A stretch of DNA of 64,000 nt, taken from positions 1 to 64,000 of the forward strand of contig CADATO010000004.1 of assembly GCA_902790905.1 (NCBI GenBank), given 5' to 3'. The translations under genes were made by a program, and so were the position numbers. This document shows, one piece after another, positions 1 to 64,000 of the stretch (positions within the stretch are counted from its first letter, which is position 1; each line of letters begins with the position of its first letter). Below the pieces are notes generated by a model. It saw nothing but the letters and a program-made list of their open reading frames with translations, ran no database searches and was not told the origin of the DNA. This DNA is from an uncultured Eubacteriales bacterium (lineage in GTDB: Bacteria > Bacillota > Clostridia > Peptostreptococcales > Anaerovoracaceae).

Positions 1-1093
1 GTAGAGCGATGAAGCTCTCCCCAGACAATGGCATCGCCCCACATCGGGATCGTGTCAGCCCGTTGTTCCTGGATCGTCATCCTCTTGTAAAGATCAGCGA
101 TACTCTGGTCGGTTGGCATCGTCTTGAGTATCTCAGAAGCAGAAAGCGGTCTCGGTGAGTGCATGTAGCACCACCAGAAGACCGCTTTTATTCGTCTCTC
201 AACAGAAAGCCCGCGGTGGTTGCGGAGCATCTCTCTAAGGCCGGCATTGGTCCCGCCTTCGATCCGGTTGTTTGTAGACGGCACCTTGCCGATCTCTGCC
301 TGCAAAGATCCGTCCAGATAAGTGAACATCGTTCCTTCTTTCAGCAGCTTCACAAGAGACCGCTGCGCTTTAATGAGCCTTTCGTGGGTCGGTCTGCTGT
401 TGCCGAATTCGTCATAACTTAACTGGCTCAGGAACCGGTTATATCTGCTCATCCAATGGATGAATCGCTCTGTCCATTCGTCTGCTTCCACTTTGGTCTC
501 AAGATGTAATAGTTCCTTCGCAAGGCCATATAATTCAACCCCTGCCGCTGTTTTTGGCCGGCTCGTCGTATAGCGCTTCACCTGCGAAAAGACATGGAAC
601 AAACACCTCTGGTGCCTGGCATGAGGCCAGGTTTTCCTCAATGCTTTCGCAAAGCCTGTCCCGCCATCCGAAACAACGACCTTAGGTTCGGCGATCCGCG
701 ACATGAGTGCGCTCCAGGCACCCGCATGTTCATACCGGCAAAGATACCAGCCGAGGACATGCTTTTCATCCCGGCAGATCAATACGCAGGCCTTGCGGGC
801 AAGATAGATCCCATCCAGATACAGTACATCCCTCCAATAACAGGAGGCAGTGTCCATATATCCCAGAACTTTGATGTCTTCCTCCGGAAAGTACGTCCTT
901 CTCCGGGCAGATCGCTTTGCGTCTGCCTACTGAACAGCCACTTAAGAAAGACCTTGAGTTGTTTTGCTTCGTTATTGATTTTAGGCGAAAAGGCCAGGTT
1001 GCATCCCTTACAAAACCATCTCTGTGTACCAGCATTTGTCTTGCCATGCTTTGTGCAGACACTTCCGCAAATCGGACAAATAACGTGCTTCAT
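1..1093 (-). pseudogene. IS256-family (IS1249-like) transposase, frameshifted, cut by window edge
   Basis: The start ATG at 1093 is preceded by a GGAGGA ribosome site. The N-terminus carries a zinc-ribbon pattern CPICGS...FCKGC followed by GRTFRRKTSKFWDIW, as in IS1249-type transposases that cut and paste their element. Near 825-840 the frame is lost: the start frame ends at about 779, while a frame offset by one base continues without a stop from about 833 to base 1. The second frame reads VLYLDGIYLARKACVLIC, then VVVSDGGTGFAKAL, QRCLFHVFSQVKRY and STNNRIEGGTNAGLREML, the expected core with the catalytic Asp and Glu. The gene is therefore split by a one-base indel. It is probably inactive; programmed frameshifting is less likely because no slippery heptamer with a structure is evident. 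The C-terminus lies beyond base 1. Confidence 0.8.
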
Positions 1094-1125
1094 GATACCT
1101 TCCTCCAAACAAACTGTTTCTAAGG

Positions 1126-1280
1126 AAGATATAACCCCATTCAGCGTTGAAATTTCAACATATTCCGAGGATTTTACCAACACGTTTTGTCCAACGTATA
1201 TCTTCTCTGAAAAAAGATATAACCGCTGCATCCATTGAAATTTCAATAGTTGCAGCGGTTTTTACCAACACGTTTTGTCC
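1126..1280. repeat. Two tandem copies of an 88-bp unit at the IS end
   Basis: AAGATATAACC recurs at 1126 and 1214, and a 21-bp block ending ACCAACACGTTTTGTCC recurs at 1172-1192 and 1260-1280, so the period is exactly 88 bp. Each unit has a palindrome built on TTGAAATTTCAA. The right copy is nested in a larger dyad, AACCGCTGCA (1221-1230) with TGCAGCGGTT (1251-1260). The outer block read inward begins GGACAAAACGTGTTGG and probably is the terminal inverted repeat of the element, here present twice. Confidence 0.6.
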
Positions 1281-1292
1281 TATAACCCAATA

Positions 1293-1323
1293 AAGAATCC
1301 CGGCTGTAAAGGCCGGGATTCTT
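1293..1323 (-). terminator. Terminator after ychF, probably bidirectional
   Basis: A perfect 12-bp stem, AAGAATCCCGGC at 1293-1304 with its complement at 1312-1323, encloses a 7-nt loop. On the minus strand it is followed by TTTATT. It lies 20 bp after the ychF stop and separates this gene from the IS remnant. Confidence 0.8.
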
Positions 1324-1343
1324 GTGTATCGGATGTAATCGCT

Positions 1344-2444
1344 CTATACGTTGAAGAGGAAGTGCATGACATCGCCGTCCTTGACGATGTAGTCCTTACC
1401 TTCAGAGCGGATGAAGCCTTTTTCTTTGGCTGCAGCGGTCTTGCCGCCGCATTCCATCAGCTTGTCGTAGGCGATGGTCTCCGCACGGATAAAGCCCTTC
1501 TCGAAGTCGGTGTGGATCTTGCCGGCGGCCTGCGGCGCCTTCATGCCGTTCGTGATCGTCCATGCACGGGTCTCGTCTTCCCCGGTGGTGAGGAACGAAA
1601 TCAGATTGAGCAGGGCGTACGAGGACTTGATCAACTTGTCGAGGCCGGATTCGGTGATGCCCATCTCCTCGAGGAACATGGCTTTTTCCTCATCGTCCAG
1701 TTCGGACAGTTCCGCTTCGATCTTGGCGCAGATCACGACGACCTGCGAGCCTTCCTCCGCGGCGTACTGGCGGACGGCGTTGACGTATTCGTTGTCCGCA
1801 GCCGCTTCATCAGACGCGCTGTCTTCATCGACGTTCGCAGCGTAGATGATGGGCTTGTAGGAGAGCAGGTCGAGGGACTTGACGAAGAGCGATTCCTCGT
1901 CATCGAGGTCCATCGAGCGGGCGGACTTGCCTTCGCCGAGGTGGGCCTGGATCTTCTTCAGCAGGTCGATCTCTTTCTGCAGGCTCTTGTCGCCCTTGAG
2001 CATCTTGGTCTGCTTGGTGATGCGGCGTTCGATGACTTCCATGTCGGAGAGGATCAGCTCGAGGTTGATCGTCTCGATGTCGGACAGGGGGTCGACTTTG
2101 CCGTCGACGTGCACGACGTTCGGGTCGTCAAAGCAGCGCACGACGTGGACGATGGCGGCGGACTCGCGGATGTTGCCGAGGAACTTGTTGCCTAGGCCTT
2201 CGCCGCGGCTTGCGCCTTTCACCAGACCCGCGATGTCGCAGAACTCGATCGTCGCGTAGATGGTTTTCTTCGAATGATAGATGTCGGACAGGGTCGTGAC
2301 GCGCTCATCCGGCACGGTGACGATGCCCACGTTGGGCTCGATGGTGCAGAAAGGGTAGTTGGCAGCCTCTGCGCCAGCCTTTGTGATGGCGTTGAAGAGA
2401 GTGCTCTTGCCGACGTTCGGAAGTCCGACGATACCTAATTTCAT
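1344..2444 (-). CDS. ychF: Redox-regulated ATPase YchF (Obg-like)
   Basis: The 366-residue product matches the usual length of YchF/OLA1, a cytosolic ribosome-associated P-loop protein that prefers ATP to GTP and is linked to stress and translation. Visible motifs are G1 GLPNVGKS at residues 7-14, DIAG at 70-73 and NVDE at about 204-207, where GTP-specific relatives have NKxD. A TGS domain fills roughly the last 85 residues. The ATG at 2444 follows a GGAG site. The gene stands alone, with its own terminator. The octamer GCGATTCC lies inside it at 1889-1896, read in this gene as Glu-Ser. Confidence 0.97.
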   Translation of the reverse strand: MKLGIVGLPNVGKSTLFNAITKAGAEAANYPFCTIEPNVGIVTVPDERVTTLSDIYHSKKTIYATIEFCDIAGLVKGASRGEGLGNKFLGNIRESAAIVHVVRCFDDPNVVHVDGKVDPLSDIETINLELILSDMEVIERRITKQTKMLKGDKSLQKEIDLLKKIQAHLGEGKSARSMDLDDEESLFVKSLDLLSYKPIIYAANVDEDSASDEAAADNEYVNAVRQYAAEEGSQVVVICAKIEAELSELDDEEKAMFLEEMGITESGLDKLIKSSYALLNLISFLTTGEDETRAWTITNGMKAPQAAGKIHTDFEKGFIRAETIAYDKLMECGGKTAAAKEKGFIRSEGKDYIVKDGDVMHFLFNV

Positions 2445-2613
2445 ATTTGTAAACTCCTTTGATTTTTGAATGCTGCTGCAGGCGCGTTGCCCGCGTATGG
2501 CATTATATCACAGAATGAGGATGTATGGAAAAGGGAGTATCTTCCTGGTCCACAGGAATGACTGATCAGCAGTACTTCTCTGGTAGGCATCATTGCCCGA
2601 TCCGTATAGATAT

Positions 2614-2991
2614 TCAAATTCTATGGGCGTGTATCCACGCGAGGATATCCTCATATCCGGCGCTGCCACCCGCTGCGGCAAGCCCCAACGCAGCCACTTC
2701 ATCGTTCTCCGCTTCGATCCGGATGCCATTCAGTTCAAGGAAAGATAACATGACATATATGCCGATTCTTTTATTGCCGTCCACAAAGGCGTGATTTGCA
2801 ATCAGCGAAAAGCCGAGACGGGCTGCTTTTTCTTCCTTGGTGGGATACAGTTCCGCTCCGTCAAAAGTGGCATATGCATTCTCTATGGCTGATTCCAGCA
2901 GTGCTTCATCACGTATCCCAACATCACCGCCGGTCGCCTCTGCCATTAGTTGATGCAGCAGCAGTACTTTATCTTTGCCTATCTTGATCAT
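2614..2991 (-). CDS. doc: Doc-type toxin (Fic/Doc family)
   Basis: The 125-residue product has the Doc length and the Fic-fold active-site motif HAFVDGNKR at residues 67-75, with catalytic His67. Known Doc toxins phosphorylate elongation factor Tu and stop translation. The start overlaps the stop of the upstream antitoxin gene by four bases (ATGA), the usual translational coupling in such modules. Nothing appears missing, so the toxin is probably functional. The target here is inferred only from the family. Confidence 0.9.
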   Translation of the reverse strand: MIKIGKDKVLLLHQLMAEATGGDVGIRDEALLESAIENAYATFDGAELYPTKEEKAARLGFSLIANHAFVDGNKRIGIYVMLSFLELNGIRIEAENDEVAALGLAAAGGSAGYEDILAWIHAHRI

Positions 2992-3233
2992 TTTGCCAGC
3001 TCCTGAAATGCCGGCAGATACTTTTTCAGAATCCGCCGCGCCACGATATCGATTTTTTCATCGTCGGATAGTTCGTAATAGGCCAGGTTGTCTTCGATAT
3101 CAATCAGTACGTACTTAGGTCTGTTGTTTTTGAAAATCACAATATCTCCCAGCCGGTCAGCGAGTCTGGCAACAGAAGAGAAATTCTGGTTTGCCTGTGT
3201 CATGGAGACGATTTTGTCTGTGTTGATGAGCAT
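2988..3233 (-). CDS. phd: Phd/YefM-type antitoxin
   Basis: This 81-residue protein starts MLINTDKIVSMTQANQNFSS, the N-terminal DNA-binding fold of Phd/YefM antitoxins. The fold is followed by the typical strand IVIFKNNRPKYVLIDIED. The acidic, helical C-terminus is where Doc is normally bound and neutralised. It is the first gene of a two-gene operon with doc. It probably represses its own promoter through the palindrome at 3256-3272. Confidence 0.88.
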   Translation of the reverse strand: MLINTDKIVSMTQANQNFSSVARLADRLGDIVIFKNNRPKYVLIDIEDNLAYYELSDDEKIDIVARRILKKYLPAFQELAK

Positions 3234-3255
3234 TGTTCACCTCAAAAAATAGGTT

Positions 3256-3300
3256 AAATATATCCTATATTTATTATACTAGACCGATGAGTTCTGTCAA
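3256..3300 (-). promoter_or_regulatory. phd-doc promoter with palindromic operator
   Basis: Read on the minus strand there is a perfect TTGACA (3295-3300), a 16-bp spacer and TATAAT (3273-3278). Immediately downstream lies the palindrome AAATATA-N3-TATATTT (3256-3272). It covers the likely transcription start and suits autorepression by the antitoxin. Confidence 0.8.
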
Positions 3301-3419
3301 TTAAACAGATCGGCAGTGAGGCAGCTGATGGGGGTGCCAGCCCGAAATGCGTCTGTTCGGGCTCGAAAGATGCCGGCTCATTTTGTACACTGGTGCTGAC
3401 AAGGAGAGGAGGAATCGCT

Positions 3420-3500
3420 ATGAAACAGCACAAATTCTGGGCATGGGCTACGGTCTGTTGTTTTCTGATGACCATGTGTACAGGCTACCGGAAGAAATAG
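3420..3500 (+). CDS. 26-residue hydrophobic micropeptide
   Basis: An ATG at 3420 follows a strong AGGAGG site (3406-3411) and encodes MKQHKFWAWATVCCFLMTMC followed by TGYRKK and a stop. The shape is basic end, one short membrane-spanning stretch rich in aromatic residues and Cys, and basic end. A terminator follows 40 bp later, so this looks like a complete transcription unit. From memory, similar MKxHKFWAW...TGY peptides occur in other Firmicutes, but I cannot verify that here. The function is unknown. The octamer GGAATCGC (3411-3418) lies between the ribosome site and the ATG. Confidence 0.6.
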   Translation: MKQHKFWAWATVCCFLMTMCTGYRKK

Positions 3501-3539
3501 AGACAGGCATGCATATTGAGCCTGTGCAGACCATGCGGA

Positions 3540-3567
3540 AAGAGCTTTCTCCGGGAGGCTCTTTTTT
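3540..3567 (+). terminator. Intrinsic terminator after the micropeptide gene
   Basis: The stem AGAGC...GCTCT, with a CTCC/GGAG inner pairing, is followed directly by TTTTTT. Confidence 0.75.
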
Positions 3568-3633
3568 GATGGTTGTGGTAGAATAGGTAAATAGGATAAG
3601 ATGCACTCGTTACAGTGATCACAGGAGTAAGAT

Positions 3634-3999
3634 ATGAGCGCAAAGATCATCCGGATGATCCCGCCGGAAGAACGCCCCTATGAATGGGCAAGAAAAGAGA
3701 TGGAAAAGTATTTTCCGAACCCGGATCGCTTCCGGCTCACCAACCTGGATAAACGGACAGACGAACCGAATACGCAGGTGTCACTATTCCGGAAAGGCGC
3801 CGAAGACCCCGTGATCCTTCGGGTTTACTGGTTCGATACAAATTCCGTCAAGTACAGCATCATTGTGAACTACGATGAACTGTACGCCGAGCATCCGGTG
3901 CTGGTCGACCAGCTGTTTCGCAACGGCATAGCCGCGTACGAGGCATTTGAAAAAGCAGACCCGCACTATGTGAACAGCATTCTGTACGGCAGGCAGTAG
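3634..3999 (+). CDS. Hypothetical protein, 121 residues
   Basis: The product is soluble, slightly charged and without signal peptide or membrane segment. It begins MSAKIIRMIPPEERPYEWAR and contains a predicted beta-rich middle (NTQVSLFRKGAEDPVILRVY). I do not recognise a family. The ATG follows AGGAGTAAGAT, a plausible ribosome site, and codon use matches the neighbours. It stands alone between the micropeptide terminator and a decayed membrane-protein gene. Downstream, at 4032-4047, is a small palindrome GTTAGC-N4-GCTAAC, and the octamer occurs at 4013-4020. Confidence 0.65.
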   Translation: MSAKIIRMIPPEERPYEWARKEMEKYFPNPDRFRLTNLDKRTDEPNTQVSLFRKGAEDPVILRVYWFDTNSVKYSIIVNYDELYAEHPVLVDQLFRNGIAAYEAFEKADPHYVNSILYGRQ

Positions 4000-4099
4000 G
4001 CATCAGCAAAAGGGAATCGCGCTACCATTTGGTTAGCAAACGCTAACTATAAGCGGTGCTGCCTTGTAAAGCGGCACTACCTGAATGAGAGAATCCAAT

Positions 4100-4437
4100 A
4101 TGCTTTTAACCATTTTTCTGTCAATCGTTTTCTGCGCATCGATGGCCATGATGCTGTTCTCGTGCGTTGCGTTTATTCAGGACAATAAGCTTTTTGCGTC
4201 CGCCCCGGAGGAAGCGAAAGCTTCTGGCAGATGTTCGTGATCCTCGAAATCATGAATCTGATCGACCGGTTTCTGATTGACGGGTACTGGGTCGGACACA
4301 CAAACGCCTGGGTGATTCCCGGGACCGAGGATTTGCGGCCTTATATCACAACGGCGGATAAGATCAAAAAATGGGTTTTCGGAACGGTAGGGATGGCGAT
4401 TATTGCCGCTGTGCTGTCTGGCTTCCTGTGGCGCTGA
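4100..4437 (+). pseudogene. Decayed small membrane-protein gene with internal deletion
   Basis: Two reading frames make up one likely ancestral protein. The first (4100-4240) reads MLLTIFLSIVFCASMAMMLF and on to KLFASAPEEAKA before running out of frame. The second contains FWQMFVILEIMNLIDRFLID, with a possible ATG at 4231, and ends with a membrane helix, VFGTVGMAIIAAVLSGFLW. The joint lies at about 4219-4222 (GCGAAAGC/TTCTGG). From memory, intact relatives carry further transmembrane residues between EEAKA and FWQMF. An internal deletion with loss of frame is the simplest reading. A terminator follows at 4456. Confidence 0.6.
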
Positions 4438-4455
4438 TTGCTTCACACGGGTCAG

Positions 4456-4476
4456 AAGAGCCTGCGGGCTCTTTTT
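4456..4476 (+). terminator. Intrinsic terminator
   Basis: AAGAGCC and GGCTCTT pair around a 4-nt loop and run into a T tract. It closes the decayed membrane-protein gene. Confidence 0.75.
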
Positions 4477-4558
4477 GTTTGCTCTTGAGGCGACGCGGCT
4501 GTTTGGAGTATGATGAGAGAAACTGGACTGCAGAGGATACGCGCGGGGAGGTACACGC

Positions 4559-5338
4559 ATGGGAGGACTGTTTGGCGGCGGCAGCAAAACTGTCGGAAAA
4601 GAGATCCGCGAATCGGATATCACCGAGTTTTATTACACCCTGTCCGGGCCGACGAACCCGCCGCACTACCAGCGGTATCACTTTAATACCGAAGGCGGGA
4701 GGGTCTGGTTTTATCACGAGAAAAGAGAAGGCACCCGCTGGCCGCTTCAGGAAGAGGACATCACGCGGTCCGGTAAAAAGGAACTGGATGAGAAGCAGAA
4801 AGGGACGCTGTTTGCCTGCCTGAAGGGCGGCACCGTGAAAGCACGGTCGGAGGATCTCACAAGCGGCGGCGACGGCCCCTGGCTGTACCTGTACTGGAAG
4901 GGGGACCGCGGCGATGTGCAGGCGTTTTCCTTCGCATCCTATGAGCAGCGGCTGGCGTTTGAGAAGTTCTGCGGCAGTCTGCTCAGCAGTACAGCGTACA
5001 AGGAATCGCTTCCCGTGCCTGTCTACTATGTGCAGAGCCAGCAGGACAGTACGGTCCTCGTTGGAGTGCACGTGCGCATCCTGCATAGCGCGGACGGCAC
5101 GGCCCTGGTGACATGGTGGGATCCGTCACACGAGCGCAGAATGACAGCACAGGAAATCCGGAAAGGCGGCGACAGCTTTTCGTTCACCCGCATAGCAAAA
5201 GAGGGCGGACAGATTTACCGGTTCGTTCCTATGACACTGGAACTCTACCGCCGGAATGTAAAAGACCATTTGATCGGCAAGCGGGATTTTGATGACGAAC
5301 AGAGTATGATAGATGCGTTCTTATCAGAAGGAGAATAG
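4559..5338 (+). CDS. Hypothetical protein, 259 residues, possibly C-terminally frameshifted
   Basis: The ATG at 4559 follows GGGGAGG. The protein begins MGGLFGGGSKTVGKEI, a glycine-rich start common in uncharacterised cytosolic proteins. It continues as a soluble, aromatic-rich sequence, including HYQRYHFNTEGGRVWFYHEK and WLYLYWKGDRGDVQAF, without membrane segments or known motifs. It stops at LSEGE, but a different frame stays open past this point for about 55 residues (see 5320-5502), so the natural C-terminus may be longer. It could belong with the downstream operon, but the gap suggests separate control. I do not recognise the function. Confidence 0.6.
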   Translation: MGGLFGGGSKTVGKEIRESDITEFYYTLSGPTNPPHYQRYHFNTEGGRVWFYHEKREGTRWPLQEEDITRSGKKELDEKQKGTLFACLKGGTVKARSEDLTSGGDGPWLYLYWKGDRGDVQAFSFASYEQRLAFEKFCGSLLSSTAYKESLPVPVYYVQSQQDSTVLVGVHVRILHSADGTALVTWWDPSHERRMTAQEIRKGGDSFSFTRIAKEGGQIYRFVPMTLELYRRNVKDHLIGKRDFDDEQSMIDAFLSEGE

Positions 5339-5502
5339 CAAAGTGGCTGAAGCAGGACAGTCGCTCTTCGGTGCTGGTGATGGATGAAGCGGGCGTCGAG
5401 ATCGACAAAGAAGACGGGCTCATCATCTCCGTCGACGCCAGGTTCCAGCAGGAGATCTATCCGTATCTGAAAGAAAACCAGATCGATGTCTATATTGTAT
5501 AA
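5320..5502 (+). pseudogene. Out-of-frame continuation of the upstream hypothetical gene
   Basis: A frame offset from the gene at 4559 reads RIAKWLKQDSRSSVLVMDEA, then a stretch with alternating acidic and hydrophobic residues (GLIISVDARFQQEIYPYLKE), and stops at 5500-5502. It has no good start of its own: an ATG at 5380 lacks a ribosome site. Its composition is protein-like. It probably is the detached C-terminus of the 259-residue protein after a one-base indel, but a sequencing error or an unrecognised small gene is possible. Confidence 0.35.
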
Positions 5503-5519
5503 GGAGTGGAGAAACCGGG

Positions 5520-6209
5520 ATGCCCAAGCAATCACGTCACACAAATAGAAAAGGCCGTCCGCCGCGCAAAGGCGGCACGCAGGGAAAAGGGGCAGTGCGC
5601 CGTGAAAAACCGGTAGCAGAGCCGGCTGTGCAGATGACCGGCGGGAAGACCGCTTTTCCCAAGCCCGGCAATATGCTCTATCCGCTGCCCGCGGTGATGG
5701 TCAGCTGCCAGGATGAAGAGGGCAACCCGAACATCATCACCGTCGCATGGGCAGGCACGATCTGCTCGGACCCGCCGATGCTGTCGATCTCGGTGCGCAA
5801 AGAGCGGTATTCGTATGACATCATCCGCCGGACCGGCGAATTCACAGTCAACCTGACAACCGAAGCGCTGGCGCGTGTGACCGACTGGTGCGGGGTGCGC
5901 TCCGGCCGTGACTATGATAAGTTCAAAGAAACCGGCCTGACCCCGGTGCCCGGCGAGGCGGTGGGTTGTCCGTCCATTCAGGAATCGCCGGTCAGTCTGG
6001 AATGCAAAGTCGAACAGGTACTGGAACTTGGGACGCACGACATGTTCGTCGCCCGCGTTGTCAATGTACTGGCGGACGAGTCTCTCATGGATGAGAAAGG
6101 GCGGTTCCGTCTCGACAAAGCGGACCTGATCTGCTACTCCCACGGTGAGTACTTCACCCTCGGCAAAAAGTGCGGCTCGTTCGGGTTCTCCGTGCGCCGG
6201 AAAAGATAG
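5520..6209 (+). CDS. Flavin reductase-like, FMN-binding protein
   Basis: From about residue 46 the 229-residue protein follows the flavin reductase-like split-barrel fold: PKPGNMLYPLPAVMVSC, then NIITVAWAGTICSDPPMLSI and SYDIIRRTGEFTVNLTTE, where FMN normally binds. Relatives reduce or carry flavin for partner oxygenases or reductases, or act as diflavin oxidoreductases in anaerobes. The first 45 residues are unusual, being very basic, proline-rich and probably disordered (KGRPPRKGGTQGKGAVRREK). The ATG follows AAGGAGTGGAG. It is the first gene of a compact four-gene run with the antiporter, acetyltransferase and DUF3267 genes. The physiological substrate is unknown. Confidence 0.85.
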   Translation: MPKQSRHTNRKGRPPRKGGTQGKGAVRREKPVAEPAVQMTGGKTAFPKPGNMLYPLPAVMVSCQDEEGNPNIITVAWAGTICSDPPMLSISVRKERYSYDIIRRTGEFTVNLTTEALARVTDWCGVRSGRDYDKFKETGLTPVPGEAVGCPSIQESPVSLECKVEQVLELGTHDMFVARVVNVLADESLMDEKGRFRLDKADLICYSHGEYFTLGKKCGSFGFSVRRKR

Positions 6210-6232
6210 GATAAAGATACGAATAAGAAAGA

Positions 6233-7489
6233 ATGAAATACATCATCGGCATGCTGGTACTGGGCTATATCGCATTCACCGCGGCGGGCGTCAAAACAGG
6301 ACACCCGCTTGCTGAGGTGGTCCGGATGAGCGGCCGTGGGGTGAAAAGGACCCTTCCGCTCATCGCCATCCTGCTGCTGATCGGGATGATGACCGGCCTG
6401 TGGCGGGACTGCGGGACGATCGTTACCTTTGTCTACTACGGCGTGCAGTTCATCCGCCCGCAGCTGTTCCTGCTGGTCACCTTCCTTTTGACGTGCCTTC
6501 TGAGCTACGCGCTCGGGACGTCCTTCGGCGTGGCCGGGACGGCCGGCGTGATCTTCATGGTGCTGGCCCGGAGCGGCGGGGTGGACCCGGTCATCACAGC
6601 CGGCGTGATCCTGTCCGGCATCTACTTCGGAGACCGTTCCTCTCCGGCGTCCTCGACGGCGCTCACCGTCGCACAGATCACGGATACAGATCTTTATACC
6701 AATGTGCGCAACATGTTCCGGACCGGCTCCCTCCCGTGGCTGCTCTGTCTGGCGGTATACGGTTACCTGTCCGTGCGCCATCCGATCCATCAGATCGACG
6801 CGTCGGTGCTGGATGCGTTTTCGAGTCACTTCTCGATGTCGATGTGGTGTTTCCTGCCGGCTGTGTTCCTGCTGGTCATGCCGCTCCTCAAGGTGCCGAT
6901 CCAGTGGACGCTCTGCGCGGGGATCGTCTCCGCAGGGCTGGTGGCGGTCTTTGTGCAGGGACACGACGTGCTGTCCGTGGTATTGTCGTCGCTGCGCGGG
7001 TATGTCCCCGAGGCGGAATCGCTGAAGGACATTCTCTCCGGCGGCGGGATGAGCTCCATGGCAACGACCGTCATCATCATCGCCATCGCCTGCAGCTATA
7101 CCGGTATCATGGACGGCACGGGCTGGATCGTTCCCATCCAGAACCGCATCGACCGTCTGGCGGTCAGGATCGGTCTGTTCCCGAGCATGCTCCTCATCAC
7201 GCTCTGTTCGGCCGCTATCTTCTGCAATCAGATCATCGGGATCATGATGAGCCACGACCTTCTGGCGAAGAGCTATGAGCTGCGGGGCAGAAATCCCGAA
7301 GAGCTCGCCATCGATATCGAAAACTGCGCGATCACACTGCCGGCGCTCGTGCCCTGGTGCATCCTCATCACGGTGCCGCTGGCGATCCTGGGCGTGGGCC
7401 ATCTGGCAGTACTGTACGGGGTCTATATCTATGCAGTTCCTCTGATCACACTGATCGGGAAAGGCTTAAAGAGAAAGGAAAGCAAATGA
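6233..7489 (+). CDS. NhaC-type Na+/H+ antiporter family protein
   Basis: The 418-residue membrane protein has about eleven hydrophobic segments. The NhaC-family signature lies in the middle, LSYALGTSFGVAGTAGVIFM followed by GIYFGDRSSPASSTALTVAQ. The second half repeats the pattern with FCNQIIGIMMSHDLL and a conserved ENCAITLPALVPWCILITVP. Family members exchange protons for sodium, or malate-H+ for Na+-lactate, across the cytoplasmic membrane. The substrate cannot be read from sequence. The gene overlaps the next one by four bases, so expression is coupled with the acetyltransferase. No regulator is adjacent. Confidence 0.88.
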   Translation: MKYIIGMLVLGYIAFTAAGVKTGHPLAEVVRMSGRGVKRTLPLIAILLLIGMMTGLWRDCGTIVTFVYYGVQFIRPQLFLLVTFLLTCLLSYALGTSFGVAGTAGVIFMVLARSGGVDPVITAGVILSGIYFGDRSSPASSTALTVAQITDTDLYTNVRNMFRTGSLPWLLCLAVYGYLSVRHPIHQIDASVLDAFSSHFSMSMWCFLPAVFLLVMPLLKVPIQWTLCAGIVSAGLVAVFVQGHDVLSVVLSSLRGYVPEAESLKDILSGGGMSSMATTVIIIAIACSYTGIMDGTGWIVPIQNRIDRLAVRIGLFPSMLLITLCSAAIFCNQIIGIMMSHDLLAKSYELRGRNPEELAIDIENCAITLPALVPWCILITVPLAILGVGHLAVLYGVYIYAVPLITLIGKGLKRKESK

Positions 7490-7998
7490 ACATTACAATA
7501 AGACCGGCACAGGCGGAAGATATGGCGTTTGTTCTGGCACTCAATGAAACAAATGTGGAGGTGCTCTCGCCGATGGATGAGGCGCGGTTTGCGTACTTCA
7601 TGCAGGTGAGTGATCTGTTCCAGATCGCAGAGGTGGACGGCAAGCCGGCGGCGTTTCTGATCGCCCTGCGGGAAGGGGTCGACGATTATACCAGCGAGAA
7701 TTACATCTGGTTCTCTAAAGCGTACGAGCAATTCCTCTATGTCGACCGCATTGTGATCGATGAGGCATACCGGGGTCTTGGCCTCGGGCGCCGGCTCTAC
7801 TGGGGCGTCTTTGACAGGGCGGTATTCTGCAGGGTCGATACGGTCACCGCGGAGATAGATACCGTGCCATATAATGAGACGAGCCTGGCTTTCCATCAAG
7901 CGATGGGCTTTGAGGAAGTGGGCGAGCAGGTGATCCGCGGCGGGGCGGTGAAAGTATCGCTGCAGGCGCGGAGATTGGATAAGGAATCGCTGTCATGA
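7486..7998 (+). CDS. GNAT-family N-acetyltransferase
   Basis: I place the start at ATG 7486, which overlaps the antiporter stop (ATGA) and follows AAAGGAAAG. An upstream extension of this frame would lie entirely inside the antiporter gene. The 170-residue product begins MNITIRPAQAEDMAFVLALN and shows the acetyl-CoA loop RIVIDEAYRGLGLGRRLYWG at about residues 90-109. The late strand NETSLAFHQAMGFEEVGEQV is typical of GNAT folds. The acceptor substrate is unknown. It is coupled at both ends by four-base overlaps. Confidence 0.88.
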   Translation: MNITIRPAQAEDMAFVLALNETNVEVLSPMDEARFAYFMQVSDLFQIAEVDGKPAAFLIALREGVDDYTSENYIWFSKAYEQFLYVDRIVIDEAYRGLGLGRRLYWGVFDRAVFCRVDTVTAEIDTVPYNETSLAFHQAMGFEEVGEQVIRGGAVKVSLQARRLDKESLS

Positions 7999-8642
7999 AG
8001 AAGAGAAAGCAAGTGGATGAAGACAAAAGAAAACTGACTGCCGCGGAGCAGCGCCGTCTCGCCCATCTGGAAGAGATCAGCGAAAGGCTGCTCGCGCAAG
8101 GATACCGCCGGGTGGAACTGACCATCGGGATCGTCCGGGCGAACGTCATCGTTCTGGCGGCGATGATCCCTGTGTTTGCAGCGGGCATCGCACTGTTCGT
8201 GCTGTGCAACCAGCCGCTCAGTATCACGTTCCAGCCGTTGGGGTTCATCTGGTTCCTGCTGCTTTATTTCGCGCTGATCGTGGTGCACGAACTGGTGCAC
8301 GGAATCACCTGGGGCATCTTTGCAGCGCATCATTTCAAGGACATTGAGTTCGGCGTGATGTGGCAGCTTCTGACGCCGTACTGCACATGCACCGTGCCTC
8401 TTACAAAGAGGCAGTACATTCTTGGCGGTCTCATGCCGCTGATCGTTCTCGGTATTATACCGACGGCGATTGCGATCGCAGCTGGTTCGTTCTTCTGGCT
8501 GATCATCGGGCTGGTGATGATCCTCTCGGCAGGCGGTGACATTCTCCTTGTATGGAAGCTGATCCGGTATAAAACGGATAAGCAGGATGTATTGATCTAC
8601 GATCATCCGACGAAAGCAGGCAGTATCGTGTTTGAAAAGTGA
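7995..8642 (+). CDS. DUF3267 membrane protein with zinc-protease-like motif
   Basis: The 215-residue product has a charged N-terminus (1-45), two hydrophobic segments at about 48-71 and 81-100, HELVHG at 98-103 and further membrane segments towards the end. HExxH within or next to a membrane helix is the DUF3267 pattern, related to integral membrane metallopeptidases. No substrate is known for the family. It overlaps the acetyltransferase gene by four bases and is the last gene of the run. No clear terminator follows. Confidence 0.8.
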   Translation: MKKRKQVDEDKRKLTAAEQRRLAHLEEISERLLAQGYRRVELTIGIVRANVIVLAAMIPVFAAGIALFVLCNQPLSITFQPLGFIWFLLLYFALIVVHELVHGITWGIFAAHHFKDIEFGVMWQLLTPYCTCTVPLTKRQYILGGLMPLIVLGIIPTAIAIAAGSFFWLIIGLVMILSAGGDILLVWKLIRYKTDKQDVLIYDHPTKAGSIVFEK

Positions 8643-8753
8643 AGGCGCTGTCATTGCACCGGGCAGCCGTTTTTCTGCCGGAAGAAAGCAATCAATACAA
8701 TCTGACAACTTCAAGGTGTTGTGGCTTCTGCCAAATTATGAAATAACAGGTGT

Positions 8754-8782
8754 TTGCTGGCTGACAGCGGGCATTTTATAAT
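8754..8782 (+). promoter_or_regulatory. Promoter of the adhesin gene
   Basis: TTGCTG (8754-8759), a 17-bp spacer and a perfect TATAAT (8777-8782) predict transcription from about 8789. That gives a leader of about 125 nt before the ATG at 8916. I see no riboswitch-like structure in the leader. Confidence 0.65.
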
Positions 8783-8915
8783 GATATTGGTCCATAAAAT
8801 TTGGGTTCTTCTGCGTATTGGAGGGCTCAGGTGTTTTTTATGCGAACGAGCTTATATTGTTTTTATTCCCTGTAAATAGGCTATTTGATGGAATCATGAA
8901 GGGGGATCGATCTGT

Positions 8916-11663
8916 ATGAAAAACAGAAAACTGGCACTGGCACTGACATTGTTCATGCTGCTTTCCCTGTTCTCCGTAGGTACGTTTGGCGTCTTTGCCG
9001 ATGAAACGGCAGAGGGCATCGAACAGACTCCGGCGGAGACGGCTGTGGAAGAAACCACCGGCGAAGCGGAAGGTACAGGCGATGCAGTGACTGCCGCACC
9101 GGAAGAGATGCCTGGTGAAGAAGCGCCGGCGCAGGACAGCACCGAACCGGAGGAGGAAACCCTGCAACTTGCTGAAGAAGCCGCGGCGGTGCCTGCGGAA
9201 GAGGAAGAGACTGAAGCAGGGCAGACACAGGAGGGAAATCCGCCTGCCACGGTGTCTACCGTTGACAGCCGGGCGGAGGGGATCACGCTCAATCTGTTCG
9301 ATTACGATCTGACCGATGACAGCAATGCCGGCGACGCATGGAACAATTCCCCGACCAGCCAGTTTGTAAACTACTGGCCGATGGCCGGCATCAATGCTGA
9401 CCACAATCTGAAATTCTTCGGGCACGGCGGCGATCCTGCTCTGGAAGGCAATACCAACAGATATACCGGAACGGCGACAGCGCGGCAGGGCATCGTGCAG
9501 CCGACGCTCGGCGAATCCGGATACCCGGTCATGACCGAGTTCGGCGGACAGGACCTCAGCTATCTGTTTGCTCCGGAAAGCAGCGATTACAAGACGGCTT
9601 ACACGGACGTCAACCATCTGTTCCAGCTCGACGGGCAGGGGAACTATGTGTTCGACAGCGACAGTAATTATGCCTATTATGACCCAGCGCAGGGAAGCGG
9701 CGGCGATTACAAGGTGTATGAAGGCACCTATAACGTAAAAGAGACAAGCTACGACGGCTCGGACACGGGCAACACAATGCCGGTCGGGTATTTCCCCTTT
9801 GATGACTGGGACGAAACCAAGCAGGACGTCGGACCGGCGATTGATGCTGTGGCACGCGGTGAGAAACCGTACAACCACCAGCACGGTCTGAGCATGGAGT
9901 GTGATTTCTATATTCCGGCATCCGGCAAGGTCGACGGAGATGACCTGGTGTTCCACTTCAGCGGCGACGATGACGCCTGGCTGTTTATCGATGATGTGCT
10001 GGTCATGGATATCGGCGGTCTGCATCTGCCGACCGGCGGTGACGTCAACTTCACGACCGGCGAAGTGACGACAGACGATGCTGTGGATGTTGTTCCGTAT
10101 GACAGCAGCACAGTCATTCCGCAGACGATTGGTACGCAGAACACGCTGTCCGAGATCTTCGCGGCAGCCGGCAAGGAGTGGGATCCCTCCAAACCGCATC
10201 ATATGAAGTTCTTCTATCTGGAGCGCGGCGGCTGCTACTCCAACCTGGCGCTTGCGACGAACATCTGGAAAGCGACCGGCATGCGTTTCAGCGTGGAGAA
10301 GGTCTGGGCGGACGAAGAAGACCATTCCGGAGATGAAGTGATCGTCGATCTGTACGCGGATGGAGAACTCGTCGAAGGAAAAACGCTGACTCTGAACGAC
10401 AACAATAACTGGAAAGATACATTCAATAATCTGCCGATGTACAACGAGGATGGCGAAGCCATCACCTACACGGTCAAGGAGGAGAACGTGGACGACTACA
10501 TCGCCTCTTACGAGAAGGGCGGAGAAGTCGTCAAGGAGAAGACCTACTGGGTACCGATTGACGCTGCTGACCTGGAAGACGGGGAGACCTATGCGATCAC
10601 CGCGCCGGACTGGCAGAGCGGGAATACGCCGCGGATCTTTGAAGGAACAGACGGCCTCATCGAGACAGTCGATACCGTGATCGAAGACCAGGCGGTCCCG
10701 GGCGAGAACCAGCAGCTCGTCGATGACGAGGGCTCGTATGAGCAGGTGCTCAAGAATGAGCCTTCCGAAGCGCAGCTGTTCACGGCGACCAAACTGGACA
10801 GCGACGGTCAGCAGAGCGGCACCTTCTGGCAGCTCAGCAACGGCAGCGGCAATCTGGCGCTGGTTGGACATCAGGAATGGCAGTGGTGGCAGCGGACCAT
10901 CACTTACTGGTATACGATGACCAGTAAGAACGGCTGGGTCCAGGAGGAAATGAGCAATTACCACAATGCTCTCACGATCGAGCCGGAAGACGACGGCAAA
11001 GCCATGATCTATGCGGCGCAGTACATCGATAATCCGCTGGTCAGACAGCCGGACCAGTATCTGTATCTCAATAACGGCACCCATCCGGATCCGACGGATC
11101 ACAGAGAATGGAGCGCGCACGTGACGTTCTGGAAACAGGTGACGGTCGAAGAGACGACACCGCTTCCGGACGACTGGACAATCACCAACTCGCCGGCGGG
11201 CGACCTGACGGTGACAAAGACGGTCAAGGGAACGGATGCGCAGAAGAAGCAGGCGTTCACCTTTGTCGTCAAACTGGACGATACGGAGATCAGCGGCGAG
11301 TTCGGCGATATGACATTCAGCAACGGCATCGCGATGTTCACCCTGAAAGACGGGGAGAGCATCACGGCGGAGGATCTGCCGGCCGGTGTCGGGTATGAAG
11401 TGATCGAGGCGGCCGGACCCGACTATACAGCGGAGATCACCGGTGACAAGGGAACCATCGAAGCGAAAACCGATGCGGAAGCTGCTTTCACGAACACGTT
11501 CAAAGAAGAGCAGAAGGCAGCGCCTGTTTCTCCGGCGGGCACATCTGCACCTGACAGCAAAACACAGACCGGGGATCCCGCAACGATGGCCCTGGTCCTG
11601 CTGGCACTGGTGATCAGCGGCAGCCTGATGGCTCTGATGGCAAAGCGCAGCAGACAGCACTAA
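8916..11663 (+). CDS. Secreted, wall- or membrane-anchored adhesin (fibro-slime, Cna-B and pilin-like domains)
   Basis: The 915-residue protein has a signal peptide (1 to about 28, ending GVFA). An acidic Thr/Glu/Pro-rich stalk runs from about 29 to 115. A fibro-slime/PA14-like domain follows, with the hallmark DDDAWLFIDDVLVMDIGGLH at about 350-369. A Cna-B-like domain (FSVEKVWADE) starts near 460, and a pilin-like isopeptide domain (GDLTVTKTVKGTDAQKKQAF) starts near 762. The end reads KTQTGD, a 21-residue hydrophobic helix and KRSRQH, a sortase-signal layout without the LPxTG proline. The protein probably acts on the cell surface in adhesion or sugar binding. No sortase gene is nearby. RBS GAAGGGGGATCG precedes the ATG. 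It has its own promoter and terminator and lies in the longest octamer-free stretch (7991-14650). Confidence 0.85.
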   Translation: MKNRKLALALTLFMLLSLFSVGTFGVFADETAEGIEQTPAETAVEETTGEAEGTGDAVTAAPEEMPGEEAPAQDSTEPEEETLQLAEEAAAVPAEEEETEAGQTQEGNPPATVSTVDSRAEGITLNLFDYDLTDDSNAGDAWNNSPTSQFVNYWPMAGINADHNLKFFGHGGDPALEGNTNRYTGTATARQGIVQPTLGESGYPVMTEFGGQDLSYLFAPESSDYKTAYTDVNHLFQLDGQGNYVFDSDSNYAYYDPAQGSGGDYKVYEGTYNVKETSYDGSDTGNTMPVGYFPFDDWDETKQDVGPAIDAVARGEKPYNHQHGLSMECDFYIPASGKVDGDDLVFHFSGDDDAWLFIDDVLVMDIGGLHLPTGGDVNFTTGEVTTDDAVDVVPYDSSTVIPQTIGTQNTLSEIFAAAGKEWDPSKPHHMKFFYLERGGCYSNLALATNIWKATGMRFSVEKVWADEEDHSGDEVIVDLYADGELVEGKTLTLNDNNNWKDTFNNLPMYNEDGEAITYTVKEENVDDYIASYEKGGEVVKEKTYWVPIDAADLEDGETYAITAPDWQSGNTPRIFEGTDGLIETVDTVIEDQAVPGENQQLVDDEGSYEQVLKNEPSEAQLFTATKLDSDGQQSGTFWQLSNGSGNLALVGHQEWQWWQRTITYWYTMTSKNGWVQEEMSNYHNALTIEPEDDGKAMIYAAQYIDNPLVRQPDQYLYLNNGTHPDPTDHREWSAHVTFWKQVTVEETTPLPDDWTITNSPAGDLTVTKTVKGTDAQKKQAFTFVVKLDDTEISGEFGDMTFSNGIAMFTLKDGESITAEDLPAGVGYEVIEAAGPDYTAEITGDKGTIEAKTDAEAAFTNTFKEEQKAAPVSPAGTSAPDSKTQTGDPATMALVLLALVISGSLMALMAKRSRQH

Positions 11664-11675
11664 GCATGGATTGAC

Positions 11676-11708
11676 AAAAACCGGGCTGAAAAAGCAGCCC
11701 GGTTTTTT
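11676..11708 (+). terminator. Terminator of the adhesin gene
   Basis: AAAAACCGGGCTG pairs with CAGCCCGGTTTTTT around a 6-nt loop, ending in a six-T tract. Confidence 0.92.
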
Positions 11709-11760
11709 GTATGTAATGCGCCGGAAGGGTGTCGCACAGAGCGATTCTCTGATAAGATAG

Positions 11761-11831
11761 AAACGATAGAGATTCTCTATCGTTTTCTTGTCAAAATTGT
11801 ATTGGAATCGTCAGATTTCTGATTTTATAAT
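11761..11831 (+). promoter_or_regulatory. Promoter and palindromic operator of the acn-icd-citDEF operon
   Basis: A perfect 12-bp palindrome with one central base occupies 11761-11785 (AAACGATAGAGA and its complement). Downstream are TTGGAA (11802-11807), an 18-bp spacer and TATAAT (11826-11831). The dyad ends 16 bp upstream of the -35 box, a position that suits an activator such as a LysR- or GntR-type protein. The regulator encoded at 18240 is one candidate. Confidence 0.6.
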
Positions 11832-11915
11832 CATTTTGGCAAAGGGCGGGAATCTGCCCGAAAGAAGAGATTGTCCAGGTAAAGCAACCATACTGATAAC
11901 CAGGAGGAATCTAAC

Positions 11916-14159
11916 ATGGTCAAGTATTTAGAGCAGGGCACGCAATGGATCAACGGCGCCCCGCAGAAAGCCGCAGAAAGTGTTGATAAGAATGCCGGCC
12001 GGAACGGCACGATCGCGTATCAGATCATGAACGCTCATCGTGACGCTACCGAAGACGGCATTTTTCATATCCGCTTTAATGCGCTTGTTTCCCACGATAT
12101 CACTTATGTCGGGATCATCCAGACCGCAAGAGCGAGCGGCCTGAAGGAATTCCCCATCCCGTATGCGATGACCAACTGCCACAACAGCCTGTGCGCAGTC
12201 GGAGGCACCATCAATGAAGACGACCACGTATTCGGTCTCTCCGCTGCCAAGAAATACGGCGGCATCTACGTGCCGGCCAACCAGAGCGTCATCCACTCCT
12301 ATGCAAGAGAAGAGCTGGCTGCGTGCGGCAACATGATCCTCGGATCCGACAGCCACACCCGTTACGGCGCGCTCGGCACGATGGGCGTCGGCGAAGGCGG
12401 CCCCGAACTCGTCAAGCAGCTCCTGAAGAACACCTATGACGTAGCACCGCCGGAAGTTGTGCTCTGCTATGTCACAGGCGCACCGAAGAAGGGCGTCGGC
12501 CCGCACGACGTGGCGATCGCACTGGTCAAAGAGACATTCGGCAAAGGCCTTGTCAAGAACAAGGTCCTTGAGTTCGCAGGCCCCGGCCTTGCTTCCCTGC
12601 CGTACGACTTCCGCAGTGGCATCGACGTCATGACGACCGAGACGACCTGCCTGTCCTCCATCTGGGCGACCGACGAGGAGATCGAAAAGTACTACAACGA
12701 CTACAAGCGCCCCGAGTGCTTCAAGAAGCTGGAGCCCAAAGAAGGCGCGTACTACGATGCGATCATCAACATCGAACTCGACAAGGTCGAGCCGATGATC
12801 GCGCTGCCGTTCCATCCGTCCAACGCGTACACCATCCACGAGTTCCTCGAGAACGCGGATGAGATCCTGGCGGGTGTTGAAGAAGAAGCGAAGAAGAAGT
12901 TCCCGAAGGCGCACCTCGACCTGCGTTCCAAGGTCAGCGAAAAGGGTGTCCTGGCAGACCAGGGTGTCATCGCGGGCTGCTCCGGCGGTCTGTTCGACAA
13001 CATCGTCGAGGCGGCGGACATCATGGCGGGCGGCAGCACCGGCAACGGCTACTTCTCGCTCAACGTCTATCCGACCAGCGTTCCGACCAGCCTGGCGCTG
13101 ACCAAGGCGGGCAAGACCATGAACCTGCTCGAGGCGGGCGCGGTCATCAAGCCCTCGTTCTGCGGTCCGTGCTTCGGCGCCGGCGATGTTCCGGCCAACA
13201 ACGGCCTGTCCCTGCGTCACACCACGAGAAACTTCCCGAACAGAGAAGGTTCCAAGCCGGGTGAAGGCCAGATCAGTGCTGTCGCGCTGATGGATGCGCG
13301 TTCGATCGCAGCCACCGCAAAGAACGGCGGTTACATCACGGCGGCGACCGATGTGGACTACGAGACAGAACATCTCCACTATGAATTCGATAACACGGTT
13401 TATAAGAATCGCTGCTACTACGGCTTTGGCAAGGCGGATCCGGATGCTGAGCTGATCCTCGGACCGAACATCACCGACTGGCCGAAAATGTATGAACTCG
13501 CAGACAACATGCTGCTCGAGCTCGATGCGGTCATCCGCGATCCGGTCACTACGACCGACGAACTGATCCCGTCCGGCGAGACCAGCTCCTACCGCAGCAA
13601 CCCGCTGCGCCTGTCCGAGTTCGCGCTCTCGCGCCGCGTACCCGAATACGTCGGCCGTTCCAAGGCTGTCGCAGCGGACGAAGCAGCCAGACGCGAGGGT
13701 CAGAAGCCCGAGAAGATGGTGGCGGCACTGAGCAAGGTCGGCGATGCGGATGAGCTGATGAAGAACACCCAGTTCGGTTCCTGCGTCTTCGCCAACAAGC
13801 CCGGAGACGGCTCCGCCCGTGAACAGGCGGCATCCTGCCAGAAGGTGCTCGGCGGCTTCGCGAACATCTGCTACGAGTATGCGACCAAGCGTTACCGCAG
13901 CAACTGCATCAACTGGGGCATCCTGCCGTTCACACTCGCGGAAGGCGCAGAGTTCCCCTATGAAGACGGCGACTTCGTCTTCGTGCCCGGCGTCCGCGCT
14001 GCCATCGCATCCGGTCAGGAGGAGATCCCGGCCAAGGCGATCCGCAAGGACGGCACGGTCGAAGACCTGACCCTGTATGTCAAGGGTCTGACCGAAGACG
14101 AGAAAAAGATCATTCTTGAAGGCTGCCTGATGAACTACTACGCAGCGCAGAACAAATAA
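11916..14159 (+). CDS. acn: Aconitate hydratase
   Basis: The 747-residue cytosolic enzyme interconverts citrate and isocitrate through cis-aconitate. The three cysteines that hold the [4Fe-4S] cluster are visible: Cys355 in IAGCSGG, and Cys416 and Cys419 in FCGPCFGAG. The substrate-side sequences [20 protein letters not shown] and [16 protein letters not shown] (swivel domain) are also present. It belongs to the shorter, bacterial-anaerobe aconitase type rather than the 890-residue AcnA. The ATG follows CAGGAGGAATC. The isocitrate dehydrogenase gene follows after 10 bp and citDEF after that, so one transcript probably carries aconitase and citrate lyase together. Confidence 0.93.
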
Positions 14160-14169
14160 AGGAGAACCC

Positions 14170-15384
14170 ATGGACAAGATCAAAATGACAACTCCGCTCG
14201 TCGAGATGGACGGCGACGAAATGACCAGAATCCTCTGGAAGATGATCAAAGATGAGCTCATTCTTCCGTTCGTAGATCTGAAGACCGAGTACTACGACCT
14301 CGGCCTGCCGGTCCGTGACGAGACCGGTGACCAGATCACCAAGGATGCCGGCGAGGCGATCAAGAAGTACGGCGTCGGCGTCAAATGCGCGACGATCACC
14401 CCGAACGCACAGCGCATGGAAGAGTACCATCTCCATGAGATGTGGAAGAGCCCGAACGGCACCATCCGTGCCATCCTCGACGGCACCGTCTTCCGCGCCC
14501 CGATCACCATCGACAGCATCAAGCCGGTCGTGAAGAACTGGAAGAAGCCAATCACCGTTGCCCGTCATGCGTACGGCGACCTGTACAAGGGCACCGAGTA
14601 CCGCGTTCCTGAAAAGGGCAAGGCGGAGCTCGTCTTCACCGGCGAGAACGGCGATTCCTTTAGAGAGACCATCTACGACTTTGAGTGCCCGGGCATCCTG
14701 CAGGGCATCTACAACAAGGACACCTCCATTGAGTCCTTCGCGCATTCCTGCTTCAAGTATGCGATCGAGACCAAGCAGGATCTGTGGTTCTCCGCGAAAG
14801 ACACCATCTCCAAGAAGTACGATATGCGTTTCCGCGACGTCTTCCAGGAGATCTACGACAAGTGCTATAAGGAAGAATTCGAGCGCCTCGGCCTCGAGTA
14901 CTTCTACACACTGATCGACGATGCGATCGCGCGCGTCATCCGCAGCGAAGGCGGCTTCATCTGGGCACTGAAGAACTACGACGGCGACGTCATGAGCGAC
15001 ATGGTCTCCACGGCCTTCGGTTCGCTGGCGATGATGACCTCCGTTCTGTGCAGCCCGGACGGCAAGTTCGAGTATGAAGCGGCGCACGGCACCGTCACCC
15101 GCCACTACTACAAGTACCTGAACGGCGAAGAGACCTCCACCAACCCGATGGCGACGATCTACGCCTGGAGCGGTGCTCTGAAGAAGCGCGGCGAGATGGA
15201 CGGCCTGACTGACCTGACCGCATTCGGCGAGAAACTGGAAGAAGCGTGCATCGACACCCTGACAGACGGCATCATGACTAAGGACCTCGTCGGTCTGGCA
15301 GAAGGCCTCGATGTCACGCCGGTGAACTCGATCGACTTCATCCGCGCCATCCGCGAGAGACTGGAAAAGAAACTCGAGGCGTAA
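14170..15384 (+). CDS. icd: NADP-dependent isocitrate dehydrogenase (type II, eukaryote-like)
   Basis: The 404-residue product starts with the type II signature [20 protein letters not shown] and has substrate-binding [11 protein letters not shown] and [17 protein letters not shown]. Metal-binding [19 protein letters not shown] and the cofactor region [15 protein letters not shown] are also present. This homodimeric class converts isocitrate to 2-oxoglutarate with NADP. The ATG is 10 bp after the acn stop, with a GGAG site in the gap. In this setting it links citrate to glutamate synthesis, or works in reverse. The octamer GCGATTCC occurs at 14651-14658, read as Gly-Asp-Ser-Phe. Confidence 0.95.
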
Positions 15385-15426
15385 GCGCAACAGGCTGAAA
15401 CCTAGCAACAGGGAGGAGCATATAAC

Positions 15427-15723
15427 ATGAAAATCATCACAACTGCATCGGCGGGGACCATGGAGTCCAGCGACATCATCGTCCGCATCGAGCCTGCAGA
15501 AAAACCCGGCATTGAGATCCATCTGACCTCCAGCGTCATGCAGCAGTTTGGCAGACAGATCGAAGAAGCGATCCGCGGCACCCTGGGCAATCTGGGCGTC
15601 GAGGATGCGCGTGTAGAAGCTGTTGATAAGGGAGCACTGGACTGCACGATCAAGGCGCGCGTAAGCGCAGCCGCATTCAGAGCAGCAAAGCGCAATGACT
15701 ATGACTGGAGGGTGAAGCAATGA
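15427..15723 (+). CDS. citD: Citrate lyase acyl carrier protein (gamma subunit)
   Basis: The 98-residue product has the CitD length and the modification segment ASAGTMESSDIIVRIEP. Ser14 should carry the 2'-(5''-triphosphoribosyl)-3'-dephospho-CoA arm that shuttles acetyl and citryl groups in the lyase complex. A GGGAGGAGC site precedes the ATG. Its stop overlaps the citE start by four bases. The enzymes that make and attach the arm are encoded on the opposite strand at 19130-20542. Confidence 0.95.
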   Translation: MKIITTASAGTMESSDIIVRIEPAEKPGIEIHLTSSVMQQFGRQIEEAIRGTLGNLGVEDARVEAVDKGALDCTIKARVSAAAFRAAKRNDYDWRVKQ

Positions 15724-16613
15724 GACTGCGGCGCAGCATGATGTTCGTACCGGGCAACAACCCCGGTATGATCAAGGATGCGGGCATCTTCGGTGCCGAC
15801 TGCATCATGTTCGACTTGGAAGACTCCGTCGCGATGACCGAAAAAGACACCGCGCGCTTCCTGGTCTACAACGCACTGACAACACTGGACTACGGCAACA
15901 TCGAGAAGGTAGTCCGTATCAATGACCTGTCCTCGGGCCTCGGCATCGAGGACCTCGAAGCGATCGTCCGCGCCAAGCCGGACGTCATCCGTCTGCCGAA
16001 GACGGAGAATGCACAGGACGTCATCGACTGCGAAGCCGAGATCGAGCGCATCGAGCGCGAGGCCGGCATCCCGGTCGGAACCACCGGCATGATGGCGGCG
16101 ATCGAGACTGCGGGCGGCGTACTGAATGCGTATGAGATCGCCCATTCCTCCAAGCGCCTGATCGGTATCGCGCTTGGTGCAGAGGACTACGTCACAGACC
16201 TCAAGACCACCCGCAGCGACGACGGGACCGAGCTCTTCTTTGCAAGAGGCATGATCCTGAACGCGGCGAGAAGCGCCGGCATCGACGCACTGGATACGGT
16301 CTATTCCGACGTGAACAACGAGGAAGGCTTTATCCGCGAAGCGACCATGATCAAGAAGATGGGCTTCAGCGGCAAGAGCATCATCAACCCGCGTCAGATC
16401 GCGCCGCTGCATGAGATCTTCATGCCGCGCGAAAAAGACCTGATCAAGGCCCGTGCGGTTATGGAAGCGATCCGCGAAGCGAACGAACGCGGCAGCGGTG
16501 TTGCTTCCCTGAACGGCAAGATGATCGACCGTCCGGTCGTCATCCGCGCACGGTATCTGCTGGAACTCGCCGGGGAAAATCCTGACGGAGAAGAAGAGAC
16601 GCAGGAGGTATAA
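15720..16613 (+). CDS. citE: Citrate lyase beta subunit (citryl-ACP lyase)
   Basis: The 297-residue product belongs to the HpcH/HpaI aldolase fold. Its start, RRSMMFVPGNNPGMIKDAGI followed by DCIMFDLEDSV, is typical of CitE, and EAIVRAKPDVIRLPKTE and IALGAEDYVTDL follow. It cleaves citryl-ACP into oxaloacetate and acetyl-ACP. The ATG overlaps citD by four bases and lies downstream of GGAGGGTGAAGC. The length is normal and all motifs appear present. citF follows after 3 bp. Confidence 0.96.
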   Translation: MRLRRSMMFVPGNNPGMIKDAGIFGADCIMFDLEDSVAMTEKDTARFLVYNALTTLDYGNIEKVVRINDLSSGLGIEDLEAIVRAKPDVIRLPKTENAQDVIDCEAEIERIEREAGIPVGTTGMMAAIETAGGVLNAYEIAHSSKRLIGIALGAEDYVTDLKTTRSDDGTELFFARGMILNAARSAGIDALDTVYSDVNNEEGFIREATMIKKMGFSGKSIINPRQIAPLHEIFMPREKDLIKARAVMEAIREANERGSGVASLNGKMIDRPVVIRARYLLELAGENPDGEEETQEV

Positions 16614-16616
16614 CGG

Positions 16617-18137
16617 ATGGATATTTCGAAAATCAGACATATTGATGACATTGCACAGAACGGTCCGTTCCTGCCTGACGGCACAAAACAGAAGGGCAAC
16701 ATGGGCGACAGCGGCAAGATGCTCGAGTCGATCCATGATGCGATCGTTGCGACCGGTCTGAAAGACGGCATGACCATCTCGTTCCACCATCATTTCCGCA
16801 ACGGCGACTACATCGTTAACATGGTCCTCGATGAGATCGCAAAGATGGGCATCAAGAACCTGACCGTGGCGGCCAGCTCGCTTGCCAGCTGTCATGCGCC
16901 GATGATCGAGCACATCAAGAACGGCGTTGTTACCCACATTGAAACGTCCGGTATGCGCGGCGAACTCGCAGAGCAGATCTCCCGCGGCCTGATGGATTTC
17001 CCGGTCGTATTCCGTTCGCACGGCGGCCGCGCAGCAGCCATCGCAAGAGGCGAGCTGCACATCGACGTCGCGTTCCTGGGGGCGCCTTCGTGCGACCCGC
17101 TCGGCAATGCCAACGGCTACAACCGTGACGAGGAAGGCGCGACCATGTGCGGTTCTCTCGGCTACGCCAAGGTGGATGCGGAATACGCGGACAAGGTCGT
17201 CATCATCACTGACCATGTCGTACCATATCCGAACACACCGTTCGGGATCCCGGCTGTCCAGGTCGACTACATCGTTCCGGTTGAGAACATCGGCGACCCG
17301 GCAGGCATCATGAGCGGGGCGACCCGTTTCACCAAGAACCCGAAGGAACTCCTGATCGCCAAGGCAGCGGCGGAAGTCATCATGAACTCCGGCTATTTCT
17401 ACGACGGGTTCGCGATGCAGATGGGCTCCGGCGGCGCTTCGCTGGCGACAGTGCGATTCCTCAGAGAACGCATGGAGCAGGAAAACATCCACGCGCACTT
17501 CGCGCTCGGCGGCATCACCGGACAGATCGTTGAGATGCATGAAGAGGGCCTGATCGACAAGATCCTCGACGTACAGTCCTTCGACCTGCAGGCGGCACAG
17601 TCCCTGAAAGATAACAGATTCCACGCGCAGATCGACGGCTGCTTCTACGCCGGCTACGACGACAACGGTGCTGCGGTCAACGCTTTGGACTTCGTCGTCC
17701 TCTCCGCGCTGGAGATCGATACCGACTTCAACGTCAACGTCCTGACGGGCTCCGACGGCGTCATCCGCGGCGCGATCGGCGGCCATCCTGACACAGCGGC
17801 AGGCGCAGGCCTTTCCGTCGTTGTCGGCCCGCTGACAAGAGGCCGTATCCCGACGGTCGTCAAGGAAGTCAACACGGTCGTCACACCGGGCTCCATCGTC
17901 GACGTCTTCGTCACCGAGCAGGGCATCGCGGTCAACCCGAGACGCCAGGATATCATCGAGAAGATGGAAGCGGCGGGCATCGAGCTCACCGACATCGAGA
18001 CCCTGCGCGAGAAGGCGGAGAAGATCGTCGGCAAACCCGACCCGATCAAGCATCTCGACAGAGTCGTCGGCGTCGTTCTCTACAGAGACAACACCGTCAT
18101 CGACCAGATCAAGCAGATCGACGAGTCGGCACTGTAA
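16617..18137 (+). CDS. citF: Citrate lyase alpha subunit (citrate:acetyl-ACP transferase)
   Basis: At 506 residues this is full-length CitF, which swaps acetate for citrate on the acyl carrier protein. Recognisable parts are DGMTISFHHHFRNGDYIVNM near residue 41, LGGITGQIVEMHEEGLIDKI, and TGSDGVIRGAIGGHPDTAAG with the CoA-transferase-like glycine loop. VFVTEQGIAVNPRR lies near the C-terminus. It is the last gene of acn-icd-citDEF and is followed by a terminator. The octamer at 17453-17460 reads Val-Arg-Phe-Leu. Confidence 0.96.
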   Translation: MDISKIRHIDDIAQNGPFLPDGTKQKGNMGDSGKMLESIHDAIVATGLKDGMTISFHHHFRNGDYIVNMVLDEIAKMGIKNLTVAASSLASCHAPMIEHIKNGVVTHIETSGMRGELAEQISRGLMDFPVVFRSHGGRAAAIARGELHIDVAFLGAPSCDPLGNANGYNRDEEGATMCGSLGYAKVDAEYADKVVIITDHVVPYPNTPFGIPAVQVDYIVPVENIGDPAGIMSGATRFTKNPKELLIAKAAAEVIMNSGYFYDGFAMQMGSGGASLATVRFLRERMEQENIHAHFALGGITGQIVEMHEEGLIDKILDVQSFDLQAAQSLKDNRFHAQIDGCFYAGYDDNGAAVNALDFVVLSALEIDTDFNVNVLTGSDGVIRGAIGGHPDTAAGAGLSVVVGPLTRGRIPTVVKEVNTVVTPGSIVDVFVTEQGIAVNPRRQDIIEKMEAAGIELTDIETLREKAEKIVGKPDPIKHLDRVVGVVLYRDNTVIDQIKQIDESAL

Positions 18138-18178
18138 AAAACCACCGCGCCGTAAGGCGGATGGGCACAGAAAAAATG

Positions 18179-18208
18179 AAGCGGTCCTCGCAGGAGGGCC
18201 GCTTTTTT
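18179..18208 (+). terminator. Terminator after citF
   Basis: AAGCGGTCCTC pairs with GGAGGGCCGCTT (one wobble) around a short loop, followed by TTTTTT. It separates the two convergent citrate operons. Confidence 0.88.
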
Positions 18209-18239
18209 CATGCGGTATGTCCGGGGTGCTGCAGCCCGG

Positions 18240-19133
18240 CTACTGGTCTATGAATGATGCAGCGGACTGTTTCGCGAACTCCCAGGCGCTCCGCACGGCG
18301 GGCGTCATCTCGTGGGAGGCGCACCGTAGCAGGCAGACGTCCATGGTCATGGACTTGTCCGCGAACGGGATGAGTTTAACGTTGAAGTTGTCGAGGATCG
18401 GCAGTTTCGGCATGATGGCGACGCCTGCGCCGGTCGTGACCGAAGCCGCGATGGAGCTGTACTCATCCGCCTCAAAGACGGTGTTCGGCGTGATGGCCGC
18501 CTTCTTGAACTGCGACTCGAGTTCGTGGTAGATGACCGCGTCGTGCGTGATGGAGATGAAATTCTCGTCGGAGATATCATTGAGTGTCACGCTGTCGCGC
18601 GCTGCCAGCCTGTGCGAGTCTGGGACGGCCAGGAACAGTTCCTGTCGGTAGATCGGGACGTAGTCGATCGAAGCGATCTCGGGCCTGCCGGCGATCAGAA
18701 GATCGAGCGACCCGTTCAGCAGCTGCTCGATGAGCTCGCCCGTCATGCCCTGACGGAAGCGGAACGCGGTCTGCTCGCTGCCCTGGTACGCGTAGAACTC
18801 GTTGACGAACGTCGGCAGGAGAGCAAAGCTGACGCTGTAGATGTAGCCGAGGTTGATGATCCCGGCGGAAGGCTGCTGCATTTCCTGCAGGTGGTCGATG
18901 CCGCTGGAGACCTCGCTCAGCGCGCGCTTGGCGTAGGGGAAGAACTCCTTGCCGTACTTGGTCAGAGAAACCTTCTTGCCGTTCTTCTCAAAGAGCGGCA
19001 CCCCCAGCTCCTTCTCCAGCTTGCTGATCGCATAACTCAGGCTCGGCTGGGAGATGTAGAGCAGGTTCGCGGCCCGCGTGTAGTGCAGGACTTCCGCGGT
19101 GACGCAGAAATATCTGAGTTCCTGAAGTGTCAT
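18240..19133 (-). CDS. LysR-family transcriptional regulator, probably of citrate metabolism
   Basis: The 297-residue protein starts MTLQELRYFCVTAEVLHYTR and has the LysR winged helix-turn-helix (AANLLYISQPSLSYAISKLE, about residues 21-40). The LysR effector domain starts near residue 90 (INLGYIYSVSFALLP). Its ATG overlaps the citXG stop by four bases, so it is co-expressed with the lyase maturation genes. Candidate targets are the palindrome upstream of acn (11761-11785) and the dyad upstream of citC. The effector is probably citrate or a related acid, inferred from context only. Confidence 0.88.
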   Translation of the reverse strand: MTLQELRYFCVTAEVLHYTRAANLLYISQPSLSYAISKLEKELGVPLFEKNGKKVSLTKYGKEFFPYAKRALSEVSSGIDHLQEMQQPSAGIINLGYIYSVSFALLPTFVNEFYAYQGSEQTAFRFRQGMTGELIEQLLNGSLDLLIAGRPEIASIDYVPIYRQELFLAVPDSHRLAARDSVTLNDISDENFISITHDAVIYHELESQFKKAAITPNTVFEADEYSSIAASVTTGAGVAIMPKLPILDNFNVKLIPFADKSMTMDVCLLRCASHEMTPAVRSAWEFAKQSAASFIDQ

Positions 19134-20542
19134 AGCGTGCCTCCTTCATTTGAGGTGGAATCGCTCAGCGGCAGTTCCAGTGCCGCCGAGAGACTGCGCC
19201 AGTGCTCCAGCAGGAACGCCAAAGCAAGCATATCTGCACTGCCGCCGGGGGATAAGTTGCGCAGGATCATGATGCGGTCCATCTCGGTGAGCGCTTCGGC
19301 GCGCTGGAAGATGGGCATGGATGCGATCTGTGCGGCCATCTGCTGTGTAAAGGTAAGTCCGTCTGGACCACCGCGGTGCAGAAGGTTCGTATCCTCGAGC
19401 GCCGCCATGCTGTCGCAGAAGGCGAGTGCGCCCGCATTGTCGTAGTTGTGGTCGCGGTACCAGCGGAGCCGCTCCGCGCAGAAGACTGCGTGCGGAAATC
19501 CCGCCGCCGCTTCGCCGGTCGCGCCTTTGGCGCCGTAGGCGGCGAGTACTTTGCCGCCGTTGGTGGACGGGGCTTCTTCGGATGCCTTGAGGCGTGCTTC
19601 GGCGTCCTGGGAGGCCAGTGCGGAGGCATATTGGATTGCCGCTGCGACCGGGTCCATGTTGGGATCCTCTTCGCTGTTATCGCCGGCTTCCGTGTCTGCC
19701 GCTGTCAGTGTGTGCCCCATGCCTGCGAGCAGGAGCCCCATGGAGTACACCATGCCTTTGTGCGTGTTGACGCCGCCGGTGGCGTCAAACATTTCTTTTT
19801 CACCTGCCGCGCCGCAGGTGCGCAGGGCGGCCATTTCGCAACCCTCCATGCCGAGCAGGGCGGCTTTGCGGAAATAGGGCAGCAGGCTGGCTGCGCTCTT
19901 TTCAAAGAGCGGGATATCCATATCTTTGTGGGCGCCGTTATTCGCTTTGTCCACAAGGCCCGGCTTGGGCGTGGTGTAGAGCTCGTCGAGCAGGGCGCCG
20001 TATGCAGCCTGTGCCAGGGTGTCTGCGCAGAACTCTTTCAGCAGTTTATTTGTGGCGGCCTTGATGGCGTCGAGCCCGTGGGCGCGGCTTCTGGCGCATT
20101 CCGCCGCCGGCGCATCGCAGACGAGGCATCGCCGCGGTGTGGCGCGGGAGAGCTTTTCGCCGCCCGGAATCAGCACATCAAAATCAAACAGGCGCGCGGC
20201 AGGGAGCGATTCCTCGACCTTCTCCAGCTGCGCCTTGACCTCTTTGGCATCGTCTCGGACGAGCCAGAACGCTTCGCTGCCGGTGGCTTCATCGATCTGA
20301 TGCTCCTGCAGAACGGTCAGTCCGAGCGCATTGAAAGCAGCAATGCCACGCTCAAACAGCATGCGCGTCATCGGCGTCCGTTTGATCTCTCCGGCGATAT
20401 TGAGCGTCAGGCAGACAAGACAGCCGGTGCTCATTCCATCGGAAGAGGACGGCTGCAGGGCCTGCAGCATGTCGTATTGTATGGTGGCACGTCTTTCGCG
20501 TGCATTAAGCATCATTTCCAGCGTGACGTAAGATGGTCTCAT
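19130..20542 (-). CDS. citXG: CitX-CitG fusion: citrate lyase holo-ACP synthase / triphosphoribosyl-dephospho-CoA synthase
   Basis: I choose ATG 20542 (MRPSYVTLEMMLNARERRAT), preceded by GGAG seven bases upstream. An internal pair of ATGs at 20512-20515 is less likely because it would cut the conserved start. Residues 1 to about 165 match CitX (TGCLVCLTLNIAGEIKRTPM, then RRCLVCDAPAAECARSRAHG), which attaches the prosthetic group to CitD. The rest matches CitG (ALLDELYTTPKPGLVDKANN, THKGMVYSMGLLLAGMG, ILRNLSPGGSADMLALAFLL), which makes that group from dephospho-CoA and ATP. The order X-then-G in one 470-residue chain is known in some bacteria. The start overlaps the citC end by 38 bases. Confidence 0.92.
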   Translation of the reverse strand: MRPSYVTLEMMLNARERRATIQYDMLQALQPSSSDGMSTGCLVCLTLNIAGEIKRTPMTRMLFERGIAAFNALGLTVLQEHQIDEATGSEAFWLVRDDAKEVKAQLEKVEESLPAARLFDFDVLIPGGEKLSRATPRRCLVCDAPAAECARSRAHGLDAIKAATNKLLKEFCADTLAQAAYGALLDELYTTPKPGLVDKANNGAHKDMDIPLFEKSAASLLPYFRKAALLGMEGCEMAALRTCGAAGEKEMFDATGGVNTHKGMVYSMGLLLAGMGHTLTAADTEAGDNSEEDPNMDPVAAAIQYASALASQDAEARLKASEEAPSTNGGKVLAAYGAKGATGEAAAGFPHAVFCAERLRWYRDHNYDNAGALAFCDSMAALEDTNLLHRGGPDGLTFTQQMAAQIASMPIFQRAEALTEMDRIMILRNLSPGGSADMLALAFLLEHWRSLSAALELPLSDSTSNEGGTL

Positions 20543-21485
20543 AAGTTGTCTCCGGTACGAGTTCTCTGGTCTTTTCGTATTCACCCGCCTGGACCAGTGC
20601 GCGTACACGGCTCGCGCTGATTTCCGCATAGCGGGGGATCTCCACAAGTTCGATGCCCTGTCCTGGCAGGAGTTCTTTCATGCGTGTGTTGTAGGCGGCT
20701 GTGACGGGGGAGAAAGGCTCCTCGCCGACAAACCGCTTTGTGATATGAAGCGCCGGGGCGATCCTGCCGGCGAAGAAGGCGATGTCGAGGTCCGCCTTGA
20801 CCAGGTCCGCCCGCGTTTTGTCCTTGATGAAATACGCGGGGAACGTGGCGCGCGACACAAGGTAGAGGTCGCTGCTGAGCACGTGGCAGTTCGGCAGATC
20901 TTCGGTGCCTTTTTGGATCATTTCGAGCCGTTCCTCCGGGGAGAACATGGAGCCCTTCTCGGCTACGGCGAAGACGTACAGGTGATCGCAGTGCTGTGAG
21001 GCGTATTCAATCAGGTGCCGGTGTCCCCGTGTGAACGGGTCGCAGTTGCAGACGACCGCGCCGCATGTCCCGTCAAAGCGGGGCAGGGAGGCGATGAAGT
21101 CCGCGGCGCCGCCGGTGCGGTTTTCCATCAGGAGAGCATCCGGGATCTCCACGACGGTGTGAAAGCCCATGGAGTTCAGCATCGGCTTGTTCACCGGTTT
21201 TGTGCACACGAAGAGGCGGAAGATGTCGCGCTGGGCAGCTTCGTTGATCAGCGCGGAGAGAACGGTCGCCATCGCGCCCGTGCCTTCGATCTGCGGAGCG
21301 ACCGCCACCTGCTTCAGTGTGTGGCCCGCCAGCGAGCCGCAGCCGACGAGCAGGCCGTCGTCATCGGTCATCCAGGCGACGAGATCGGCGTCCTCTTCGT
21401 CCCGCAGCCCTGCGGATGCGAGGAACGCGTCGTATTCTTGCTGTCTGCGCGCGTTGAGCGGCGTGCGGTAAATCGTGATTCCCAT
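20505..21485 (-). CDS. citC: [Citrate (pro-3S)-lyase] ligase
   Basis: ATG 21485 (MGITIYRTPLNARRQQEYDA) has a good GGAGG site five bases upstream, so I prefer it to an upstream methionine that lacks one. The 326-residue product has an N-terminal acetyltransferase-like domain (CGSLAGHTLKQVAVAPQIEG). The C-terminal nucleotidylyltransferase domain has the ATP-binding loop CNCDPFTRGHRHLIEYA and the EISASRVR motif. It acetylates the CitD arm with ATP and acetate and thus switches the lyase on. It is the first gene of citC-citXG-lysR. Confidence 0.95.
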   Translation of the reverse strand: MGITIYRTPLNARRQQEYDAFLASAGLRDEEDADLVAWMTDDDGLLVGCGSLAGHTLKQVAVAPQIEGTGAMATVLSALINEAAQRDIFRLFVCTKPVNKPMLNSMGFHTVVEIPDALLMENRTGGAADFIASLPRFDGTCGAVVCNCDPFTRGHRHLIEYASQHCDHLYVFAVAEKGSMFSPEERLEMIQKGTEDLPNCHVLSSDLYLVSRATFPAYFIKDKTRADLVKADLDIAFFAGRIAPALHITKRFVGEEPFSPVTAAYNTRMKELLPGQGIELVEIPRYAEISASRVRALVQAGEYEKTRELVPETTYETILRHAGNDA

Positions 21486-21508
21486 AAATGCCTCCAGTCC
21501 TATCAGAA

Positions 21509-21551
21509 AGTATACCATCTTTTGGCGTGCAGGAAACGCATTTGTATACAA
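21509..21551 (-). promoter_or_regulatory. Possible citC promoter and dyad
   Basis: Read on the minus strand, TATACT (complement at 21509-21514) has a weak -35-like TTTCCT 16 bp upstream. TTGTATACAA, a perfect palindrome, lies at 21542-21551, just upstream of the -35 region. That position would suit LysR activation. The -35 is poor, so confidence is modest. Confidence 0.4.
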
Positions 21552-21555
21552 TTTA

Positions 21556-21583
21556 AAAGCAGCTGCCGTGCCGCAGCTGCTTT
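21556..21583 (-). terminator. Terminator of the hydrolase gene
   Basis: AAAGCAGCTG and CAGCTGCTTT pair around a short G/C loop. On the minus strand the stem runs into TTTTAAA. It starts 7 bp after the hydrolase stop codon. Confidence 0.75.
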
Positions 21584-21589
21584 GCCTGT

Positions 21590-22435
21590 CTATAGTTCTC
21601 CATTGATGAATGCGAGGATGATCTCCGCTGTCTGTGCCTGCTGCTCCGCGGGGGAGATGGTTGCCTCGCTATCGCCCTTCTGGTCGCCGTAATCGCCGAA
21701 CTGTGCGTGGTTGCCGCCTTCCAGGATGAATTCTCTGAAGAACCCGCCGTCCACCGGATCGGGAAAGTTGTCCTTGTTGGAGTCGTAGGCGTCCTGATCG
21801 AGCTTCGTATCCCGGCTGCCATAGATGGAGCAGACGGCGAGCTCGTCCGGTACATCGTCGGTGGGGTAGGCGGCAAGCAGGATGATCCCGTCGAATGCGG
21901 CGGGATTTTTGATTGCGTACGAAGAGGCGGTGACGCCGCCAAGGGAATGCCCCGCGGTATACCATGTTTCATGCGGGTAGTCCGCGAGCGCTTCCTCCGC
22001 ACCGGTGGTAACGGAAAACGCCATATGAAACGGTGGTTCATACAGGTAGCAGTCCGCACCGCCTGCGGCAATGCGGGACAGAAGCGGTGCATATGCCGCA
22101 GCGTCGACCTTGGCGCCGGGCACGAAGAATACGGCGGTCTGCTCGCCGGGACCGTCAAAGTAGTAACCGTGATCCGCTTTCTCCACGCGCACGGTACCGC
22201 TGCCTGCAAGATACGCCTGCGCGCTGTCCTCTGCGGGGGCATAAGGCAGCAGGTACGCCAAAGACACCGCCGCTGCCAGCAGGAGCCCGCACAGCAGACT
22301 CAGCAGTGTGAAACGGCGGCTTTCCATCGGCGGTTTGCCGTGTTGTCTCCTATATACTTCATAAAAAGACAGGATGACCCTGCCGCCGAGAAAGCAGAGG
22401 GCCATCGCAAGTAGTGTCAGTAGAATGTATTTCAT
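21590..22435 (-). CDS. Membrane-anchored alpha/beta hydrolase
   Basis: The 281-residue product has two N-terminal hydrophobic segments (about 3-25 and 43-64), so the catalytic domain is probably held at the outer face of the membrane. The nucleophile motif GHSLGG places Ser164. A likely acid follows in SIYGSRDTKLD and the His in LEGGNHAQFGDYG near residue 251. The order agrees with small alpha/beta hydrolases of the dienelactone-hydrolase type. The substrate is unknown. A class IV aminotransferase lies 39 bp upstream on the same strand. Confidence 0.8.
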   Translation of the reverse strand: MKYILLTLLAMALCFLGGRVILSFYEVYRRQHGKPPMESRRFTLLSLLCGLLLAAAVSLAYLLPYAPAEDSAQAYLAGSGTVRVEKADHGYYFDGPGEQTAVFFVPGAKVDAAAYAPLLSRIAAGGADCYLYEPPFHMAFSVTTGAEEALADYPHETWYTAGHSLGGVTASSYAIKNPAAFDGIILLAAYPTDDVPDELAVCSIYGSRDTKLDQDAYDSNKDNFPDPVDGGFFREFILEGGNHAQFGDYGDQKGDSEATISPAEQQAQTAEIILAFINGEL

Positions 22436-22474
22436 AAGTTACAATCAGCAGTCGTGTTGTATCGCAGGGGCATG

Positions 22475-23347
22475 TCAGTCGTCGGCTTCCGCCAGCGCTT
22501 CTTCCTTAAACCATTGCATCAGGTCGCGCAGCAGCTTGTTGTTGGCGTCGAAGGTCACATCCCTGCCGTCCATGCCGGGCTTGTCAAAGCCTGCCGCGCG
22601 GGCGACCGGAAGGACATTCGGGGAGGTGGCGGTCAGGAATGCCGCATCAAACTGGTCCAGGCAATCTGCACGCACCGTCTGTTCCACATAGGGGACATGG
22701 TGCTCCTCCAGGATCTTGAGGACCATCAGGCGGGTGATGCCGGGGAGGATCGTGTCGGACGGCGACGCATAGACGGTATCGTCCTTGATAAAGAAGAAGT
22801 TCGTGCGGCTGCCCTCGGTGATCTCTCCGTTGTGGTTGACGAGCATGACCTCGAAGAAGCCGCTATCGATGAGCGCCTGGTCCGCGCGTCCGCGCAGGGC
22901 GACATCGCTGATCTTGGCCTGCGGATTGTTGCGCTCGCCGTGCAGATACCCGACCGTGACACCGTCGCGGTAGTTTTCTGCCGTGGGGTAGTGTGTCGGG
23001 ATCAGGTACATATAAATATGTTCTTTGCCGTCTTCCTCATCGACGTACTGCTCGATCCGGACGTTCTGGTCATCGACGCCGCACTTTTCGACGAGCAGCT
23101 CGATCTGGGAGCAGAACTCCTCCTCCGTGACGAGCGGCTTTCTGCCCACCAGTTCGAAGGAGTGCACAAACCGCTGGTAGTGTTCGACCGGGAAGACCGG
23201 GATGCCGCTCTTGATGCGGAGCACTTCGTAGACCTCTTTGCGGTCTTTGTCCATGATCGCATCGAGTGCGCTGCGGGGCGCGAGTGCGCCGTCCGCGATG
23301 ATATAATCGTTGTTCTGATAGCCTTTGTGGTCTGGTTCTAAAATCAT
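22475..23347 (-). CDS. Class IV PLP aminotransferase (BCAT/D-amino-acid transaminase family)
   Basis: The 290-residue product has the class IV fold. Lys145 in PQAKISDVALRG should bind pyridoxal phosphate. ITEGSRTNFFFIKDDTVYAS at about 177-196 is the conserved cofactor-binding stretch, and DTILPGITRLMVLKI follows. It starts MILEPDHKGYQNNDYIIADG with a GGAAC-type ribosome site. Family members act on branched-chain amino acids, D-amino acids or aminodeoxychorismate, and sequence reading cannot separate these. Directly upstream, on the other strand, starts the RraA-like cluster. Confidence 0.87.
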   Translation of the reverse strand: MILEPDHKGYQNNDYIIADGALAPRSALDAIMDKDRKEVYEVLRIKSGIPVFPVEHYQRFVHSFELVGRKPLVTEEEFCSQIELLVEKCGVDDQNVRIEQYVDEEDGKEHIYMYLIPTHYPTAENYRDGVTVGYLHGERNNPQAKISDVALRGRADQALIDSGFFEVMLVNHNGEITEGSRTNFFFIKDDTVYASPSDTILPGITRLMVLKILEEHHVPYVEQTVRADCLDQFDAAFLTATSPNVLPVARAAGFDKPGMDGRDVTFDANNKLLRDLMQWFKEEALAEADD

Positions 23348-23473
23348 AGCAGGGGTTCCTTTCTTCGTACCCTTTGATGATATCTTTTACAGGGCGATTC
23401 GTCAAACGGCAGGCGTTTTTTCACGCGTTTCAACCATAAGATAAATTGATGACCAAATCGCACTTTCTTTAAT

Positions 23474-23571
23474 TTTACAAATGGTAAACCGCTCTGTATA
23501 GTAGGGGCAGATAAAGGAAGAGAAGTTCTCTTTTCCCTGCGATTGATAAACCATGAAAAAACCATTATAGT
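23474..23571 (+). promoter_or_regulatory. Two tandem promoters for the RraA-like cluster
   Basis: TTTACA (23474-23479), 17 bp, TATAGT (23497-23502), and again TTGATA (23543-23548), 17 bp, TATAGT (23566-23571). The second promoter would start only about 17 nt before the ATG at 23595, just leaving the AAGGAGGAAAG ribosome site. Confidence 0.6.
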
Positions 23572-23594
23572 AGGGCGCAAGGAGGAAAGACGCT

Positions 23595-24260
23595 ATGGCT
23601 ATTTACAGCAAAGAGATCATTGAAAGATTCAGAGCGGCGGCGACAGCCAGCGTGGCGGATGCCTGCGACATCGTCGTAAAGGACAAACGCTGCGTGATGG
23701 ACTACGCCATGCGGCCGCGCGTCAAAGAGAGAAAGATCGTCGGACCGGCGGTCACCGTGCTCGACGGAGCGGGGACAGATCCGCAGCCGCCGACACACAT
23801 CATCGACACGCTCGACAATGCAGAAGGCGGCGAGGTCATCGTCGTTTCGCTGAAGGAGAACGACCTCAACTGTGCACTGTGGGGCGGCCTCATGACAGCA
23901 GGCGCCTTCGTGAACGGTCTGGAAGGCGCGGTCCTCAACTGCGGCGTGCGCGACCTGACCGAGATCAGAAGAGACTATCCGGATTTTGAGATCTACTCGC
24001 AGTCCATCGTGCCTGTGACGATGGTCTCGAGATACGTCACGATCGATAAGAACCTGCCGGTCGAATGCGCGGGCGTCATCGTCAACCCGGGCGACCTCAT
24101 CGTCGGCGACATCGACGGCGTCATCTGCATCCCGCAGGAGCACGTCGAAGAAGTCCTCGCAGTGGCAGAAGACATCGATAAGAAAGAGGCCATTCAGACA
24201 AAAGCGATCTTCGAAACGAAGTCCTTTGGTCAGGGGCTTGCGAAGTTCAACAGATTCTAA
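23595..24260 (+). CDS. RraA-like protein (aldolase/decarboxylase superfamily)
   Basis: The 221-residue protein has the RraA/4-hydroxy-4-methyl-2-oxoglutarate aldolase fold: TASVADACDIVVKDKRC, KIVGPAVTVLDGAG, ALWGGLMTAGAFVNGLEGAV with the substrate-binding glycines, then GVRDLTEIRRDYPDFEIYSQ with the metal-site RD pair. VNPGDLIVGDIDGVICIPQE follows. Family members either cleave or decarboxylate oxo-acids or bind RNase E. In a bacterium of this type with this context, an enzymatic role is more likely. It is the first gene of a cluster with a Cys-rich unknown, a LUD protein and a cupin. Confidence 0.85.
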   Translation: MAIYSKEIIERFRAAATASVADACDIVVKDKRCVMDYAMRPRVKERKIVGPAVTVLDGAGTDPQPPTHIIDTLDNAEGGEVIVVSLKENDLNCALWGGLMTAGAFVNGLEGAVLNCGVRDLTEIRRDYPDFEIYSQSIVPVTMVSRYVTIDKNLPVECAGVIVNPGDLIVGDIDGVICIPQEHVEEVLAVAEDIDKKEAIQTKAIFETKSFGQGLAKFNRF

Positions 24261-24308
24261 ACTGCTGCGGAGCAGCAGGAGCGATTCCTTAAGGTAATGG
24301 AGGGAAAC

Positions 24309-25151
24309 ATGAAAGCAGTATTTACACTTAAAAGTGCCGAGTCCAGAAGACTCATCGCCAAGGGCCTCGTCGAGATGCCGATCGTCAAGGAAGCGTGGGA
24401 GAAGGCATACGTCCTGCTCGCAGGCGGCACCACCAACGCATACGTCGCACAGGAACTGATGGGCACGGATGAATACCGTCCGGAGCTCTGCACCGTCGGC
24501 CTGTCCACGAACGGCGTGCTGTGCAACACCCCGCTTGAGAGCCGCAAGTTCTTCCCGATGGTCTACAAGCAGGGCGTGCCGCAGGAAGACATGGCCCTGA
24601 AAGACGGCCTGTTTGATTTCTATCCGGAGACCGTCGTCATTAAGGGCGCGAACGCGATCGACCCCGAAGGCAACGTCGGCATCATCACGTCCGGTTTTGA
24701 CGGCGGCACCATCCCGAACATCATCGGACCGGTCACCTCGAACGGCCTCAGATGGATCTGCCCGGTCGGCCTCGAGAAGCTCGTTCCGTCCGTCAAAGAG
24801 TCCTGCAATGCAGTCGGCGCAAAGCGCATCGACATCTCCATGGGCGCGGACTTCGGTATGTACCACATCGCCACAGCGATCCCGTTCACTGAAAAGGAAG
24901 CGCTGAAGACCCTGTTCAACCTGGAGACCACGCTCGTCGCAGCAGGCGGCATCGGCGGCAACCAGGGCAGCGTCGTACTGGCGGTCGAGGGCGAGAAGGA
25001 AGACGTCGAAGCGTGCGTCGAATTCATTGAAAAGGAAGTCAAGGGCGAGCCGGATGTCCCGGGCAACAAGGGCAACTGTGAGGTCTGCCGTTACAAGAGA
25101 TGCCGTTACTGCGGCATGACGGAAGAGCAGCTGCCGGACTGGATGAAGTAG
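24309..25151 (+). CDS. Uncharacterised protein with C-terminal cysteine cluster
   Basis: I prefer ATG 24309 to ATG 24297, because the GGAGGG ribosome site lies between them. The 280-residue product reads AYVLLAGGTTNAYVAQELMG, VVIKGANAIDPEGNVGIITS and FDGGTIPNIIGPVTSNGLRW, Gly-rich loops resembling NagB/RpiA/CoA-transferase-like folds, to which the adjacent LUD protein also belongs. The end carries CEVCRYKRCRYCG, four cysteines that could bind a metal or Fe-S cluster. I do not know a function. The octamer with a small hairpin precedes it (24262-24288). Confidence 0.75.
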   Translation: MKAVFTLKSAESRRLIAKGLVEMPIVKEAWEKAYVLLAGGTTNAYVAQELMGTDEYRPELCTVGLSTNGVLCNTPLESRKFFPMVYKQGVPQEDMALKDGLFDFYPETVVIKGANAIDPEGNVGIITSGFDGGTIPNIIGPVTSNGLRWICPVGLEKLVPSVKESCNAVGAKRIDISMGADFGMYHIATAIPFTEKEALKTLFNLETTLVAAGGIGGNQGSVVLAVEGEKEDVEACVEFIEKEVKGEPDVPGNKGNCEVCRYKRCRYCGMTEEQLPDWMK

Positions 25152-25196
25152 CATAAGGCTGCCGGGCGCAGCCATGACAATGTTGGAGGAAAGAAA

Positions 25197-25799
25197 GTGG
25201 ACTTCACAAAGGCGAAGAGAAATCTGGAGAGAAACGGCTTCGAAGTGCATGTCTTCAAGACGGGCACCGAGGCGGCAGCACATCTGAATGAAGAGCTGAA
25301 CGATGTGAGCATCGGCTTCGGCGGCAGCAAGACGCTGGATCAGCTGGGGCTCTACGAATCGCTCAGTGAGCACAACGACGTCTACTGGCACTGGAGGCAG
25401 GACGCGGACTATGCCAGAGAGAAGTCTATGAACACAGATATCTACATGAGTTCCGCGAACGGACTGGCAGAGACGGGCGAGATCATCTTTGTGGACGGCA
25501 ACGGCAACCGCGCCGCGAGTATCCTGTGGGGACACAAGAAGCTCATCCTGGTCGTGGGCAGCAACAAGCTCGCGCCGGACTACACGATGGCCGTCGCAAG
25601 ATGCCGCAACGTGGCCTGCACGATGCGCAATGCGGACTTCCCGGGCCAGCCGGCCTGCGTGAAGGCGGGCACCGTCGGCACACGATGCTTTGACTGCAAG
25701 AGCAAGAACCGCCAGTGCAAGGCGATGGTCACCCTCTGGCAGCCGATGAACGGCACGCCGTGTGAAGTGATACTGATTGACGAAGAATTGGGGTATTAA
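25197..25799 (+). CDS. LUD-domain protein (lactate-utilisation-like)
   Basis: The start is GTG 25197, with TTGGAGGAAAG upstream. The 200-residue product shows NDVSIGFGGSKTLDQLGLYE, NTDIYMSSANGLAETGEIIF, VDGNGNRAASILWGHKKLIL and VVGSNKLAPDYTMAVARCRN, the typical LUD/LutC-like sequence. A later CFDCKSKNRQC gives extra cysteines. LUD proteins take part in lactate or other hydroxy-acid oxidation, usually with Fe-S partners, and stand-alone short forms are common in clostridia with unknown roles. The gap to the Cys-rich gene is 45 bp and to the cupin 1 bp. Confidence 0.82.
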   Translation: MDFTKAKRNLERNGFEVHVFKTGTEAAAHLNEELNDVSIGFGGSKTLDQLGLYESLSEHNDVYWHWRQDADYAREKSMNTDIYMSSANGLAETGEIIFVDGNGNRAASILWGHKKLILVVGSNKLAPDYTMAVARCRNVACTMRNADFPGQPACVKAGTVGTRCFDCKSKNRQCKAMVTLWQPMNGTPCEVILIDEELGY

Positions 25800-25800
25800 A

Positions 25801-26181
25801 ATGGCAAAAGCAAAGATCTTTGATGTCAATGAACAGGAATGGAAACGCGACTGGGGCAACGGCCTCAGCTCCTGCGTCATGAAGCTGCCGCCGCTGGCGA
25901 CACTGCAGTACTGGGAACTGCCGGCAGGCTGCGGGGCGGAGCCGCACAGCCACGAGAACATCCAGCTGACCTACGTCCAGAACGGCAAAATGCAGCTCAA
26001 CGTGGACGACGAGTCCTACATCCTGAATGAAGGCTGCTTTGCGCTGATCCCGGCGAATGCAGTTCACTCCACCAAGAATGTCGGCAGCACGACGGTCGTT
26101 AACATCGACTTCTTCCTGCCGGACAGAGATGACCGCGAAGACAGCGTGAAGATCCGCGACTTCGGTCACGAGATGAAATAA
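25801..26181 (+). CDS. Cupin-domain protein
   Basis: ATG 25801 lies just after the LUD stop. The 126-residue product is a single beta-barrel cupin. His49 and His51 in EPHSHENIQLTYVQNGKMQL and His89 in NAVHS can form the metal site. Such small cupins act as isomerases, lyases or ligand sensors. The tight spacing suggests it works with the LUD protein. It is the last gene before a strong terminator. Confidence 0.85.
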   Translation: MAKAKIFDVNEQEWKRDWGNGLSSCVMKLPPLATLQYWELPAGCGAEPHSHENIQLTYVQNGKMQLNVDDESYILNEGCFALIPANAVHSTKNVGSTTVVNIDFFLPDRDDREDSVKIRDFGHEMK

Positions 26182-26207
26182 GGCAGCATTCCGTTATATG
26201 GAGAAAG

Positions 26208-26239
26208 AAAAACCGAACCGGTTTCCGGTTCGGTTTTTT
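26208..26239. terminator. Bidirectional terminator between convergent genes
   Basis: AAAAACCGAACCGG pairs with CCGGTTCGGTTTTTT around a 3-nt loop, with A and T tracts on both flanks. It serves the cupin gene (plus) and the amidohydrolase gene (minus). Confidence 0.92.
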
Positions 26240-26294
26240 GCTGCTGTAAACAGGCGGATTGTACCGCAGGGACATTGTCCGGCAGCCGGTGCGA

Positions 26295-27905
26295 TTACTT
26301 GACGGCGATCGCCATGCCGGCGGTGCGGAGCGTTTCCTTGTCGATCTCACCCTCGCACAGGACTTCCTTGCCATTCATGAAGACGCGTCTGATGCCGAAC
26401 GGTTTGCCCTGGTCCGGTTCGGTATCGCGGATCTCGTCCTCGTCGAAGACAGTGATGTCCGCATAGCAGCCGGGCTTGATGTAGCCGCGGTTCTCCAGCA
26501 TGAAGCGGTCTGCCCAGGCGCCGGACATCTTGCGGATCATCAGCGGCATGTCGCCGCCCTTGCCGGTCAGCGAGTCGTGCAGGAACTTCGGGAAGTTGTC
26601 GTAAAGAGCCGGGTTCTGTACACCGTGATCTTCGACCCAGGCATCCGTCATGAACAGGCAGTCGGGGTTCTTTTCGAAGTCCTCGATGATCTCGCGGGTC
26701 GTGTAGGGGCCCTGGTTGACGCGTCCCTTGAAATCGCTCTTCTCGCACAGTTCGAGGTACATCTCGGCGTCGGAGAGCCCGCGCTCGACCGCGTTCTCGT
26801 GGACGGTCTTGCCCTCGTATTCCTCGTATCCCGGGCCGATGTAGGCGACCTGGATATCGTCGTAGCCAAAGCCGACGAGCTTGATCTCGAGCTTTGTGAA
26901 CAGGTCGAACTTGCGGAAGTTGCTCTTCTTGCGCTTTTCTTCCGGTGTCATCGACTGGTACCACGGCGGCATGATGACGGTGATGACGCTGACGCCCAGC
27001 GTTTCGTCGTAGATGTCGAACATGATATCGACACCGTCCTTTTTCAGTTCGTCAACGATCTTGAGGAATTCCTTCTGGTCCTTGAAGGTCTTGCGCCCGA
27101 CGAAGATGGCATGCGAATACTGGAGCTTGAGCGGGGTGCCCTTGGCGATCTCAACGAGTTCATCCAGCGCGCGCAGCAGGTGGGAACGGCCGAAGATCTG
27201 CTTGTAGGCGCCGGAGACTTTGGACTCGGCACGCGGGTGGACCGTCAGCGGGCGGTCGTACTTGACGCACAGCGCCGCGACTTTCTTGAGCTCTTCAACA
27301 TCGGCGAACAGTCCCGGGTCGTACATCATTCCGAGGGAGATGCCCGCAGCGCCCTGCTGGAGCTGCTGTTCGAGCAGATCGAGCATCTTGTTTGTCTCTT
27401 CCTCGGTCAACGGCCGGTTGACGCTGCCGCTCGCCGCTGCACGGGCTGAGCAGTGTCCCGCAAGGATCGCGAGGTTCGCCGGCGCGTTGCGGTCGACCGC
27501 CTTGAGGAAGTCCTCTGTCATGCCGTATTTGCCGGTCACATCCTTAAAGCCGAACAGCCCGCCGCCCATCAGGTCGATGTGCTCGTTGCCGTCTTCAAAA
27601 CCGACGACCGAAAGACCGCAGTTGCCGGTGACGAAGGTCGTGACACCCTGCCGCAGGAACGGCTCGAAGAAGGGGAACGGATCTTTGCGGATCGCAAACC
27701 AGTCGTTGTGAGAGTGCCCATCGATAAAGCCCGGGGAGAGGGACAGACCGCCGAGGTCGATCTCTTTATCCGCTGCGGGTATTTCTGCGCCGGGTGCATC
27801 CGGAATGACCGCGACAATTTTTTCGTCTTCAATCAGTACGCTGCCGGCAAACGCATTGCTGCCGGTGCCGTCGTAGATGCGGGCGTTCTTGATCAGTGTT
27901 TTCAT
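26295..27905 (-). CDS. D-aminoacylase-like amidohydrolase (N-acyl-D-amino-acid deacylase family)
   Basis: The 536-residue product has the D-aminoacylase layout: a small beta domain, then GFIDGHSHND with metal ligands His64 and His66. GNCG with Cys96, typical of this subfamily, follows, then GMMYDPG, TVHPRAES, LQYSHAIF and a late MTDAWVEDHG carrying the catalytic Asp. The C-terminus ends GCYADITVFDEDEIRD. These enzymes hydrolyse N-acyl-D-amino acids, N-carbamoyl compounds or related amides. GGAGGAAAAGG precedes the ATG. It converges on the RraA/LUD/cupin cluster, and a shared pathway is possible but unproven. Confidence 0.85.
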   Translation of the reverse strand: MKTLIKNARIYDGTGSNAFAGSVLIEDEKIVAVIPDAPGAEIPAADKEIDLGGLSLSPGFIDGHSHNDWFAIRKDPFPFFEPFLRQGVTTFVTGNCGLSVVGFEDGNEHIDLMGGGLFGFKDVTGKYGMTEDFLKAVDRNAPANLAILAGHCSARAAASGSVNRPLTEEETNKMLDLLEQQLQQGAAGISLGMMYDPGLFADVEELKKVAALCVKYDRPLTVHPRAESKVSGAYKQIFGRSHLLRALDELVEIAKGTPLKLQYSHAIFVGRKTFKDQKEFLKIVDELKKDGVDIMFDIYDETLGVSVITVIMPPWYQSMTPEEKRKKSNFRKFDLFTKLEIKLVGFGYDDIQVAYIGPGYEEYEGKTVHENAVERGLSDAEMYLELCEKSDFKGRVNQGPYTTREIIEDFEKNPDCLFMTDAWVEDHGVQNPALYDNFPKFLHDSLTGKGGDMPLMIRKMSGAWADRFMLENRGYIKPGCYADITVFDEDEIRDTEPDQGKPFGIRRVFMNGKEVLCEGEIDKETLRTAGMAIAVK

Positions 27906-28014
27906 CCTTTTCCTCCTTCACAAGAGACGCGTTAGACGTGTTTCATTCCATGGTTCAATCAGGATTGTTTTACAACGCCATTGTAGCACCACTGCAGAAA
28001 AAGTGGTATTTTTT

Positions 28015-28044
28015 GCAAATAAAAACCGCACGGGAGGTGCGGTT
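28015..28044 (-). terminator. Terminator of the PIN/antitoxin operon
   Basis: AACCGCAC (28024-28031) pairs with GTGCGGTT (28037-28044). On the minus strand it ends in TTTTTATTT. It begins 8 bp after the PIN-domain stop codon. Confidence 0.8.
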
Positions 28045-28051
28045 GCCGGGC

Positions 28052-28477
28052 TTACAAAACCTGATCGTCAAACAGTTGCAGAAATAGACCGGGCGAGTAC
28101 GCTGGTATGGGTGAAGATGCGAAGTCTTTCTCGTTGCGGGTCAGGATATATTTGATCCCTTCACGCCTGGCGCTTTCAGTCAGCACCGCATCCTCAAAGT
28201 CCTGCATGGGATTTGTAAGTGCATTTTTGATGTCATCTGCAGTTGTGTCAATCAGGGGAAAGATGCTGAGGATATTCGTCAGGGCGTCGCGAGTCCGCTG
28301 TTCATCATGGAGACTCTTCAGCATTATATAATGCAGATCTGTTATTGTGTTTGCGGCAAGAAAACCGTCAAATTCTTTGTTGATCACACCGATGGCGAGA
28401 TTGCGGGCATCTTCCAGAAACGGTTCGCGACCCAGCAAAAGATCGAGAATGATATTGGTGTCGATCAGTAGCTTCAT
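28052..28477 (-). CDS. PIN-domain toxin (VapC-like ribonuclease)
   Basis: The 141-residue product starts MKLLIDTNIILDLLLGREPF, with the first catalytic Asp at residue 6. It continues with a PIN core including TNPMQDFEDAVLTESARREG, which supplies the middle acidic residues, and YILTRNEKDF near the end. VapC-type proteins cut tRNA or rRNA when freed from the antitoxin. It overlaps the antitoxin gene by four bases. The acidic triad appears complete. Confidence 0.9.
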   Translation of the reverse strand: MKLLIDTNIILDLLLGREPFLEDARNLAIGVINKEFDGFLAANTITDLHYIMLKSLHDEQRTRDALTNILSIFPLIDTTADDIKNALTNPMQDFEDAVLTESARREGIKYILTRNEKDFASSPIPAYSPGLFLQLFDDQVL

Positions 28478-28701
28478 CGTTCGGCCAGCCTTTCTGCACG
28501 TGCTTCTTTGATTGTCATGTCAGCTTCGTCATTGAGGATTCCCGTAATCGCATCCAGCGCCTGCAGCTTTTCGGCAAACGGATTGACCAGTTTTGCGATT
28601 GGTTTGCGGTTTTTTGTGATGACAATGTCTTCCGTTTTTGCAAGGGCGAGATAATACCCCAGGTTTTCCTTGAACTGTGTTGCGGTAATCGTCATAGCCA
28701 C
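28474..28701 (-). CDS. Phd/YefM-type antitoxin paired with the PIN toxin
   Basis: This 75-residue protein begins MAMTITATQFKENLGYYLAL, a typical Phd/YefM DNA-binding start, followed by TEDIVITKNRKPIAKLVNP. A charged helical end (MTIKEARAERLAER) probably binds the toxin. GGAGATGTG precedes the ATG. It should repress its own promoter through the repeats at 28731-28782. Confidence 0.87.
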   Translation of the reverse strand: MAMTITATQFKENLGYYLALAKTEDIVITKNRKPIAKLVNPFAEKLQALDAITGILNDEADMTIKEARAERLAER

Positions 28702-28719
28702 ATCTCCTTTCGTATCATA

Positions 28720-28782
28720 AGTATATTAAAATCGTACGGTTATATCAATATAATCGTACGAAATAATGTGAAATATCGTTCG
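28720..28782 (-). promoter_or_regulatory. Toxin-antitoxin promoter with three operator repeats at 22-bp steps
   Basis: On the minus strand TTGATA (complement 28743-28748), a 17-bp spacer and TATACT (complement 28720-28725) form a promoter. ATCGTACG occurs at 28731 and 28753, and ATCGTTCG at 28775, exactly 22 bp apart (two helical turns). The first lies in the promoter spacer, as expected for autorepression. Confidence 0.75.
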
Positions 28783-28790
28783 AAAAATCG

Positions 28791-29312
28791 TTACTTGACC
28801 GATGTTGATTTACAACCATCACGCAGATCGAGGATGATCAGCCCCAGGCAGGCGAGCCGCACAGCGAATCCGAAAACGGCCGCTGGCAGGCCGAACGTGC
28901 TGTTGCATGCGAACGGCAGGAGCCGGATGATCAAGTCGGCTGCGATCAGCCCCGCAAAGACGAAGCGTGTAGTCCGGCCGCTATTATGGTTGTCCCGGAA
29001 GCAGCGGTTGCCGAGGATGCCGAGCAGCAGCGCGGCAGCGAGCAGTGCGAAATAGACGCAGATCTCGCTGCTTGTGTGCCGGTACAGCGCGGCAAGCAGG
29101 AGCGACTCTGCACGCGGCAGTGCGCTCATGCCGGCATCGAATAAGGCGGAGAAGAGGCTGCGGCTCGTCATGACCGCGGGGTACCCTGCAGCCACAAACA
29201 TATAGAGGACCGGCAGCAGGGAAAGAATCTGAAAGACCCTGACATAAAGGTCTGCGCCGGACAGGGCTTTGCGGATATCGGTGCCGAAGGTGACGGGCGG
29301 GATCAGTCGCAT
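28791..29312 (-). CDS. Hypothetical integral membrane protein, 173 residues
   Basis: Four hydrophobic segments can be seen at about 29-48, 80-100, 115-133 and 143-163, with short polar loops and a basic C-terminal tail. No motif is recognisable. The start overlaps the upstream gene by ten bases, so the pair forms an operon. The function is unknown. Confidence 0.65.
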   Translation of the reverse strand: MRLIPPVTFGTDIRKALSGADLYVRVFQILSLLPVLYMFVAAGYPAVMTSRSLFSALFDAGMSALPRAESLLLAALYRHTSSEICVYFALLAAALLLGILGNRCFRDNHNSGRTTRFVFAGLIAADLIIRLLPFACNSTFGLPAAVFGFAVRLACLGLIILDLRDGCKSTSVK

Positions 29313-29947
29313 GCCTTCACCTCCTCCAGCGTTTTGTTAAGGTATCTCTCTTCGAAGTCATCAGAAAAGGCGGACGTCCCCGGGATGCGGTGGACGATCT
29401 CGCCGCTGGATGGATCAAAGAACAGGATCTCTGCCTCTTTGCCGTCCGGATGAAGGTCTGCATCCCCCATCGCGTACAGGCGGCACAAGGCATTGCTCTC
29501 GGGATAGTTGGCGGGCAGCATAACACCGCTGACCACCACGAGTTCCCCGGAGGTGCAGCGCCCGCGCAGGACCGCGTTCGGGAAGAGGGGCGATTCCTTG
29601 AGGCCGGCAAGATCGATTTGCACCACGTCGCAGAGCGTCAGCCCGAAACTGGTCGCCCGGTACGCATTGACATAGAGCGTATCGCCTTCAGCAGCAGCGC
29701 CCCAGTCGGCGCCATAGTTGCCCTCGAGCACGAGCTCGGCGGTGTTGCTGTTGGTGCCCCTGACAATGCCGCTCTGTTCGAAGGTGGAGTAGCGGATCGC
29801 GTAGTCGGTGCCTTCGATGGGGTGGGTCTCGTTCAGGACGGACGGGTCCATGATGCGGAAGGCAGTTATGGTCGCGAAAAGATAGATCGCGGAGAACACG
29901 ATCAGGATCACGAGTATGCCGTTCAGCGTCAGTTTTCTGACCTTCAA
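29303..29947 (-). CDS. Hypothetical membrane-anchored extracytoplasmic protein, 214 residues
   Basis: An N-terminal hydrophobic helix at about 9-31 (LNGILVILIVFSAIYLFATI) follows a basic start. The rest is soluble and probably outside the cell. It is beta-rich, with two or three cysteines (SFGLTLCDVV, VLRGRCTSGE, NALCRLYAMG). It has no lipobox and no recognised domain. GGAGGAACCC precedes the ATG. It overlaps the membrane-protein gene downstream and probably acts with it. The octamer lies at 29590-29597. Confidence 0.65.
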   Translation of the reverse strand: MKVRKLTLNGILVILIVFSAIYLFATITAFRIMDPSVLNETHPIEGTDYAIRYSTFEQSGIVRGTNSNTAELVLEGNYGADWGAAAEGDTLYVNAYRATSFGLTLCDVVQIDLAGLKESPLFPNAVLRGRCTSGELVVVSGVMLPANYPESNALCRLYAMGDADLHPDGKEAEILFFDPSSGEIVHRIPGTSAFSDDFEERYLNKTLEEVKACD

Positions 29948-30000
29948 GACGGGTTCCTCCTGTCTGGCATCTTTATAGTATTATACCACAGATGCGGAAG

Positions 30001-31266
30001 CTACTGCACCCGGTTGTAGAGCGGAGCGACATACTTCTTTGCACCGCCGATGATCACGAGCGCCGCCAGCGCATTGAACGTCATCATGACCAGCATGATG
30101 GGACGCTCAGGCAGCCACGTTGCCAGCACGCCGGCGAGCAGTTCTCCTGCCAGTGCGCCGACCATGAACAGGAGATGGAAGACGCCGTTAAACCGTCCCT
30201 TCATTTCGTCAGGCACGTAGCTCTGGGTTGCGGACTCGCGGATGGTGTAGCTCGTCACGCCGCCGATGCCGTCCGCAAAGCAGAGGATCATCATGACGGG
30301 GATCGGCAGGAAGAGATAGACCGCCTGGAACAGCGAGATGGTAATGTAGACCGTCAGCGCGATCACATATCTGTGCGCGGCGGGGAGCACGGTCTTGTAG
30401 TGGATCATCCCGCCGATCATGCGGCCGACGACCATCATGCCGATGACGATGATGAAGACGTACTCGCCGTTGTTGTAGTGGTTTTTAAAGTACGGCAGGG
30501 TGATGACCTGCGTGACCCCGTCGCACATCGCCATGACGGCAAAGTACGCGACGACAGCCATCAGCCCTTTTTCCACCTTCAGGTAGGCAAAGCCCTCCCG
30601 GATGTCTGCTGTGAGCTGCCCGAAGCGGCCGGCATCTTTGAGCGCGGTCTCTTTCTGCGTCTCGATATACTTCTCCTCGTGGCCGATGCGCGTCTCCATG
30701 ACCGCCGCGGCAAAGAAGCAGACAGCGTTGGCCGCCAGCAGCGGGGAGAGGCCGATCAGGTTGTACAGGAATGTGGAGACAGGCACCATGAAGGCGGTCG
30801 TCGTCTCCAGCACGCTGGCGATCGAGTAGGCCTTCTGGTAATTGCCTTCGGTGATCAGCAGCGGATAAAAGCTCTGGTACGCCACCTGGTAGACACTCTC
30901 GATCGAGCCGAGCAGGAAGCAGTACGCGGCGAACAGTGGGAAGGAAAACCACCCCGTTGCAAGCACACCGGCCATGATGGCATACAGCCCGGCGGAGATG
31001 AAGTCCAGTGTGTAGATCATCTTCTTGCGGGAGACGCGGTCGAGCACAGCCCCGCCAAGGATCGGCATGATCAGCTGCGGCCCGGTGTACATCATCAGGT
31101 AGATCGCGTACAGCAGCGTCGACTTGGAAATATCGAGCACCATAAGACTCATGGCAAAGCCGGACAGGGCGTTGCCGAGCATGGAGATGACGCTGCCGAC
31201 GGTGATGATCGTAAAGTCGCGCGTCCATAATGGAGCTGGCAGAGTTGGTCTTTTGTCAGATTGCAT
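30001..31266 (-). CDS. MFS transporter (MFS_3/enterobactin-exporter-like)
   Basis: The 421-residue product has about twelve hydrophobic segments. It starts with a soluble stretch and DFTIITVGSVISMLGNALSG, the pattern of MFS_3-type exporters. The loop between helices 2 and 3 reads GGAVLDRVSRKKMIY (MFS motif A variant), and the second half has IRESATQSYVPDEMKGRFNG. These proteins usually export macrolides, siderophores or other small molecules. Substrate and regulation are unknown. An acetyltransferase gene is transcribed divergently. Confidence 0.87.
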   Translation of the reverse strand: MQSDKRPTLPAPLWTRDFTIITVGSVISMLGNALSGFAMSLMVLDISKSTLLYAIYLMMYTGPQLIMPILGGAVLDRVSRKKMIYTLDFISAGLYAIMAGVLATGWFSFPLFAAYCFLLGSIESVYQVAYQSFYPLLITEGNYQKAYSIASVLETTTAFMVPVSTFLYNLIGLSPLLAANAVCFFAAAVMETRIGHEEKYIETQKETALKDAGRFGQLTADIREGFAYLKVEKGLMAVVAYFAVMAMCDGVTQVITLPYFKNHYNNGEYVFIIVIGMMVVGRMIGGMIHYKTVLPAAHRYVIALTVYITISLFQAVYLFLPIPVMMILCFADGIGGVTSYTIRESATQSYVPDEMKGRFNGVFHLLFMVGALAGELLAGVLATWLPERPIMLVMMTFNALAALVIIGGAKKYVAPLYNRVQ

Positions 31267-31421
31267 GCGTGGTAACTCCTATGAGAAAGGCACCTGTCCG
31301 CGCGCAGAACAGATGCCTGTGTGTTTCTGCAGTACTAACGATGATAGCAGACTGCTTTTCTGTTTGCAAGCCGGCGCAGCGGTGTGTACGATAAGGATGT
31401 GAATAGAAAGAGGTGAACATA

Positions 31422-31988
31422 GTGAAGGATGCATCTATGCGGACAGAAAGGCTCATTCTGCGGCCGTTTGAAGAGGGGGACCTGGACATCCTGCATCGCC
31501 TGTACGGGGATGCGGAGGTCATGCATTATACGCCGTTCGATCCGGAATCGCTCCGGCAGTCGCAGGCGCACCTTGCGCGTGTCATCGAAGACTGGGGGAA
31601 AACGCCGCTGCTGAGCCGCGAATACGTGATCGCTGTGCGGGACGGTGAGCAGAAAATCGGGCGCTGCCACATCCTGCTCGAAGATGATGCCGGCGGGCGC
31701 GCCATGATCGGCTGGATGCTCGTGCAGGAAGCCTGGGGGAAGGGATACGCGACGGAGACCGCACAGGCGCTTATCGCGTACGGTTTTGATGTGCTTGGCC
31801 TGCGGGAAGTCTACGGGCTCTGCCATCCAGACAATGCCGCCTCCCGCTGCGTGATGGAGAAGTGCGGGATGACGCTGCACGAGTGGCGCAAAGACTATGT
31901 GGAATACAAAAAGAATGGCCGGTGTTTTCTGCAGGACGAACTGGAATACGTCCTTGCGCGGCCATCCTGTTCTGCTGTTGTGAAATAA
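31422..31988 (+). CDS. GNAT-family acetyltransferase (RimJ/RimL-like)
   Basis: I place the start at GTG 31422, with AGAGGTG upstream. ATG 31437 (MRTERLILRPFEEGDLDIL) is an alternative that keeps the conserved start. The product has TERLILRPFEEGDLDIL, IGWMLVQEAWGKGYATETAQ with the acetyl-CoA loop, and LCHPDNAASRCVMEKCGMTL, typical of ribosomal-protein-type and antibiotic-modifying GNATs. The acceptor is unknown. It is transcribed away from the MFS transporter. The octamer at 31544-31551 reads Pro-Glu-Ser-Leu. Confidence 0.87.
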   Translation: MKDASMRTERLILRPFEEGDLDILHRLYGDAEVMHYTPFDPESLRQSQAHLARVIEDWGKTPLLSREYVIAVRDGEQKIGRCHILLEDDAGGRAMIGWMLVQEAWGKGYATETAQALIAYGFDVLGLREVYGLCHPDNAASRCVMEKCGMTLHEWRKDYVEYKKNGRCFLQDELEYVLARPSCSAVVK

Positions 31989-31995
31989 CCGGCTG

Positions 31996-33012
31996 TTATT
32001 CGCCGAGGTCCTCGAACTCTCCGGATGCGAAGTGGATCACGCCGTCGATCATGACGAGCTTCAGATCCCAACTCTCTGTTTCCTTGAGAATGACGCCGAC
32101 GGGGACATTCTCGATGCCGGCGTCCGCCAGACCTTCTTTATACTGATTCGTGATCTCGAGCCATTGATTGACGACATCCTCCGGGTCATCGTCTTCCGAG
32201 CATTCCGCCCAGATGTAGAGGCGGCCGTCCATGATGTCGCAGAAGTCGTTTTCGCCAAGCAGGTCGTAGTAATTGCCGTCGTAGTACCAGTCGATCAGTG
32301 TGTCGTCGTCGCCGGAGGTTTCGGTATTGTCTTTGATATAGCTTTCCGCTTCGCTGTAGGAGGCGTACTCATCGAGTTCGCCGGTCTCTTCGTAGTTCTG
32401 GTTGCCGGCGTATTCGTACTCGTAGGTGAAGTCGTTGCCGAAGTCGCTGAAGATGTTCCCGACGGCTGCGATGATGGCGCTGATCATCGGAATGATCACA
32501 AAGAGGATCGCAATGGCGATGAGGCAGCCCGCCTTGCTGCCGCGCGGCCGCTGTGCCGCGATGGTCCTGCGGTTTGCTTTCTGTTTTGGTATTTTAGGCG
32601 TCTTCTGTTTGCGGACGCTGCTTTCCTGGCGGCCGCTCTGGTGCGAAGGCGACTCTGTCCATCCGTTGTTGTCGCTGCCGCCGAGAGACCACTTGGCGTT
32701 GCCGCTGCGCGGGATCTCGGAGTGGGAAGCGGCAACTGCGCGTCTTGCGCTGTCCTCGGCGCGCTTTTCTGCAATCCGCTTGCCGCGCAGGGACCACTTC
32801 CCCGACGGATTGAATCCAGGGAAGGACCAGCGGCTCTGTCCGGCGCCGTTGTTGCTGATGCGTCTGGAGCGTTCGTAGTCCTCGCGGCTCTTTCTGACCC
32901 ACTCGGGCTCGTTGCGGAAAAACCGCTTTTCGTACTGTGACAGGTCCCCGTACGCGCCGGAGGCTTTTTTCGCGGCGAGTTCTTCCTGCATGCTGGGGTA
33001 CTTACGGCTCAT
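31996..33012 (-). CDS. Hypothetical single-pass membrane protein with basic tail
   Basis: The 338-residue product has three parts. Residues 1 to about 158 are basic, Ser/Arg/Lys-rich and probably disordered. One membrane helix lies at about 163-187 (CLIAIAILFVIIPMISAIIA). The C-terminal part is acidic and aromatic-rich (YEYEYAGNQNYEETGELDEY and later WYYDGNYYDLLGENDFCDIM). The positive-inside rule puts the basic part in the cytoplasm. I do not recognise the family. The start lies 11 bp inside the 3' end of lgt, so it is translated from the lgt transcript. Confidence 0.7.
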   Translation of the reverse strand: MSRKYPSMQEELAAKKASGAYGDLSQYEKRFFRNEPEWVRKSREDYERSRRISNNGAGQSRWSFPGFNPSGKWSLRGKRIAEKRAEDSARRAVAASHSEIPRSGNAKWSLGGSDNNGWTESPSHQSGRQESSVRKQKTPKIPKQKANRRTIAAQRPRGSKAGCLIAIAILFVIIPMISAIIAAVGNIFSDFGNDFTYEYEYAGNQNYEETGELDEYASYSEAESYIKDNTETSGDDDTLIDWYYDGNYYDLLGENDFCDIMDGRLYIWAECSEDDDPEDVVNQWLEITNQYKEGLADAGIENVPVGVILKETESWDLKLVMIDGVIHFASGEFEDLGE

Positions 33013-33847
33013 GGGTGACCTCCGGGTACTTCATTGCCTTGCGGACAGGGGTGCCGTCCTTTTTTGTCTGGAAATCCGGGTGGCCGCCTGCCAGATAGGC
33101 AGCGGTGTCGATCCTGCGCTGTCTGCGGCAATACACCATCAGGGCGATGGCCAGCAGGATGATGCAGGCGGACAGGACCTGCGCCTGCTTGAACGGGCCG
33201 ATCATGAGAGAGTCGGTACGGAGCGATTCTACGAGGATCCTCTCGACCGAGTACAGGATGCCGTACCAGCAGATGGTCTGCCCGACAAAGGTGCGCCGGT
33301 TGTCGATCGCAAGCAATACGAAGAACAGCAGGAAGCACCAGATGGATTCATATAAAAACGTGGGATGCACTTTGACGCCGTCGACCGTGATCGCCCAGGG
33401 CAGATCCGTGGGACCGCCGTGCGCCTCGGAATTGAAATAGTTGCCCCAGCGCCCGATGGCCTGCGCCAGTGCGATGGTCGGCACGGTGAGGTCCAGTGCA
33501 TCGAGGAAATCGAGTTTCTTGCGCCGGCAGACGAGATACGCCACGAGGAACGAGCCGATCAGTCCGCCGTGGATGGCGAGCCCGCCGCCGCGGAAGTTGA
33601 GGATCTGATCGAGGTGTTGCCCGTAATACGACCACTCGAAGATGACGTAGTAGATCCGCGCCCCGAGGATACCACCCGGGATGGCGAAGATCAGTACGTC
33701 GAGCATCTGGTCTGCGGTGAGGTTGTGTTTTGGTGCGCGCAGACAGGTGAGCGCCACCGCGATGCCGATGGCACACGCGATGAGGACCCCGTACCAGCGG
33801 ATGTCAACGCCGAATATGGTGAATGCGATAGGGTCCGGAATAGGCAT
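33002..33847 (-). CDS. lgt: Prolipoprotein diacylglyceryl transferase
   Basis: The 281-residue membrane enzyme attaches diacylglycerol from phosphatidylglycerol to the lipobox cysteine of prolipoproteins. It shows IRWYGVLIACAIGIAVAL at the start, FRGGGLAIHGGLIGSFLVAY with the essential His, the Lgt signature IGRWGNYFNSEAHGG, and HPTFLYESIWCFLLF. Length and membrane pattern are normal. An uncharacterised membrane-protein gene overlaps its end. The divergent folate-enzyme gene lies 178 bp away, and the octamer at 33934-33941 sits in that gap. Confidence 0.96.
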   Translation of the reverse strand: MPIPDPIAFTIFGVDIRWYGVLIACAIGIAVALTCLRAPKHNLTADQMLDVLIFAIPGGILGARIYYVIFEWSYYGQHLDQILNFRGGGLAIHGGLIGSFLVAYLVCRRKKLDFLDALDLTVPTIALAQAIGRWGNYFNSEAHGGPTDLPWAITVDGVKVHPTFLYESIWCFLLFFVLLAIDNRRTFVGQTICWYGILYSVERILVESLRTDSLMIGPFKQAQVLSACIILLAIALMVYCRRQRRIDTAAYLAGGHPDFQTKKDGTPVRKAMKYPEVTHEP

Positions 33848-34025
33848 GTCTGCTCCTTTGCAGCTGTTACGTCGGCTGTGTCTGTGCTGTCTTGCACGTT
33901 CGTTATTATACGCTTGCTGTGCGCATTATTCAAGGAATCGCCCTGTGCCCGGCAGGCACTTTCCGAAATGCCTTGCGCCGCATTGCTGCAGTCCGTAAAA
34001 TATGGGAAGAGAGAAGGAGAATGCT

Positions 34026-34691
34026 ATGACGGACTTTACCGGAGATGAGGAATTTGCAGTCTTTGCCGAAGCACTGGAAAAGGCGGCAAAGCGCGATGCC
34101 AAGAAGCGCAAACGGGCATTGGTGAAAAAGCAGGCGGCCGCGCTGACGGAAGACTACCGGCGGGCGGCAGATGCGAAGATCGCGCAGGCGGTCATTGAGA
34201 GTGAGGCGTTCGCGAGTGCGCGGACGGTCTTCTGTTATGTTTCGGTGCGCACGGAGCCTGACACGGCCGCCATTATGGAAGCGGCCTGGCGTGCGGGCAA
34301 ACGCGTCGCGGTACCGCGCTGTCTGGGGAAGGGCATCATGGAAGCGGTGCAGATCGAAAGCCGGGACGACCTCACGGCGAGCGGCTCCTTTGGAATTCCC
34401 GAACCGGCTGCCGCCCTGCCGGTCATCGCACCGGAGGAACTGGACTTTTCGGTCGTGCCCTGTGTAGCCTGTACCCGTGAAGGAGACCGGCTCGGGCACG
34501 GCATGGGATACTACGACAGATTTATGGAAGCGGCGGGCGGCCATGCAGAGGCGGCGGCTGCCGGCGAGCAGGCGGCCACGGCGGTGCTCTGTTACAAGGC
34601 GCTCCTGCAGGAGAAGATCCCTGTCGAGCCGCACGACCGGCGGCCGGATGTGGTCATAACGGAAGAGGGATGCTATCCGGTAAAGGGATGA
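34026..34691 (+). CDS. 5-formyltetrahydrofolate cyclo-ligase
   Basis: ATG 34026 follows GAAGGAGAATGCT. An earlier ATG at 34002 lacks a ribosome site. The 221-residue enzyme converts 5-formyl-THF to 5,10-methenyl-THF with ATP. Visible signs are RKRALVKKQAAALTEDYRRA near the start, FCYVSVRTEPDTAAIMEAAW, and the ATP/folate motif RLGHGMGYYDRF at about 156-167. The Ala/Glu-rich insert after that motif (AAGGHAEAAAAGEQAATAVL) is slightly longer than usual. The gene stands alone before the dcw cluster and has its own terminator. Confidence 0.92.
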   Translation: MTDFTGDEEFAVFAEALEKAAKRDAKKRKRALVKKQAAALTEDYRRAADAKIAQAVIESEAFASARTVFCYVSVRTEPDTAAIMEAAWRAGKRVAVPRCLGKGIMEAVQIESRDDLTASGSFGIPEPAAALPVIAPEELDFSVVPCVACTREGDRLGHGMGYYDRFMEAAGGHAEAAAAGEQAATAVLCYKALLQEKIPVEPHDRRPDVVITEEGCYPVKG

Positions 34692-34760
34692 CATCCGGCG
34701 CTGCTCCATCCGCGCAGGAGGATCCTGCAAGCTGAACAGAGCAGAACAGAAATGGTGGAG

Positions 34761-34798
34761 AGCCCTTGCAGACGTGTTTCTGCAGGGGCTTCTTTTTT
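34761..34798 (+). terminator. Terminator upstream of the dcw cluster
   Basis: AGCCCTTGCAGA pairs with TCTGCAGGGGCT (one wobble) around a 6-nt loop, followed by TCTTTTTT. It insulates mraZ from upstream transcription. Confidence 0.9.
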
Positions 34799-34969
34799 GC
34801 GTGCAGAGACACAATTTTGTGGTGTATGGGAGGTTGTTTTCCAATTTCCTCCACCTGCCCTGAAATGCCCCGGAAGGCGATGATTTCAACGCTTTTGGGG
34901 TTTTTTGAACGAACAATATTTAGTGCTGAACGCATGTTCGCTACACAATATGTTGTGGTTTGGTGCGTG

Positions 34970-35070
34970 GTGGAGGGAACGGGAGGGAGAAATGTGGAGA
35001 ATGGTGGTCTAAATGCCCAAAAATACACGGTTTTTATTTGAAAAATGGGGCGAAGTGGAGTAAAGTGGAG
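34970..35070 (+). promoter_or_regulatory. MraZ operator repeats upstream of mraZ
   Basis: Boxes related to GTGGAG occur at 10-bp steps. One group is ATGGGG (35045), GTGGAG (35055) and GTGGAG (35065). A second is GTGGAG (34994) and GTGGTC (35004). Further upstream are GTGGAG (34970) and CGGGAG (34980). This is the known MraZ recognition pattern of hexamers separated by four bases and predicts autoregulation of the dcw cluster. The 34799-34969 stretch before it holds no gene I can support. Confidence 0.85.
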
Positions 35071-35127
35071 ATGTAACAAAGGGTGAAGCAGTATCTTCAG
35101 GTACCGATTGAGAAAGGAGGGAAGCCT

Positions 35128-35556
35128 GTGTTCATCGGCAGTTACAGCAATTCACTGGACGCGAAATACAGGATGATCATCCCCTCCAAGTACCGTGAGG
35201 AACTGGGCTCGAGATGCATCGTCACCATCGGGATCGACCGTTGCCTGTACATCTATCCGCTCAGCGAGTATGAGGCGCAGGCCGCCAAACTCGAGACACT
35301 CCCGAAGATGAAAGCCGACGTTCGTGACTTTGTCCGCGACTTCTACGGCAAAGCTGAGGAGTGCGAGGTCGACCGTCAGGGCCGCATCACCATTTCCGCG
35401 AAGCTGCGCGGATACGCGAAGATCGAAAAAGAGCTGGAAACAATCGGGACCGGCAAGAAGATCGAAGTCTGGTCCAGAGACGTCTACGAGAACAGCGGCG
35501 CCGGCACGATGGACGGTGCGAAGCTGGCTGAAGGGCTGGCCGAGTATGGAATTTAG
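35128..35556 (+). CDS. mraZ: Transcriptional regulator MraZ
   Basis: I choose GTG 35128 (read [20 protein letters not shown]), with AAAGGAGGGA upstream. A longer reading from GTG 35083 adds non-conserved residues and would contain the ribosome site. The 142-residue protein has two SpoVT/AbrB-like domains, each with the DxxGRI/Y-type motif ([17 protein letters not shown] and [17 protein letters not shown]). MraZ forms rings that bind the repeats just upstream and control division and wall genes. It overlaps rsmH by 11 bases. Confidence 0.95.
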
Positions 35557-36502
35557 CCACGTACCGGTCCTGTATCAGGAAGTCATCGAACATCTGCAGA
35601 TCCGGCCGGACGGCATCTACGTCGACGGTACGCTCGGAGGCGGCGGCCATGCAGAGGCTGTTGTAAGGGCACTTGGCCCGGACGGCGTGTTTATCGGGAT
35701 CGACCGCGATACAGATGCGCTGAAGGCGGCCGGGGCGAGACTGGAATCGCTCGGCGATGAAGCTCCCTGCAGAAAGATCTTCGTCCATGACAACTACGCA
35801 AACATCAAAGCGGTCCTCAGTGATCTGGGTATCGCACATATAGACGGGGCGCTGCTGGACCTGGGCGTGAGTTCGTTCCAGCTGGACAACCCCGACAGAG
35901 GCTTCTCCTACATGCAGGATGCACCGCTGGACATGCGGATGGATCAGCAGTCAAGGTTCTCCGCCTACGACGTGGTCAATGAGTATTCGGAAGAGGATCT
36001 GGCAGGCATCATCCGGCAGTACGGGGAAGAAAGATACGCAAGACGCATCGCCGCCAATGTGGTGAAGGCCAGACAGCAGGAGCCGATCACGAGGTCCGCT
36101 CAGCTGGTGGATATCATCAAGGCTTCGATACCGGCCAAGACAAGACGCGAAGGACCGCATCCGGCAAAGAGAACCTTCCAGGCGATCCGGATCGAGGTCA
36201 ACGACGAACTCGGGCTGCTGGAAAGAGCAGCGGAAGATTTCCTGGATGTGCTGGGAGCCGGCGGCAGGCTCTGCGTGATCACCTTCCATTCTTTGGAGGA
36301 CAGGATCATCAAGAACGTGTTCCAGAGGCGTGCCGATCCGTGCACGTGTCCGCCGGGTCTTCCGTGTGTATGCGGTAAGAAAGCGGACATCAGGAAGATC
36401 ACCCGCAAGCCGGTGGAAGCCGGCGAGGCGGAACGGGAAGCAAATCCCCGGGCGCGCAGCGCAAAGCTGCGGGTTGCGGAGAAAATAGAAACAGGAGAAT
36501 GA
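35546..36502 (+). CDS. rsmH: 16S rRNA (cytosine-1402-N4)-methyltransferase
   Basis: ATG 35546 ([20 protein letters not shown]) lies inside the mraZ end. The 318-residue product has the SAM-binding loop [50 protein letters not shown] and [15 protein letters not shown], all RsmH signatures. It methylates C1402 of 16S rRNA in the decoding centre. Its place directly after mraZ is the standard dcw order. ftsL follows 1 bp later. Confidence 0.97.
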
Positions 36503-36503
36503 G

Positions 36504-36932
36504 ATGCAGCAGGTAGAAAGGGGTTATGTATATCAGGATCGCAGAATGCGCGATGTTGCTGTACGTCCCCGCGTCACCAGACAACAGAGAAAAAAGGCTG
36601 AGATGACAGCCCGGGATCGCGGCAGGATCCTGATGGCTCTGTTTGTTGCGGGCATCATCGCTCTTGGCATCATCATCGCGGCAGCCTACGGGGCAGCCGT
36701 CAACTACAATAACAACAAGCTCCGCGACAGCAACGCCGCCCTGCAGGGCGAGGTGGAGATGCTCGAGATCCAGATCCAGAGCGCCAACAATATCGCGGAG
36801 ATTCAGAGCCGTGCGGAGGGTGAACTTGGGATGGCGTATCCCGGCGTTGATCAGCTGGTGCTCCTGTCGCAGACAGCGGGGGAAAGCACCGTGGGTCAGT
36901 CGCTGCGGGCGACAACCAACGCCAGCCTTTAG
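36504..36932 (+). CDS. ftsL: Cell-division protein FtsL-like
   Basis: The 142-residue protein has a basic cytoplasmic start (about 1-43) and one membrane helix at about 44-66 (MALFVAGIIALGIIIAAAYG). A coiled coil follows (NNNKLRDSNAALQGEVEMLE and on), then a short Ser/Thr-rich end. The position between rsmH and the division transpeptidase supports FtsL, which with FtsQ/DivIB forms the activating complex for FtsW-FtsI. Sequence conservation in this family is low, so the identification rests on topology and place. Confidence 0.85.
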   Translation: MQQVERGYVYQDRRMRDVAVRPRVTRQQRKKAEMTARDRGRILMALFVAGIIALGIIIAAAYGAAVNYNNNKLRDSNAALQGEVEMLEIQIQSANNIAEIQSRAEGELGMAYPGVDQLVLLSQTAGESTVGQSLRATTNASL

Positions 36933-36973
36933 AACGGACAGTATTACATCGTTACCAATAATTTCATAATAAG

Positions 36974-37021
36974 AAAAGCCGGACAACTTCATTATGGACC
37001 AGTTCAGTTGTCCGGCTTTTT
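36974..37021 (+). terminator. Strong terminator-like hairpin inside the dcw cluster
   Basis: A perfect 15-bp stem (AAAAGCCGGACAACT, 36974-36988, with its complement at 37006-37020) has a 17-nt loop and ends in a T tract. It lies 42 bp after ftsL and 22 bp before ftsI. It probably attenuates expression of the downstream genes. Confidence 0.85.
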
Positions 37022-37043
37022 CTTATGGAAAGGCCATCACTAA

Positions 37044-38858
37044 ATGGGAAAAGTACCCACCGTCAATAAAAGCCGACTGGTTATCGCGTTCATGATCTTC
37101 TGCATCGCTCTTGTGGTGCTCTGTTTCAGGGACGGTTATATCCAGATCGTCAAGGGGGAGGAGTACACCCGCATGGCCATGGAACAGCAGACGATGGACC
37201 AGCTGGTCGAGGCCAAGCGCGGCGATATCGTCGACCGCAACGGCAACAAGATGGCGGTCAGCACGATCAAATATTCGGTCTGGATCCGCCCGGCGTCCGT
37301 CATGAACTCCGAAAGAGAGACGCAGGAAGCCAGGGATGCGGAGAACGCGGAGAAAGTCGAAACGATGGTCAATGGCCTTGCGCAGATCCTGGGCATCGAC
37401 CCGCAGACAATCCGCGACGAACTCGATACCGATAAGACCCTGATCAAGATCGCCAAATACCAGGAGCGCGACACGGCGGACGCCATCCGCGCATGGGCGG
37501 CGGAAGAAAACGTCTCCGGCGTTTCGATCAGCGAAGAGACCAAACGCTATTATCCGATGGAGACGATGGCGGCACAGGTGCTGGGCAGCGTGACAGATGA
37601 CAACAATGGTCTGTCCGGCCTGGAACTGTACTACAACAGCTATCTGAAGGGCGTGCCCGGCAGATGGATCCAGAATAAAGACGCCAGCGGCAGATCACTG
37701 TCGTACGGCGACAGCAGATACTACGACGCGGAAGACGGCGCGACGCTCGTGCTGACGATCGATGTCGCGGTCCAGACATACGCGGAAGAAGCGTGCAAGA
37801 CGGCTTATACGGAACGGAAAGCGGAGCGTACGAGCTGTATTGTCATGGATACCCGGAGCGGAGAGATCCTCGCCATGGCGAGCTATCCCAGCTTCGACCC
37901 GAACAACCCGCGCGTGCCCGGCAACGAAAAGGATGTCGACAAGTTCAACGCCATGTCCGAGGAGGATCAGATCAACTACCTCAACCAGATGTGGCGCAAC
38001 CCGCTCGTCAATGACACTTACGTCCCCGGGTCGACGATGAAGCTGGTCACCACCAGTGCGGCGCTGGAGGAGGATCTGACCAATCCGGAGGAGCCTTTCT
38101 ACGACAGTGGCAGCATCGATGTCTACGGCACGGAGCTGAAGTGCTGGCGGTGGAAAGAGCCGCACGGGGATGAAACGCTCACCGAGGCGGTGCGCAACTC
38201 CTGCAACCCGATATTCGTACAGCTTGCACAGCGCATCGGAACGGAAAACTTCTATGCTTATCTGGCACTGTTCGGTCTGACACAGCCGACCGGGATCGAC
38301 TATCCCGGCGAGGCGACGTCCCAGGTGCAGGATATCAAGACGGCCGGCCCGGTCGGTCTGGCGACCATGGCCTACGGGCAGGGCATCGCCGTTACACCGA
38401 TCCAGCAGATCACCGCGGTGAACGCGATCGCCAATGACGGCAAGCTGGTGCAGCCGCATCTGGTCAAGGAGATCCGCAGCGCGGACGGCGAGGTGGTCGA
38501 GTCGTTTGACCCGGTCGTCGTCAGACAGACGATCTCGCAGAGCACGGCGACGCAGGTGCGCAACATCATGCAGTTCGTCGTCGATGACGGAGGTGCGGGG
38601 CAGACCAAGGTCGACGGCTGGAATGTCGGCGGCAAGACAGGAACGTCCAATATCGAGGCAGAGAGCAACAAGATCATCGCTTCGTTCGTCGGCGTGGCGC
38701 CGATCGAGGACCCGGAGATCACGGTGCTCTTCATCGTACGCGACCCGACCGGCGAGATCTACGGCAGTACGGTCGCAGCGCCGTACGGCATGCAGGTGAT
38801 CGAGAATACGATGAAATACAGGACGGTGGAGTCCATCGGGGAAAAGGGTAAACAATGA
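37044..38858 (+). CDS. ftsI: Division-specific peptidoglycan transpeptidase (class B PBP)
   Basis: The 604-residue product has a short cytoplasmic start, a membrane anchor at about 11-30, a PBP dimerisation domain (AKRGDIVDRNGNKMAVS) and a transpeptidase domain. The active-site motifs are STMK with Ser330, SCN in AVRNSCNPIFVQLA, and KTGTS in VGGKTGTSNIE. No PASTA domains follow, so this is closer to the vegetative FtsI/PBP2b type than to the sporulation protein SpoVD. It crosslinks septal peptidoglycan with FtsW. It overlaps murF by four bases. Confidence 0.94.
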   Translation: MGKVPTVNKSRLVIAFMIFCIALVVLCFRDGYIQIVKGEEYTRMAMEQQTMDQLVEAKRGDIVDRNGNKMAVSTIKYSVWIRPASVMNSERETQEARDAENAEKVETMVNGLAQILGIDPQTIRDELDTDKTLIKIAKYQERDTADAIRAWAAEENVSGVSISEETKRYYPMETMAAQVLGSVTDDNNGLSGLELYYNSYLKGVPGRWIQNKDASGRSLSYGDSRYYDAEDGATLVLTIDVAVQTYAEEACKTAYTERKAERTSCIVMDTRSGEILAMASYPSFDPNNPRVPGNEKDVDKFNAMSEEDQINYLNQMWRNPLVNDTYVPGSTMKLVTTSAALEEDLTNPEEPFYDSGSIDVYGTELKCWRWKEPHGDETLTEAVRNSCNPIFVQLAQRIGTENFYAYLALFGLTQPTGIDYPGEATSQVQDIKTAGPVGLATMAYGQGIAVTPIQQITAVNAIANDGKLVQPHLVKEIRSADGEVVESFDPVVVRQTISQSTATQVRNIMQFVVDDGGAGQTKVDGWNVGGKTGTSNIEAESNKIIASFVGVAPIEDPEITVLFIVRDPTGEIYGSTVAAPYGMQVIENTMKYRTVESIGEKGKQ

Positions 38859-40342
38859 GACTGAAGTGGCAGGAGATCGCGGAAGCGACAGGCGGGCAGA
38901 TCCTTCGGGGGCTGCCTGAAAAGGAAGTGCAGGGGTATGCGCAGGACTCGCGGCTGGTGCAGCCGGGGGACCTGTTTTTCCCTATTATCGGCCCCAACCG
39001 CGACGGGCATGACTTCCTGGAAGATGTCGCTGCAAAAGGCTGCCGCAGCTTTCTGATCTCGCACCCGGAAGCGCTGGAGCGCCTGGAGAAGGCTGCAGCA
39101 GCGGATGCGGATCATCAGGGCGATGAGCTGGCGGTGATCCTGGTGCCGGATACGGAGAAGGCGCTCGAGGATCTTGCACGGTATGCGCTCGCACGGATCG
39201 GATGCCGCATCGTCGGCGTGACCGGCAGCACCGGCAAGACCTCTACCAGAGATATGACGGCCTGCGTGATGGCGGGCAGATATAAGACAGGCGTGACAAA
39301 GGGGAACTTCAACACGCCGATCGGGCTGTCCCTGACGGTGCTCGGGTTTGATGAGGATACGGAAGTGGGCGTGCTCGAGATGGGCATGGACCATTTTGGT
39401 GAGATCGAACACCTGGTGTCGATCGCTTCTCCGGAAGCGGCGCTGATCACCAACATCGGGATTTCCCATATGGAAAACCTTGGCTCGCGGGACGGGATCT
39501 TCCGTGCTAAAATGGAAATCACCGCAGCGATGACGGGCACGCAGACGCTGCTCGTCAGTGAAAGCGAAGACTATCTGAACGCATCGCGCATCGGTGCGGA
39601 CTACGGGACGGAACGGTTTCGGCTGGCCGTCACGGGGACCGGAGCTGCCTGTGCGCTGCGGATCGATAATATAGAAGAAAAAGGCATCGAGGGCATTGAT
39701 TTTGACCTCGTGCAGACACCATCCACCCCGGCGGAGGGAGAAGCGGCTGTGCAGGCCGAAAAGCGCGTCCGCTTTTGCCTGCCTGTTCCCGGCCGTCACA
39801 ATGCGCTGAATGCGGCGCTGGCGGCAGGCGCGGGGCTCGTGTTCGGCATTCCGCTCGAAGCGTCTGCTGCGCAGCTGGCGGCACTGACGCTCACGGGCGG
39901 CAGACTGACCGTGGAAAACGCGGGCGGCCTGCGGCTCATCGACGACGCCTATAACGCCAGCCCTGACTCGGTGCGCGCAGCCCTGGATGTACTGGCGTCC
40001 GTCCGCGGCGGCCGCCGCTATGCGGTGCTCGGGGATATGCTCGAACTCGGTGCGGGGGAGAGAGAAGAACACTACCGCATCGGCGTCTACGCACGCGAAA
40101 AACAGATCGACGGTGTCTTCACCTTTGGTCCGCTGTCGCTGGAGACCGCCAGAGGCGCCGGCGAAGAGGACAGGCATTTTGAGGACAAGGCGCAGCTGGC
40201 AGATGCTCTGTACCAGACGATCAGCCCTGGCGATGTGATCCTTTTCAAGGCATCGCACAGCATGGGCGCGGATACGGTACTTGCAGACATCCGCTGCCGT
40301 ATGATAAAACAGGACTGCGCAGATAATAAGAAGGAGCAATAA
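38855..40342 (+). CDS. murF: UDP-N-acetylmuramoyl-tripeptide--D-alanyl-D-alanine ligase
   Basis: The 495-residue enzyme adds D-Ala-D-Ala to the UDP-MurNAc tripeptide. It shows the Mur-ligase P-loop VGVTGSTGKTSTRDM near residue 124, TKGNFNTPIGLSLTVLG with the MurF-specific Asn-rich loop, EMGMDHFGEIEHLVSIASPE, and DDAYNASPDSVRAALDVLAS in the C-terminal domain. A somewhat enlarged segment after GTGAACAL, including an acidic, Ala-rich stretch, is not typical. It is translationally coupled to ftsI and followed by mraY after 15 bp. Confidence 0.95.
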   Translation: MRLKWQEIAEATGGQILRGLPEKEVQGYAQDSRLVQPGDLFFPIIGPNRDGHDFLEDVAAKGCRSFLISHPEALERLEKAAAADADHQGDELAVILVPDTEKALEDLARYALARIGCRIVGVTGSTGKTSTRDMTACVMAGRYKTGVTKGNFNTPIGLSLTVLGFDEDTEVGVLEMGMDHFGEIEHLVSIASPEAALITNIGISHMENLGSRDGIFRAKMEITAAMTGTQTLLVSESEDYLNASRIGADYGTERFRLAVTGTGAACALRIDNIEEKGIEGIDFDLVQTPSTPAEGEAAVQAEKRVRFCLPVPGRHNALNAALAAGAGLVFGIPLEASAAQLAALTLTGGRLTVENAGGLRLIDDAYNASPDSVRAALDVLASVRGGRRYAVLGDMLELGAGEREEHYRIGVYAREKQIDGVFTFGPLSLETARGAGEEDRHFEDKAQLADALYQTISPGDVILFKASHSMGADTVLADIRCRMIKQDCADNKKEQ

Positions 40343-40357
40343 AGGAGTTATTCACTC

Positions 40358-41326
<969 letters not shown>

Positions 41327-41375
41327 TGTTGCACAGAGCAGGACTATTAAAAAATAGGAAGAGAGGCATTCGAAG

Positions 41376-42752
41376 ATGGATTTCAAAGATAAAAAGATCA
41401 CTGTTGTCGGCATGGGCAGATCCGGTATGGCAGCCGTGCGCGTGCTGCACCGGATGGGCGCAGAGGTGACCGCGAACGACAGCAAGAGCGCGGAGATGCT
41501 GGATGCGGACTGGGTGCGATTCCTTGAAGAAGAGGGCATCGGGACAGAGTTCGGCACAGCGCCTTCGCTCGAGGGCACAGAAATGCTGGTGCTCTCCCCC
41601 GGCGTACCGACATCCCTGCCGTTCGTCGAAGAAGCGCAGAGCCAGGGTGTTGAGATCGTCGGCGAGATGGAGCTCGCTTACCGTCTGGCGGACCCGGACA
41701 GCGTCTTCCTCGGCATCACCGGCACCAACGGCAAGACCACAACGACCAGCCTCGTCGGCGAGATCGTGAAGGCGGCCGGCAAACCGACCTGCGTGGTCGG
41801 CAACATCGGCATCCCGGCGATCGAGGAAGTTGCTGGCGCGGAGAAGGGAACCTGGTTCGTGACAGAGGTCAGCAGTTTCCAGCTGGAGACCATCCGCGAC
41901 TTCAAACCGCTGGTCGGGGCGCTGCTCAACGTGACGCCGGATCATCTGGACCGGCACAAGACATTTGAAAACTACGCAGCTGTCAAAGGCAGGATCTTCG
42001 AGAATCAGGATAAGGACTGCTATGCGGTCGTCAACTTCGATGACAAGATCGCGCTGAGCGAATCTACGCATACAGAGGCGACGGTCGTTCCGTTCAGCCG
42101 TGTGGAAGAGATGAAATTCGGCGCCTGTGTCAAGAATGACCGTATCGTCGTGATTGACAGCGACGAGCACGATCACGATATCTGCGGTGTGGAGGAACTG
42201 AAGATCCCCGGCTCGCACAATCTGGAGAATGCGCTGGCGGCAGCAGCAATCACCTTCTTTGCAGGCATTGATCCGGCCGTGATCGGAGATGCCATGCGGG
42301 CATTCGGCGGGGTCGAACACCGCATCGAGCCGTGCGGCACGATCCGCGGCGTGCAGTACTTCAACGACAGCAAAGGCACCAATCCGGATGCGGCGATCAA
42401 AGCGATCGAAGCGATGAAGGGGGACACCGTCATCATCGCGGGCGGCTACGACAAAGGTGCGGATTATCATGAATTCCTGCAGGCGTTTGCCGGGAAGGTC
42501 TACTACGCGGTGCTCATCGGCAGCACAGCGGTGAAGATCAAGGGGCAGGCGGAAGAAGTTGGATTTACGAATACGATCCTGGTCGAGAACATGGAACAGG
42601 CAGTTGCCGAGGCGGCGCGCGTGGCCAAACCGGGCGACAATGTCCTGCTCTCGCCTGCGTGTGCCAGCTGGGATATGTACAGCAGCTACGAAGAACGCGG
42701 CAGACATTTCAAAGCATGCGTGGCAGCGCTGCAGGAAGCCGAAAAAGAATAG
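41376..42752 (+). CDS. murD: UDP-N-acetylmuramoylalanine--D-glutamate ligase
   Basis: The 458-residue cytosolic ligase adds D-glutamate to UDP-MurNAc-L-Ala. It begins with a Rossmann-like KKITVVGMGRSGMAAVRVLH. The P-loop GITGTNGKTTTTSLVGEIV follows near residue 110, then VTEVSSFQLETIRDFKPLV and FNDSKGTNPDAAIKAIEAM. The order mraY-murD-ftsW-murG is standard. The octamer at 41516-41523 reads Val-Arg-Phe-Leu. Confidence 0.97.
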   Translation: MDFKDKKITVVGMGRSGMAAVRVLHRMGAEVTANDSKSAEMLDADWVRFLEEEGIGTEFGTAPSLEGTEMLVLSPGVPTSLPFVEEAQSQGVEIVGEMELAYRLADPDSVFLGITGTNGKTTTTSLVGEIVKAAGKPTCVVGNIGIPAIEEVAGAEKGTWFVTEVSSFQLETIRDFKPLVGALLNVTPDHLDRHKTFENYAAVKGRIFENQDKDCYAVVNFDDKIALSESTHTEATVVPFSRVEEMKFGACVKNDRIVVIDSDEHDHDICGVEELKIPGSHNLENALAAAAITFFAGIDPAVIGDAMRAFGGVEHRIEPCGTIRGVQYFNDSKGTNPDAAIKAIEAMKGDTVIIAGGYDKGADYHEFLQAFAGKVYYAVLIGSTAVKIKGQAEEVGFTNTILVENMEQAVAEAARVAKPGDNVLLSPACASWDMYSSYEERGRHFKACVAALQEAEKE

Positions 42753-42776
42753 TCAACAAGAAACAGGTTACAGTAA

Positions 42777-44018
42777 ATGGAAGCAACGGCGGGGAAGGTC
42801 AGAAAACCGGCTAAAAAAAGAAAAAAGAGAATGGGATCAGCAGACTTTGCACTGGTGGCGCTCACCTGCGCCCTGGTGATCTTCGGCGTGATCATGGTGT
42901 TCTCTGCCAGTTACTACTGGTCGATCGACAAGGTGGGCAACCCGTACAATTTCCTGATCAAGGATCTGTTCTGGGCGGGGACCGGCTTTTTCATCATGAT
43001 CGTGACCACCGCGCTCGACTACCACGTCTACAAGAAATGGGCGCCGTGGCTGATGGGCGGCGGGCTCCTTCTGCTGGTGGCCGTTCTGTTCATCGGTGCC
43101 ACGATCAACAATGCGCAGCGGTGGATCATGATCGGCCCAATCACGATCATGCCGGGCGAGATCTGCAAGATCTGCGTGATCATATTCACGGCCTGGTTCC
43201 TGTGCCGCGACGCTTCCAGAGTCAACAACTTCACAAAAGGCATTCTTCCGCTGCTCGCACTGGCGGGGGTCTGCGGCCTGCTGATCATGAAGCAGCCCAA
43301 CATGTCCACGGCGATCACCGTCGTCGGGATCATCTTCGCCATGATGTTCGTGGCAGGGCTCCATCTGCGGTATGTCGGCGCCATGTTCATCATGGGCGTT
43401 TCCGGCATCCTGATGCTGATCATCAAGGGCGGCGGCTACCGGATGCAGCGGCTGGTCAGTTTTCTGGATCCGTTCGCGGATCCGCTCGGAGACGGGTATC
43501 AGGTCTGCCAGGGTCTGCTGGCACTTGGCTCCGGCGGGCTCCGGGGGCTGGGGCTTGGCAAGAGCATCCAGAAAAACCTCTACCTGCCTGAACCGCAGAA
43601 CGACTTTATCCTTGCGATCATCGGCGAGGAACTCGGCTACATCGGCGTGCTGGTGCTGATGCTGGTCTATCTGATCCTGATCTACAGAGGGATCCGGATC
43701 GTCCTGCAGGCGCCCGACCGCTTTGGCATGCTCCTGGGCAGCGGCATCGTCATGATGATCGGCATCCAGGTCCTGCTGAATGTGGCGGTCGTAACGAGCA
43801 GCATGCCGCCGACCGGCATCACGCTGCCGTTCGTCAGTTACGGCGGCAATGCGCTGTGGCTGTTCATGGGCAGTATGGGCATCCTGCTGAACATATCCAG
43901 GCAAATCAAAAAAGACGACAACGGTAAAATACCGCAGGCGGCTCCCGGTCCGCGCAGGGATCCGCTGATCCACCAGAGCGCGGTGGAAAGGGATCTGAAC
44001 AAGATCCGCAACTACTAG
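42777..44018 (+). CDS. ftsW: Division-specific peptidoglycan glycosyltransferase FtsW
   Basis: The 413-residue SEDS-family membrane protein has about ten helices after a basic start (RKPAKKRKKRMG). Signature parts are VFSASYYWSIDKVGNPYNFL, GGLRGLGLGKSIQKNLYLPE, PQNDFILAIIGEELGYIGVL and the late GITLPFVSYGGNALWLFMGS. It polymerises lipid II at the septum together with FtsI. murG follows after 38 bp. Confidence 0.96.
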   Translation: MEATAGKVRKPAKKRKKRMGSADFALVALTCALVIFGVIMVFSASYYWSIDKVGNPYNFLIKDLFWAGTGFFIMIVTTALDYHVYKKWAPWLMGGGLLLLVAVLFIGATINNAQRWIMIGPITIMPGEICKICVIIFTAWFLCRDASRVNNFTKGILPLLALAGVCGLLIMKQPNMSTAITVVGIIFAMMFVAGLHLRYVGAMFIMGVSGILMLIIKGGGYRMQRLVSFLDPFADPLGDGYQVCQGLLALGSGGLRGLGLGKSIQKNLYLPEPQNDFILAIIGEELGYIGVLVLMLVYLILIYRGIRIVLQAPDRFGMLLGSGIVMMIGIQVLLNVAVVTSSMPPTGITLPFVSYGGNALWLFMGSMGILLNISRQIKKDDNGKIPQAAPGPRRDPLIHQSAVERDLNKIRNY

Positions 44019-44056
44019 GGGAACAGGCAGAGCAGCCCGAGAAAGGACACCACCAA

Positions 44057-45157
44057 ATGAGAGTTATCATGACAGGCGGCGGCACCGGCGGACACATCTA
44101 TCCGGCGATCGCCATCGCAAACAAGATCATGGAACGCACCAACGACAGCGAGATCCTGTTTGTCGGCACACGGCGCGGCATGGAGAGCCGTCTCGTGCCG
44201 GAGAACGGCTATGAGATCCGGTACATTACGGTCTCCGGTCTCAACCGCAAGAACATGATCAAGAACATCAAGGTCTTCCGCGACTACCGCAAGGGCAAAG
44301 CCCAGGCGCGGGCAATCATCGAGGAATTCAAACCGGATGTCGTCATCGGCACCGGCGGCTATGTCAGCGGCCCGGTCGTCAGGACAGCGGCGGCGATGGG
44401 GATCCGCTGCTTCCTGCAGGAGCAGAATGCTGTGGCAGGGGTGGCCAACCGCATGCTGGAACGGTATGTCGAAAAGATCTTCCTCGGGTTTGAAGAAGGC
44501 GGCAAGTACTTCAAGCACAAGGATAAGCTGGTCGTCAGCGGCAACCCGGTCCGCAGCGAGTTCTTCAACGCCGACCCGAAAGCGGCGCGGGAAAAACTCG
44601 GCATCGATCCGGACAAGTTCGTCGTGCTGAGCTTTGGCGGCAGCCTCGGCGCCGGCAAGATCAACAGGGCGATGATGGATGTCGTGAAGGCCTACAACGG
44701 CAAAGAGGGGATCGAGGTGTTCTTCGGGACCGGCAAGTCCTACTATGCGCCGATCATGACAGAACTGCACGATATGGGGGAAGATCCGAAGGACAACGTT
44801 CACGTGCTGGAATACATCAACAACATGCAGGACGTGCTCGCTGCATGCGACCTGGTCATCTCCCGGAGCGGCGCGCTGACCGTATCGGAGATCTCCCTGT
44901 GCGGCAAGCCGTCGATCCTGATCCCGTCTCCGAATGTGACGGGCGACCACCAGACATTCAATGCGCGCGCGATTTCCGACAAGGGCGGGGCGATCCTGCT
45001 GGAGGAGAAAAACCTCACGGAAGGCGTCCTGCTGGAGGAGATCGAACGCCTCCGCAGCAATCCCGCCTTCATGGAGGGCATGGCGGAGCAGACAAAGCGG
45101 TGTGCGCCGCTGGATGCGACCGATATTATCTTTTACAGTATTACCGACCGCGGATAG
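44057..45157 (+). CDS. murG: UDP-GlcNAc--undecaprenyl-PP-MurNAc-pentapeptide GlcNAc transferase
   Basis: The 366-residue GT28 enzyme makes lipid II at the inner membrane face. The first glycine loop TGGGTGGHIYPAIAIA, GTGGYVSGPVVRTAAAMGIR, QEQNAVAGVANRML and the second loop LSFGGSLGAGKINRAM are present, and SRSGALTVSEISLCGKPSI binds UDP-GlcNAc. The length is normal. ftsQ/divIB follows after 6 bp. Confidence 0.97.
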   Translation: MRVIMTGGGTGGHIYPAIAIANKIMERTNDSEILFVGTRRGMESRLVPENGYEIRYITVSGLNRKNMIKNIKVFRDYRKGKAQARAIIEEFKPDVVIGTGGYVSGPVVRTAAAMGIRCFLQEQNAVAGVANRMLERYVEKIFLGFEEGGKYFKHKDKLVVSGNPVRSEFFNADPKAAREKLGIDPDKFVVLSFGGSLGAGKINRAMMDVVKAYNGKEGIEVFFGTGKSYYAPIMTELHDMGEDPKDNVHVLEYINNMQDVLAACDLVISRSGALTVSEISLCGKPSILIPSPNVTGDHQTFNARAISDKGGAILLEEKNLTEGVLLEEIERLRSNPAFMEGMAEQTKRCAPLDATDIIFYSITDRG

Positions 45158-45163
45158 GAGACT

Positions 45164-46378
45164 ATGCTTTTTCGCAGGAGAAAGACTCAGGAACTGAACA
45201 TACCGGATATCGAAGAAGCTGCTGCGGAAACGGCCGAAGACGGCGCCGCGGAGGACTATTACGAAGCGGAAGAGGCGTATGAGGACCCGGACGGGGAAGA
45301 AGATCTTTACGGCGAGCCCGAAGAAGATCTCTACGATGACCCGGAAGAGGATCTCTACGACGAGCCGGCGGAGACGTACTATGACGAGCCCGCAGAGGAG
45401 GCGTACGACGAAGAAGAGGCTTCGTCCTCTTATGATGCCGGCAGGGAGCCCGGTCCGCACGAGAAGCAGTCTCCCGTTGAGACCGGTGCCTGGGAATACA
45501 TCCACGGAGAGCCCAACGAGGACTATCTGACCGATACGGGCAATTTCCGCTATGACCTGGACGGCCCGGAAGGCGGCGTGTTCCTTCCTGAAAAGGATGC
45601 GGACAAAGAGAAAAAGCCCCGCGTCATCCACGTGCGCAGAAAGCACAAGAAGCATCATTATCTGCTCAAGTTCACCACGTTCTGCGTGCTGATGGGCCTG
45701 CTCATCACGTTCATGATGAGCAGTTATTTCAATATCGACGAGATCCGCGTGGAGGGCATGACGCTCTATACGGCGGAGCAGATCCTTGACCTCAGCAAAC
45801 TGTCTCTTGGCGAGAACATCTTCAAGACCAGGACCGGCAAGGCGGAGGACCGGATCAAAAAAGACCCGCACATCGCTAAGGTCAACATCAAGCGGGATCT
45901 GCCGGATACGCTGATCATCACGGTGGAGGAGCGGCTTCCTGCAGCGCAGATCGCATTCGGCCCGGAGGACCAGGTGCAGTATGCGGTGATCGATGCGAAC
46001 GGCTATGTCCTGAGCGTCGGCGAAGCGGACGGGACAGCTGCGGTGCTGACCGGCATCACCGTCAAGGACGGCACGGCAGAGGCCGGCACGGACCTGCAGG
46101 TCGAGGAGGGGGCGGTCTACGATGAAACGCTCAGCCTCATGAAAACGGCGGCTGCGCAGGGGATCACCTTCACAAAGATGGATATGACGGAGAAGATCGT
46201 CAAGCTGTATTTTACAGACAGCCTGCTCATCAAAGGCAAGCCGGCGATGATCCTTGAACACATCGAGAACGGCGATGTCACGCTGATCCTGAAAGATCTG
46301 GCGGCCAAGGAGATCACCGAAGGCACGATCAACGCCGCCAGCGAGGGCAGTTTCACGTTCAGCCCCGAGGTTGAGTAG
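45164..46378 (+). CDS. ftsQ: Cell-division protein FtsQ/DivIB with long acidic Tyr-rich N-terminus
   Basis: The 404-residue protein has an unusual cytoplasmic part. Residues about 15-110 are acidic and contain degenerate repeats of the form EEDLYDEP (EEDLYGEP, EEDLYDDP, EEDLYDEP, AETYYDEP). A basic patch (RVIHVRRKHKKHHY), one membrane helix at about 164-184, and the POTRA domain YFNIDEIRVEGMTLYTAEQI follow. The beta domain (VNIKRDLPDTLIITVEERLP) completes the FtsQ/DivIB pattern. It links FtsL and FtsI/FtsW at the septum. It is the last gene of this run; murC, murB and ftsA are absent. Confidence 0.9.
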   Translation: MLFRRRKTQELNIPDIEEAAAETAEDGAAEDYYEAEEAYEDPDGEEDLYGEPEEDLYDDPEEDLYDEPAETYYDEPAEEAYDEEEASSSYDAGREPGPHEKQSPVETGAWEYIHGEPNEDYLTDTGNFRYDLDGPEGGVFLPEKDADKEKKPRVIHVRRKHKKHHYLLKFTTFCVLMGLLITFMMSSYFNIDEIRVEGMTLYTAEQILDLSKLSLGENIFKTRTGKAEDRIKKDPHIAKVNIKRDLPDTLIITVEERLPAAQIAFGPEDQVQYAVIDANGYVLSVGEADGTAAVLTGITVKDGTAEAGTDLQVEEGAVYDETLSLMKTAAAQGITFTKMDMTEKIVKLYFTDSLLIKGKPAMILEHIENGDVTLILKDLAAKEITEGTINAASEGSFTFSPEVE

Positions 46379-46398
46379 CGCTGCACCGCTGCGGCGGA

Positions 46399-46421
46399 GC
46401 GATTCCTTATCACGGAATCGC
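46399..46421. repeat. Two octamers as an inverted repeat before ftsZ
   Basis: GCGATTCC (46399-46406) and GGAATCGC (46414-46421) flank 7 bp and can form an 8-bp hairpin between ftsQ and ftsZ. No T tract follows, so it is not a typical terminator. Confidence 0.8.
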
Positions 46422-46576
46422 CAATAACTGAAAAAAGTTGCTAAAAAGCGGAAAATTGCCTGCCCAATATAGTAGGCAAATCTTTTCGTATGTGCTATAC
46501 TTCTACTGTATATAGTATCTAGCATTCTGTAGACCCACTAATTGGGCCATAAATATATTCAGGAGGAATACCTTAA

Positions 46577-47701
46577 ATGCTGCAGTTTGAGATGAGTGAA
46601 AAAACCAGCGCCAGAATTGTCGTCATCGGTGTCGGCGGCGGCGGCGGCAACGCCGTCAACAGAATGATCGACGCGGAGCTCGAGGGTGTCGAGTTCCTGG
46701 CTGTCAACACAGATAAGCAGGCGCTCTCCAAGTGTAAGGCGGAGAACAAGCTGCAGATCGGTGAGAAGCTCACCAAAGGCCTCGGCGCAGGCGGCAACCC
46801 GGAGGTTGGCCAGAGATCCGCTGAGGAAAGCATGGAAGAGATCGCGCAGACCGTGACCGGCGCGGACATGGTCTTCGTCACAGCCGGCATGGGCGGCGGT
46901 ACCGGTACCGGTGCGGCGCCTGTTGTCGCCAAGATCAGTAAGGACCTCGGCATCCTGACCGTCGCAGTCGTCACAAAGCCCTTCAAGTTCGAGGGCCGCA
47001 AGAGAAGCGAACACGCGGAGCAGGGCATCAAGTTCCTGAAGCAGTACGTAGACTCCATCGTCATCGTCCCGAACGACAAGCTCCTCGAGACGAGCGATGC
47101 GAATACCACCATCATGGATGCCTTCAGCATGGCGGACGAAGTCCTCAAGCAGGGTGTCCAGGGCATCACCGACCTGATCAAGAACCCGGGCGTCATCAAC
47201 CTCGACTTTGCAGATGTTGAGACCGTCATGAGAGACCGCGGCGTTGCGCACATGGGCATCGGCTTCGGCAAGGGCGAAGACAGAGTCAAGACAGCAGTTA
47301 CAAGAGCTATCGAGAGCCCGCTGCTCGAGACGACCGTGGCGGGTGCAAAGGCGATCCTGCTCAACGTCACCGGCGGCTACGACCTCGGCATGATGGAGGC
47401 TGCGGAGGCAGCGAACCAGATCGAAAGCATCGCCGACAAGGATGCAATCATCATCTTCGGTACCGCCATCAAGGAGGAAATGCAGGAAGAGATCAGCATC
47501 ACCGTCATCGCGACAGGCTTCGAGAACAGCCGCGGCAACTACATGCAGGCTGAGCAGCCGGCCAGCGATCTGGAAGAACAGGTTGCTGCAGACGCGGCGG
47601 AGACTGCGCAGAACGGCAGACAGACGATGAGCGACATTCTTAAGAAGATGGATGAGGATTCCTCCCCGTCCAAGTTTAACATCCCTTCCTTCCTCAAGTA
47701 G
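46577..47701 (+). CDS. ftsZ: Cell-division GTPase FtsZ
   Basis: The 374-residue tubulin homologue forms the Z ring. It begins [20 protein letters not shown]. The tubulin signature [15 protein letters not shown] lies at about 107-121, the synergy loop [20 protein letters not shown] follows, and the C-terminal peptide FNIPSFLK is the binding site for ring partners. The length is typical. CAGGAGG precedes the ATG. It sits 198 bp after ftsQ, with no ftsA next to it, so it probably also has its own promoter. Confidence 0.98.
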
Positions 47702-47725
47702 GCGAAGGGTGACCAGCGATGGATC

Positions 47726-47749
47726 AGCCGGCGCCTTAAGCCGGCTTTT
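47726..47749 (+). terminator. Terminator after ftsZ
   Basis: AGCCGGC and GCCGGCT pair around a 7-nt loop, followed by TTTT. Confidence 0.78.
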
Positions 47750-47767
47750 CTGATATTAGGCATAACC

Positions 47768-48538
47768 ATGAAAGTGATCGGCAGCAGCGACAACAAAATA
47801 TACAAGCGTGTCCGGTCTCTCCAGCAGAAGAAATACCGCGACAGGCTGTCCCGGTACCTGGTGGAGGGGGAGAACCTTGTCGAGGAATCGCTCTCCGAGG
47901 GCCTGGCGGCCACGGTGCTCATCCGTGACGACCGGCAGGATCTGTACGACCGGTTTGCGGAGAAAGACGCCTATTCAGTCTTTATGACGGGCGATCTTTT
48001 CCGGAAGGTCGCCCAGACAGAGACCAGCCAGGGCATTCTGGCGGAGGTCGAAAAGCGTACGTACGACGAGACCGCATTCATGCAGGCGGCGCAGGGCAAC
48101 ATCCTCGTGCTCGACGGTCTGCAGGATCCCGGCAACCTGGGGACCATCCTCAGGACGGCGGCAGCGGCAGGCTACGGCGGCGCGGTGATCCTGAAGGGGA
48201 CCGCCGACGTGTACGCGCCGAAAGTCACCAGAGCTGCGGCAGGGGCACTGTTCCGGCTCCCGCTGTTCTTCGCGGAGAACGCGGCGGAGGCGGCAGCGAT
48301 TCTAAGACAGATGGGCAAGACCATCGTCGGCACCACCCCGCGCGGCGGCATCCCGTACCTCGACGCAGACCTCACAAAGGACATTGCGCTTGTCATCGGC
48401 AACGAAGGCAACGGCATGAGCGAAGAGGCACTGGCGGTCACAGACCAGAATGTGTTTATCCCGATGCACACCGGCATGGAGTCGCTGAATGCGGCGGTCG
48501 CGGCGGGCATCCTGATGTATAAAAGTGTAGAAAGGTAG
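47768..48538 (+). CDS. TrmH/SpoU-family rRNA 2'-O-methyltransferase
   Basis: The 256-residue product has an N-terminal RNA-recognition part (NKIYKRVRSLQQKKYRDRLS, LVEGENLVEESL) and a knotted SPOUT domain. The three motifs are LDGLQDPGNLGTILRTA, VIGNEGNGMSEEAL and IPMHTGMESLNAAVAAGILM. It should methylate a ribose in 23S rRNA or tRNA with SAM. The exact site is not readable. It is 7 bp before pheS, a common neighbour in Firmicutes. The octamer at 47884-47891 reads Glu-Glu-Ser-Leu. Confidence 0.92.
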   Translation: MKVIGSSDNKIYKRVRSLQQKKYRDRLSRYLVEGENLVEESLSEGLAATVLIRDDRQDLYDRFAEKDAYSVFMTGDLFRKVAQTETSQGILAEVEKRTYDETAFMQAAQGNILVLDGLQDPGNLGTILRTAAAAGYGGAVILKGTADVYAPKVTRAAAGALFRLPLFFAENAAEAAAILRQMGKTIVGTTPRGGIPYLDADLTKDIALVIGNEGNGMSEEALAVTDQNVFIPMHTGMESLNAAVAAGILMYKSVER

Positions 48539-48545
48539 TTATAAC

Positions 48546-49568
48546 ATGCAAGAAAGAATCCAGGAGATCCTGAACGAGGCGAAGGAAAAGATCGCGCAGG
48601 CAGCCACGCCGGAAGATGTGGAACAGCTGCGTGTCGGATTCCTTGGTAAAAAGGGCAAGATCACAGATATTTTCAAGATGATGGGCAAGCTGGACAAGGA
48701 AGAAAAGAAGACCATCGGTCCGGCAGCCAACAAAGTGAAGAACGAAGTCGACGCCCTGATCAACGAGAAGATGGCCGAACTGAAGGAAAAGGCCAAGCAG
48801 GCGCGCTTTAAGATGGAGAGCATCGACGTCACCGAGCCCGGCAAAGGCTACAAAGTCGGCGTCAAGCATCCGCTCACCATCACCATGGAAGAGGTGTCCC
48901 GCATCTTTATGTCCATGGGCTACAGCATCGCGGAAGGCCCGCAGGTCGAGACCGTCTTCAACGTCTTTGACGGCCTGAATTCCCCGCCCAACCACCCGAG
49001 CCGGGATCTGACGGATACGTTCTATATCACGGAGGATACGGTCCTGCGTCCCCACACCTCGTCCGTACAGGTGCGCACGCTCAAGACCAAGAAGCCCCCG
49101 ATCAAAGTCATCTCCCCGGGACGCTGCTTCCGCTGCGATACCCCGGACGCGACCCACAGCCCGATGTTCCATCAGATCGAGGGCCTGGTCGTCGATGAAG
49201 GCATCACCATGGCGGACCTCAAGGGCACGCTCGACAGCATGGCCAAGCAGCTGTTCGGCAGCAATACCCGCACCAAGTTCCGTCCGCATCACTTCCCGTT
49301 CACAGAGCCTTCTGCAGAGATGGACGTCAGCTGCTTCGTCTGTGGCGGCAAGGGCTGCAGAGTCTGCGGCGGCAACGGCTGGATCGAGATCCTCGGCTGC
49401 GGCATGGTCCATCCCAACGTCCTCGAAGTCGGCGACATCGACACCGAAAAGTACACAGGCTTCGCCTTTGGTATGGGTGTCGAACGTATCGCGATGCTCA
49501 AGTACGGCGTCAGCGATATCCGTCTGTTCTACGAGAACGACAAGCGGTTCATTGAGCAGTTCAAATAG
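48546..49568 (+). CDS. pheS: Phenylalanyl-tRNA synthetase alpha subunit
   Basis: The 340-residue product has an N-terminal coiled-coil tRNA arm (about 1-90) and the class II catalytic core: VFDGLNSPPNHPSRDLTDTF, TSSVQVRTLKTKKPPIKVIS, FRCDTPDATHSPMFHQIEGL and GFAFGMGVERIAMLKYG. It pairs with PheT to charge tRNA-Phe. A cysteine-rich stretch CFVCGGKGCRVCGGNGW could bind zinc and is seen in some bacterial PheS. The gap to pheT is 12 bp. Confidence 0.97.
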   Translation: MQERIQEILNEAKEKIAQAATPEDVEQLRVGFLGKKGKITDIFKMMGKLDKEEKKTIGPAANKVKNEVDALINEKMAELKEKAKQARFKMESIDVTEPGKGYKVGVKHPLTITMEEVSRIFMSMGYSIAEGPQVETVFNVFDGLNSPPNHPSRDLTDTFYITEDTVLRPHTSSVQVRTLKTKKPPIKVISPGRCFRCDTPDATHSPMFHQIEGLVVDEGITMADLKGTLDSMAKQLFGSNTRTKFRPHHFPFTEPSAEMDVSCFVCGGKGCRVCGGNGWIEILGCGMVHPNVLEVGDIDTEKYTGFAFGMGVERIAMLKYGVSDIRLFYENDKRFIEQFK

Positions 49569-49580
49569 GGAGGTCCGAGA

Positions 49581-52037
49581 ATGTTAGTACCCATTGCATG
49601 GTTGAAAGATTATACAGATGTCCAGGTGGGGACCGACGAGTACGTGTCCAAGATGGTCATGTCCGGCTCCAACCTGGAAGAAGTCGACTACACCGGCCGC
49701 GGCATCGAAGGCGTTGTCGTCGGTGAAGTCGTAGAGTGCGGCAAGCATCCCGAAGCGGACAGACTGTCTGTCTGCATGGTGGATGTCGGCAAGGAATCGC
49801 CAATCCAGATCGTCTGCGGCGCCCCGAACGTCAAGGCGGGCATCAAAGTTCCCGTTGCGCTCGACGGCAGCCACGTCCCCGGCCCGCTGCACGGCCAGCC
49901 CAAGGTCGAAGGCGGCGTCACGATCCACAAGGGCGCGCTGCGCGGCGTGGAGTCCAACGGCATGATCTGCTCCTGCGGCGAACTCGGTTTTGACGACAAA
50001 GTTGTCCCGATCGCACACAGAGACGGCATCTGGATCCTGCCGGATGACGCGAAAGTCGGCGAACCCGTAGAGAAAGAACTCGATATCTATCAGGATATCA
50101 TCGATTTTGAGATCACCCCGAACAGACCGGACTGCCTGTCCATGCTCGGCATGGCCAGAGAGACCGCGGCGACCTTCGAGACCGGCTTCACCTATCCGGA
50201 TGTGGCCGTCGAGGAGAAGGGCGAAGAGAACGCCAGCGACTACATCGACGTCGAGATCAAAGCGACCGACGCCTGCAAGCGCTACGTTGCCCGCGTCGTC
50301 AAGGACGTCAAGATCGAGCAGTCCCCGTGGTGGATGCAGAAGAGACTGATGCTGGCGGGCATGCGTCCGATCAACAACATCGTCGACATCACCAACTTCG
50401 TTATGCTCGAACTGGGGCATCCGATCCACGCATTTGATATCCGCCAGATCGAAGGCGGCAAGATCATCGTCGAGAAGGCGGCGCCGGGCGAGACCTTCGT
50501 CACCCTCGATGAACAGGAAAGAAAACTGGACGAGAGCATGCTGCTCATCAAGGACGCGAAGAAGGGCGTTGCCCTTGCCGGTGTCATGGGCGGCCTCAAC
50601 TCCGAGATCGAGGCGGACACCACCACGATCCTCATCGAAGCGGCGAACTTCGATCCGGACAACATCCGCCTGACCAGCAAGGCACTCGGCCTGCGCACCG
50701 AGGCGTCCGCGCGTTACGAAAAGGGCGTTGACCCCAACCTCGCGCGCTACGCCAACGACCGCGTCTGCCGTCTGATCGAGCTGCTCGGCGCCGGCACTGT
50801 CCTGAAGGGCGCAGTGGACTGCTATCCGGTCCCGAAGGCTCCCTGGAGCGTCGAAGTCCGTCCGGAAAGAATGAACAAACTGCTCGGCACCAGCTTCACC
50901 ACAGAGGAAATGATCCACATGCTGGAGCGCCTCGAGATCGGTGTCGAAGAAAAAGAAGGCAGACTCATCTGCACACCGCCCACGGTGCGCCTCGACCTCG
51001 AGACAGAAGTCGACTTCTCCGAGGAGATCGCGCGTATGTACGGCTACGACCGCCTGCCGGTCACCCTGCCCAAGGGCAACAACGAGAGTTCCCTCGGCCG
51101 TCCCGAGACGCTGCGCCGCATGGCCAGAACAGCCCTCGCAGCGATGGGCGCCGATGAGATCCAGACATACTCCTTCGTCAGCCCGAAGGATGCGGACAAG
51201 ATCGGCCTCGCAGAGGACAGCGTCCTGCGCGACGTCGTACCGCTCATCAACCCGCTCGGCGAAGACACCTCCGTCATGCGCACCATGATGCTGCCGGAGA
51301 TGCTGGAGACGCTCGGCCGCAACTACAGCCGCGGCAATGCAGAGGTCAAGTTCTACGAGATCGGCAACACCTTCCGCAAGATCAGCGAGGACCTCAACGT
51401 CCTGCCCATGGAGGCGGATGCCATGACCCTCGGCATGTACGGCGGCGATGCGGACTTCTTCGCACTGAAGGGCATGATCACCGAGATGCTCGTGAACATG
51501 GGCATCACCGGTGTGACATTCGTCAAACAGGAAGAGAACAAGACCTTCCATCCGGGCCGCTGCGCAGATGTCTTCATCCCGCGCACAGCCGGTGAAGGCG
51601 AGGATCCGATCTACATCGGCACGATGGGCGAGATCTATCCGGATATCGCAGATGCGTACGGCATCGGCACCAGAGTCTATGCGGCAGAGCTGTTCTTCGC
51701 TCTGATCGGTGAACAGGCCAGCATCGATATCCATTACGAGCCGCTGCCCAAGTATCCGTCGACCGAACGCGACATCGCCCTGGTCGTCGATGAGAAGGTC
51801 ACCGTCGGTGAGGTCGAGGAGCTGATCCTGGCCAACGGCGGCGAGATCCTCGAGTCCGTCAAGCTGTTCGATATCTTCCGCGGCGTACAGGTCGGCCCGG
51901 GCAAGAAGAGCCTGGCGTTCAATCTGGTCTACCGCAGCAAGGAAGGCACGCTCACCGATGAGGAAGTCGCCCCGGTCCACGACAAGGTGGTCGAGGTGCT
52001 GGAGAAGACCCTCAACGCAAATCTGCGTGCGATGTAA
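49581..52037 (+). CDS. pheT: Phenylalanyl-tRNA synthetase beta subunit
   Basis: The 818-residue product starts MLVPIAWLKDYTDVQVGTDE and has the full bacterial order. An EMAP-type tRNA-binding domain lies at about 40-150 (VGEVVECGKHPEADRLSVCM), a B3/B4 editing domain at about 200-390 (ITPNRPDCLSMLGMARE) and a B5 domain at about 400-470. The catalytic-like core follows, and an anticodon-binding domain at about 725-818 (PLPKYPSTERDIALVVDEKV). Editing of mischarged Tyr-tRNA-Phe is expected. GGGAGG precedes the ATG. The octamer occurs at 49793-49800. Confidence 0.97.
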   Translation: MLVPIAWLKDYTDVQVGTDEYVSKMVMSGSNLEEVDYTGRGIEGVVVGEVVECGKHPEADRLSVCMVDVGKESPIQIVCGAPNVKAGIKVPVALDGSHVPGPLHGQPKVEGGVTIHKGALRGVESNGMICSCGELGFDDKVVPIAHRDGIWILPDDAKVGEPVEKELDIYQDIIDFEITPNRPDCLSMLGMARETAATFETGFTYPDVAVEEKGEENASDYIDVEIKATDACKRYVARVVKDVKIEQSPWWMQKRLMLAGMRPINNIVDITNFVMLELGHPIHAFDIRQIEGGKIIVEKAAPGETFVTLDEQERKLDESMLLIKDAKKGVALAGVMGGLNSEIEADTTTILIEAANFDPDNIRLTSKALGLRTEASARYEKGVDPNLARYANDRVCRLIELLGAGTVLKGAVDCYPVPKAPWSVEVRPERMNKLLGTSFTTEEMIHMLERLEIGVEEKEGRLICTPPTVRLDLETEVDFSEEIARMYGYDRLPVTLPKGNNESSLGRPETLRRMARTALAAMGADEIQTYSFVSPKDADKIGLAEDSVLRDVVPLINPLGEDTSVMRTMMLPEMLETLGRNYSRGNAEVKFYEIGNTFRKISEDLNVLPMEADAMTLGMYGGDADFFALKGMITEMLVNMGITGVTFVKQEENKTFHPGRCADVFIPRTAGEGEDPIYIGTMGEIYPDIADAYGIGTRVYAAELFFALIGEQASIDIHYEPLPKYPSTERDIALVVDEKVTVGEVEELILANGGEILESVKLFDIFRGVQVGPGKKSLAFNLVYRSKEGTLTDEEVAPVHDKVVEVLEKTLNANLRAM

Positions 52038-52046
52038 GTATGTAAC

Positions 52047-52121
52047 GCCGGCGGCACTGCCCGAAGCACGCCGCCGGCCTGATCACAGCAAACAGCAGGA
52101 TGCATCCTGCAGAGCGATTCC
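52047..52121 (+). repeat. pheT-zapA gap: GC hairpin, palindrome and octamer
   Basis: GCCGGCGGC (52047-52055) pairs with GCCGCCGGC (52070-52078) as a possible T-less terminator after pheT. A perfect 16-bp palindrome GCAGGATGCATCCTGC follows at 52095-52110. The octamer GCGATTCC sits at 52114-52121, ending 20 bp before the zapA start. Confidence 0.65.
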
Positions 52122-52141
52122 CTGAAGGGAGAGGTAATAAA

Positions 52142-52717
52142 ATGAACAAGGTCGAAGTCAACATTTACGGCAAGGATTACACGGTCGTCGGCGACCAGAA
52201 TCCGGAACACATCGCCCGCGTTGCGGCGCATGTGGACAGCAAAATGAAAGAGACCGCCGAGGCAGCCCCTGCGGCACCTCTCTCTGCGGTCGCCGTCCTG
52301 TCCGCCATGAACATCGCGGACGAGCTCTTCGAGGTCAAGGAACGGACCCAGGAGATGCTGCGTCTCAACGAGCAGTACGAAGCGGACACCCAGCACTACA
52401 TGCAGCTCTGGGAAGAAGCCAAGAACAGCTTCATGGACTACAAAAAGGACAGCCAGCAGGAACTCGCTGATGCGAGAGCCGAAGCCGACCAGATCCGCGA
52501 ACAGCTCATGGCCAAGCAGCGCGAGGTGGACGATCTCATGAGAAACCGTGAGAGCGACCGCGCCCAGGCCAGCCAGGAAAGCGCAATGGCAGTCGAAGAA
52601 GTGGAGCAGAAATACTCCGATCTCGAGAACAGCTACTTCGACCTGCAGATGGAGAATATCCGCCTGAAGAGCGAAATGGAGAAGCTCAAGGGGCGCATGG
52701 ATTGGGAGAATCGCTAA
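52142..52717 (+). CDS. zapA: Cell-division protein ZapA with long coiled coil
   Basis: ATG 52142 (MNKVEVNIYGKDYTVVGDQN) follows GGGAGAGG. An upstream ATG at 52100 would run through the octamer and lacks a ribosome site. The first about 95 residues form the ZapA domain (VAVLSAMNIADELFEVKERT). The remaining about 95 are a highly charged coiled coil (QQELADARAEADQIREQLMA and on), giving 191 residues against about 85-110 in the minimal family. ZapA crosslinks FtsZ filaments. The longer form is known in some clostridia. The gene lies between pheT and mutS2. Confidence 0.88.
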   Translation: MNKVEVNIYGKDYTVVGDQNPEHIARVAAHVDSKMKETAEAAPAAPLSAVAVLSAMNIADELFEVKERTQEMLRLNEQYEADTQHYMQLWEEAKNSFMDYKKDSQQELADARAEADQIREQLMAKQREVDDLMRNRESDRAQASQESAMAVEEVEQKYSDLENSYFDLQMENIRLKSEMEKLKGRMDWENR

Positions 52718-53398
52718 TCGCGCACTGATCTGATACTAAGGATGCGGCTGTCATGCAGCCCGGTTTACTGCAACTGAAAACGTTGCAGTAAACCTGGCAT
52801 GCATGCGCCGCATCTCTCATTATACGATGCAGTACTGCGATAAGCTTATTCTAGTGGTGAGCTTCGCAACGATACGGAAAAGCAGGATGTCTGCGCCGCG
52901 CTGTTTATTTCACGATGCGGATGCGATTCCAATAATTTGAGGGATTCTCTGACACTTTTTCTCTCTGAGAAGAAAAGTTGGAACAAATTTCAACGATTGC
53001 AGCATTTGCTGGCTGCGATTCGCGATGGATGGCGTTTTAAACTCCGAAAACGTTGCAAATACTTCCACTTTTTTCGGCTACAAGAAAAAGGAGTCAGGAA
53101 CACGCAAACCATATGGAATGCGGGTTGGATGCGGCGATTCTCGGACTTCGATCGGCAGGTTATCGTCTTTTTGCAAAAAAATGTGCAAAAGACGTAAAAA
53201 ACTCAACGTTTTCGAGGGGATGGCAGCAAAAGCAGCAGGAGCCGCAACTCGGAAATGGCGCTAACGTTGAAAAAAGTGCGTCTTTTTGCCAAAAACGGGC
53301 AAAAGATGCAAAGTAGGGCAGGAAATACCAGAAAATGGCAATCTCGGCAGCGAAACTGCGGACTGCCGAGACGGTACAGACAATATAGAAGAAAGACT
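52718..53398. other. 681-bp intergenic region with many inverted repeats, no supported gene
   Basis: At 52741-52814 a nested hairpin has outer arms GATGCGGC/GCCGCATC and a 13-bp inner stem GGTTTACTGCAAC (52762-52774) with its complement at 52782-52794. Two related T/A-rich hairpins start with CGTCTTTTTGC at 53164 and 53279, 115 bp apart. A third stem lies at about 52953-52976, and CTCGGCAG/CTGCCGAG occurs at 53343-53370. The octamer is at 52923-52930. Short overlapping open frames of 79-87 codons exist, but none has a convincing start or composition. Confidence 0.7.
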
Positions 53399-55876
53399 AT
53401 GAACCAGAAAACATTGCAAGTTCTTGAATACGGAAAGATCATCGACATGCTTCAGGAGGAGGCAGGGTCGGAGTTGACGCGTGCGCGCATCGCCGAACTT
53501 TCGCCCATGACGGATCCGTACGACATCCGGGACGGGCTGGACGAGACGGGCGAAGCGGTGCAGCTCATCACAATGAAGGGGCCGCTGCCGGTCGGAAACT
53601 TCTATGATATTTCCGGCTCGCTGAACATGGCGAAGAAGGGCGGCACGCTCACGATGGCGGAGCTGCTCCGGATCATGTACAACCTCACAGCGGCGCGCAA
53701 TGTGGCGCAGTTTTTGAAGCACGACGTGCCGGAGATCCCGCTCATCCAGAGCATGGGCGAGGTCATCGGGGTGTTCCGCGGACTCGAAGATGAGATCGAC
53801 CGTTGCATCCTGTCCGAGGATGAGATGAGCGACACGGCGAGTCCGGAGCTCCGTGATATCCGCCGCAAGATCGCCCAGAAGAACGAAGCGATCAAGGTCC
53901 GCATGGACCATCTCGTCAACAGCCAGCAGACCCGTGCGTACCTGCAGGACGCCATCGTCACGATGCGCGACGGCAGATATGTCGTGCCGGTCAAGGCGGA
54001 GTGCAAGGGGCAGATCCCCGGCATTGTCCACGACCAGAGCGCGAGCGGGCAGACGCTGTTCATCGAGCCGCAGGCGGTCGTCGTGCTGAACAACGACCTG
54101 CGCCAGCTCGAAGTGGATGAGCAGACAGAGATCACCAGGATCCTGCAGGAACTCTCGAGCCGCGCGGCAGAGCACTATGCGGGCATCATGAACAACCAGG
54201 AACTGCTCGTCAAACTCGACTTTATCAATGCAAAGGGCAGACTGGCGCTGCGCATGGGCGCCGAAAAGCCGACGATCTCGACGGGGCTTCCCGGCAGCGC
54301 GGCAGGAAACGGCAGTGCGTCAGGAAGCGGCAGCGCCGGCGGCAGTGGCGTGCTGCAGCTGAGAAAAGCGCGCCATCCGCTGATCGACCCGAAGAAGGTC
54401 GTGCCGATCGACATCACGATCGGGCAGAAAGAGGACGACCCGGCCGGGAGCGGCTGGAATGCCCTGATCATCACCGGCCCGAACACCGGCGGCAAGACTG
54501 TCACGCTGAAGACCTGCGGCCTGCTCGCCATGATGGCCCAGACCGGCCTGCACATCCCGGCGATGGAAGGCAGCCTCGTGCCGATCTACGAAGACATCTT
54601 CGCGGACATCGGCGACGAGCAGAGCATCGAGCAGAGCCTGTCGACCTTCTCGTCCCACATGACCAACATCGTCCACATCTGCGAAGAAGCACGCCCCGGC
54701 ACCCTCGTGCTGGTGGATGAGCTCGGCGCCGGCACGGACCCCCTCGAAGGGGCGGCGCTGGCGATCTCGATCCTGGAGGACCTGATCGACAAAGGCGCGC
54801 AGGTGCTCGCGACGACGCACTATACAGAACTGAAAAAGTACGCACTGACCAAACCCGGCGTCCAGAACGCCAGCATGCAGTTTGACGTGGAAACGCTCAG
54901 TCCCACCTACAAGCTGATCGTCGGCATTCCCGGCCGTTCCAACGCGTTTGAGATCTCGAAGAAACTCGGTCTCGCACCGGAGCTGATCGACAAGGCCCGC
55001 ACGCTCATGGAGAGCGGCGAGATGGAATTTGAGGACGTCATCGGCGCGATCGAGGCGGACAGAAAGGCCGCCGAGGCGGAGCGCGATGAGGCGGCGCTGC
55101 TCAACGTGGAGATGAAAAAGCTCCGCGAGGAAGCGGCCGCCGAGAGAAAGCGCATCGACAAGGAACGCGACCGCATTCTCAATGAAGCGCGCGCGGAGGC
55201 AAGAGCCATGGTCGAGGAAGCGGAGGACTTCTCGCAGGATATCCGCGAGGAGCTCAAGGAACTCGCCAAGCTGGAGTCGATGGGCGAGCGCACCAGAAAG
55301 TTCGATAACAGCCGCCGCAAGATCAAGGATGCGGCCGGCCGCTACAAAGACAAATACACCAAGGAAATCAACGACAACCCGGTCCGGATCGAAGATGTCA
55401 AGGTCGGCGACTGGGTCAAGGTCGTCAGCATGCAGCAGAACGGCGAAGTGCAGAGCCTGCCGGACAACAAGGGGGACCTCACCGTCAAGATCGGCAACCT
55501 GAAGGTCAAGGTCAAGGCGGAGGATCTCATGATCCTGCCGGACGGCCGCGCCAAGAAGAAGGCGGCGAAGCTCGACAACGCCAAGAAGAACAAGAGCCAG
55601 TACGGCAGCCTGTACCGCAGCAAGTCGCAGAGCGTCAGCGTGCAGACCGATGTGCGCGGGCAGCAGGCCGAGGAAGCGCTCGATCATGTGACCAAGTACA
55701 TCGACGACGCATTCATGGCGGGACTCAAGGAAGTCACCATCGTCCACGGCCGCGGCGAAGGAATCCTGATGAAGGTGATCCGCGACGAACTCAAGCGCAA
55801 CAAGCACGTGAAAAGCTTCCGCCGCGGAGGCTATAATGAAGGCGGCGACGGCGTGACGATTGTTGCATTAAAATAG
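53399..55876 (+). CDS. mutS2: Endonuclease MutS2 (ribosome-rescue and recombination ATPase)
   Basis: ATG 53399 (MNQKTLQVLEYGKIIDMLQE) matches the conserved start, although its ribosome site is weak. The 825-residue product has the clamp region, Walker A GPNTGGKT near 360, and Walker B LVLVDELGAGTDPLEGAAL near 435. A long coiled coil follows (about 530-640), then a KOW-like domain (IEDVKVGDWVKVVSMQQNGE), and a C-terminal Smr nuclease domain with VDVRGQQAEEALDHV and IVHGRGEGIL. MutS2 splits collided ribosomes and suppresses recombination. A Gly/Ser-rich insert (AAGNGSASGSGSAGGSG) at about 300-318, just before the ATPase domain, is unusual. Confidence 0.95.
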   Translation: MNQKTLQVLEYGKIIDMLQEEAGSELTRARIAELSPMTDPYDIRDGLDETGEAVQLITMKGPLPVGNFYDISGSLNMAKKGGTLTMAELLRIMYNLTAARNVAQFLKHDVPEIPLIQSMGEVIGVFRGLEDEIDRCILSEDEMSDTASPELRDIRRKIAQKNEAIKVRMDHLVNSQQTRAYLQDAIVTMRDGRYVVPVKAECKGQIPGIVHDQSASGQTLFIEPQAVVVLNNDLRQLEVDEQTEITRILQELSSRAAEHYAGIMNNQELLVKLDFINAKGRLALRMGAEKPTISTGLPGSAAGNGSASGSGSAGGSGVLQLRKARHPLIDPKKVVPIDITIGQKEDDPAGSGWNALIITGPNTGGKTVTLKTCGLLAMMAQTGLHIPAMEGSLVPIYEDIFADIGDEQSIEQSLSTFSSHMTNIVHICEEARPGTLVLVDELGAGTDPLEGAALAISILEDLIDKGAQVLATTHYTELKKYALTKPGVQNASMQFDVETLSPTYKLIVGIPGRSNAFEISKKLGLAPELIDKARTLMESGEMEFEDVIGAIEADRKAAEAERDEAALLNVEMKKLREEAAAERKRIDKERDRILNEARAEARAMVEEAEDFSQDIREELKELAKLESMGERTRKFDNSRRKIKDAAGRYKDKYTKEINDNPVRIEDVKVGDWVKVVSMQQNGEVQSLPDNKGDLTVKIGNLKVKVKAEDLMILPDGRAKKKAAKLDNAKKNKSQYGSLYRSKSQSVSVQTDVRGQQAEEALDHVTKYIDDAFMAGLKEVTIVHGRGEGILMKVIRDELKRNKHVKSFRRGGYNEGGDGVTIVALK

Positions 55877-56129
55877 CGGCATCGCATAGGAATAGCGGTC
55901 ACCGAGTTGGTATATGGAGAAGCAGCGTTCCCGGCGCAGATGTCGTTCCCTGAACGCATCGTTGCGAGTGAACGGAAGAATCGCCACGCAGCAGAGCTGC
56001 TGCGATTCCCGTATGGGCTCTGCGCGCCGTATCAAGATACGGGCAGAGCCGCAAGCGAGCACAGATGCGTGAAGGGAATGCATCTGACAGCCGGGAACTG
56101 ATTACAGATACAATGAGGAGAACATCGGT
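55877..56129 (+). other. Leader region with three alternating pairing segments
   Basis: GCAGAGC (55991-55997), GCTCTGC (56017-56023) and GCAGAGC (56043-56049) are exactly 26 bp apart, so the middle one can pair with either neighbour. The downstream option contains an inner CCGTAT/ATACGG stem. The octamer GCGATTCC lies at 56002-56009. No T tract is present. A leader regulating the aldo/keto reductase gene is possible. Confidence 0.45.
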
Positions 56130-57269
56130 ATGGATATTTTCAATGGAGCGAAGAAACTCGGCTTTGGCCTGATGCGTCTGCCGCTCACCAACCCGAACGA
56201 CGAGGGCAGCATCGACATCGAGCTGGCAAAGAAGATGGTGGACGCCTTCATCGAGCAGGGGTTCACGTATTTCGATACCGCGTGGATGTACCACGATTTC
56301 AAGAGCGAAGAAGCAGCCAAAGAGATCCTCACGAGCCGCTACCCGCGCGAGGCGTACACACTTGCGACGAAGCTGCACGCGGGCTTTATCAGCAGCAAGG
56401 AGGACCGCGAAAAGGTCTTCCAGGAACAGCTGCGCAAGACGGGCGCGGAGTATTTTGATTACTATCTGCTGCACGACGTCGGGGCGGAGCGGTATCCGAA
56501 GTATGAAGAGCTCGACTGCTTCGGTTTCATGATGGAGAAGAAAGCGCAGGGGCTGGTGAAGCATATCGGTTTTTCGATGCACGACAGCCCGGAGATGCTG
56601 GACAAGGTCCTGACGGAACATCCGGAAGTGGAGTTCGTGCAGCTGCAGGTCAACTGGATTGACTGGGACAGCCCGGGCATCCGCGCAGGGGAGGCCTGTG
56701 CCGTCGCGGAGAAACACGGCGTACCGGTCATCGTCATGGAGCCTGTCAAAGGCGGCACCCTTGCGCAGCGCGTGCCGGCGGAAGTGGAATCCGCATTCAA
56801 GGCGTATCATCCGGACATGTCCGTTCCCTCGTGGGCGATCCGGTTCGCAGCCAGCGCCTCGCCGGTCGGCATGGTGCTCTCCGGCATGAGCAACATGGAG
56901 CAGCTGCTGGACAACACCGGCTATATGAAGGAGTTCCAGCCGCTGAATGAAGAGGAAATGGCGGTGATCAAAAGCGCGGTCGATATCATGAACGCGTCGA
57001 TTGCGATTCCGTGCACGGGGTGCTCGTACTGCACCAACGGATGCCCGATGAACATCGCGATCCCGAAATACTTCTCGCTCTACAACGCCGACCAGCAGGA
57101 GCGCGAGGACAAGGACTGGATGCCGCAGGAGGAATACTACAGCCGCCTGACGAGCGTCTTCGGCAAGGCCAGCGAGTGCATCGCGTGCGGCCAGTGCGAA
57201 GAGGTCTGCCCGCAGCATCTGCCGATCATCGAAAACCTCAAGACGGTCGCGGAGCATTTTGAGGGCTGA
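56130..57269 (+). CDS. Aldo/keto reductase with C-terminal 4Fe-4S domain
   Basis: The 379-residue protein begins with an aldo/keto-reductase barrel: [20 protein letters not shown], then [20 protein letters not shown] with the catalytic Asp and Tyr, [10 protein letters not shown] with the catalytic Lys, and [19 protein letters not shown]. The last about 100 residues add [19 protein letters not shown] and [16 protein letters not shown], two cysteine sets for Fe-S clusters. This type is common in anaerobes and probably links carbonyl reduction to ferredoxin-like electron flow. The substrate is unknown. GAGGAGAACATCGGT precedes the ATG. The octamer at 57003-57010 reads Ile-Ala-Ile-Pro. Confidence 0.92.
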
Positions 57270-57447
57270 ATGCCGCGCTGCCGGCGCAAAGTGCCGCTTA
57301 GCCTTAAAATAAAATAAGGAAAAATAAGGAAAGCGATAAGACAATCCAAAAGAACTCTTTAGAGGCTTGCACGATAATAAATGATGTCTCAGGCCGTTTA
57401 CGGCGGCCTGCGGATAGACATCTGTGCAGGGAATTCTGGGGAGAATT

Positions 57448-58542
57448 ATGGATTTACAAAAGAAAAGAGACTATTCATTTGATGCTGTACGCGGGTTCTG
57501 CATGTTCCTGATCCCGCTGCAGCATTTTCTTGCGGCTGACAAGCCGTTCGTGTATGGGTCGGTGGGGGGATATCTCTATCTTGTCATCGACCTGTTTGTG
57601 ATGCAGGTGTTTTTCTTTTTGTCCGGCTATTTCTCCAAAAATGCAGCGCGCGGCCGCCAGATCGCGGCTGGTTCGCTTCTCTGGCCCGTGATCGTCATGT
57701 GGCTGGCGTGCGGACTTGTGCGCGTTGCCGGCTTTGCGATTCCCATAAGACTGTACCGCCCGCCGTATGCGATGTGGTTCCTTCTTTGCCTGTTTTATTA
57801 CAGGATGTTCCAGACGGCGTACCTGAAGATCCCGCATCTTGCCGGCGTTGTCTTTGTGCTTGGACTTCTTATCGGACTCGTGCCTTTTATCGGCCGTGAT
57901 TTCGCACTGGCACGGGCAATCAACTGGATGCCGTACTTTCTGCTTGGCTATTATTGTCAGCCCGCTCATATCAGCAGGCTCCGGTCGCTCAAAGGCTGGC
58001 AGACTGCGGGGCTTCTGGCGGTGCTGCTCGGAGGCATATGGCTGTTCCTGCGGTATGCGGCGTTTGATGCCTATAAAGCTGTGCAGATGGCGGATTCGTA
58101 TGCAGGGATGCATGTGACGGTCTGGCAGGGAATCGCTCTTCACATTGTGGTTTTCTTTACAGGAATCGCTTTTCTTGTCGTTCTGCTCAATTTGTTTAAA
58201 GGCAGGCAGGACCGGCCCGGACTATGGTCCTGGATCGGGCAGCACACCATGCCGGTCTATATTTTCCATCTGCCTGTCAAATATCTGCTGTATCGCTTCG
58301 GCATTGGATTCGGGGTCTTGCAGTTTTCTGCCGGAAGTCTGCCCGCGTGCATGTGCGTCGCGGCGCTCGCTTTTGTTGTGACGGTAGTTCTTGCTACGCC
58401 GCCATTCAACTGGCTGTACGATCTGCTTTTTGTGCGATCCCTTGCGGCATTAAAATGGTGCGCCGGGCATATGCTTGTGCCGGCCGGGGCAGTTGTGCAG
58501 AAGGTCTTTGACCGCGGCCTGAAGCTGCTGCGTTTGACGTGA
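57448..58542 (+). CDS. Acyltransferase-3 family membrane protein
   Basis: ATG 57448 (MDLQKKRDYSFDAVRGFCMF) follows GGGGAGAATT. The 364-residue product has about ten hydrophobic segments. The family start FDAVRGFCMFLIPLQHF carries the conserved Arg and His, and VMQVFFFLSGYFSK follows. Members O-acylate wall polymers, exopolysaccharides or glycans on the outer face of the membrane. The acceptor is unknown. Codon use is slightly less biased than in the dcw genes. Three octamers fall inside it (57736, 58129, 58162), the densest group. Confidence 0.85.
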   Translation: MDLQKKRDYSFDAVRGFCMFLIPLQHFLAADKPFVYGSVGGYLYLVIDLFVMQVFFFLSGYFSKNAARGRQIAAGSLLWPVIVMWLACGLVRVAGFAIPIRLYRPPYAMWFLLCLFYYRMFQTAYLKIPHLAGVVFVLGLLIGLVPFIGRDFALARAINWMPYFLLGYYCQPAHISRLRSLKGWQTAGLLAVLLGGIWLFLRYAAFDAYKAVQMADSYAGMHVTVWQGIALHIVVFFTGIAFLVVLLNLFKGRQDRPGLWSWIGQHTMPVYIFHLPVKYLLYRFGIGFGVLQFSAGSLPACMCVAALAFVVTVVLATPPFNWLYDLLFVRSLAALKWCAGHMLVPAGAVVQKVFDRGLKLLRLT

Positions 58543-58561
58543 TGAATAAAGATCTATCGGG

Positions 58562-58585
58562 GAGGCCGCTGCGGCGGTCTCTTTT
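58562..58585 (+). terminator. Terminator after the acyltransferase gene
   Basis: GAGGCCGC and GCGGTCTC (one wobble) pair around TGCG and run into TTTT. Confidence 0.75.
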
Positions 58586-58626
58586 GCTGTGTGGATAGTT
58601 TGGCGGTCAGGCAACGCCATTTGTGG

Positions 58627-58641
58627 TATAGTAATACAGTT
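58627..58641 (+). promoter_or_regulatory. -10 box very close to the MATE start
   Basis: TATAGT at 58627-58632 lies only 9 bp before the ATG at 58642, so the mRNA from it would be almost leaderless. The -35 is not clear. No ribosome site is visible before this ATG. Confidence 0.4.
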
Positions 58642-60078
58642 ATGAGTAAGACTGACGGAGTTGAGACAGAAAAGCTAAACAACGAAAAGCCGGACAATGC
58701 CGGCAGATTGGAGACCGGGCAGGCAAAAAAAGAAGATAAGAGACTCTATACGCTGCGTGAGCAGACGCCGGCGAAGGCGGTCGTCTCAATGGGCGTGCCG
58801 CTCATCGCGGGCATGTGCATCATGGTGCTGTACAACCTGGTCGATACGTTTTTCATAGGCCTTTTGCACGACGACTACCAGCTCGCGGCGGTGAACCTCG
58901 CCTATCCGGTGATGATGGTGATGATCGCCGTCTCGAACATGGTCGGGGCCGGCTGCTCGTCGCTCATCGCCAGGAGCATGGGCGCGGGCGATATGGACAA
59001 GGCGTGCCACACGCTCACGACCGGCTTTGTGCTCACGGTGATCAACAGCGCCATCGTGGCCGGGGCGGGCCTTCTTTTGCTGCCGCAGATCGCGGCGGGG
59101 CTCGGCGCGAAGGAAAACACGATGGCCTTCACGCAGCAGTACACCGGCATTCTGCTGGCCGGCGCGCTGTTCACAATGGGCAATTACACGATCGGGCAGC
59201 TTTTGCGCAGCGAGGGCTCGGCGAAGTATTCGATCGTCGGGATGGTGCTCGGCACAGTGGTCAACATCGTGCTCGATCCGCTGTTCATTTTCACCTTTGG
59301 CATGGAGATCCGCGGGGCGGCCATCGCGACGGTCCTCGGCAACACGGCGGGTCTTGGCGTGTCGCTGCTGCTGTATGCGCGCGGAAAGACGCTGCTGCGG
59401 CCGGCCGGGCGATTCCTTAAGCCAACGGAAGACATCCTCCGCGAAGTCTACTGGGTCGGCGTGCCTGCATCTTTGGAAACGCTCCTTACCTCGGCGGCCT
59501 ACATCGTCAACAACCACCTCGCCGTCTCGTACGGGGAACTGACCGTGGCGGCCATGGGTGTGGCGCAGAAGATCCTCTCGCTCGGGAACTACATCTACCA
59601 GGGGTTTGCGGCGGGGACGCAGCCGATCATGGGCTACAACTACGGAGCCGGGAACTTTCGCCGGATGCTCGCGGTGCTGAAGGCGGGCGTACTCGTTGTC
59701 AGCGGCACGGAACTGTGCGTCATGCTCATCTACGGGCTCTTTGCGCCGTTCTGGATCGGGCTGTTCTCGCAGACGCCGGAGGTCATCGCGACAGGAGCGA
59801 AAGTGCTGCGGGCGGTGATGTGGATCCTGCCGTTCGTCGGGGCGGTGTCGATGAGCCGCATGTCGTTCCAGGCGATGGGCAAGCCGCAGTACGCATTCGG
59901 CATCACGGTGATGCGTCAGCTGGTGCTGTACGTGCCGTTGCTGCTCGTTCTCAACCGGGCATTCGGCTTTGCCGGCATGATCTGGGCGCAGCCGGTGACG
60001 GAGCTCATCATGATGGCCGTGTCGGTGAGCCTTCTGGTGCGGACGATCCGCAGGGAGGCAAATCATTTGCCCGAATAG
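58642..60078 (+). CDS. MATE-family multidrug/toxin exporter
   Basis: I take ATG 58642 (MSKTDGVETEKLNNEKPDNA) as start. A GTG at 58591 is possible but lies upstream of the -10 box. The 478-residue product has a charged start and twelve membrane segments: PAKAVVSMGVPLIAGMCIMV, LYNLVDTFFIGLL, then PVMMVMIAVSNMVGAGCSSL. The second half mirrors this, with GVPASLETLLTSAAYIVNN and GTQPIMGYNYGAGNFRRM. MATE proteins export cationic drugs or metabolites with Na+ or H+ gradients. The octamer at 59409-59416 is the last in the window. Confidence 0.92.
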   Translation: MSKTDGVETEKLNNEKPDNAGRLETGQAKKEDKRLYTLREQTPAKAVVSMGVPLIAGMCIMVLYNLVDTFFIGLLHDDYQLAAVNLAYPVMMVMIAVSNMVGAGCSSLIARSMGAGDMDKACHTLTTGFVLTVINSAIVAGAGLLLLPQIAAGLGAKENTMAFTQQYTGILLAGALFTMGNYTIGQLLRSEGSAKYSIVGMVLGTVVNIVLDPLFIFTFGMEIRGAAIATVLGNTAGLGVSLLLYARGKTLLRPAGRFLKPTEDILREVYWVGVPASLETLLTSAAYIVNNHLAVSYGELTVAAMGVAQKILSLGNYIYQGFAAGTQPIMGYNYGAGNFRRMLAVLKAGVLVVSGTELCVMLIYGLFAPFWIGLFSQTPEVIATGAKVLRAVMWILPFVGAVSMSRMSFQAMGKPQYAFGITVMRQLVLYVPLLLVLNRAFGFAGMIWAQPVTELIMMAVSVSLLVRTIRREANHLPE

Positions 60079-60344
60079 TGACCAAGGGCGATAAAAAACG
60101 TCGCTTCATGCATTCTTAATATAATAAAGAGCTTGGCGGGATATAATCCTGTCTAGTTATATTGCCATTCCAGCAAAGTGTGCAACATGCACATTTGTAC
60201 TGAGAAATATGCAACGGCTTGTATCTCGATTTCTAAGAAACGAAATCATATACTTGATGTAGTCAAATAGCGCAGTTTGGCACTAATAACGCAATTTTAA
60301 TTGGTTGGAAAACTTCTGGGCATGATACAGAAAGGAGGTATGAG

Positions 60345-61163
60345 ATGAGCCGGCTTGTTCATATTGCACTGGTTCAATTCGATAGTATTATTAACAGGCC
60401 GAAAGAGAACGCGGCCCGAGCGGTATCTTTTATCGAAGAAGCATCAAAAGAAGGAGCTCAAATCGTTTGTTTTCCTGAACTCTTTTCAACAGGCTATCAC
60501 ATAGACCAGGTTGGGCCGCATCTCAGTGAGGTGGCAGAAAGTCTTGATGGGGCAACCATAAGTACTTTAAGAGAAGCTGCCAAGAATAATGGTTGTTATG
60601 TAATTGCACCGGTTGCTCTGAAAAAAGAAACTCCTGGTATCTACTACAATTCAGCGGTAGTGATCGGAGATGATGGATCTATTATCGGTGTTTATGACAA
60701 ACATCACGCATGCTTCGATGAGGGAAAAGTCTATAAAGACGGCCACGATATCCCTGTCTTTGAAACGAAGTACGGGACGATCGGTATCATGATTTGCTAT
60801 GATATGGGGTTTCCAGAAATTGCAAGAATTCTCACGCTCAAAGGAGCTGAATTAATTTTTGTGCCGAGTGCCTGGTGTGAACAGGATGCAGACATGTGGA
60901 ATATCCAGGTGCCTGCACGAGGGCTTGAGAATCTCGTATTTGTAGCAGCAAATAATCGCTGTGGAACGGAGGGTGAAACACATTTCTTCGGGAACAGCAA
61001 GGTAGTTAATTGGCGGGGGAAGGTACTCTCTGAAAGCAAAGGCGATAAAGAGGAGATCATTCACGCAGTGGTTGATCTGGACGAACTTGTATCTGCTAGA
61101 GAAACTATCAAATACCTCAAAGACCGCAGACCGGAAAGTTATGCCGTTATTTCCGAAGCATAA
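60345..61163 (+). CDS. Carbon-nitrogen hydrolase (nitrilase superfamily amidase)
   Basis: The 272-residue product has the catalytic triad of the family: Glu45 in CFPELFSTGY, Lys119 in YDKHHACFDEGK and Cys151 in IMICYDMGFPEIAR. Such enzymes hydrolyse amides, carbamoyl groups or nitriles. The setting next to an NCS1-type permease suggests a nitrogen compound such as an N-carbamoyl or ring-opened base derivative. AGAAAGGAGG precedes the ATG. Codons are clearly AT-richer than in the genes to the left, and no octamer is present, both signs of recent acquisition. A 15-bp gap leads to the permease. Confidence 0.9.
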   Translation: MSRLVHIALVQFDSIINRPKENAARAVSFIEEASKEGAQIVCFPELFSTGYHIDQVGPHLSEVAESLDGATISTLREAAKNNGCYVIAPVALKKETPGIYYNSAVVIGDDGSIIGVYDKHHACFDEGKVYKDGHDIPVFETKYGTIGIMICYDMGFPEIARILTLKGAELIFVPSAWCEQDADMWNIQVPARGLENLVFVAANNRCGTEGETHFFGNSKVVNWRGKVLSESKGDKEEIIHAVVDLDELVSARETIKYLKDRRPESYAVISEA

Positions 61164-61177
61164 AAAGGAGGCTAACA

Positions 61178-62524
61178 ATGAGTAAACAGAAAGAAAACGG
61201 GGAAGTTCTCTTTAACGACTATGAGGCGTCCCCGGTACCTGAAGATAAACATATGTCATGGCTGAGCCAGGGTGCTGTGTGGGTTGGTGTAGGCTTCTGC
61301 CTGGCCGCAATTTCCACCGGCGGTGTGCTCGCAAATGGACTTGGCTTTAAGGGTATGGTCCTGGCAACGATATGCGGGGGTCTGATCCTGACATTGATCG
61401 CCTGCTTTGTAGGCATCGTAGGTGCAACCACCCACCTCCCCTCTGCTATGACAACAAGATTTAGTTTTGGTACGAACGGAGCTAGAGTCTTTGGCTTGAT
61501 TCTTGCATTCTGCAACTTCGGCTGGTTTGCTTTCCAGGCAGACCTGTTCGGCAGCACTGTTGTCACTCTGCTCAAGCAGATGACAGGGGCAGATGTACCG
61601 CAGGTTCTTTGTACTGTATTAGGCGCACTTGCTATGATGATTACTGCGATTATCGGTTTCCGTGGCATTAAATGGTTGTCTAATGTTGCGGTACCACTTC
61701 TGTTCGTGCTGTCTATTGTTGCAGTTGTAATGACATTGCAGAGAATTCCGTTCTCGGAAATCTCCGCATGTGGTCCGGTCGATGTGGCAATTCCGTTTAC
61801 AGTTGGCGTAGCAGCAGTTGTTGGTAATTCTGCAGTCGGTGTTGTCATCGTATCCGACTTCACACGGTATTCTGCAAAGAAGTCTGATGCAGTTAAAGGT
61901 TGTATCCTCGGATACTTTGTCGGTTATGTTCCCATTCTTCTCATGGGCGGTCTGTTCACATATGCATTCAATAACTGGAATGTTGTTGAAGTCATGCTTG
62001 TCGAACTCGGCATGGGCATGATTGGTGCTTTTGTTCTGATCCTTGCTCAGTGGACAACTAATGATAACAACCTTTATCAGTCGGTACTCGGCCTCTCTAA
62101 TGTTCTTGCTGGAAAAGTTCCTTATGTCCGTTGGAAACTGACGCTCGTTGTTGGTCTGATCAGTACTGTGATTTCTTCGTTCGGTCTGGTTGCCCGCTAC
62201 ACTGGATTCCTTTCGATCCTGACTGCAACGATCCCGGCTGTTGGCGGCATTATCATTTCCGACTTCTATTTCCTGAACAAGAACGGTTATGACTTTGCTC
62301 TCATTGAGAAGGATCTGCTTCCAAAGTGGAAGTGGAATGCGATTATCGCCTGGGGTGTTGCAATTCTAGTTGGCCTTTTCATGAATACACCGCCTACGGG
62401 GTTTGGCGTACCGTTCATGGTTGCGCTGTCGACCGTCGTTCCGACTCCGATTGTTGGCATGGTCGTTGCGTTTGTTATGAATATGATTCTTTATCCGGTA
62501 TTTAATAAGAAAGCAACAGCATAG
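61178..62524 (+). CDS. NCS1/CodB-type permease (cytosine-like)
   Basis: The 448-residue membrane protein has about twelve helices. It starts with a soluble EDKHMSWLSQGAVWVGVGFC and has IVGATTHLPSAMTTRFSFGT, the usual place of substrate contacts in NCS1 proteins, then VSDFTRYSAKKSDAVKGCIL and QWTTNDNNLYQSVLGLSNVL, both typical of CodB-like purine/pyrimidine permeases. The ligand is probably a nucleobase, hydantoin or similar heterocycle taken up with H+ or Na+. AAAAGGAGG precedes the ATG. It stands in an operon with the amidase and the DUF1177 gene. Confidence 0.9.
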   Translation: MSKQKENGEVLFNDYEASPVPEDKHMSWLSQGAVWVGVGFCLAAISTGGVLANGLGFKGMVLATICGGLILTLIACFVGIVGATTHLPSAMTTRFSFGTNGARVFGLILAFCNFGWFAFQADLFGSTVVTLLKQMTGADVPQVLCTVLGALAMMITAIIGFRGIKWLSNVAVPLLFVLSIVAVVMTLQRIPFSEISACGPVDVAIPFTVGVAAVVGNSAVGVVIVSDFTRYSAKKSDAVKGCILGYFVGYVPILLMGGLFTYAFNNWNVVEVMLVELGMGMIGAFVLILAQWTTNDNNLYQSVLGLSNVLAGKVPYVRWKLTLVVGLISTVISSFGLVARYTGFLSILTATIPAVGGIIISDFYFLNKNGYDFALIEKDLLPKWKWNAIIAWGVAILVGLFMNTPPTGFGVPFMVALSTVVPTPIVGMVVAFVMNMILYPVFNKKATA

Positions 62525-62545
62525 AAATCTAGAATAAGAAGGTGA

Positions 62546-63508
62546 ATGATCATGCTTTTGAAACAACTGATGGAAGCATATGAATTACTTGACAGACCAG
62601 ATGCGTCCGGGGAAATGGTTAAGGAATACCTGCAAAGTATCCAGCCTAGGGCAGATGTAACAACATATGTGCTGGAAGGCAGGCATGGAACTACGGACAT
62701 GCTGAAAGTAGTGATTCCTGGCAAAAATGGAAAACGCGCGGGTGGTACAGCTCCTACAATTGGCTTGATTGGCCGACTTGGAGGAATGGGTGCAAGACCT
62801 GAGGCGGTTGGAATGGTGTCAGACGCAGACGGGGCATGGATCGTAACAGCTATCGCAGCGAAACTGCTGGATATGGCGAATAAAGGGGATTATCTGGAGG
62901 GAGATGTAATGATATCAACGCATCTCTGCCCCAATGCTCCGACAAGTCCGCATAAACCTGTTGCGTTCATGGGTTCTCCAGTATCTACCGCGCAGCTCAA
63001 TAAAGAGGAAGTCAGCGATGAGATGGATGCAATTCTGACCGTTGACAGCACAAGAGCTAACCGGTATGTAAACCATAGAGGGTTTGCTATCACGCCAACT
63101 ATCAAGGAGGGGTGGATTCTGCGGATCAGCGAAGATCTTCTCGATATTGTGCAGAATGCAACCGGAGAGATGCCGTATGTGATGCCTATCACAACGCAGG
63201 ATCTTACACCATATGGAAATGGAACATTCCATATTAACAGTATCATTCAGCCTAGTACGGCAACAAAGTGTCCGGTTGTCGGTGTTGCCACTACAGCAGC
63301 CGTTCCTGTAGCTGGTTGTGCGACAGGTGTCAATCCGATCTTCGATCTTGAAGCAGCAGCCCGTTTTATGATCGAGGTCTGCATTGCCTTTACAAAAGGA
63401 GTTTGTTCGTTCTACGATCCGGATGAATTCGATGAGCTTCAGGAACGTTATGGAACTATGTCGCATTTGCAGACATTTGGAAGCAAGGGGCCTGTTGATG
63501 ACAGATAG
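62546..63508 (+). CDS. DUF1177 family protein
   Basis: ATG 62546 is close to a second ATG at 62552 (MLLKQLMEAYELLDRPDASG), and AGAAGGTG upstream could serve either. The 320-residue product carries GRHGTTDMLKVVIPGKNGK, APTIGLIGRLGGMGARPEAV, STHLCPNAPTSPHKPVAFMG, FAITPTIKEGWILRISEDLL and ITTQDLTPYGNGTFHINSI, the DUF1177 pattern from memory of the family. The His-rich conserved parts suggest a metal-dependent hydrolase, but no activity has been established to my knowledge. It lies in the acquired operon. Confidence 0.85.
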   Translation: MIMLLKQLMEAYELLDRPDASGEMVKEYLQSIQPRADVTTYVLEGRHGTTDMLKVVIPGKNGKRAGGTAPTIGLIGRLGGMGARPEAVGMVSDADGAWIVTAIAAKLLDMANKGDYLEGDVMISTHLCPNAPTSPHKPVAFMGSPVSTAQLNKEEVSDEMDAILTVDSTRANRYVNHRGFAITPTIKEGWILRISEDLLDIVQNATGEMPYVMPITTQDLTPYGNGTFHINSIIQPSTATKCPVVGVATTAAVPVAGCATGVNPIFDLEAAARFMIEVCIAFTKGVCSFYDPDEFDELQERYGTMSHLQTFGSKGPVDDR

Positions 63509-63544
63509 CCTAAAATAGGAGAAATCAATCATATTGGAGGGATC

Positions 63545-64000
63545 ATGGAATTCAAAGAAAGTGCATTGATGTGTTTGTCCAGGAATATGGGCCTCAAGAG
63601 CGGAGAATCGGTTTTGATCCTGACAGATGATACGCGCAAGAATATCGGAACAGTTTTGTATGAAGCCGCAGAAGAATTACAAGCGAATGCGATGTTAATG
63701 TGCATGCAGCCGGCAGAGGTTTCGGGAACGGAACCCCCGGCTGCGGTGTCGGCAGCCATGAAGGCTGCCGACATTGTCATCTGTGCGACCAAAGAATCCA
63801 TTTCTCATACGTACGCTCGGGTTGAGGCTGTGAAGGCTGGCGCTCGAATTGCTATGATGGGTGGCATCACTGAAGAAATGTTCTGTGAAGGAGCTATTAC
63901 AGCGGATTATGGGAAAGTAAAAGATTTAACGTTAAAGCTCTGCAAAGAACTTGATGAAGCAAAAACGGCAGAGATTCGGAAAGAGGGCTACAGCCTCACG
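63545..64000 (+). CDS. Aminopeptidase-like protein (M29-related), 3' end outside window
   Basis: The ATG follows TTGGAGGG. The 152 codons present read MEFKESALMCLSRNMGLKSG, ESVLILTDDTRKNIGTVLYE, then SGTEPPAAVSAAMKAADIVI and ESISHTYARVEAVKAGARIA. This resembles proteins annotated as leucyl aminopeptidase, related to family M29 aminopeptidase T, in which two metal ions sit in the missing C-terminal half. It is the fourth gene of the operon. With the amidase and DUF1177 protein it may complete breakdown of the imported compound. The protein continues beyond the edge. Confidence 0.75.
   Translation, partial: MEFKESALMCLSRNMGLKSGESVLILTDDTRKNIGTVLYEAAEELQANAMLMCMQPAEVSGTEPPAAVSAAMKAADIVICATKESISHTYARVEAVKAGARIAMMGGITEEMFCEGAITADYGKVKDLTLKLCKELDEAKTAEIRKEGYSLT

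Follow-up and report, generated by a model that had tools for sequence, protein, structure and literature searches.

The window (the whole stretch of DNA that was analyzed, 64,000 nt) encodes a 26-amino-acid peptide at 3420..3500 on the + strand. From the peptide's conservation and the selection on its codons, we conclude that this is a genuine, conserved, and easily missed micropeptide gene, with a predicted membrane product. We lean towards the view that the peptide is a small accessory subunit, similar to KdpF, of a metal-efflux module that comprises a PacL-like (DUF6110) protein and a P1B6 ATPase. This view is based on conservation, coding selection, operon linkage, co-occurrence across genomes, and a form of the peptide that is fused to a metallo-beta-lactamase-fold (MBL) protein. 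The link to DUF6110/P1B6 operons and the MBL-tail form go beyond the original prediction, which gave no function.

The gene was called from its open reading frame and its homologues. It has a Shine-Dalgarno sequence (AGGAGG at 3407..3412, + strand), a 7-nt spacer, and an ATG start codon, and its product is MKQHKFWAWATVCCFLMTMCTGYRKK (the coordinates of the reading frame include the stop codon). A single membrane helix, similar to Pfam's DUF6219, is predicted: the 18-residue core, which is flanked by basic residues on both sides, has a mean Kyte-Doolittle hydropathy of 1.27. Thus the elements that were originally described (ribosome site, ATG, hydrophobic stretch with basic ends, and stop) are all present at 3407-3500. 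Just three open reading frames of 20-35 amino acids in the window have a comparable ribosome site, and this is the single hydrophobic one. In 20 order-1 Markov simulations of the window, the average number of such hydrophobic reading frames was 0.3.

The original prediction also pointed to an octamer in the gap between the ribosome site and the start codon. A copy of this octamer (GGAATCGC/GAATCGCT) does lie at 3412..3419 on the + strand, but the first G of GAATCGCT is also the last G of AGGAGG, and the word is found genome-wide and is not specific to this gene. There are 22 copies of GAATCGCT in the window (4.5 expected), and GGAATCGC occurs 854 times (421 + 433) in the 2.0-Mb genome, versus 15 times for the word read backwards. 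The octamer is a highly iterated genome-wide word, presumably akin to Chi- or HIP-type words, and its presence before the micropeptide's start is probably incidental.

Downstream of the gene, folding revealed a hairpin that resembles an intrinsic terminator (about 3537..3567, + strand), with 13 pairs, a 4-nt loop, and a U tract in the 3' arm. It begins 36 nt past the stop codon. The minimum free energy of 3496-3580 is -34.6 kcal/mol (z = -3.9), and none of 200 shuffled sequences folded as well. A simple pattern scan for terminators did not flag this hairpin. The closest co-directional neighbor, on the 3' side, is an unrelated 121-residue open reading frame that is 133 nt away. On the other side, a Phd/YefM antitoxin and Doc/Fic toxin pair (2614-3233, - strand) is divergent from the micropeptide gene and is served by a perfect -35/-10 promoter at 3300-3273 on the - strand. 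On the + strand, no sigma-70-like promoter was detected from 3023 to 4484 in a pattern scan. None of the adjoining genes are metal-related, and no Rfam family of meaning was found near the gene. The proposal that the gene forms its own transcription unit is supported only at its 3' end, as the + strand scan gave no promoter. It fits the window's copy, with its hairpin and its distance to the next co-directional gene, but not most of the homologues, which sit in operons.

We ran a model (A1) built from four relatives against 349 genomes from the family of the window's organism. At E ≤ 0.1, 89 genomes had a match; we kept the 54 with E ≤ 1e-4 and dropped the other 35. Further homologues are found elsewhere in the phylum. 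One copy (L004/L117; G017:C20:2806-2880; E = 3.7e-4) is broken by an in-frame TGA at aromatic position 7, which is either a degraded gene or a sequencing error. We fetched this locus but excluded it from the counts. Two other weak matches that were dropped are G512 (1.1e-3), which sits in a 302-residue frame, and G574, which is the one that we examined among the weak matches in frames of about 830 residues. The G574 frame is, by its motif, presumably an acyl-CoA synthetase. The set of loci whose neighborhoods were analyzed (n = 60) includes four loci from other families and the disrupted copy, which leaves 59 intact copies.

The homologues are under strong purifying selection. The length is exactly 26 amino acids in 51 of the 59 intact copies. 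Among these 51, His4, Thr21, and Gly22 are invariant, Ala8 is kept in 50, and Cys14 and Trp9 are each kept in 42. The third codon position is the most variable (entropies of 0.79, 0.58, and 1.39 for positions 1-3; n = 51). The pooled pN/pS is 0.21 (256 pairs with 70-97 percent identity), and one pair of sister loci (L072/L073) differs by 12 synonymous changes and no nonsynonymous ones. Conservation in relatives had been named beforehand as the test of the original prediction, with a lack of conservation as the outcome that would count against it, and conservation is what the search found. The sequence, length, frame, and ribosome site are kept in many relatives, which supports the claim that the gene encodes a membrane micropeptide and would be overlooked by gene callers.

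A single scan of a collection of contigs found 490 stretches that encode a relative of the peptide, and we retained the best 80. These are the top matches to the pattern MKxH[KR]F[WF]A[WIF], so proportions among them are not a census. The records are titled Lachnospiraceae, Oscillospiraceae, Butyrivibrio, Oribacterium, Intestinimonas, Clostridium, and others; they are mainly metagenome-assembled genomes, and many are from the gut or the rumen. Isolates with the operon include Intestinimonas butyriciproducens An565 (L203) and Clostridium sp. Marseille-P3244 (L193). A search of plasmids gave no match, and a search of phages gave one weak match (50 percent identity, E = 0.05). Four short sequence strings from the peptide were not found in the literature that we searched.

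At E ≤ 1, the peptide's only matches in Pfam are DUF6219 (PF19727) and DUF420 (E = 0.12). The window's peptide aligns to positions 1-25 of the 69-position DUF6219 model with 20.1 bits (E = 5.9e-4), which does not reach the gathering cutoff of 27 bits. The N-terminal stretch HK[FW]WA..TGY is common to both, and DUF6219 has the same N-terminal motif as the peptide (MKxHKFWA...TGY). Among 19 aligned homologues, 16 match DUF6219 at E ≤ 0.01, and two relatives, of 26 and 39 amino acids, exceed the cutoff (with scores of 28.0 and 33.5 bits). Pfam assigns no function to this family, and its name did not appear in the literature searched. Used on its own, the DUF6219 model finds the peptide poorly: it had matches in 13 of 291 genomes of the class at E ≤ 0.01, none of them over the cutoff. 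Of nine such matches that we inspected, three had the peptide on the strand that was read, and three more (L018, L020, and L019) were later found to have it on the other strand.

The peptide is often encoded beside a DUF6110 protein and an ATPase. We counted genes as adjacent if a DUF6110 gene and/or an ATPase of about 700 residues, on the same strand, started at most 500 nt downstream or ended at most 300 nt upstream. By this definition, 39 of the 59 intact copies adjoin DUF6110 and/or the ATPase: the peptide is the first gene in 24 loci and the last in 15. In 12 of the 15 "last" copies, its reading frame begins before the ATPase gene has ended, with an overlap of 4 or 14 nt. The other 20 copies, including the window's, are detached. 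Pfam and NCBIfam name the neighbors as DUF6110 (E = 9.5e-36) and a heavy-metal P-type ATPase. The ATPase from the window's organism belongs to the heavy-metal branch (TIGR01525, 473 bits). Two features are invariant in all 15 of the ATPases that were aligned: SCALK at 343-347, and His674 and Asn675 in the last membrane helix. According to the available text of PMC9374683, an HN motif in this helix is a mark of the P1B6 subfamily, and the genes of DUF6110 proteins, which resemble PacL, typically accompany those of P1B6 ATPases.

The association extends to genomes in which the genes are unlinked. Within the family, DUF6110 is present in 50 of the 54 genomes with the peptide versus 18 of the 295 genomes without it, and the ATPase is present in 49 of 54 versus 22 of 295. 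At the genus level, 20 of 21 genera with the peptide have DUF6110, versus 6 of 71 others. (These comparisons and their p-values ignore descent; the pattern does repeat across genera and families.) In a sample of 249 genomes from the phylum, with the identical draw used for both searches, the same 4 genomes had the peptide and DUF6110, including the window's, and the other 245 had neither. In one of these four (G170), the peptide and DUF6110 are on different contigs. DUF6110 is also present in 17 of the 20 genomes with a detached peptide, among them the window's genome (G000), in which contig C27 carries the DUF6110-ATPase operon and C4 carries the peptide gene. A search of the C27 operon stretch with our model found no peptide gene.

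There are exceptions in both directions. DUF6110 is absent from 4 of the 54 genomes with the peptide, and no peptide was detectable in 22 of 71 genomes with the ATPase or in 18 of 68 with DUF6110. Also, we found no relative of the peptide in 20 stretches around operons of this kind, although some of these stretches are cut by contig ends. Because these operon stretches and 22 of the 71 ATPase genomes show no peptide, we consider it to be an accessory, and not a fixed part, of the module.

Among the best 80 of the 490 loci, the peptide is first in 18, last in 13, elsewhere in 18, and fused to an MBL protein in 31. (Eleven of the 80 repeat loci from our first set; without them, 15 are first, 10 are last, 13 are elsewhere, and 31 are fused, of 69. 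L229 and L230 were excluded from these counts; L230 encodes a 26-residue orphan peptide.) At L192, L195, and L216, an extra gene of about 140 residues lies between the peptide and DUF6110 and resembles just the N-terminal portion of the ATPase. At L112 (genome G461), an open frame that contains MAKWVCTVCGYV lies 5 nt upstream of the peptide; by its motif, this frame resembles rubredoxin. Other neighbors at single operon loci include Fur, FeoA, a ZIP transporter, HMA proteins, and AraC-type regulators, and the regulators differ between loci. Of 5 riboswitch matches in 12 operon loci, none is of a type known to sense a metal cation. At L208, where there is a DUF6110-ATPase operon, a fluoride riboswitch (9903-9981, - strand) lies past the ATPase gene at a distance of about 1.3 kb.

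In the 31 fused loci (L160, L170, L173, L190, L196, and 26 others), the peptide is the in-frame C-terminal tail of an MBL-fold protein. (L184 was initially included because of the length of its frame and was later taken out.) Where the start could be placed, the fused proteins have 311-376 amino acids. In one of them, Pfam finds Lactamase_B and, weakly, DUF6219. The predicted structure of this same protein (pLDDT 89) has the MBL fold followed by a low-confidence link and a C-terminal helix at 289-315, which is the micropeptide part. The nearest structures to its soluble domain are the MBL-fold proteins 2p4z and 3h3e (Tm1679), with query TM-scores of 0.79 and 0.73; these chains have 275 and 256 residues, and the fused protein adds the C-terminal helix. 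The fused copies keep the H, FFAW, and TG residues. Because the MBL domain has no hydrophobic N-terminus, the N-terminal side of the helix is probably cytoplasmic in the fused form, and from this we infer that the free peptide is oriented N-in/C-out. An SD-like sequence precedes the internal ATG in 25 of 31 fused copies, versus 43 of 50 free copies, so free peptide might also be made from the fused gene; a caveat is that the Lys/Arg codons give an SD-like sequence anyway. Among the best 80 of 490 loci, DUF6110 is found in 25 of 31 genomes with fused copies and in 8 of 13 with detached copies (33 of 44 together; the other 11 of 44 have none). An apparent gap of 850-1100 nt upstream of the rumen copies had suggested a large non-coding RNA, which we rejected, since this stretch is taken up by the MBL gene, read in the same frame as the peptide. 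In two Oribacterium records, a c-di-GMP-I riboswitch lies soon downstream of the MBL-peptide gene (L170, 5533-5606; L171, 6374-6447).

MgtR, sarcolipin, and other micropeptides with a single helix are known to tune membrane transporters, and the likeness here is of kind only. KdpF, as described in the available part of PMC3618439, has about 30 amino acids and a single helix, and it is encoded with a P-type ATPase (KdpFABC). Unlike our peptide, it is part of a K+ uptake pump with further subunits, and no match to KdpF was found in Pfam at E ≤ 1. PacL1 and PacL-like proteins (DUF1490/DUF6110) are also single-helix partners encoded in metal-ATPase operons, and PacL1 stabilizes the pump CtpC, as far as the available texts go (PMC9374683, PMC13043812; CtpC in the former). 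But DUF6110 is a separate neighboring gene here, and our peptide has neither the Glu/Ala repeat region nor a metal-binding tail, so it would be a third component. It matches neither DUF6110 nor DUF1490 in Pfam. In the literature searched, these two papers are the only ones that name DUF6110; in their available text, "small protein" is absent from both and "micropeptide" is absent from PMC13043812. The peptide component and its link to DUF6110/P1B6 operons thus appear to be new, as they are not described in the literature we searched, while a micropeptide partner for a membrane pump is of a known kind.

If the peptide is an accessory subunit, then it would insert in the membrane N-in/C-out. His4 and Ala8-Trp9 on the cytoplasmic side and Thr21-Gly22-Tyr23 on the outer side would form a docking surface, with which the peptide would pack against one or both of two partners: the membrane region of the P1B6 ATPase and the single helix of DUF6110. 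It would then stabilize or tune the pump, which presumably exports a metal, in the way that KdpF probably acts on the Kdp ATPase. The window's organism encodes the peptide apart from the operon, and there it would act in trans. The ATPase may have room for such a partner. In 15 of 15 of these P1B6 ATPases, there is no hydrophobic first helix: at the MA position, the mean best hydropathy is 0.33 and 7-10 of the 29 residues in the segment are charged, versus a hydropathy of 1.88 at the first helix of a CPC-type P1B ATPase from the same genome. The predicted structure of the P1B6 ATPase, which matches P1B and Kdp (KdpB) structures, has a helix at the MA position (86-110) with moderate confidence (mean pLDDT 75). 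It is possible that the peptide or DUF6110 packs into this vacant place.

The MBL fusion counts against the accessory-subunit view, as in this form the helix acts for, or is attached to, a partner other than the pump. The peptide could instead be a generic docking or tail-anchor helix for a shared membrane partner, either free or on the MBL hydrolase, with the linkage to P1B6 ATPases reflecting co-regulation under metal stress. The fusions themselves (31 of the best 80 of 490 loci), the retention of the H, FFAW, and TG residues in them, and the detached copies (20 of 59) would all fit. But a generic anchor does not need an exact length, invariant His4, Thr21, and Gly22, or co-occurrence with one ATPase system when unlinked, so we think this is unlikely. 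We are more doubtful that the peptide, in the membrane or at its surface, binds metal or haem through His4, Cys14, and the flanking aromatic residues and hands it to the pump or to the MBL enzyme. His4 is invariant and Cys14 is present in 42 of 51 homologues, some loci have Fur, FeoA, a ZIP transporter, or HMA proteins nearby, and there is a weak likeness to a model of the b-type cytochrome of Ni/Fe-hydrogenase (E = 0.026). However, Cys14 is replaced in 9 of 51, and the cytochrome match scores 14 bits against a cutoff of 442.

The peptide's size, single hydrophobic helix, strong ribosome site, and own hairpin, along with the adjoining divergent Phd/Doc pair, are also reminiscent of a type I toxin. 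This is very improbable given that most homologues are co-directional in ATPase operons (with 12 of the 15 "last" copies overlapping the ATPase gene), that others are fused to an MBL protein, that the sequence is strictly conserved, and that no meaningful Rfam family lies near the gene. A leader peptide, for which translation and not the product would matter, might be expected directly upstream of DUF6110 and the ATPase, as in 24 of the 59 copies. But 15 follow the ATPase, 20 stand apart, and it is the amino acids rather than the nucleotides that are conserved. This idea is largely refuted by the gene's position, and we give it hardly any credence.

Of these readings, the accessory-subunit view is the best supported. 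A more speculative form of it, which we think is unlikely, is that bacterial PacL-like/P1B6 "effluxosomes" contain the peptide as a third, previously undescribed subunit. Whether encoded in cis, in trans, or as an MBL tail, it would fill or dock at the vacant MA site, and it would tether an MBL hydrolase to the pump.

The authors who described PacL called the P1B6 ATPases poorly characterized (PMC9374683, available text). A conserved micropeptide that accompanies them would be a new handle on the make-up of the module and on which metal is exported. The same 26-residue gene is seen in three states: as a member of an operon, as an unlinked gene, and as a fused tail. It is also a test case for the annotation of small proteins in gut and rumen bacteria.

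Follow-up and report, generated by a model that had tools for sequence, protein, structure and literature searches.

A 280-residue protein encoded in the window (the whole stretch of 64,000 nucleotides from an uncultured Eubacteriales bacterium that was analysed) represents a widespread unnamed family, for which fold and limits are well supported. A core of the ISOCOT (NagB/RpiA/CoA-transferase) type is predicted and is followed by a C-terminal cysteine knuckle. Our leading reading, which we put forward tentatively, is that the gene is the second of a lineage-specific accessory metabolic operon and that its product may have a role in the metabolism of 2-oxo or 2-hydroxy acids. The family occurs in many archaea and in about a quarter of the genomes sampled from the phylum, yet has no Pfam or NCBIfam model; with fold, limits, conserved tail and fusion partners now given, it is open to direct experimental test. 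Less remarkable is the operon, since the four other proteins considered are, judged by their sequences, ordinary representatives of known families and are not kept together in other genomes.

Four co-directional genes lie on the + strand at 23595-26181 in the order RraA-like protein, 280-residue Cys-tailed protein, LUD-domain protein and cupin. The spacing between them is 48, 45 and 1 bp, a Shine-Dalgarno-like stretch precedes each gene, and their GC3 of 0.77-0.82 is coding-like; by this layout they are read as a small operon. Together with a convergent D-aminoacylase-like gene (26295-27905, - strand) they are genuine, far beyond chance, as four of the five match curated Pfam families, while the exception, the 280-residue protein, has relatives in many phyla. 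Ahead of the operon, two sigma-70-like promoter candidates on the + strand (TTTACA-17-TATAGT at 23474-23502 and TTGATA-17-TATAGT at 23543-23571) were located by consensus scan only, and 7 kb contain 12 sites of this type with 17-nt spacers, where 2.8 were expected from shuffled sequence. A predicted bidirectional intrinsic terminator at 26207-26239 separates the operon from the convergent gene and has a folding energy of -21.9 kcal/mol on the + strand (z -5.4) and -20.8 on the - strand (z -6.5). Since this hairpin is strong on both strands, it can terminate both units. The original prediction had described the short gaps, two tandem promoters, a shared terminator and the convergent gene, and all of these were located, the promoters as consensus matches.

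The second gene (24309-25151, + strand) most probably starts at 24309 rather than at the ATG at 24297, because a GGAGG closely precedes the former. Its product had been called unassignable, and in Pfam and NCBIfam it and 52 relatives gave at most weak, scattered matches; a comparison with the sequences of solved structures returned chance matches only. Evidence for an ISOCOT fold from sequence alone is weak. The AlphaFold2 model, built on a 53-sequence alignment, has a mean pLDDT of 93.7 and a pTM of 0.92, and it matches the NagB/RpiA/CoA-transferase folds with which comparison had been suggested. All 50 VIA-align matches listed are ISOCOT proteins, including eIF2B, RpiA, MtnA and ribose-1,5-bisphosphate isomerase; the best has a Z score of 9.6 and an rmsd of 4.4 over 150 aligned residues, within model residues 7-212. 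Foldseek matches were weak (best E 0.005, none under 0.001). The predicted fold is well supported, and we accept it because of the uniformity of the structural neighbours rather than because of any single score. With the ISOCOT superfamily (eIF2B, RpiA, MtnA, the sensor domains of DeoR regulators) the protein shares the predicted fold of residues 1-215 and Gly-rich strand-loop segments, but it differs by the missing Pfam or NCBIfam match and by the cysteine knuckle. Short profile matches to 6-phosphogluconate dehydrogenase (E 2e-4, about 65 positions) are taken as spurious because the predicted fold is a different one, and three family members with a weak NCBIfam match to this enzyme were judged in the same way. 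Conserved segments of the family are KGANAxD, GLEK and TE. Through these, the core of about 245 residues might act as an enzyme on a small metabolite, a carboxylate or a phosphate, or might bind it as a ligand.

The core would be followed by a Cx2Cx4C knuckle. The CxxC...CxxC tail noticed in the original prediction is present as C257-x2-C260-x4-C265-x2-C268 (25077-25112, + strand), and in the 17 close orthologues checked Cys257, Cys260 and Cys265 are all conserved, while Cys268 occurs in four. The conserved motif is thus Cx2Cx4C, followed one position on by an aromatic residue. Judged by this motif, its three cysteines may bind a metal, and could hold either Zn or an Fe-S cluster. Many family members within the phylum, and some from archaea, have similar short Cys tails; others have no tail.

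At E 1e-10, relatives are present in 107 of the 398 genomes sampled from the phylum; in the window's order, 12 of 297 genomes have a match. A scan of 84,980 species genomes, for which a narrower alignment was used (11 diverse homologues being too variable), gave 158 confirmed family stretches, archaea included, and the best 80 loci were kept for neighbourhood work. Members also occur in Magnetococcales, Myxococcota and other groups, and none is carried by a plasmid record. In the tree the protein is placed inside a group of Bacillota sequences that come from Oscillospiraceae, Lachnospiraceae and Mogibacterium. Its best match, from an Oscillospiraceae contig, is 67% identical, compared to 40% for the best in the sample of its own order, a difference that may reflect horizontal transfer.

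Enzymes of oxo- and hydroxy-acid metabolism are often encoded next to close orthologues of the 280-residue protein. An FAA hydrolase gene lies directly upstream in six loci, two of them near-duplicates, and other neighbours are a D-2-hydroxyacid dehydrogenase, Ldh_2, SDH_alpha, an aldehyde ferredoxin oxidoreductase, PanB, DHDPS, a set for 2-oxoacid:ferredoxin oxidoreductase and transporters. A PFL-like gene directly follows the ISOCOT gene in six genomes (L168, L170, L174, L176, L180, L184), all from a single further family of this phylum. From these raw occurrences of neighbours, a role of the family in 2-oxo-acid metabolism is our best guess and should be taken as a lead. The part of the original prediction that concerned an oxo or hydroxy acid agrees with the surroundings of the close orthologues. 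In the flanks fetched, the proposed neighbourhood analysis of the Cys-rich protein returned such enzymes and no relatives of LUD, cupin or D-aminoacylase.

Beyond the close orthologues the neighbours are mixed (UvrB, ribosomal protein S2, LptD, arginine deiminase, methyltransferases), a variety that a general function fits better than a single pathway. The protein could then serve in general housekeeping or in repair, independently of the genes around it, and the operon would have come together by chance. Variable neighbours agree with this, as does the fact that genomes from many families of the phylum usually carry a single copy, and so does the fusion of the family to unrelated domains. In relatives from the order (L004 and L006 by domain scan, L007 by length and sequence) the ISOCOT part is fused N-terminally to AroM (PF07302), beside a DUF1177 gene; these operons share the family with our cluster, which itself has neither AroM nor DUF1177. 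We found nothing in the literature on AroM together with DUF1177, and on AroM proteins only an unrelated paper. Elsewhere the ISOCOT domain forms the C-terminus of a 709-residue protein whose N-terminal part matches HD_5 (L041, which was scanned, and L190), while at locus L055 the HD_5 and ISOCOT parts are encoded by separate adjacent genes. Still, we regard a housekeeping role as somewhat doubtful: neighbours acting on 2-oxo and 2-hydroxy acids recur in the close clade, and the family is not essential in the window's order, because it is absent from most sampled genomes there.

To return to a role in 2-oxo- or 2-hydroxy-acid metabolism, a more specific form of this reading is an undescribed ISOCOT enzyme family with a metal-binding knuckle, which would act on a 2-oxo or 2-hydroxy acid together with exchangeable partners of the pyruvate class, such as RraA-like, FAA hydrolase, PFL-like or DHDPS-like proteins. 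In this specific form we consider it unlikely. In our leading reading, the partner of the 280-residue protein in this operon would be the RraA-like protein, a member of the pyruvate class, with which it may work on such an acid.

This RraA-like protein (23595-24260, + strand, 221 residues; PF03737 E 3e-29) is the sole one found in the genome. A class II pyruvate aldolase of the HMG/CHA type requires an acidic residue, Asp (or Glu), at the position 21 residues ahead of the Arg in an Arg-Asp pair. The PF03737 domain and the Arg-Asp pair are shared with the aldolase 3noj, the pair being retained as R119-D120 in the 3noj alignment and in a homologue comparison, but in the same alignment Gly98 takes the place of the metal-site Asp102, so that no acidic residue stands 21 positions before Arg119. 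The protein is thus of a Gly type. This Gly recurs in a 52% identical relative, while Asp or Glu is present in most of the other homologues. In the HMG/CHA aldolase, the corresponding Arg-123/Asp-124 pair is catalytic and metal-binding (PMC5065237). Because one acid of the metal site is missing, pyruvate-aldolase activity of the RraA-like protein is doubtful. Three tandem RraA-like paralogues were observed at loci L095, L096 and L158 in two genomes, with Gly, Asp and Glu/Asp at the metal-site position.

The original prediction saw in these five genes a good candidate for an undescribed pathway and named a lack of clustering in other genomes as a refuting outcome; such a lack is what their distribution shows. 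Within the flanks fetched, which are unequal and often limited by short contigs, none of the best 80 loci of the Cys-tailed protein has relatives of the LUD, cupin or D-aminoacylase genes, and at one of them a distant RraA lies about 7 kb away. Across the 297 order genomes, wherever flanking sequence was retrieved, homologues of the RraA, LUD and D-aminoacylase proteins are not close to one another, and 30 added loci from the phylum sample gave no pairing either. None of the other loci fetched has two of the five genes as neighbours. Amidohydrolases beside the family at L187 and L188 were considered as the same D-aminoacylase-like gene and set aside, the match covering only about 65 residues. 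The literature yielded nothing on this gene combination. A conserved set, or a single new pathway of these five genes, is not supported, and the cupin and the D-aminoacylase would be local companions of the operon, not obligate partners.

The convergent gene (26295-27905, - strand, 536 residues), a separate transcription unit, encodes an amidohydrolase (Amidohydro_3 E 4e-14) that is related to the D-aminoacylase family, as judged by similarity to 1m7j (E 6e-38) and by metal-site residues: H64-x-H66 and C96 align with the metal site, and the later His/Asp positions are present. The similarity to D-aminoacylase and N-acyl-D-glutamate deacylase (1m7j, 3gip) extends over most of the protein, although the window protein is longer and is not linked to the operon elsewhere. 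On the other side of the operon, a divergent class IV aminotransferase (22475-23347, - strand; PF01063 E 8e-36; 9j0u E 1e-32) is closest to D-alanine aminotransferases and is regarded as context, not as a proven part of the cluster. Both enzymes could be joined in a pathway in which an N-acyl-D-amino compound is converted to a D-amino acid by the D-aminoacylase-like protein and then to a 2-oxo acid by the aminotransferase, which would be passed to the RraA/ISOCOT/LUD/cupin operon. Although products and substrates chain logically, we consider this pathway quite unlikely. The genes belong to three separate transcription units, no other fetched locus pairs two of them, and relatives of the D-aminoacylase-like protein, present in 62 of 297 genomes of the order, do not adjoin the other genes in the flanks that were retrieved. 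Moreover, the aminotransferase scores 71 bits, far below the curated cut-off of 277 bits for D-amino-acid transaminases. The originally proposed link to N-acyl-D-amino compounds rests only on the convergent gene, which is transcribed separately.

Since the ISOCOT fold is common to the sensor domains of DeoR regulators (PMC3924224), the 280-residue protein might instead be a sensor or a ligand-binding domain and no enzyme, and the fusions to HD_5 (L041/L190) could be read in the same way. This is very unlikely, as the protein has no DNA-binding domain and as both the AroM fusion and the enzyme neighbours point to catalysis.

The third gene (25197-25799, + strand, GTG start) encodes an ordinary stand-alone LUD-domain protein of 200 residues, which at 106 bits is above the PF02589 gathering score of 22.6 (E 3e-30) and has relatives in 211 of 297 genomes of the order. 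The extra cysteines attributed to it are present but not unusual: C154, C164, C167 and C174 are invariant in 16 aligned relatives and are thus a trait of the group. LutC is a LUD protein as well, but the Fe-S partners LutA and LutB are not encoded at the locus, where the neighbours are the RraA-like protein, the ISOCOT protein, the cupin and the amidohydrolase. The cupin (25801-26181, + strand, 126 residues; PF07883 E 1e-14) has a single domain and begins 1 bp after the LUD gene. CoA-transferases often consist of two adjacent ISOCOT subunits. Structures of this kind are among the Foldseek matches to the 280-residue model, and since LUD is itself classed as ISOCOT (PMC3924224), two adjoining genes of the operon would encode this fold. 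That both proteins form a two-subunit CoA-transferase-like enzyme is nevertheless extremely unlikely, as the pair was seen in no other fetched locus, a Glu-Asn-Gly type motif of class I CoA-transferases was not noticed among the conserved sequence columns of the family, and a marginal profile comparison (hhalign probability 5.5%, E 0.007) makes the 280-residue protein a distant relative of LUD at best.

A few kb upstream of the operon sits a citrate lyase locus (11916-21551), with aconitase, an isocitrate dehydrogenase-like protein, CitE and CitF encoded on the + strand, followed by LysR, a fused CitX-CitG and citrate lyase ligase on the - strand. We do not favour the RraA-like protein as decarboxylase of oxaloacetate from this citrate lyase, because the metal-site Asp is missing and subunits of a biotin-dependent decarboxylase are encoded in the genome. 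Further upstream, 8916-11660 encodes a 915-residue protein with Cna_B and DUF7601 domains, which is probably a surface adhesin.
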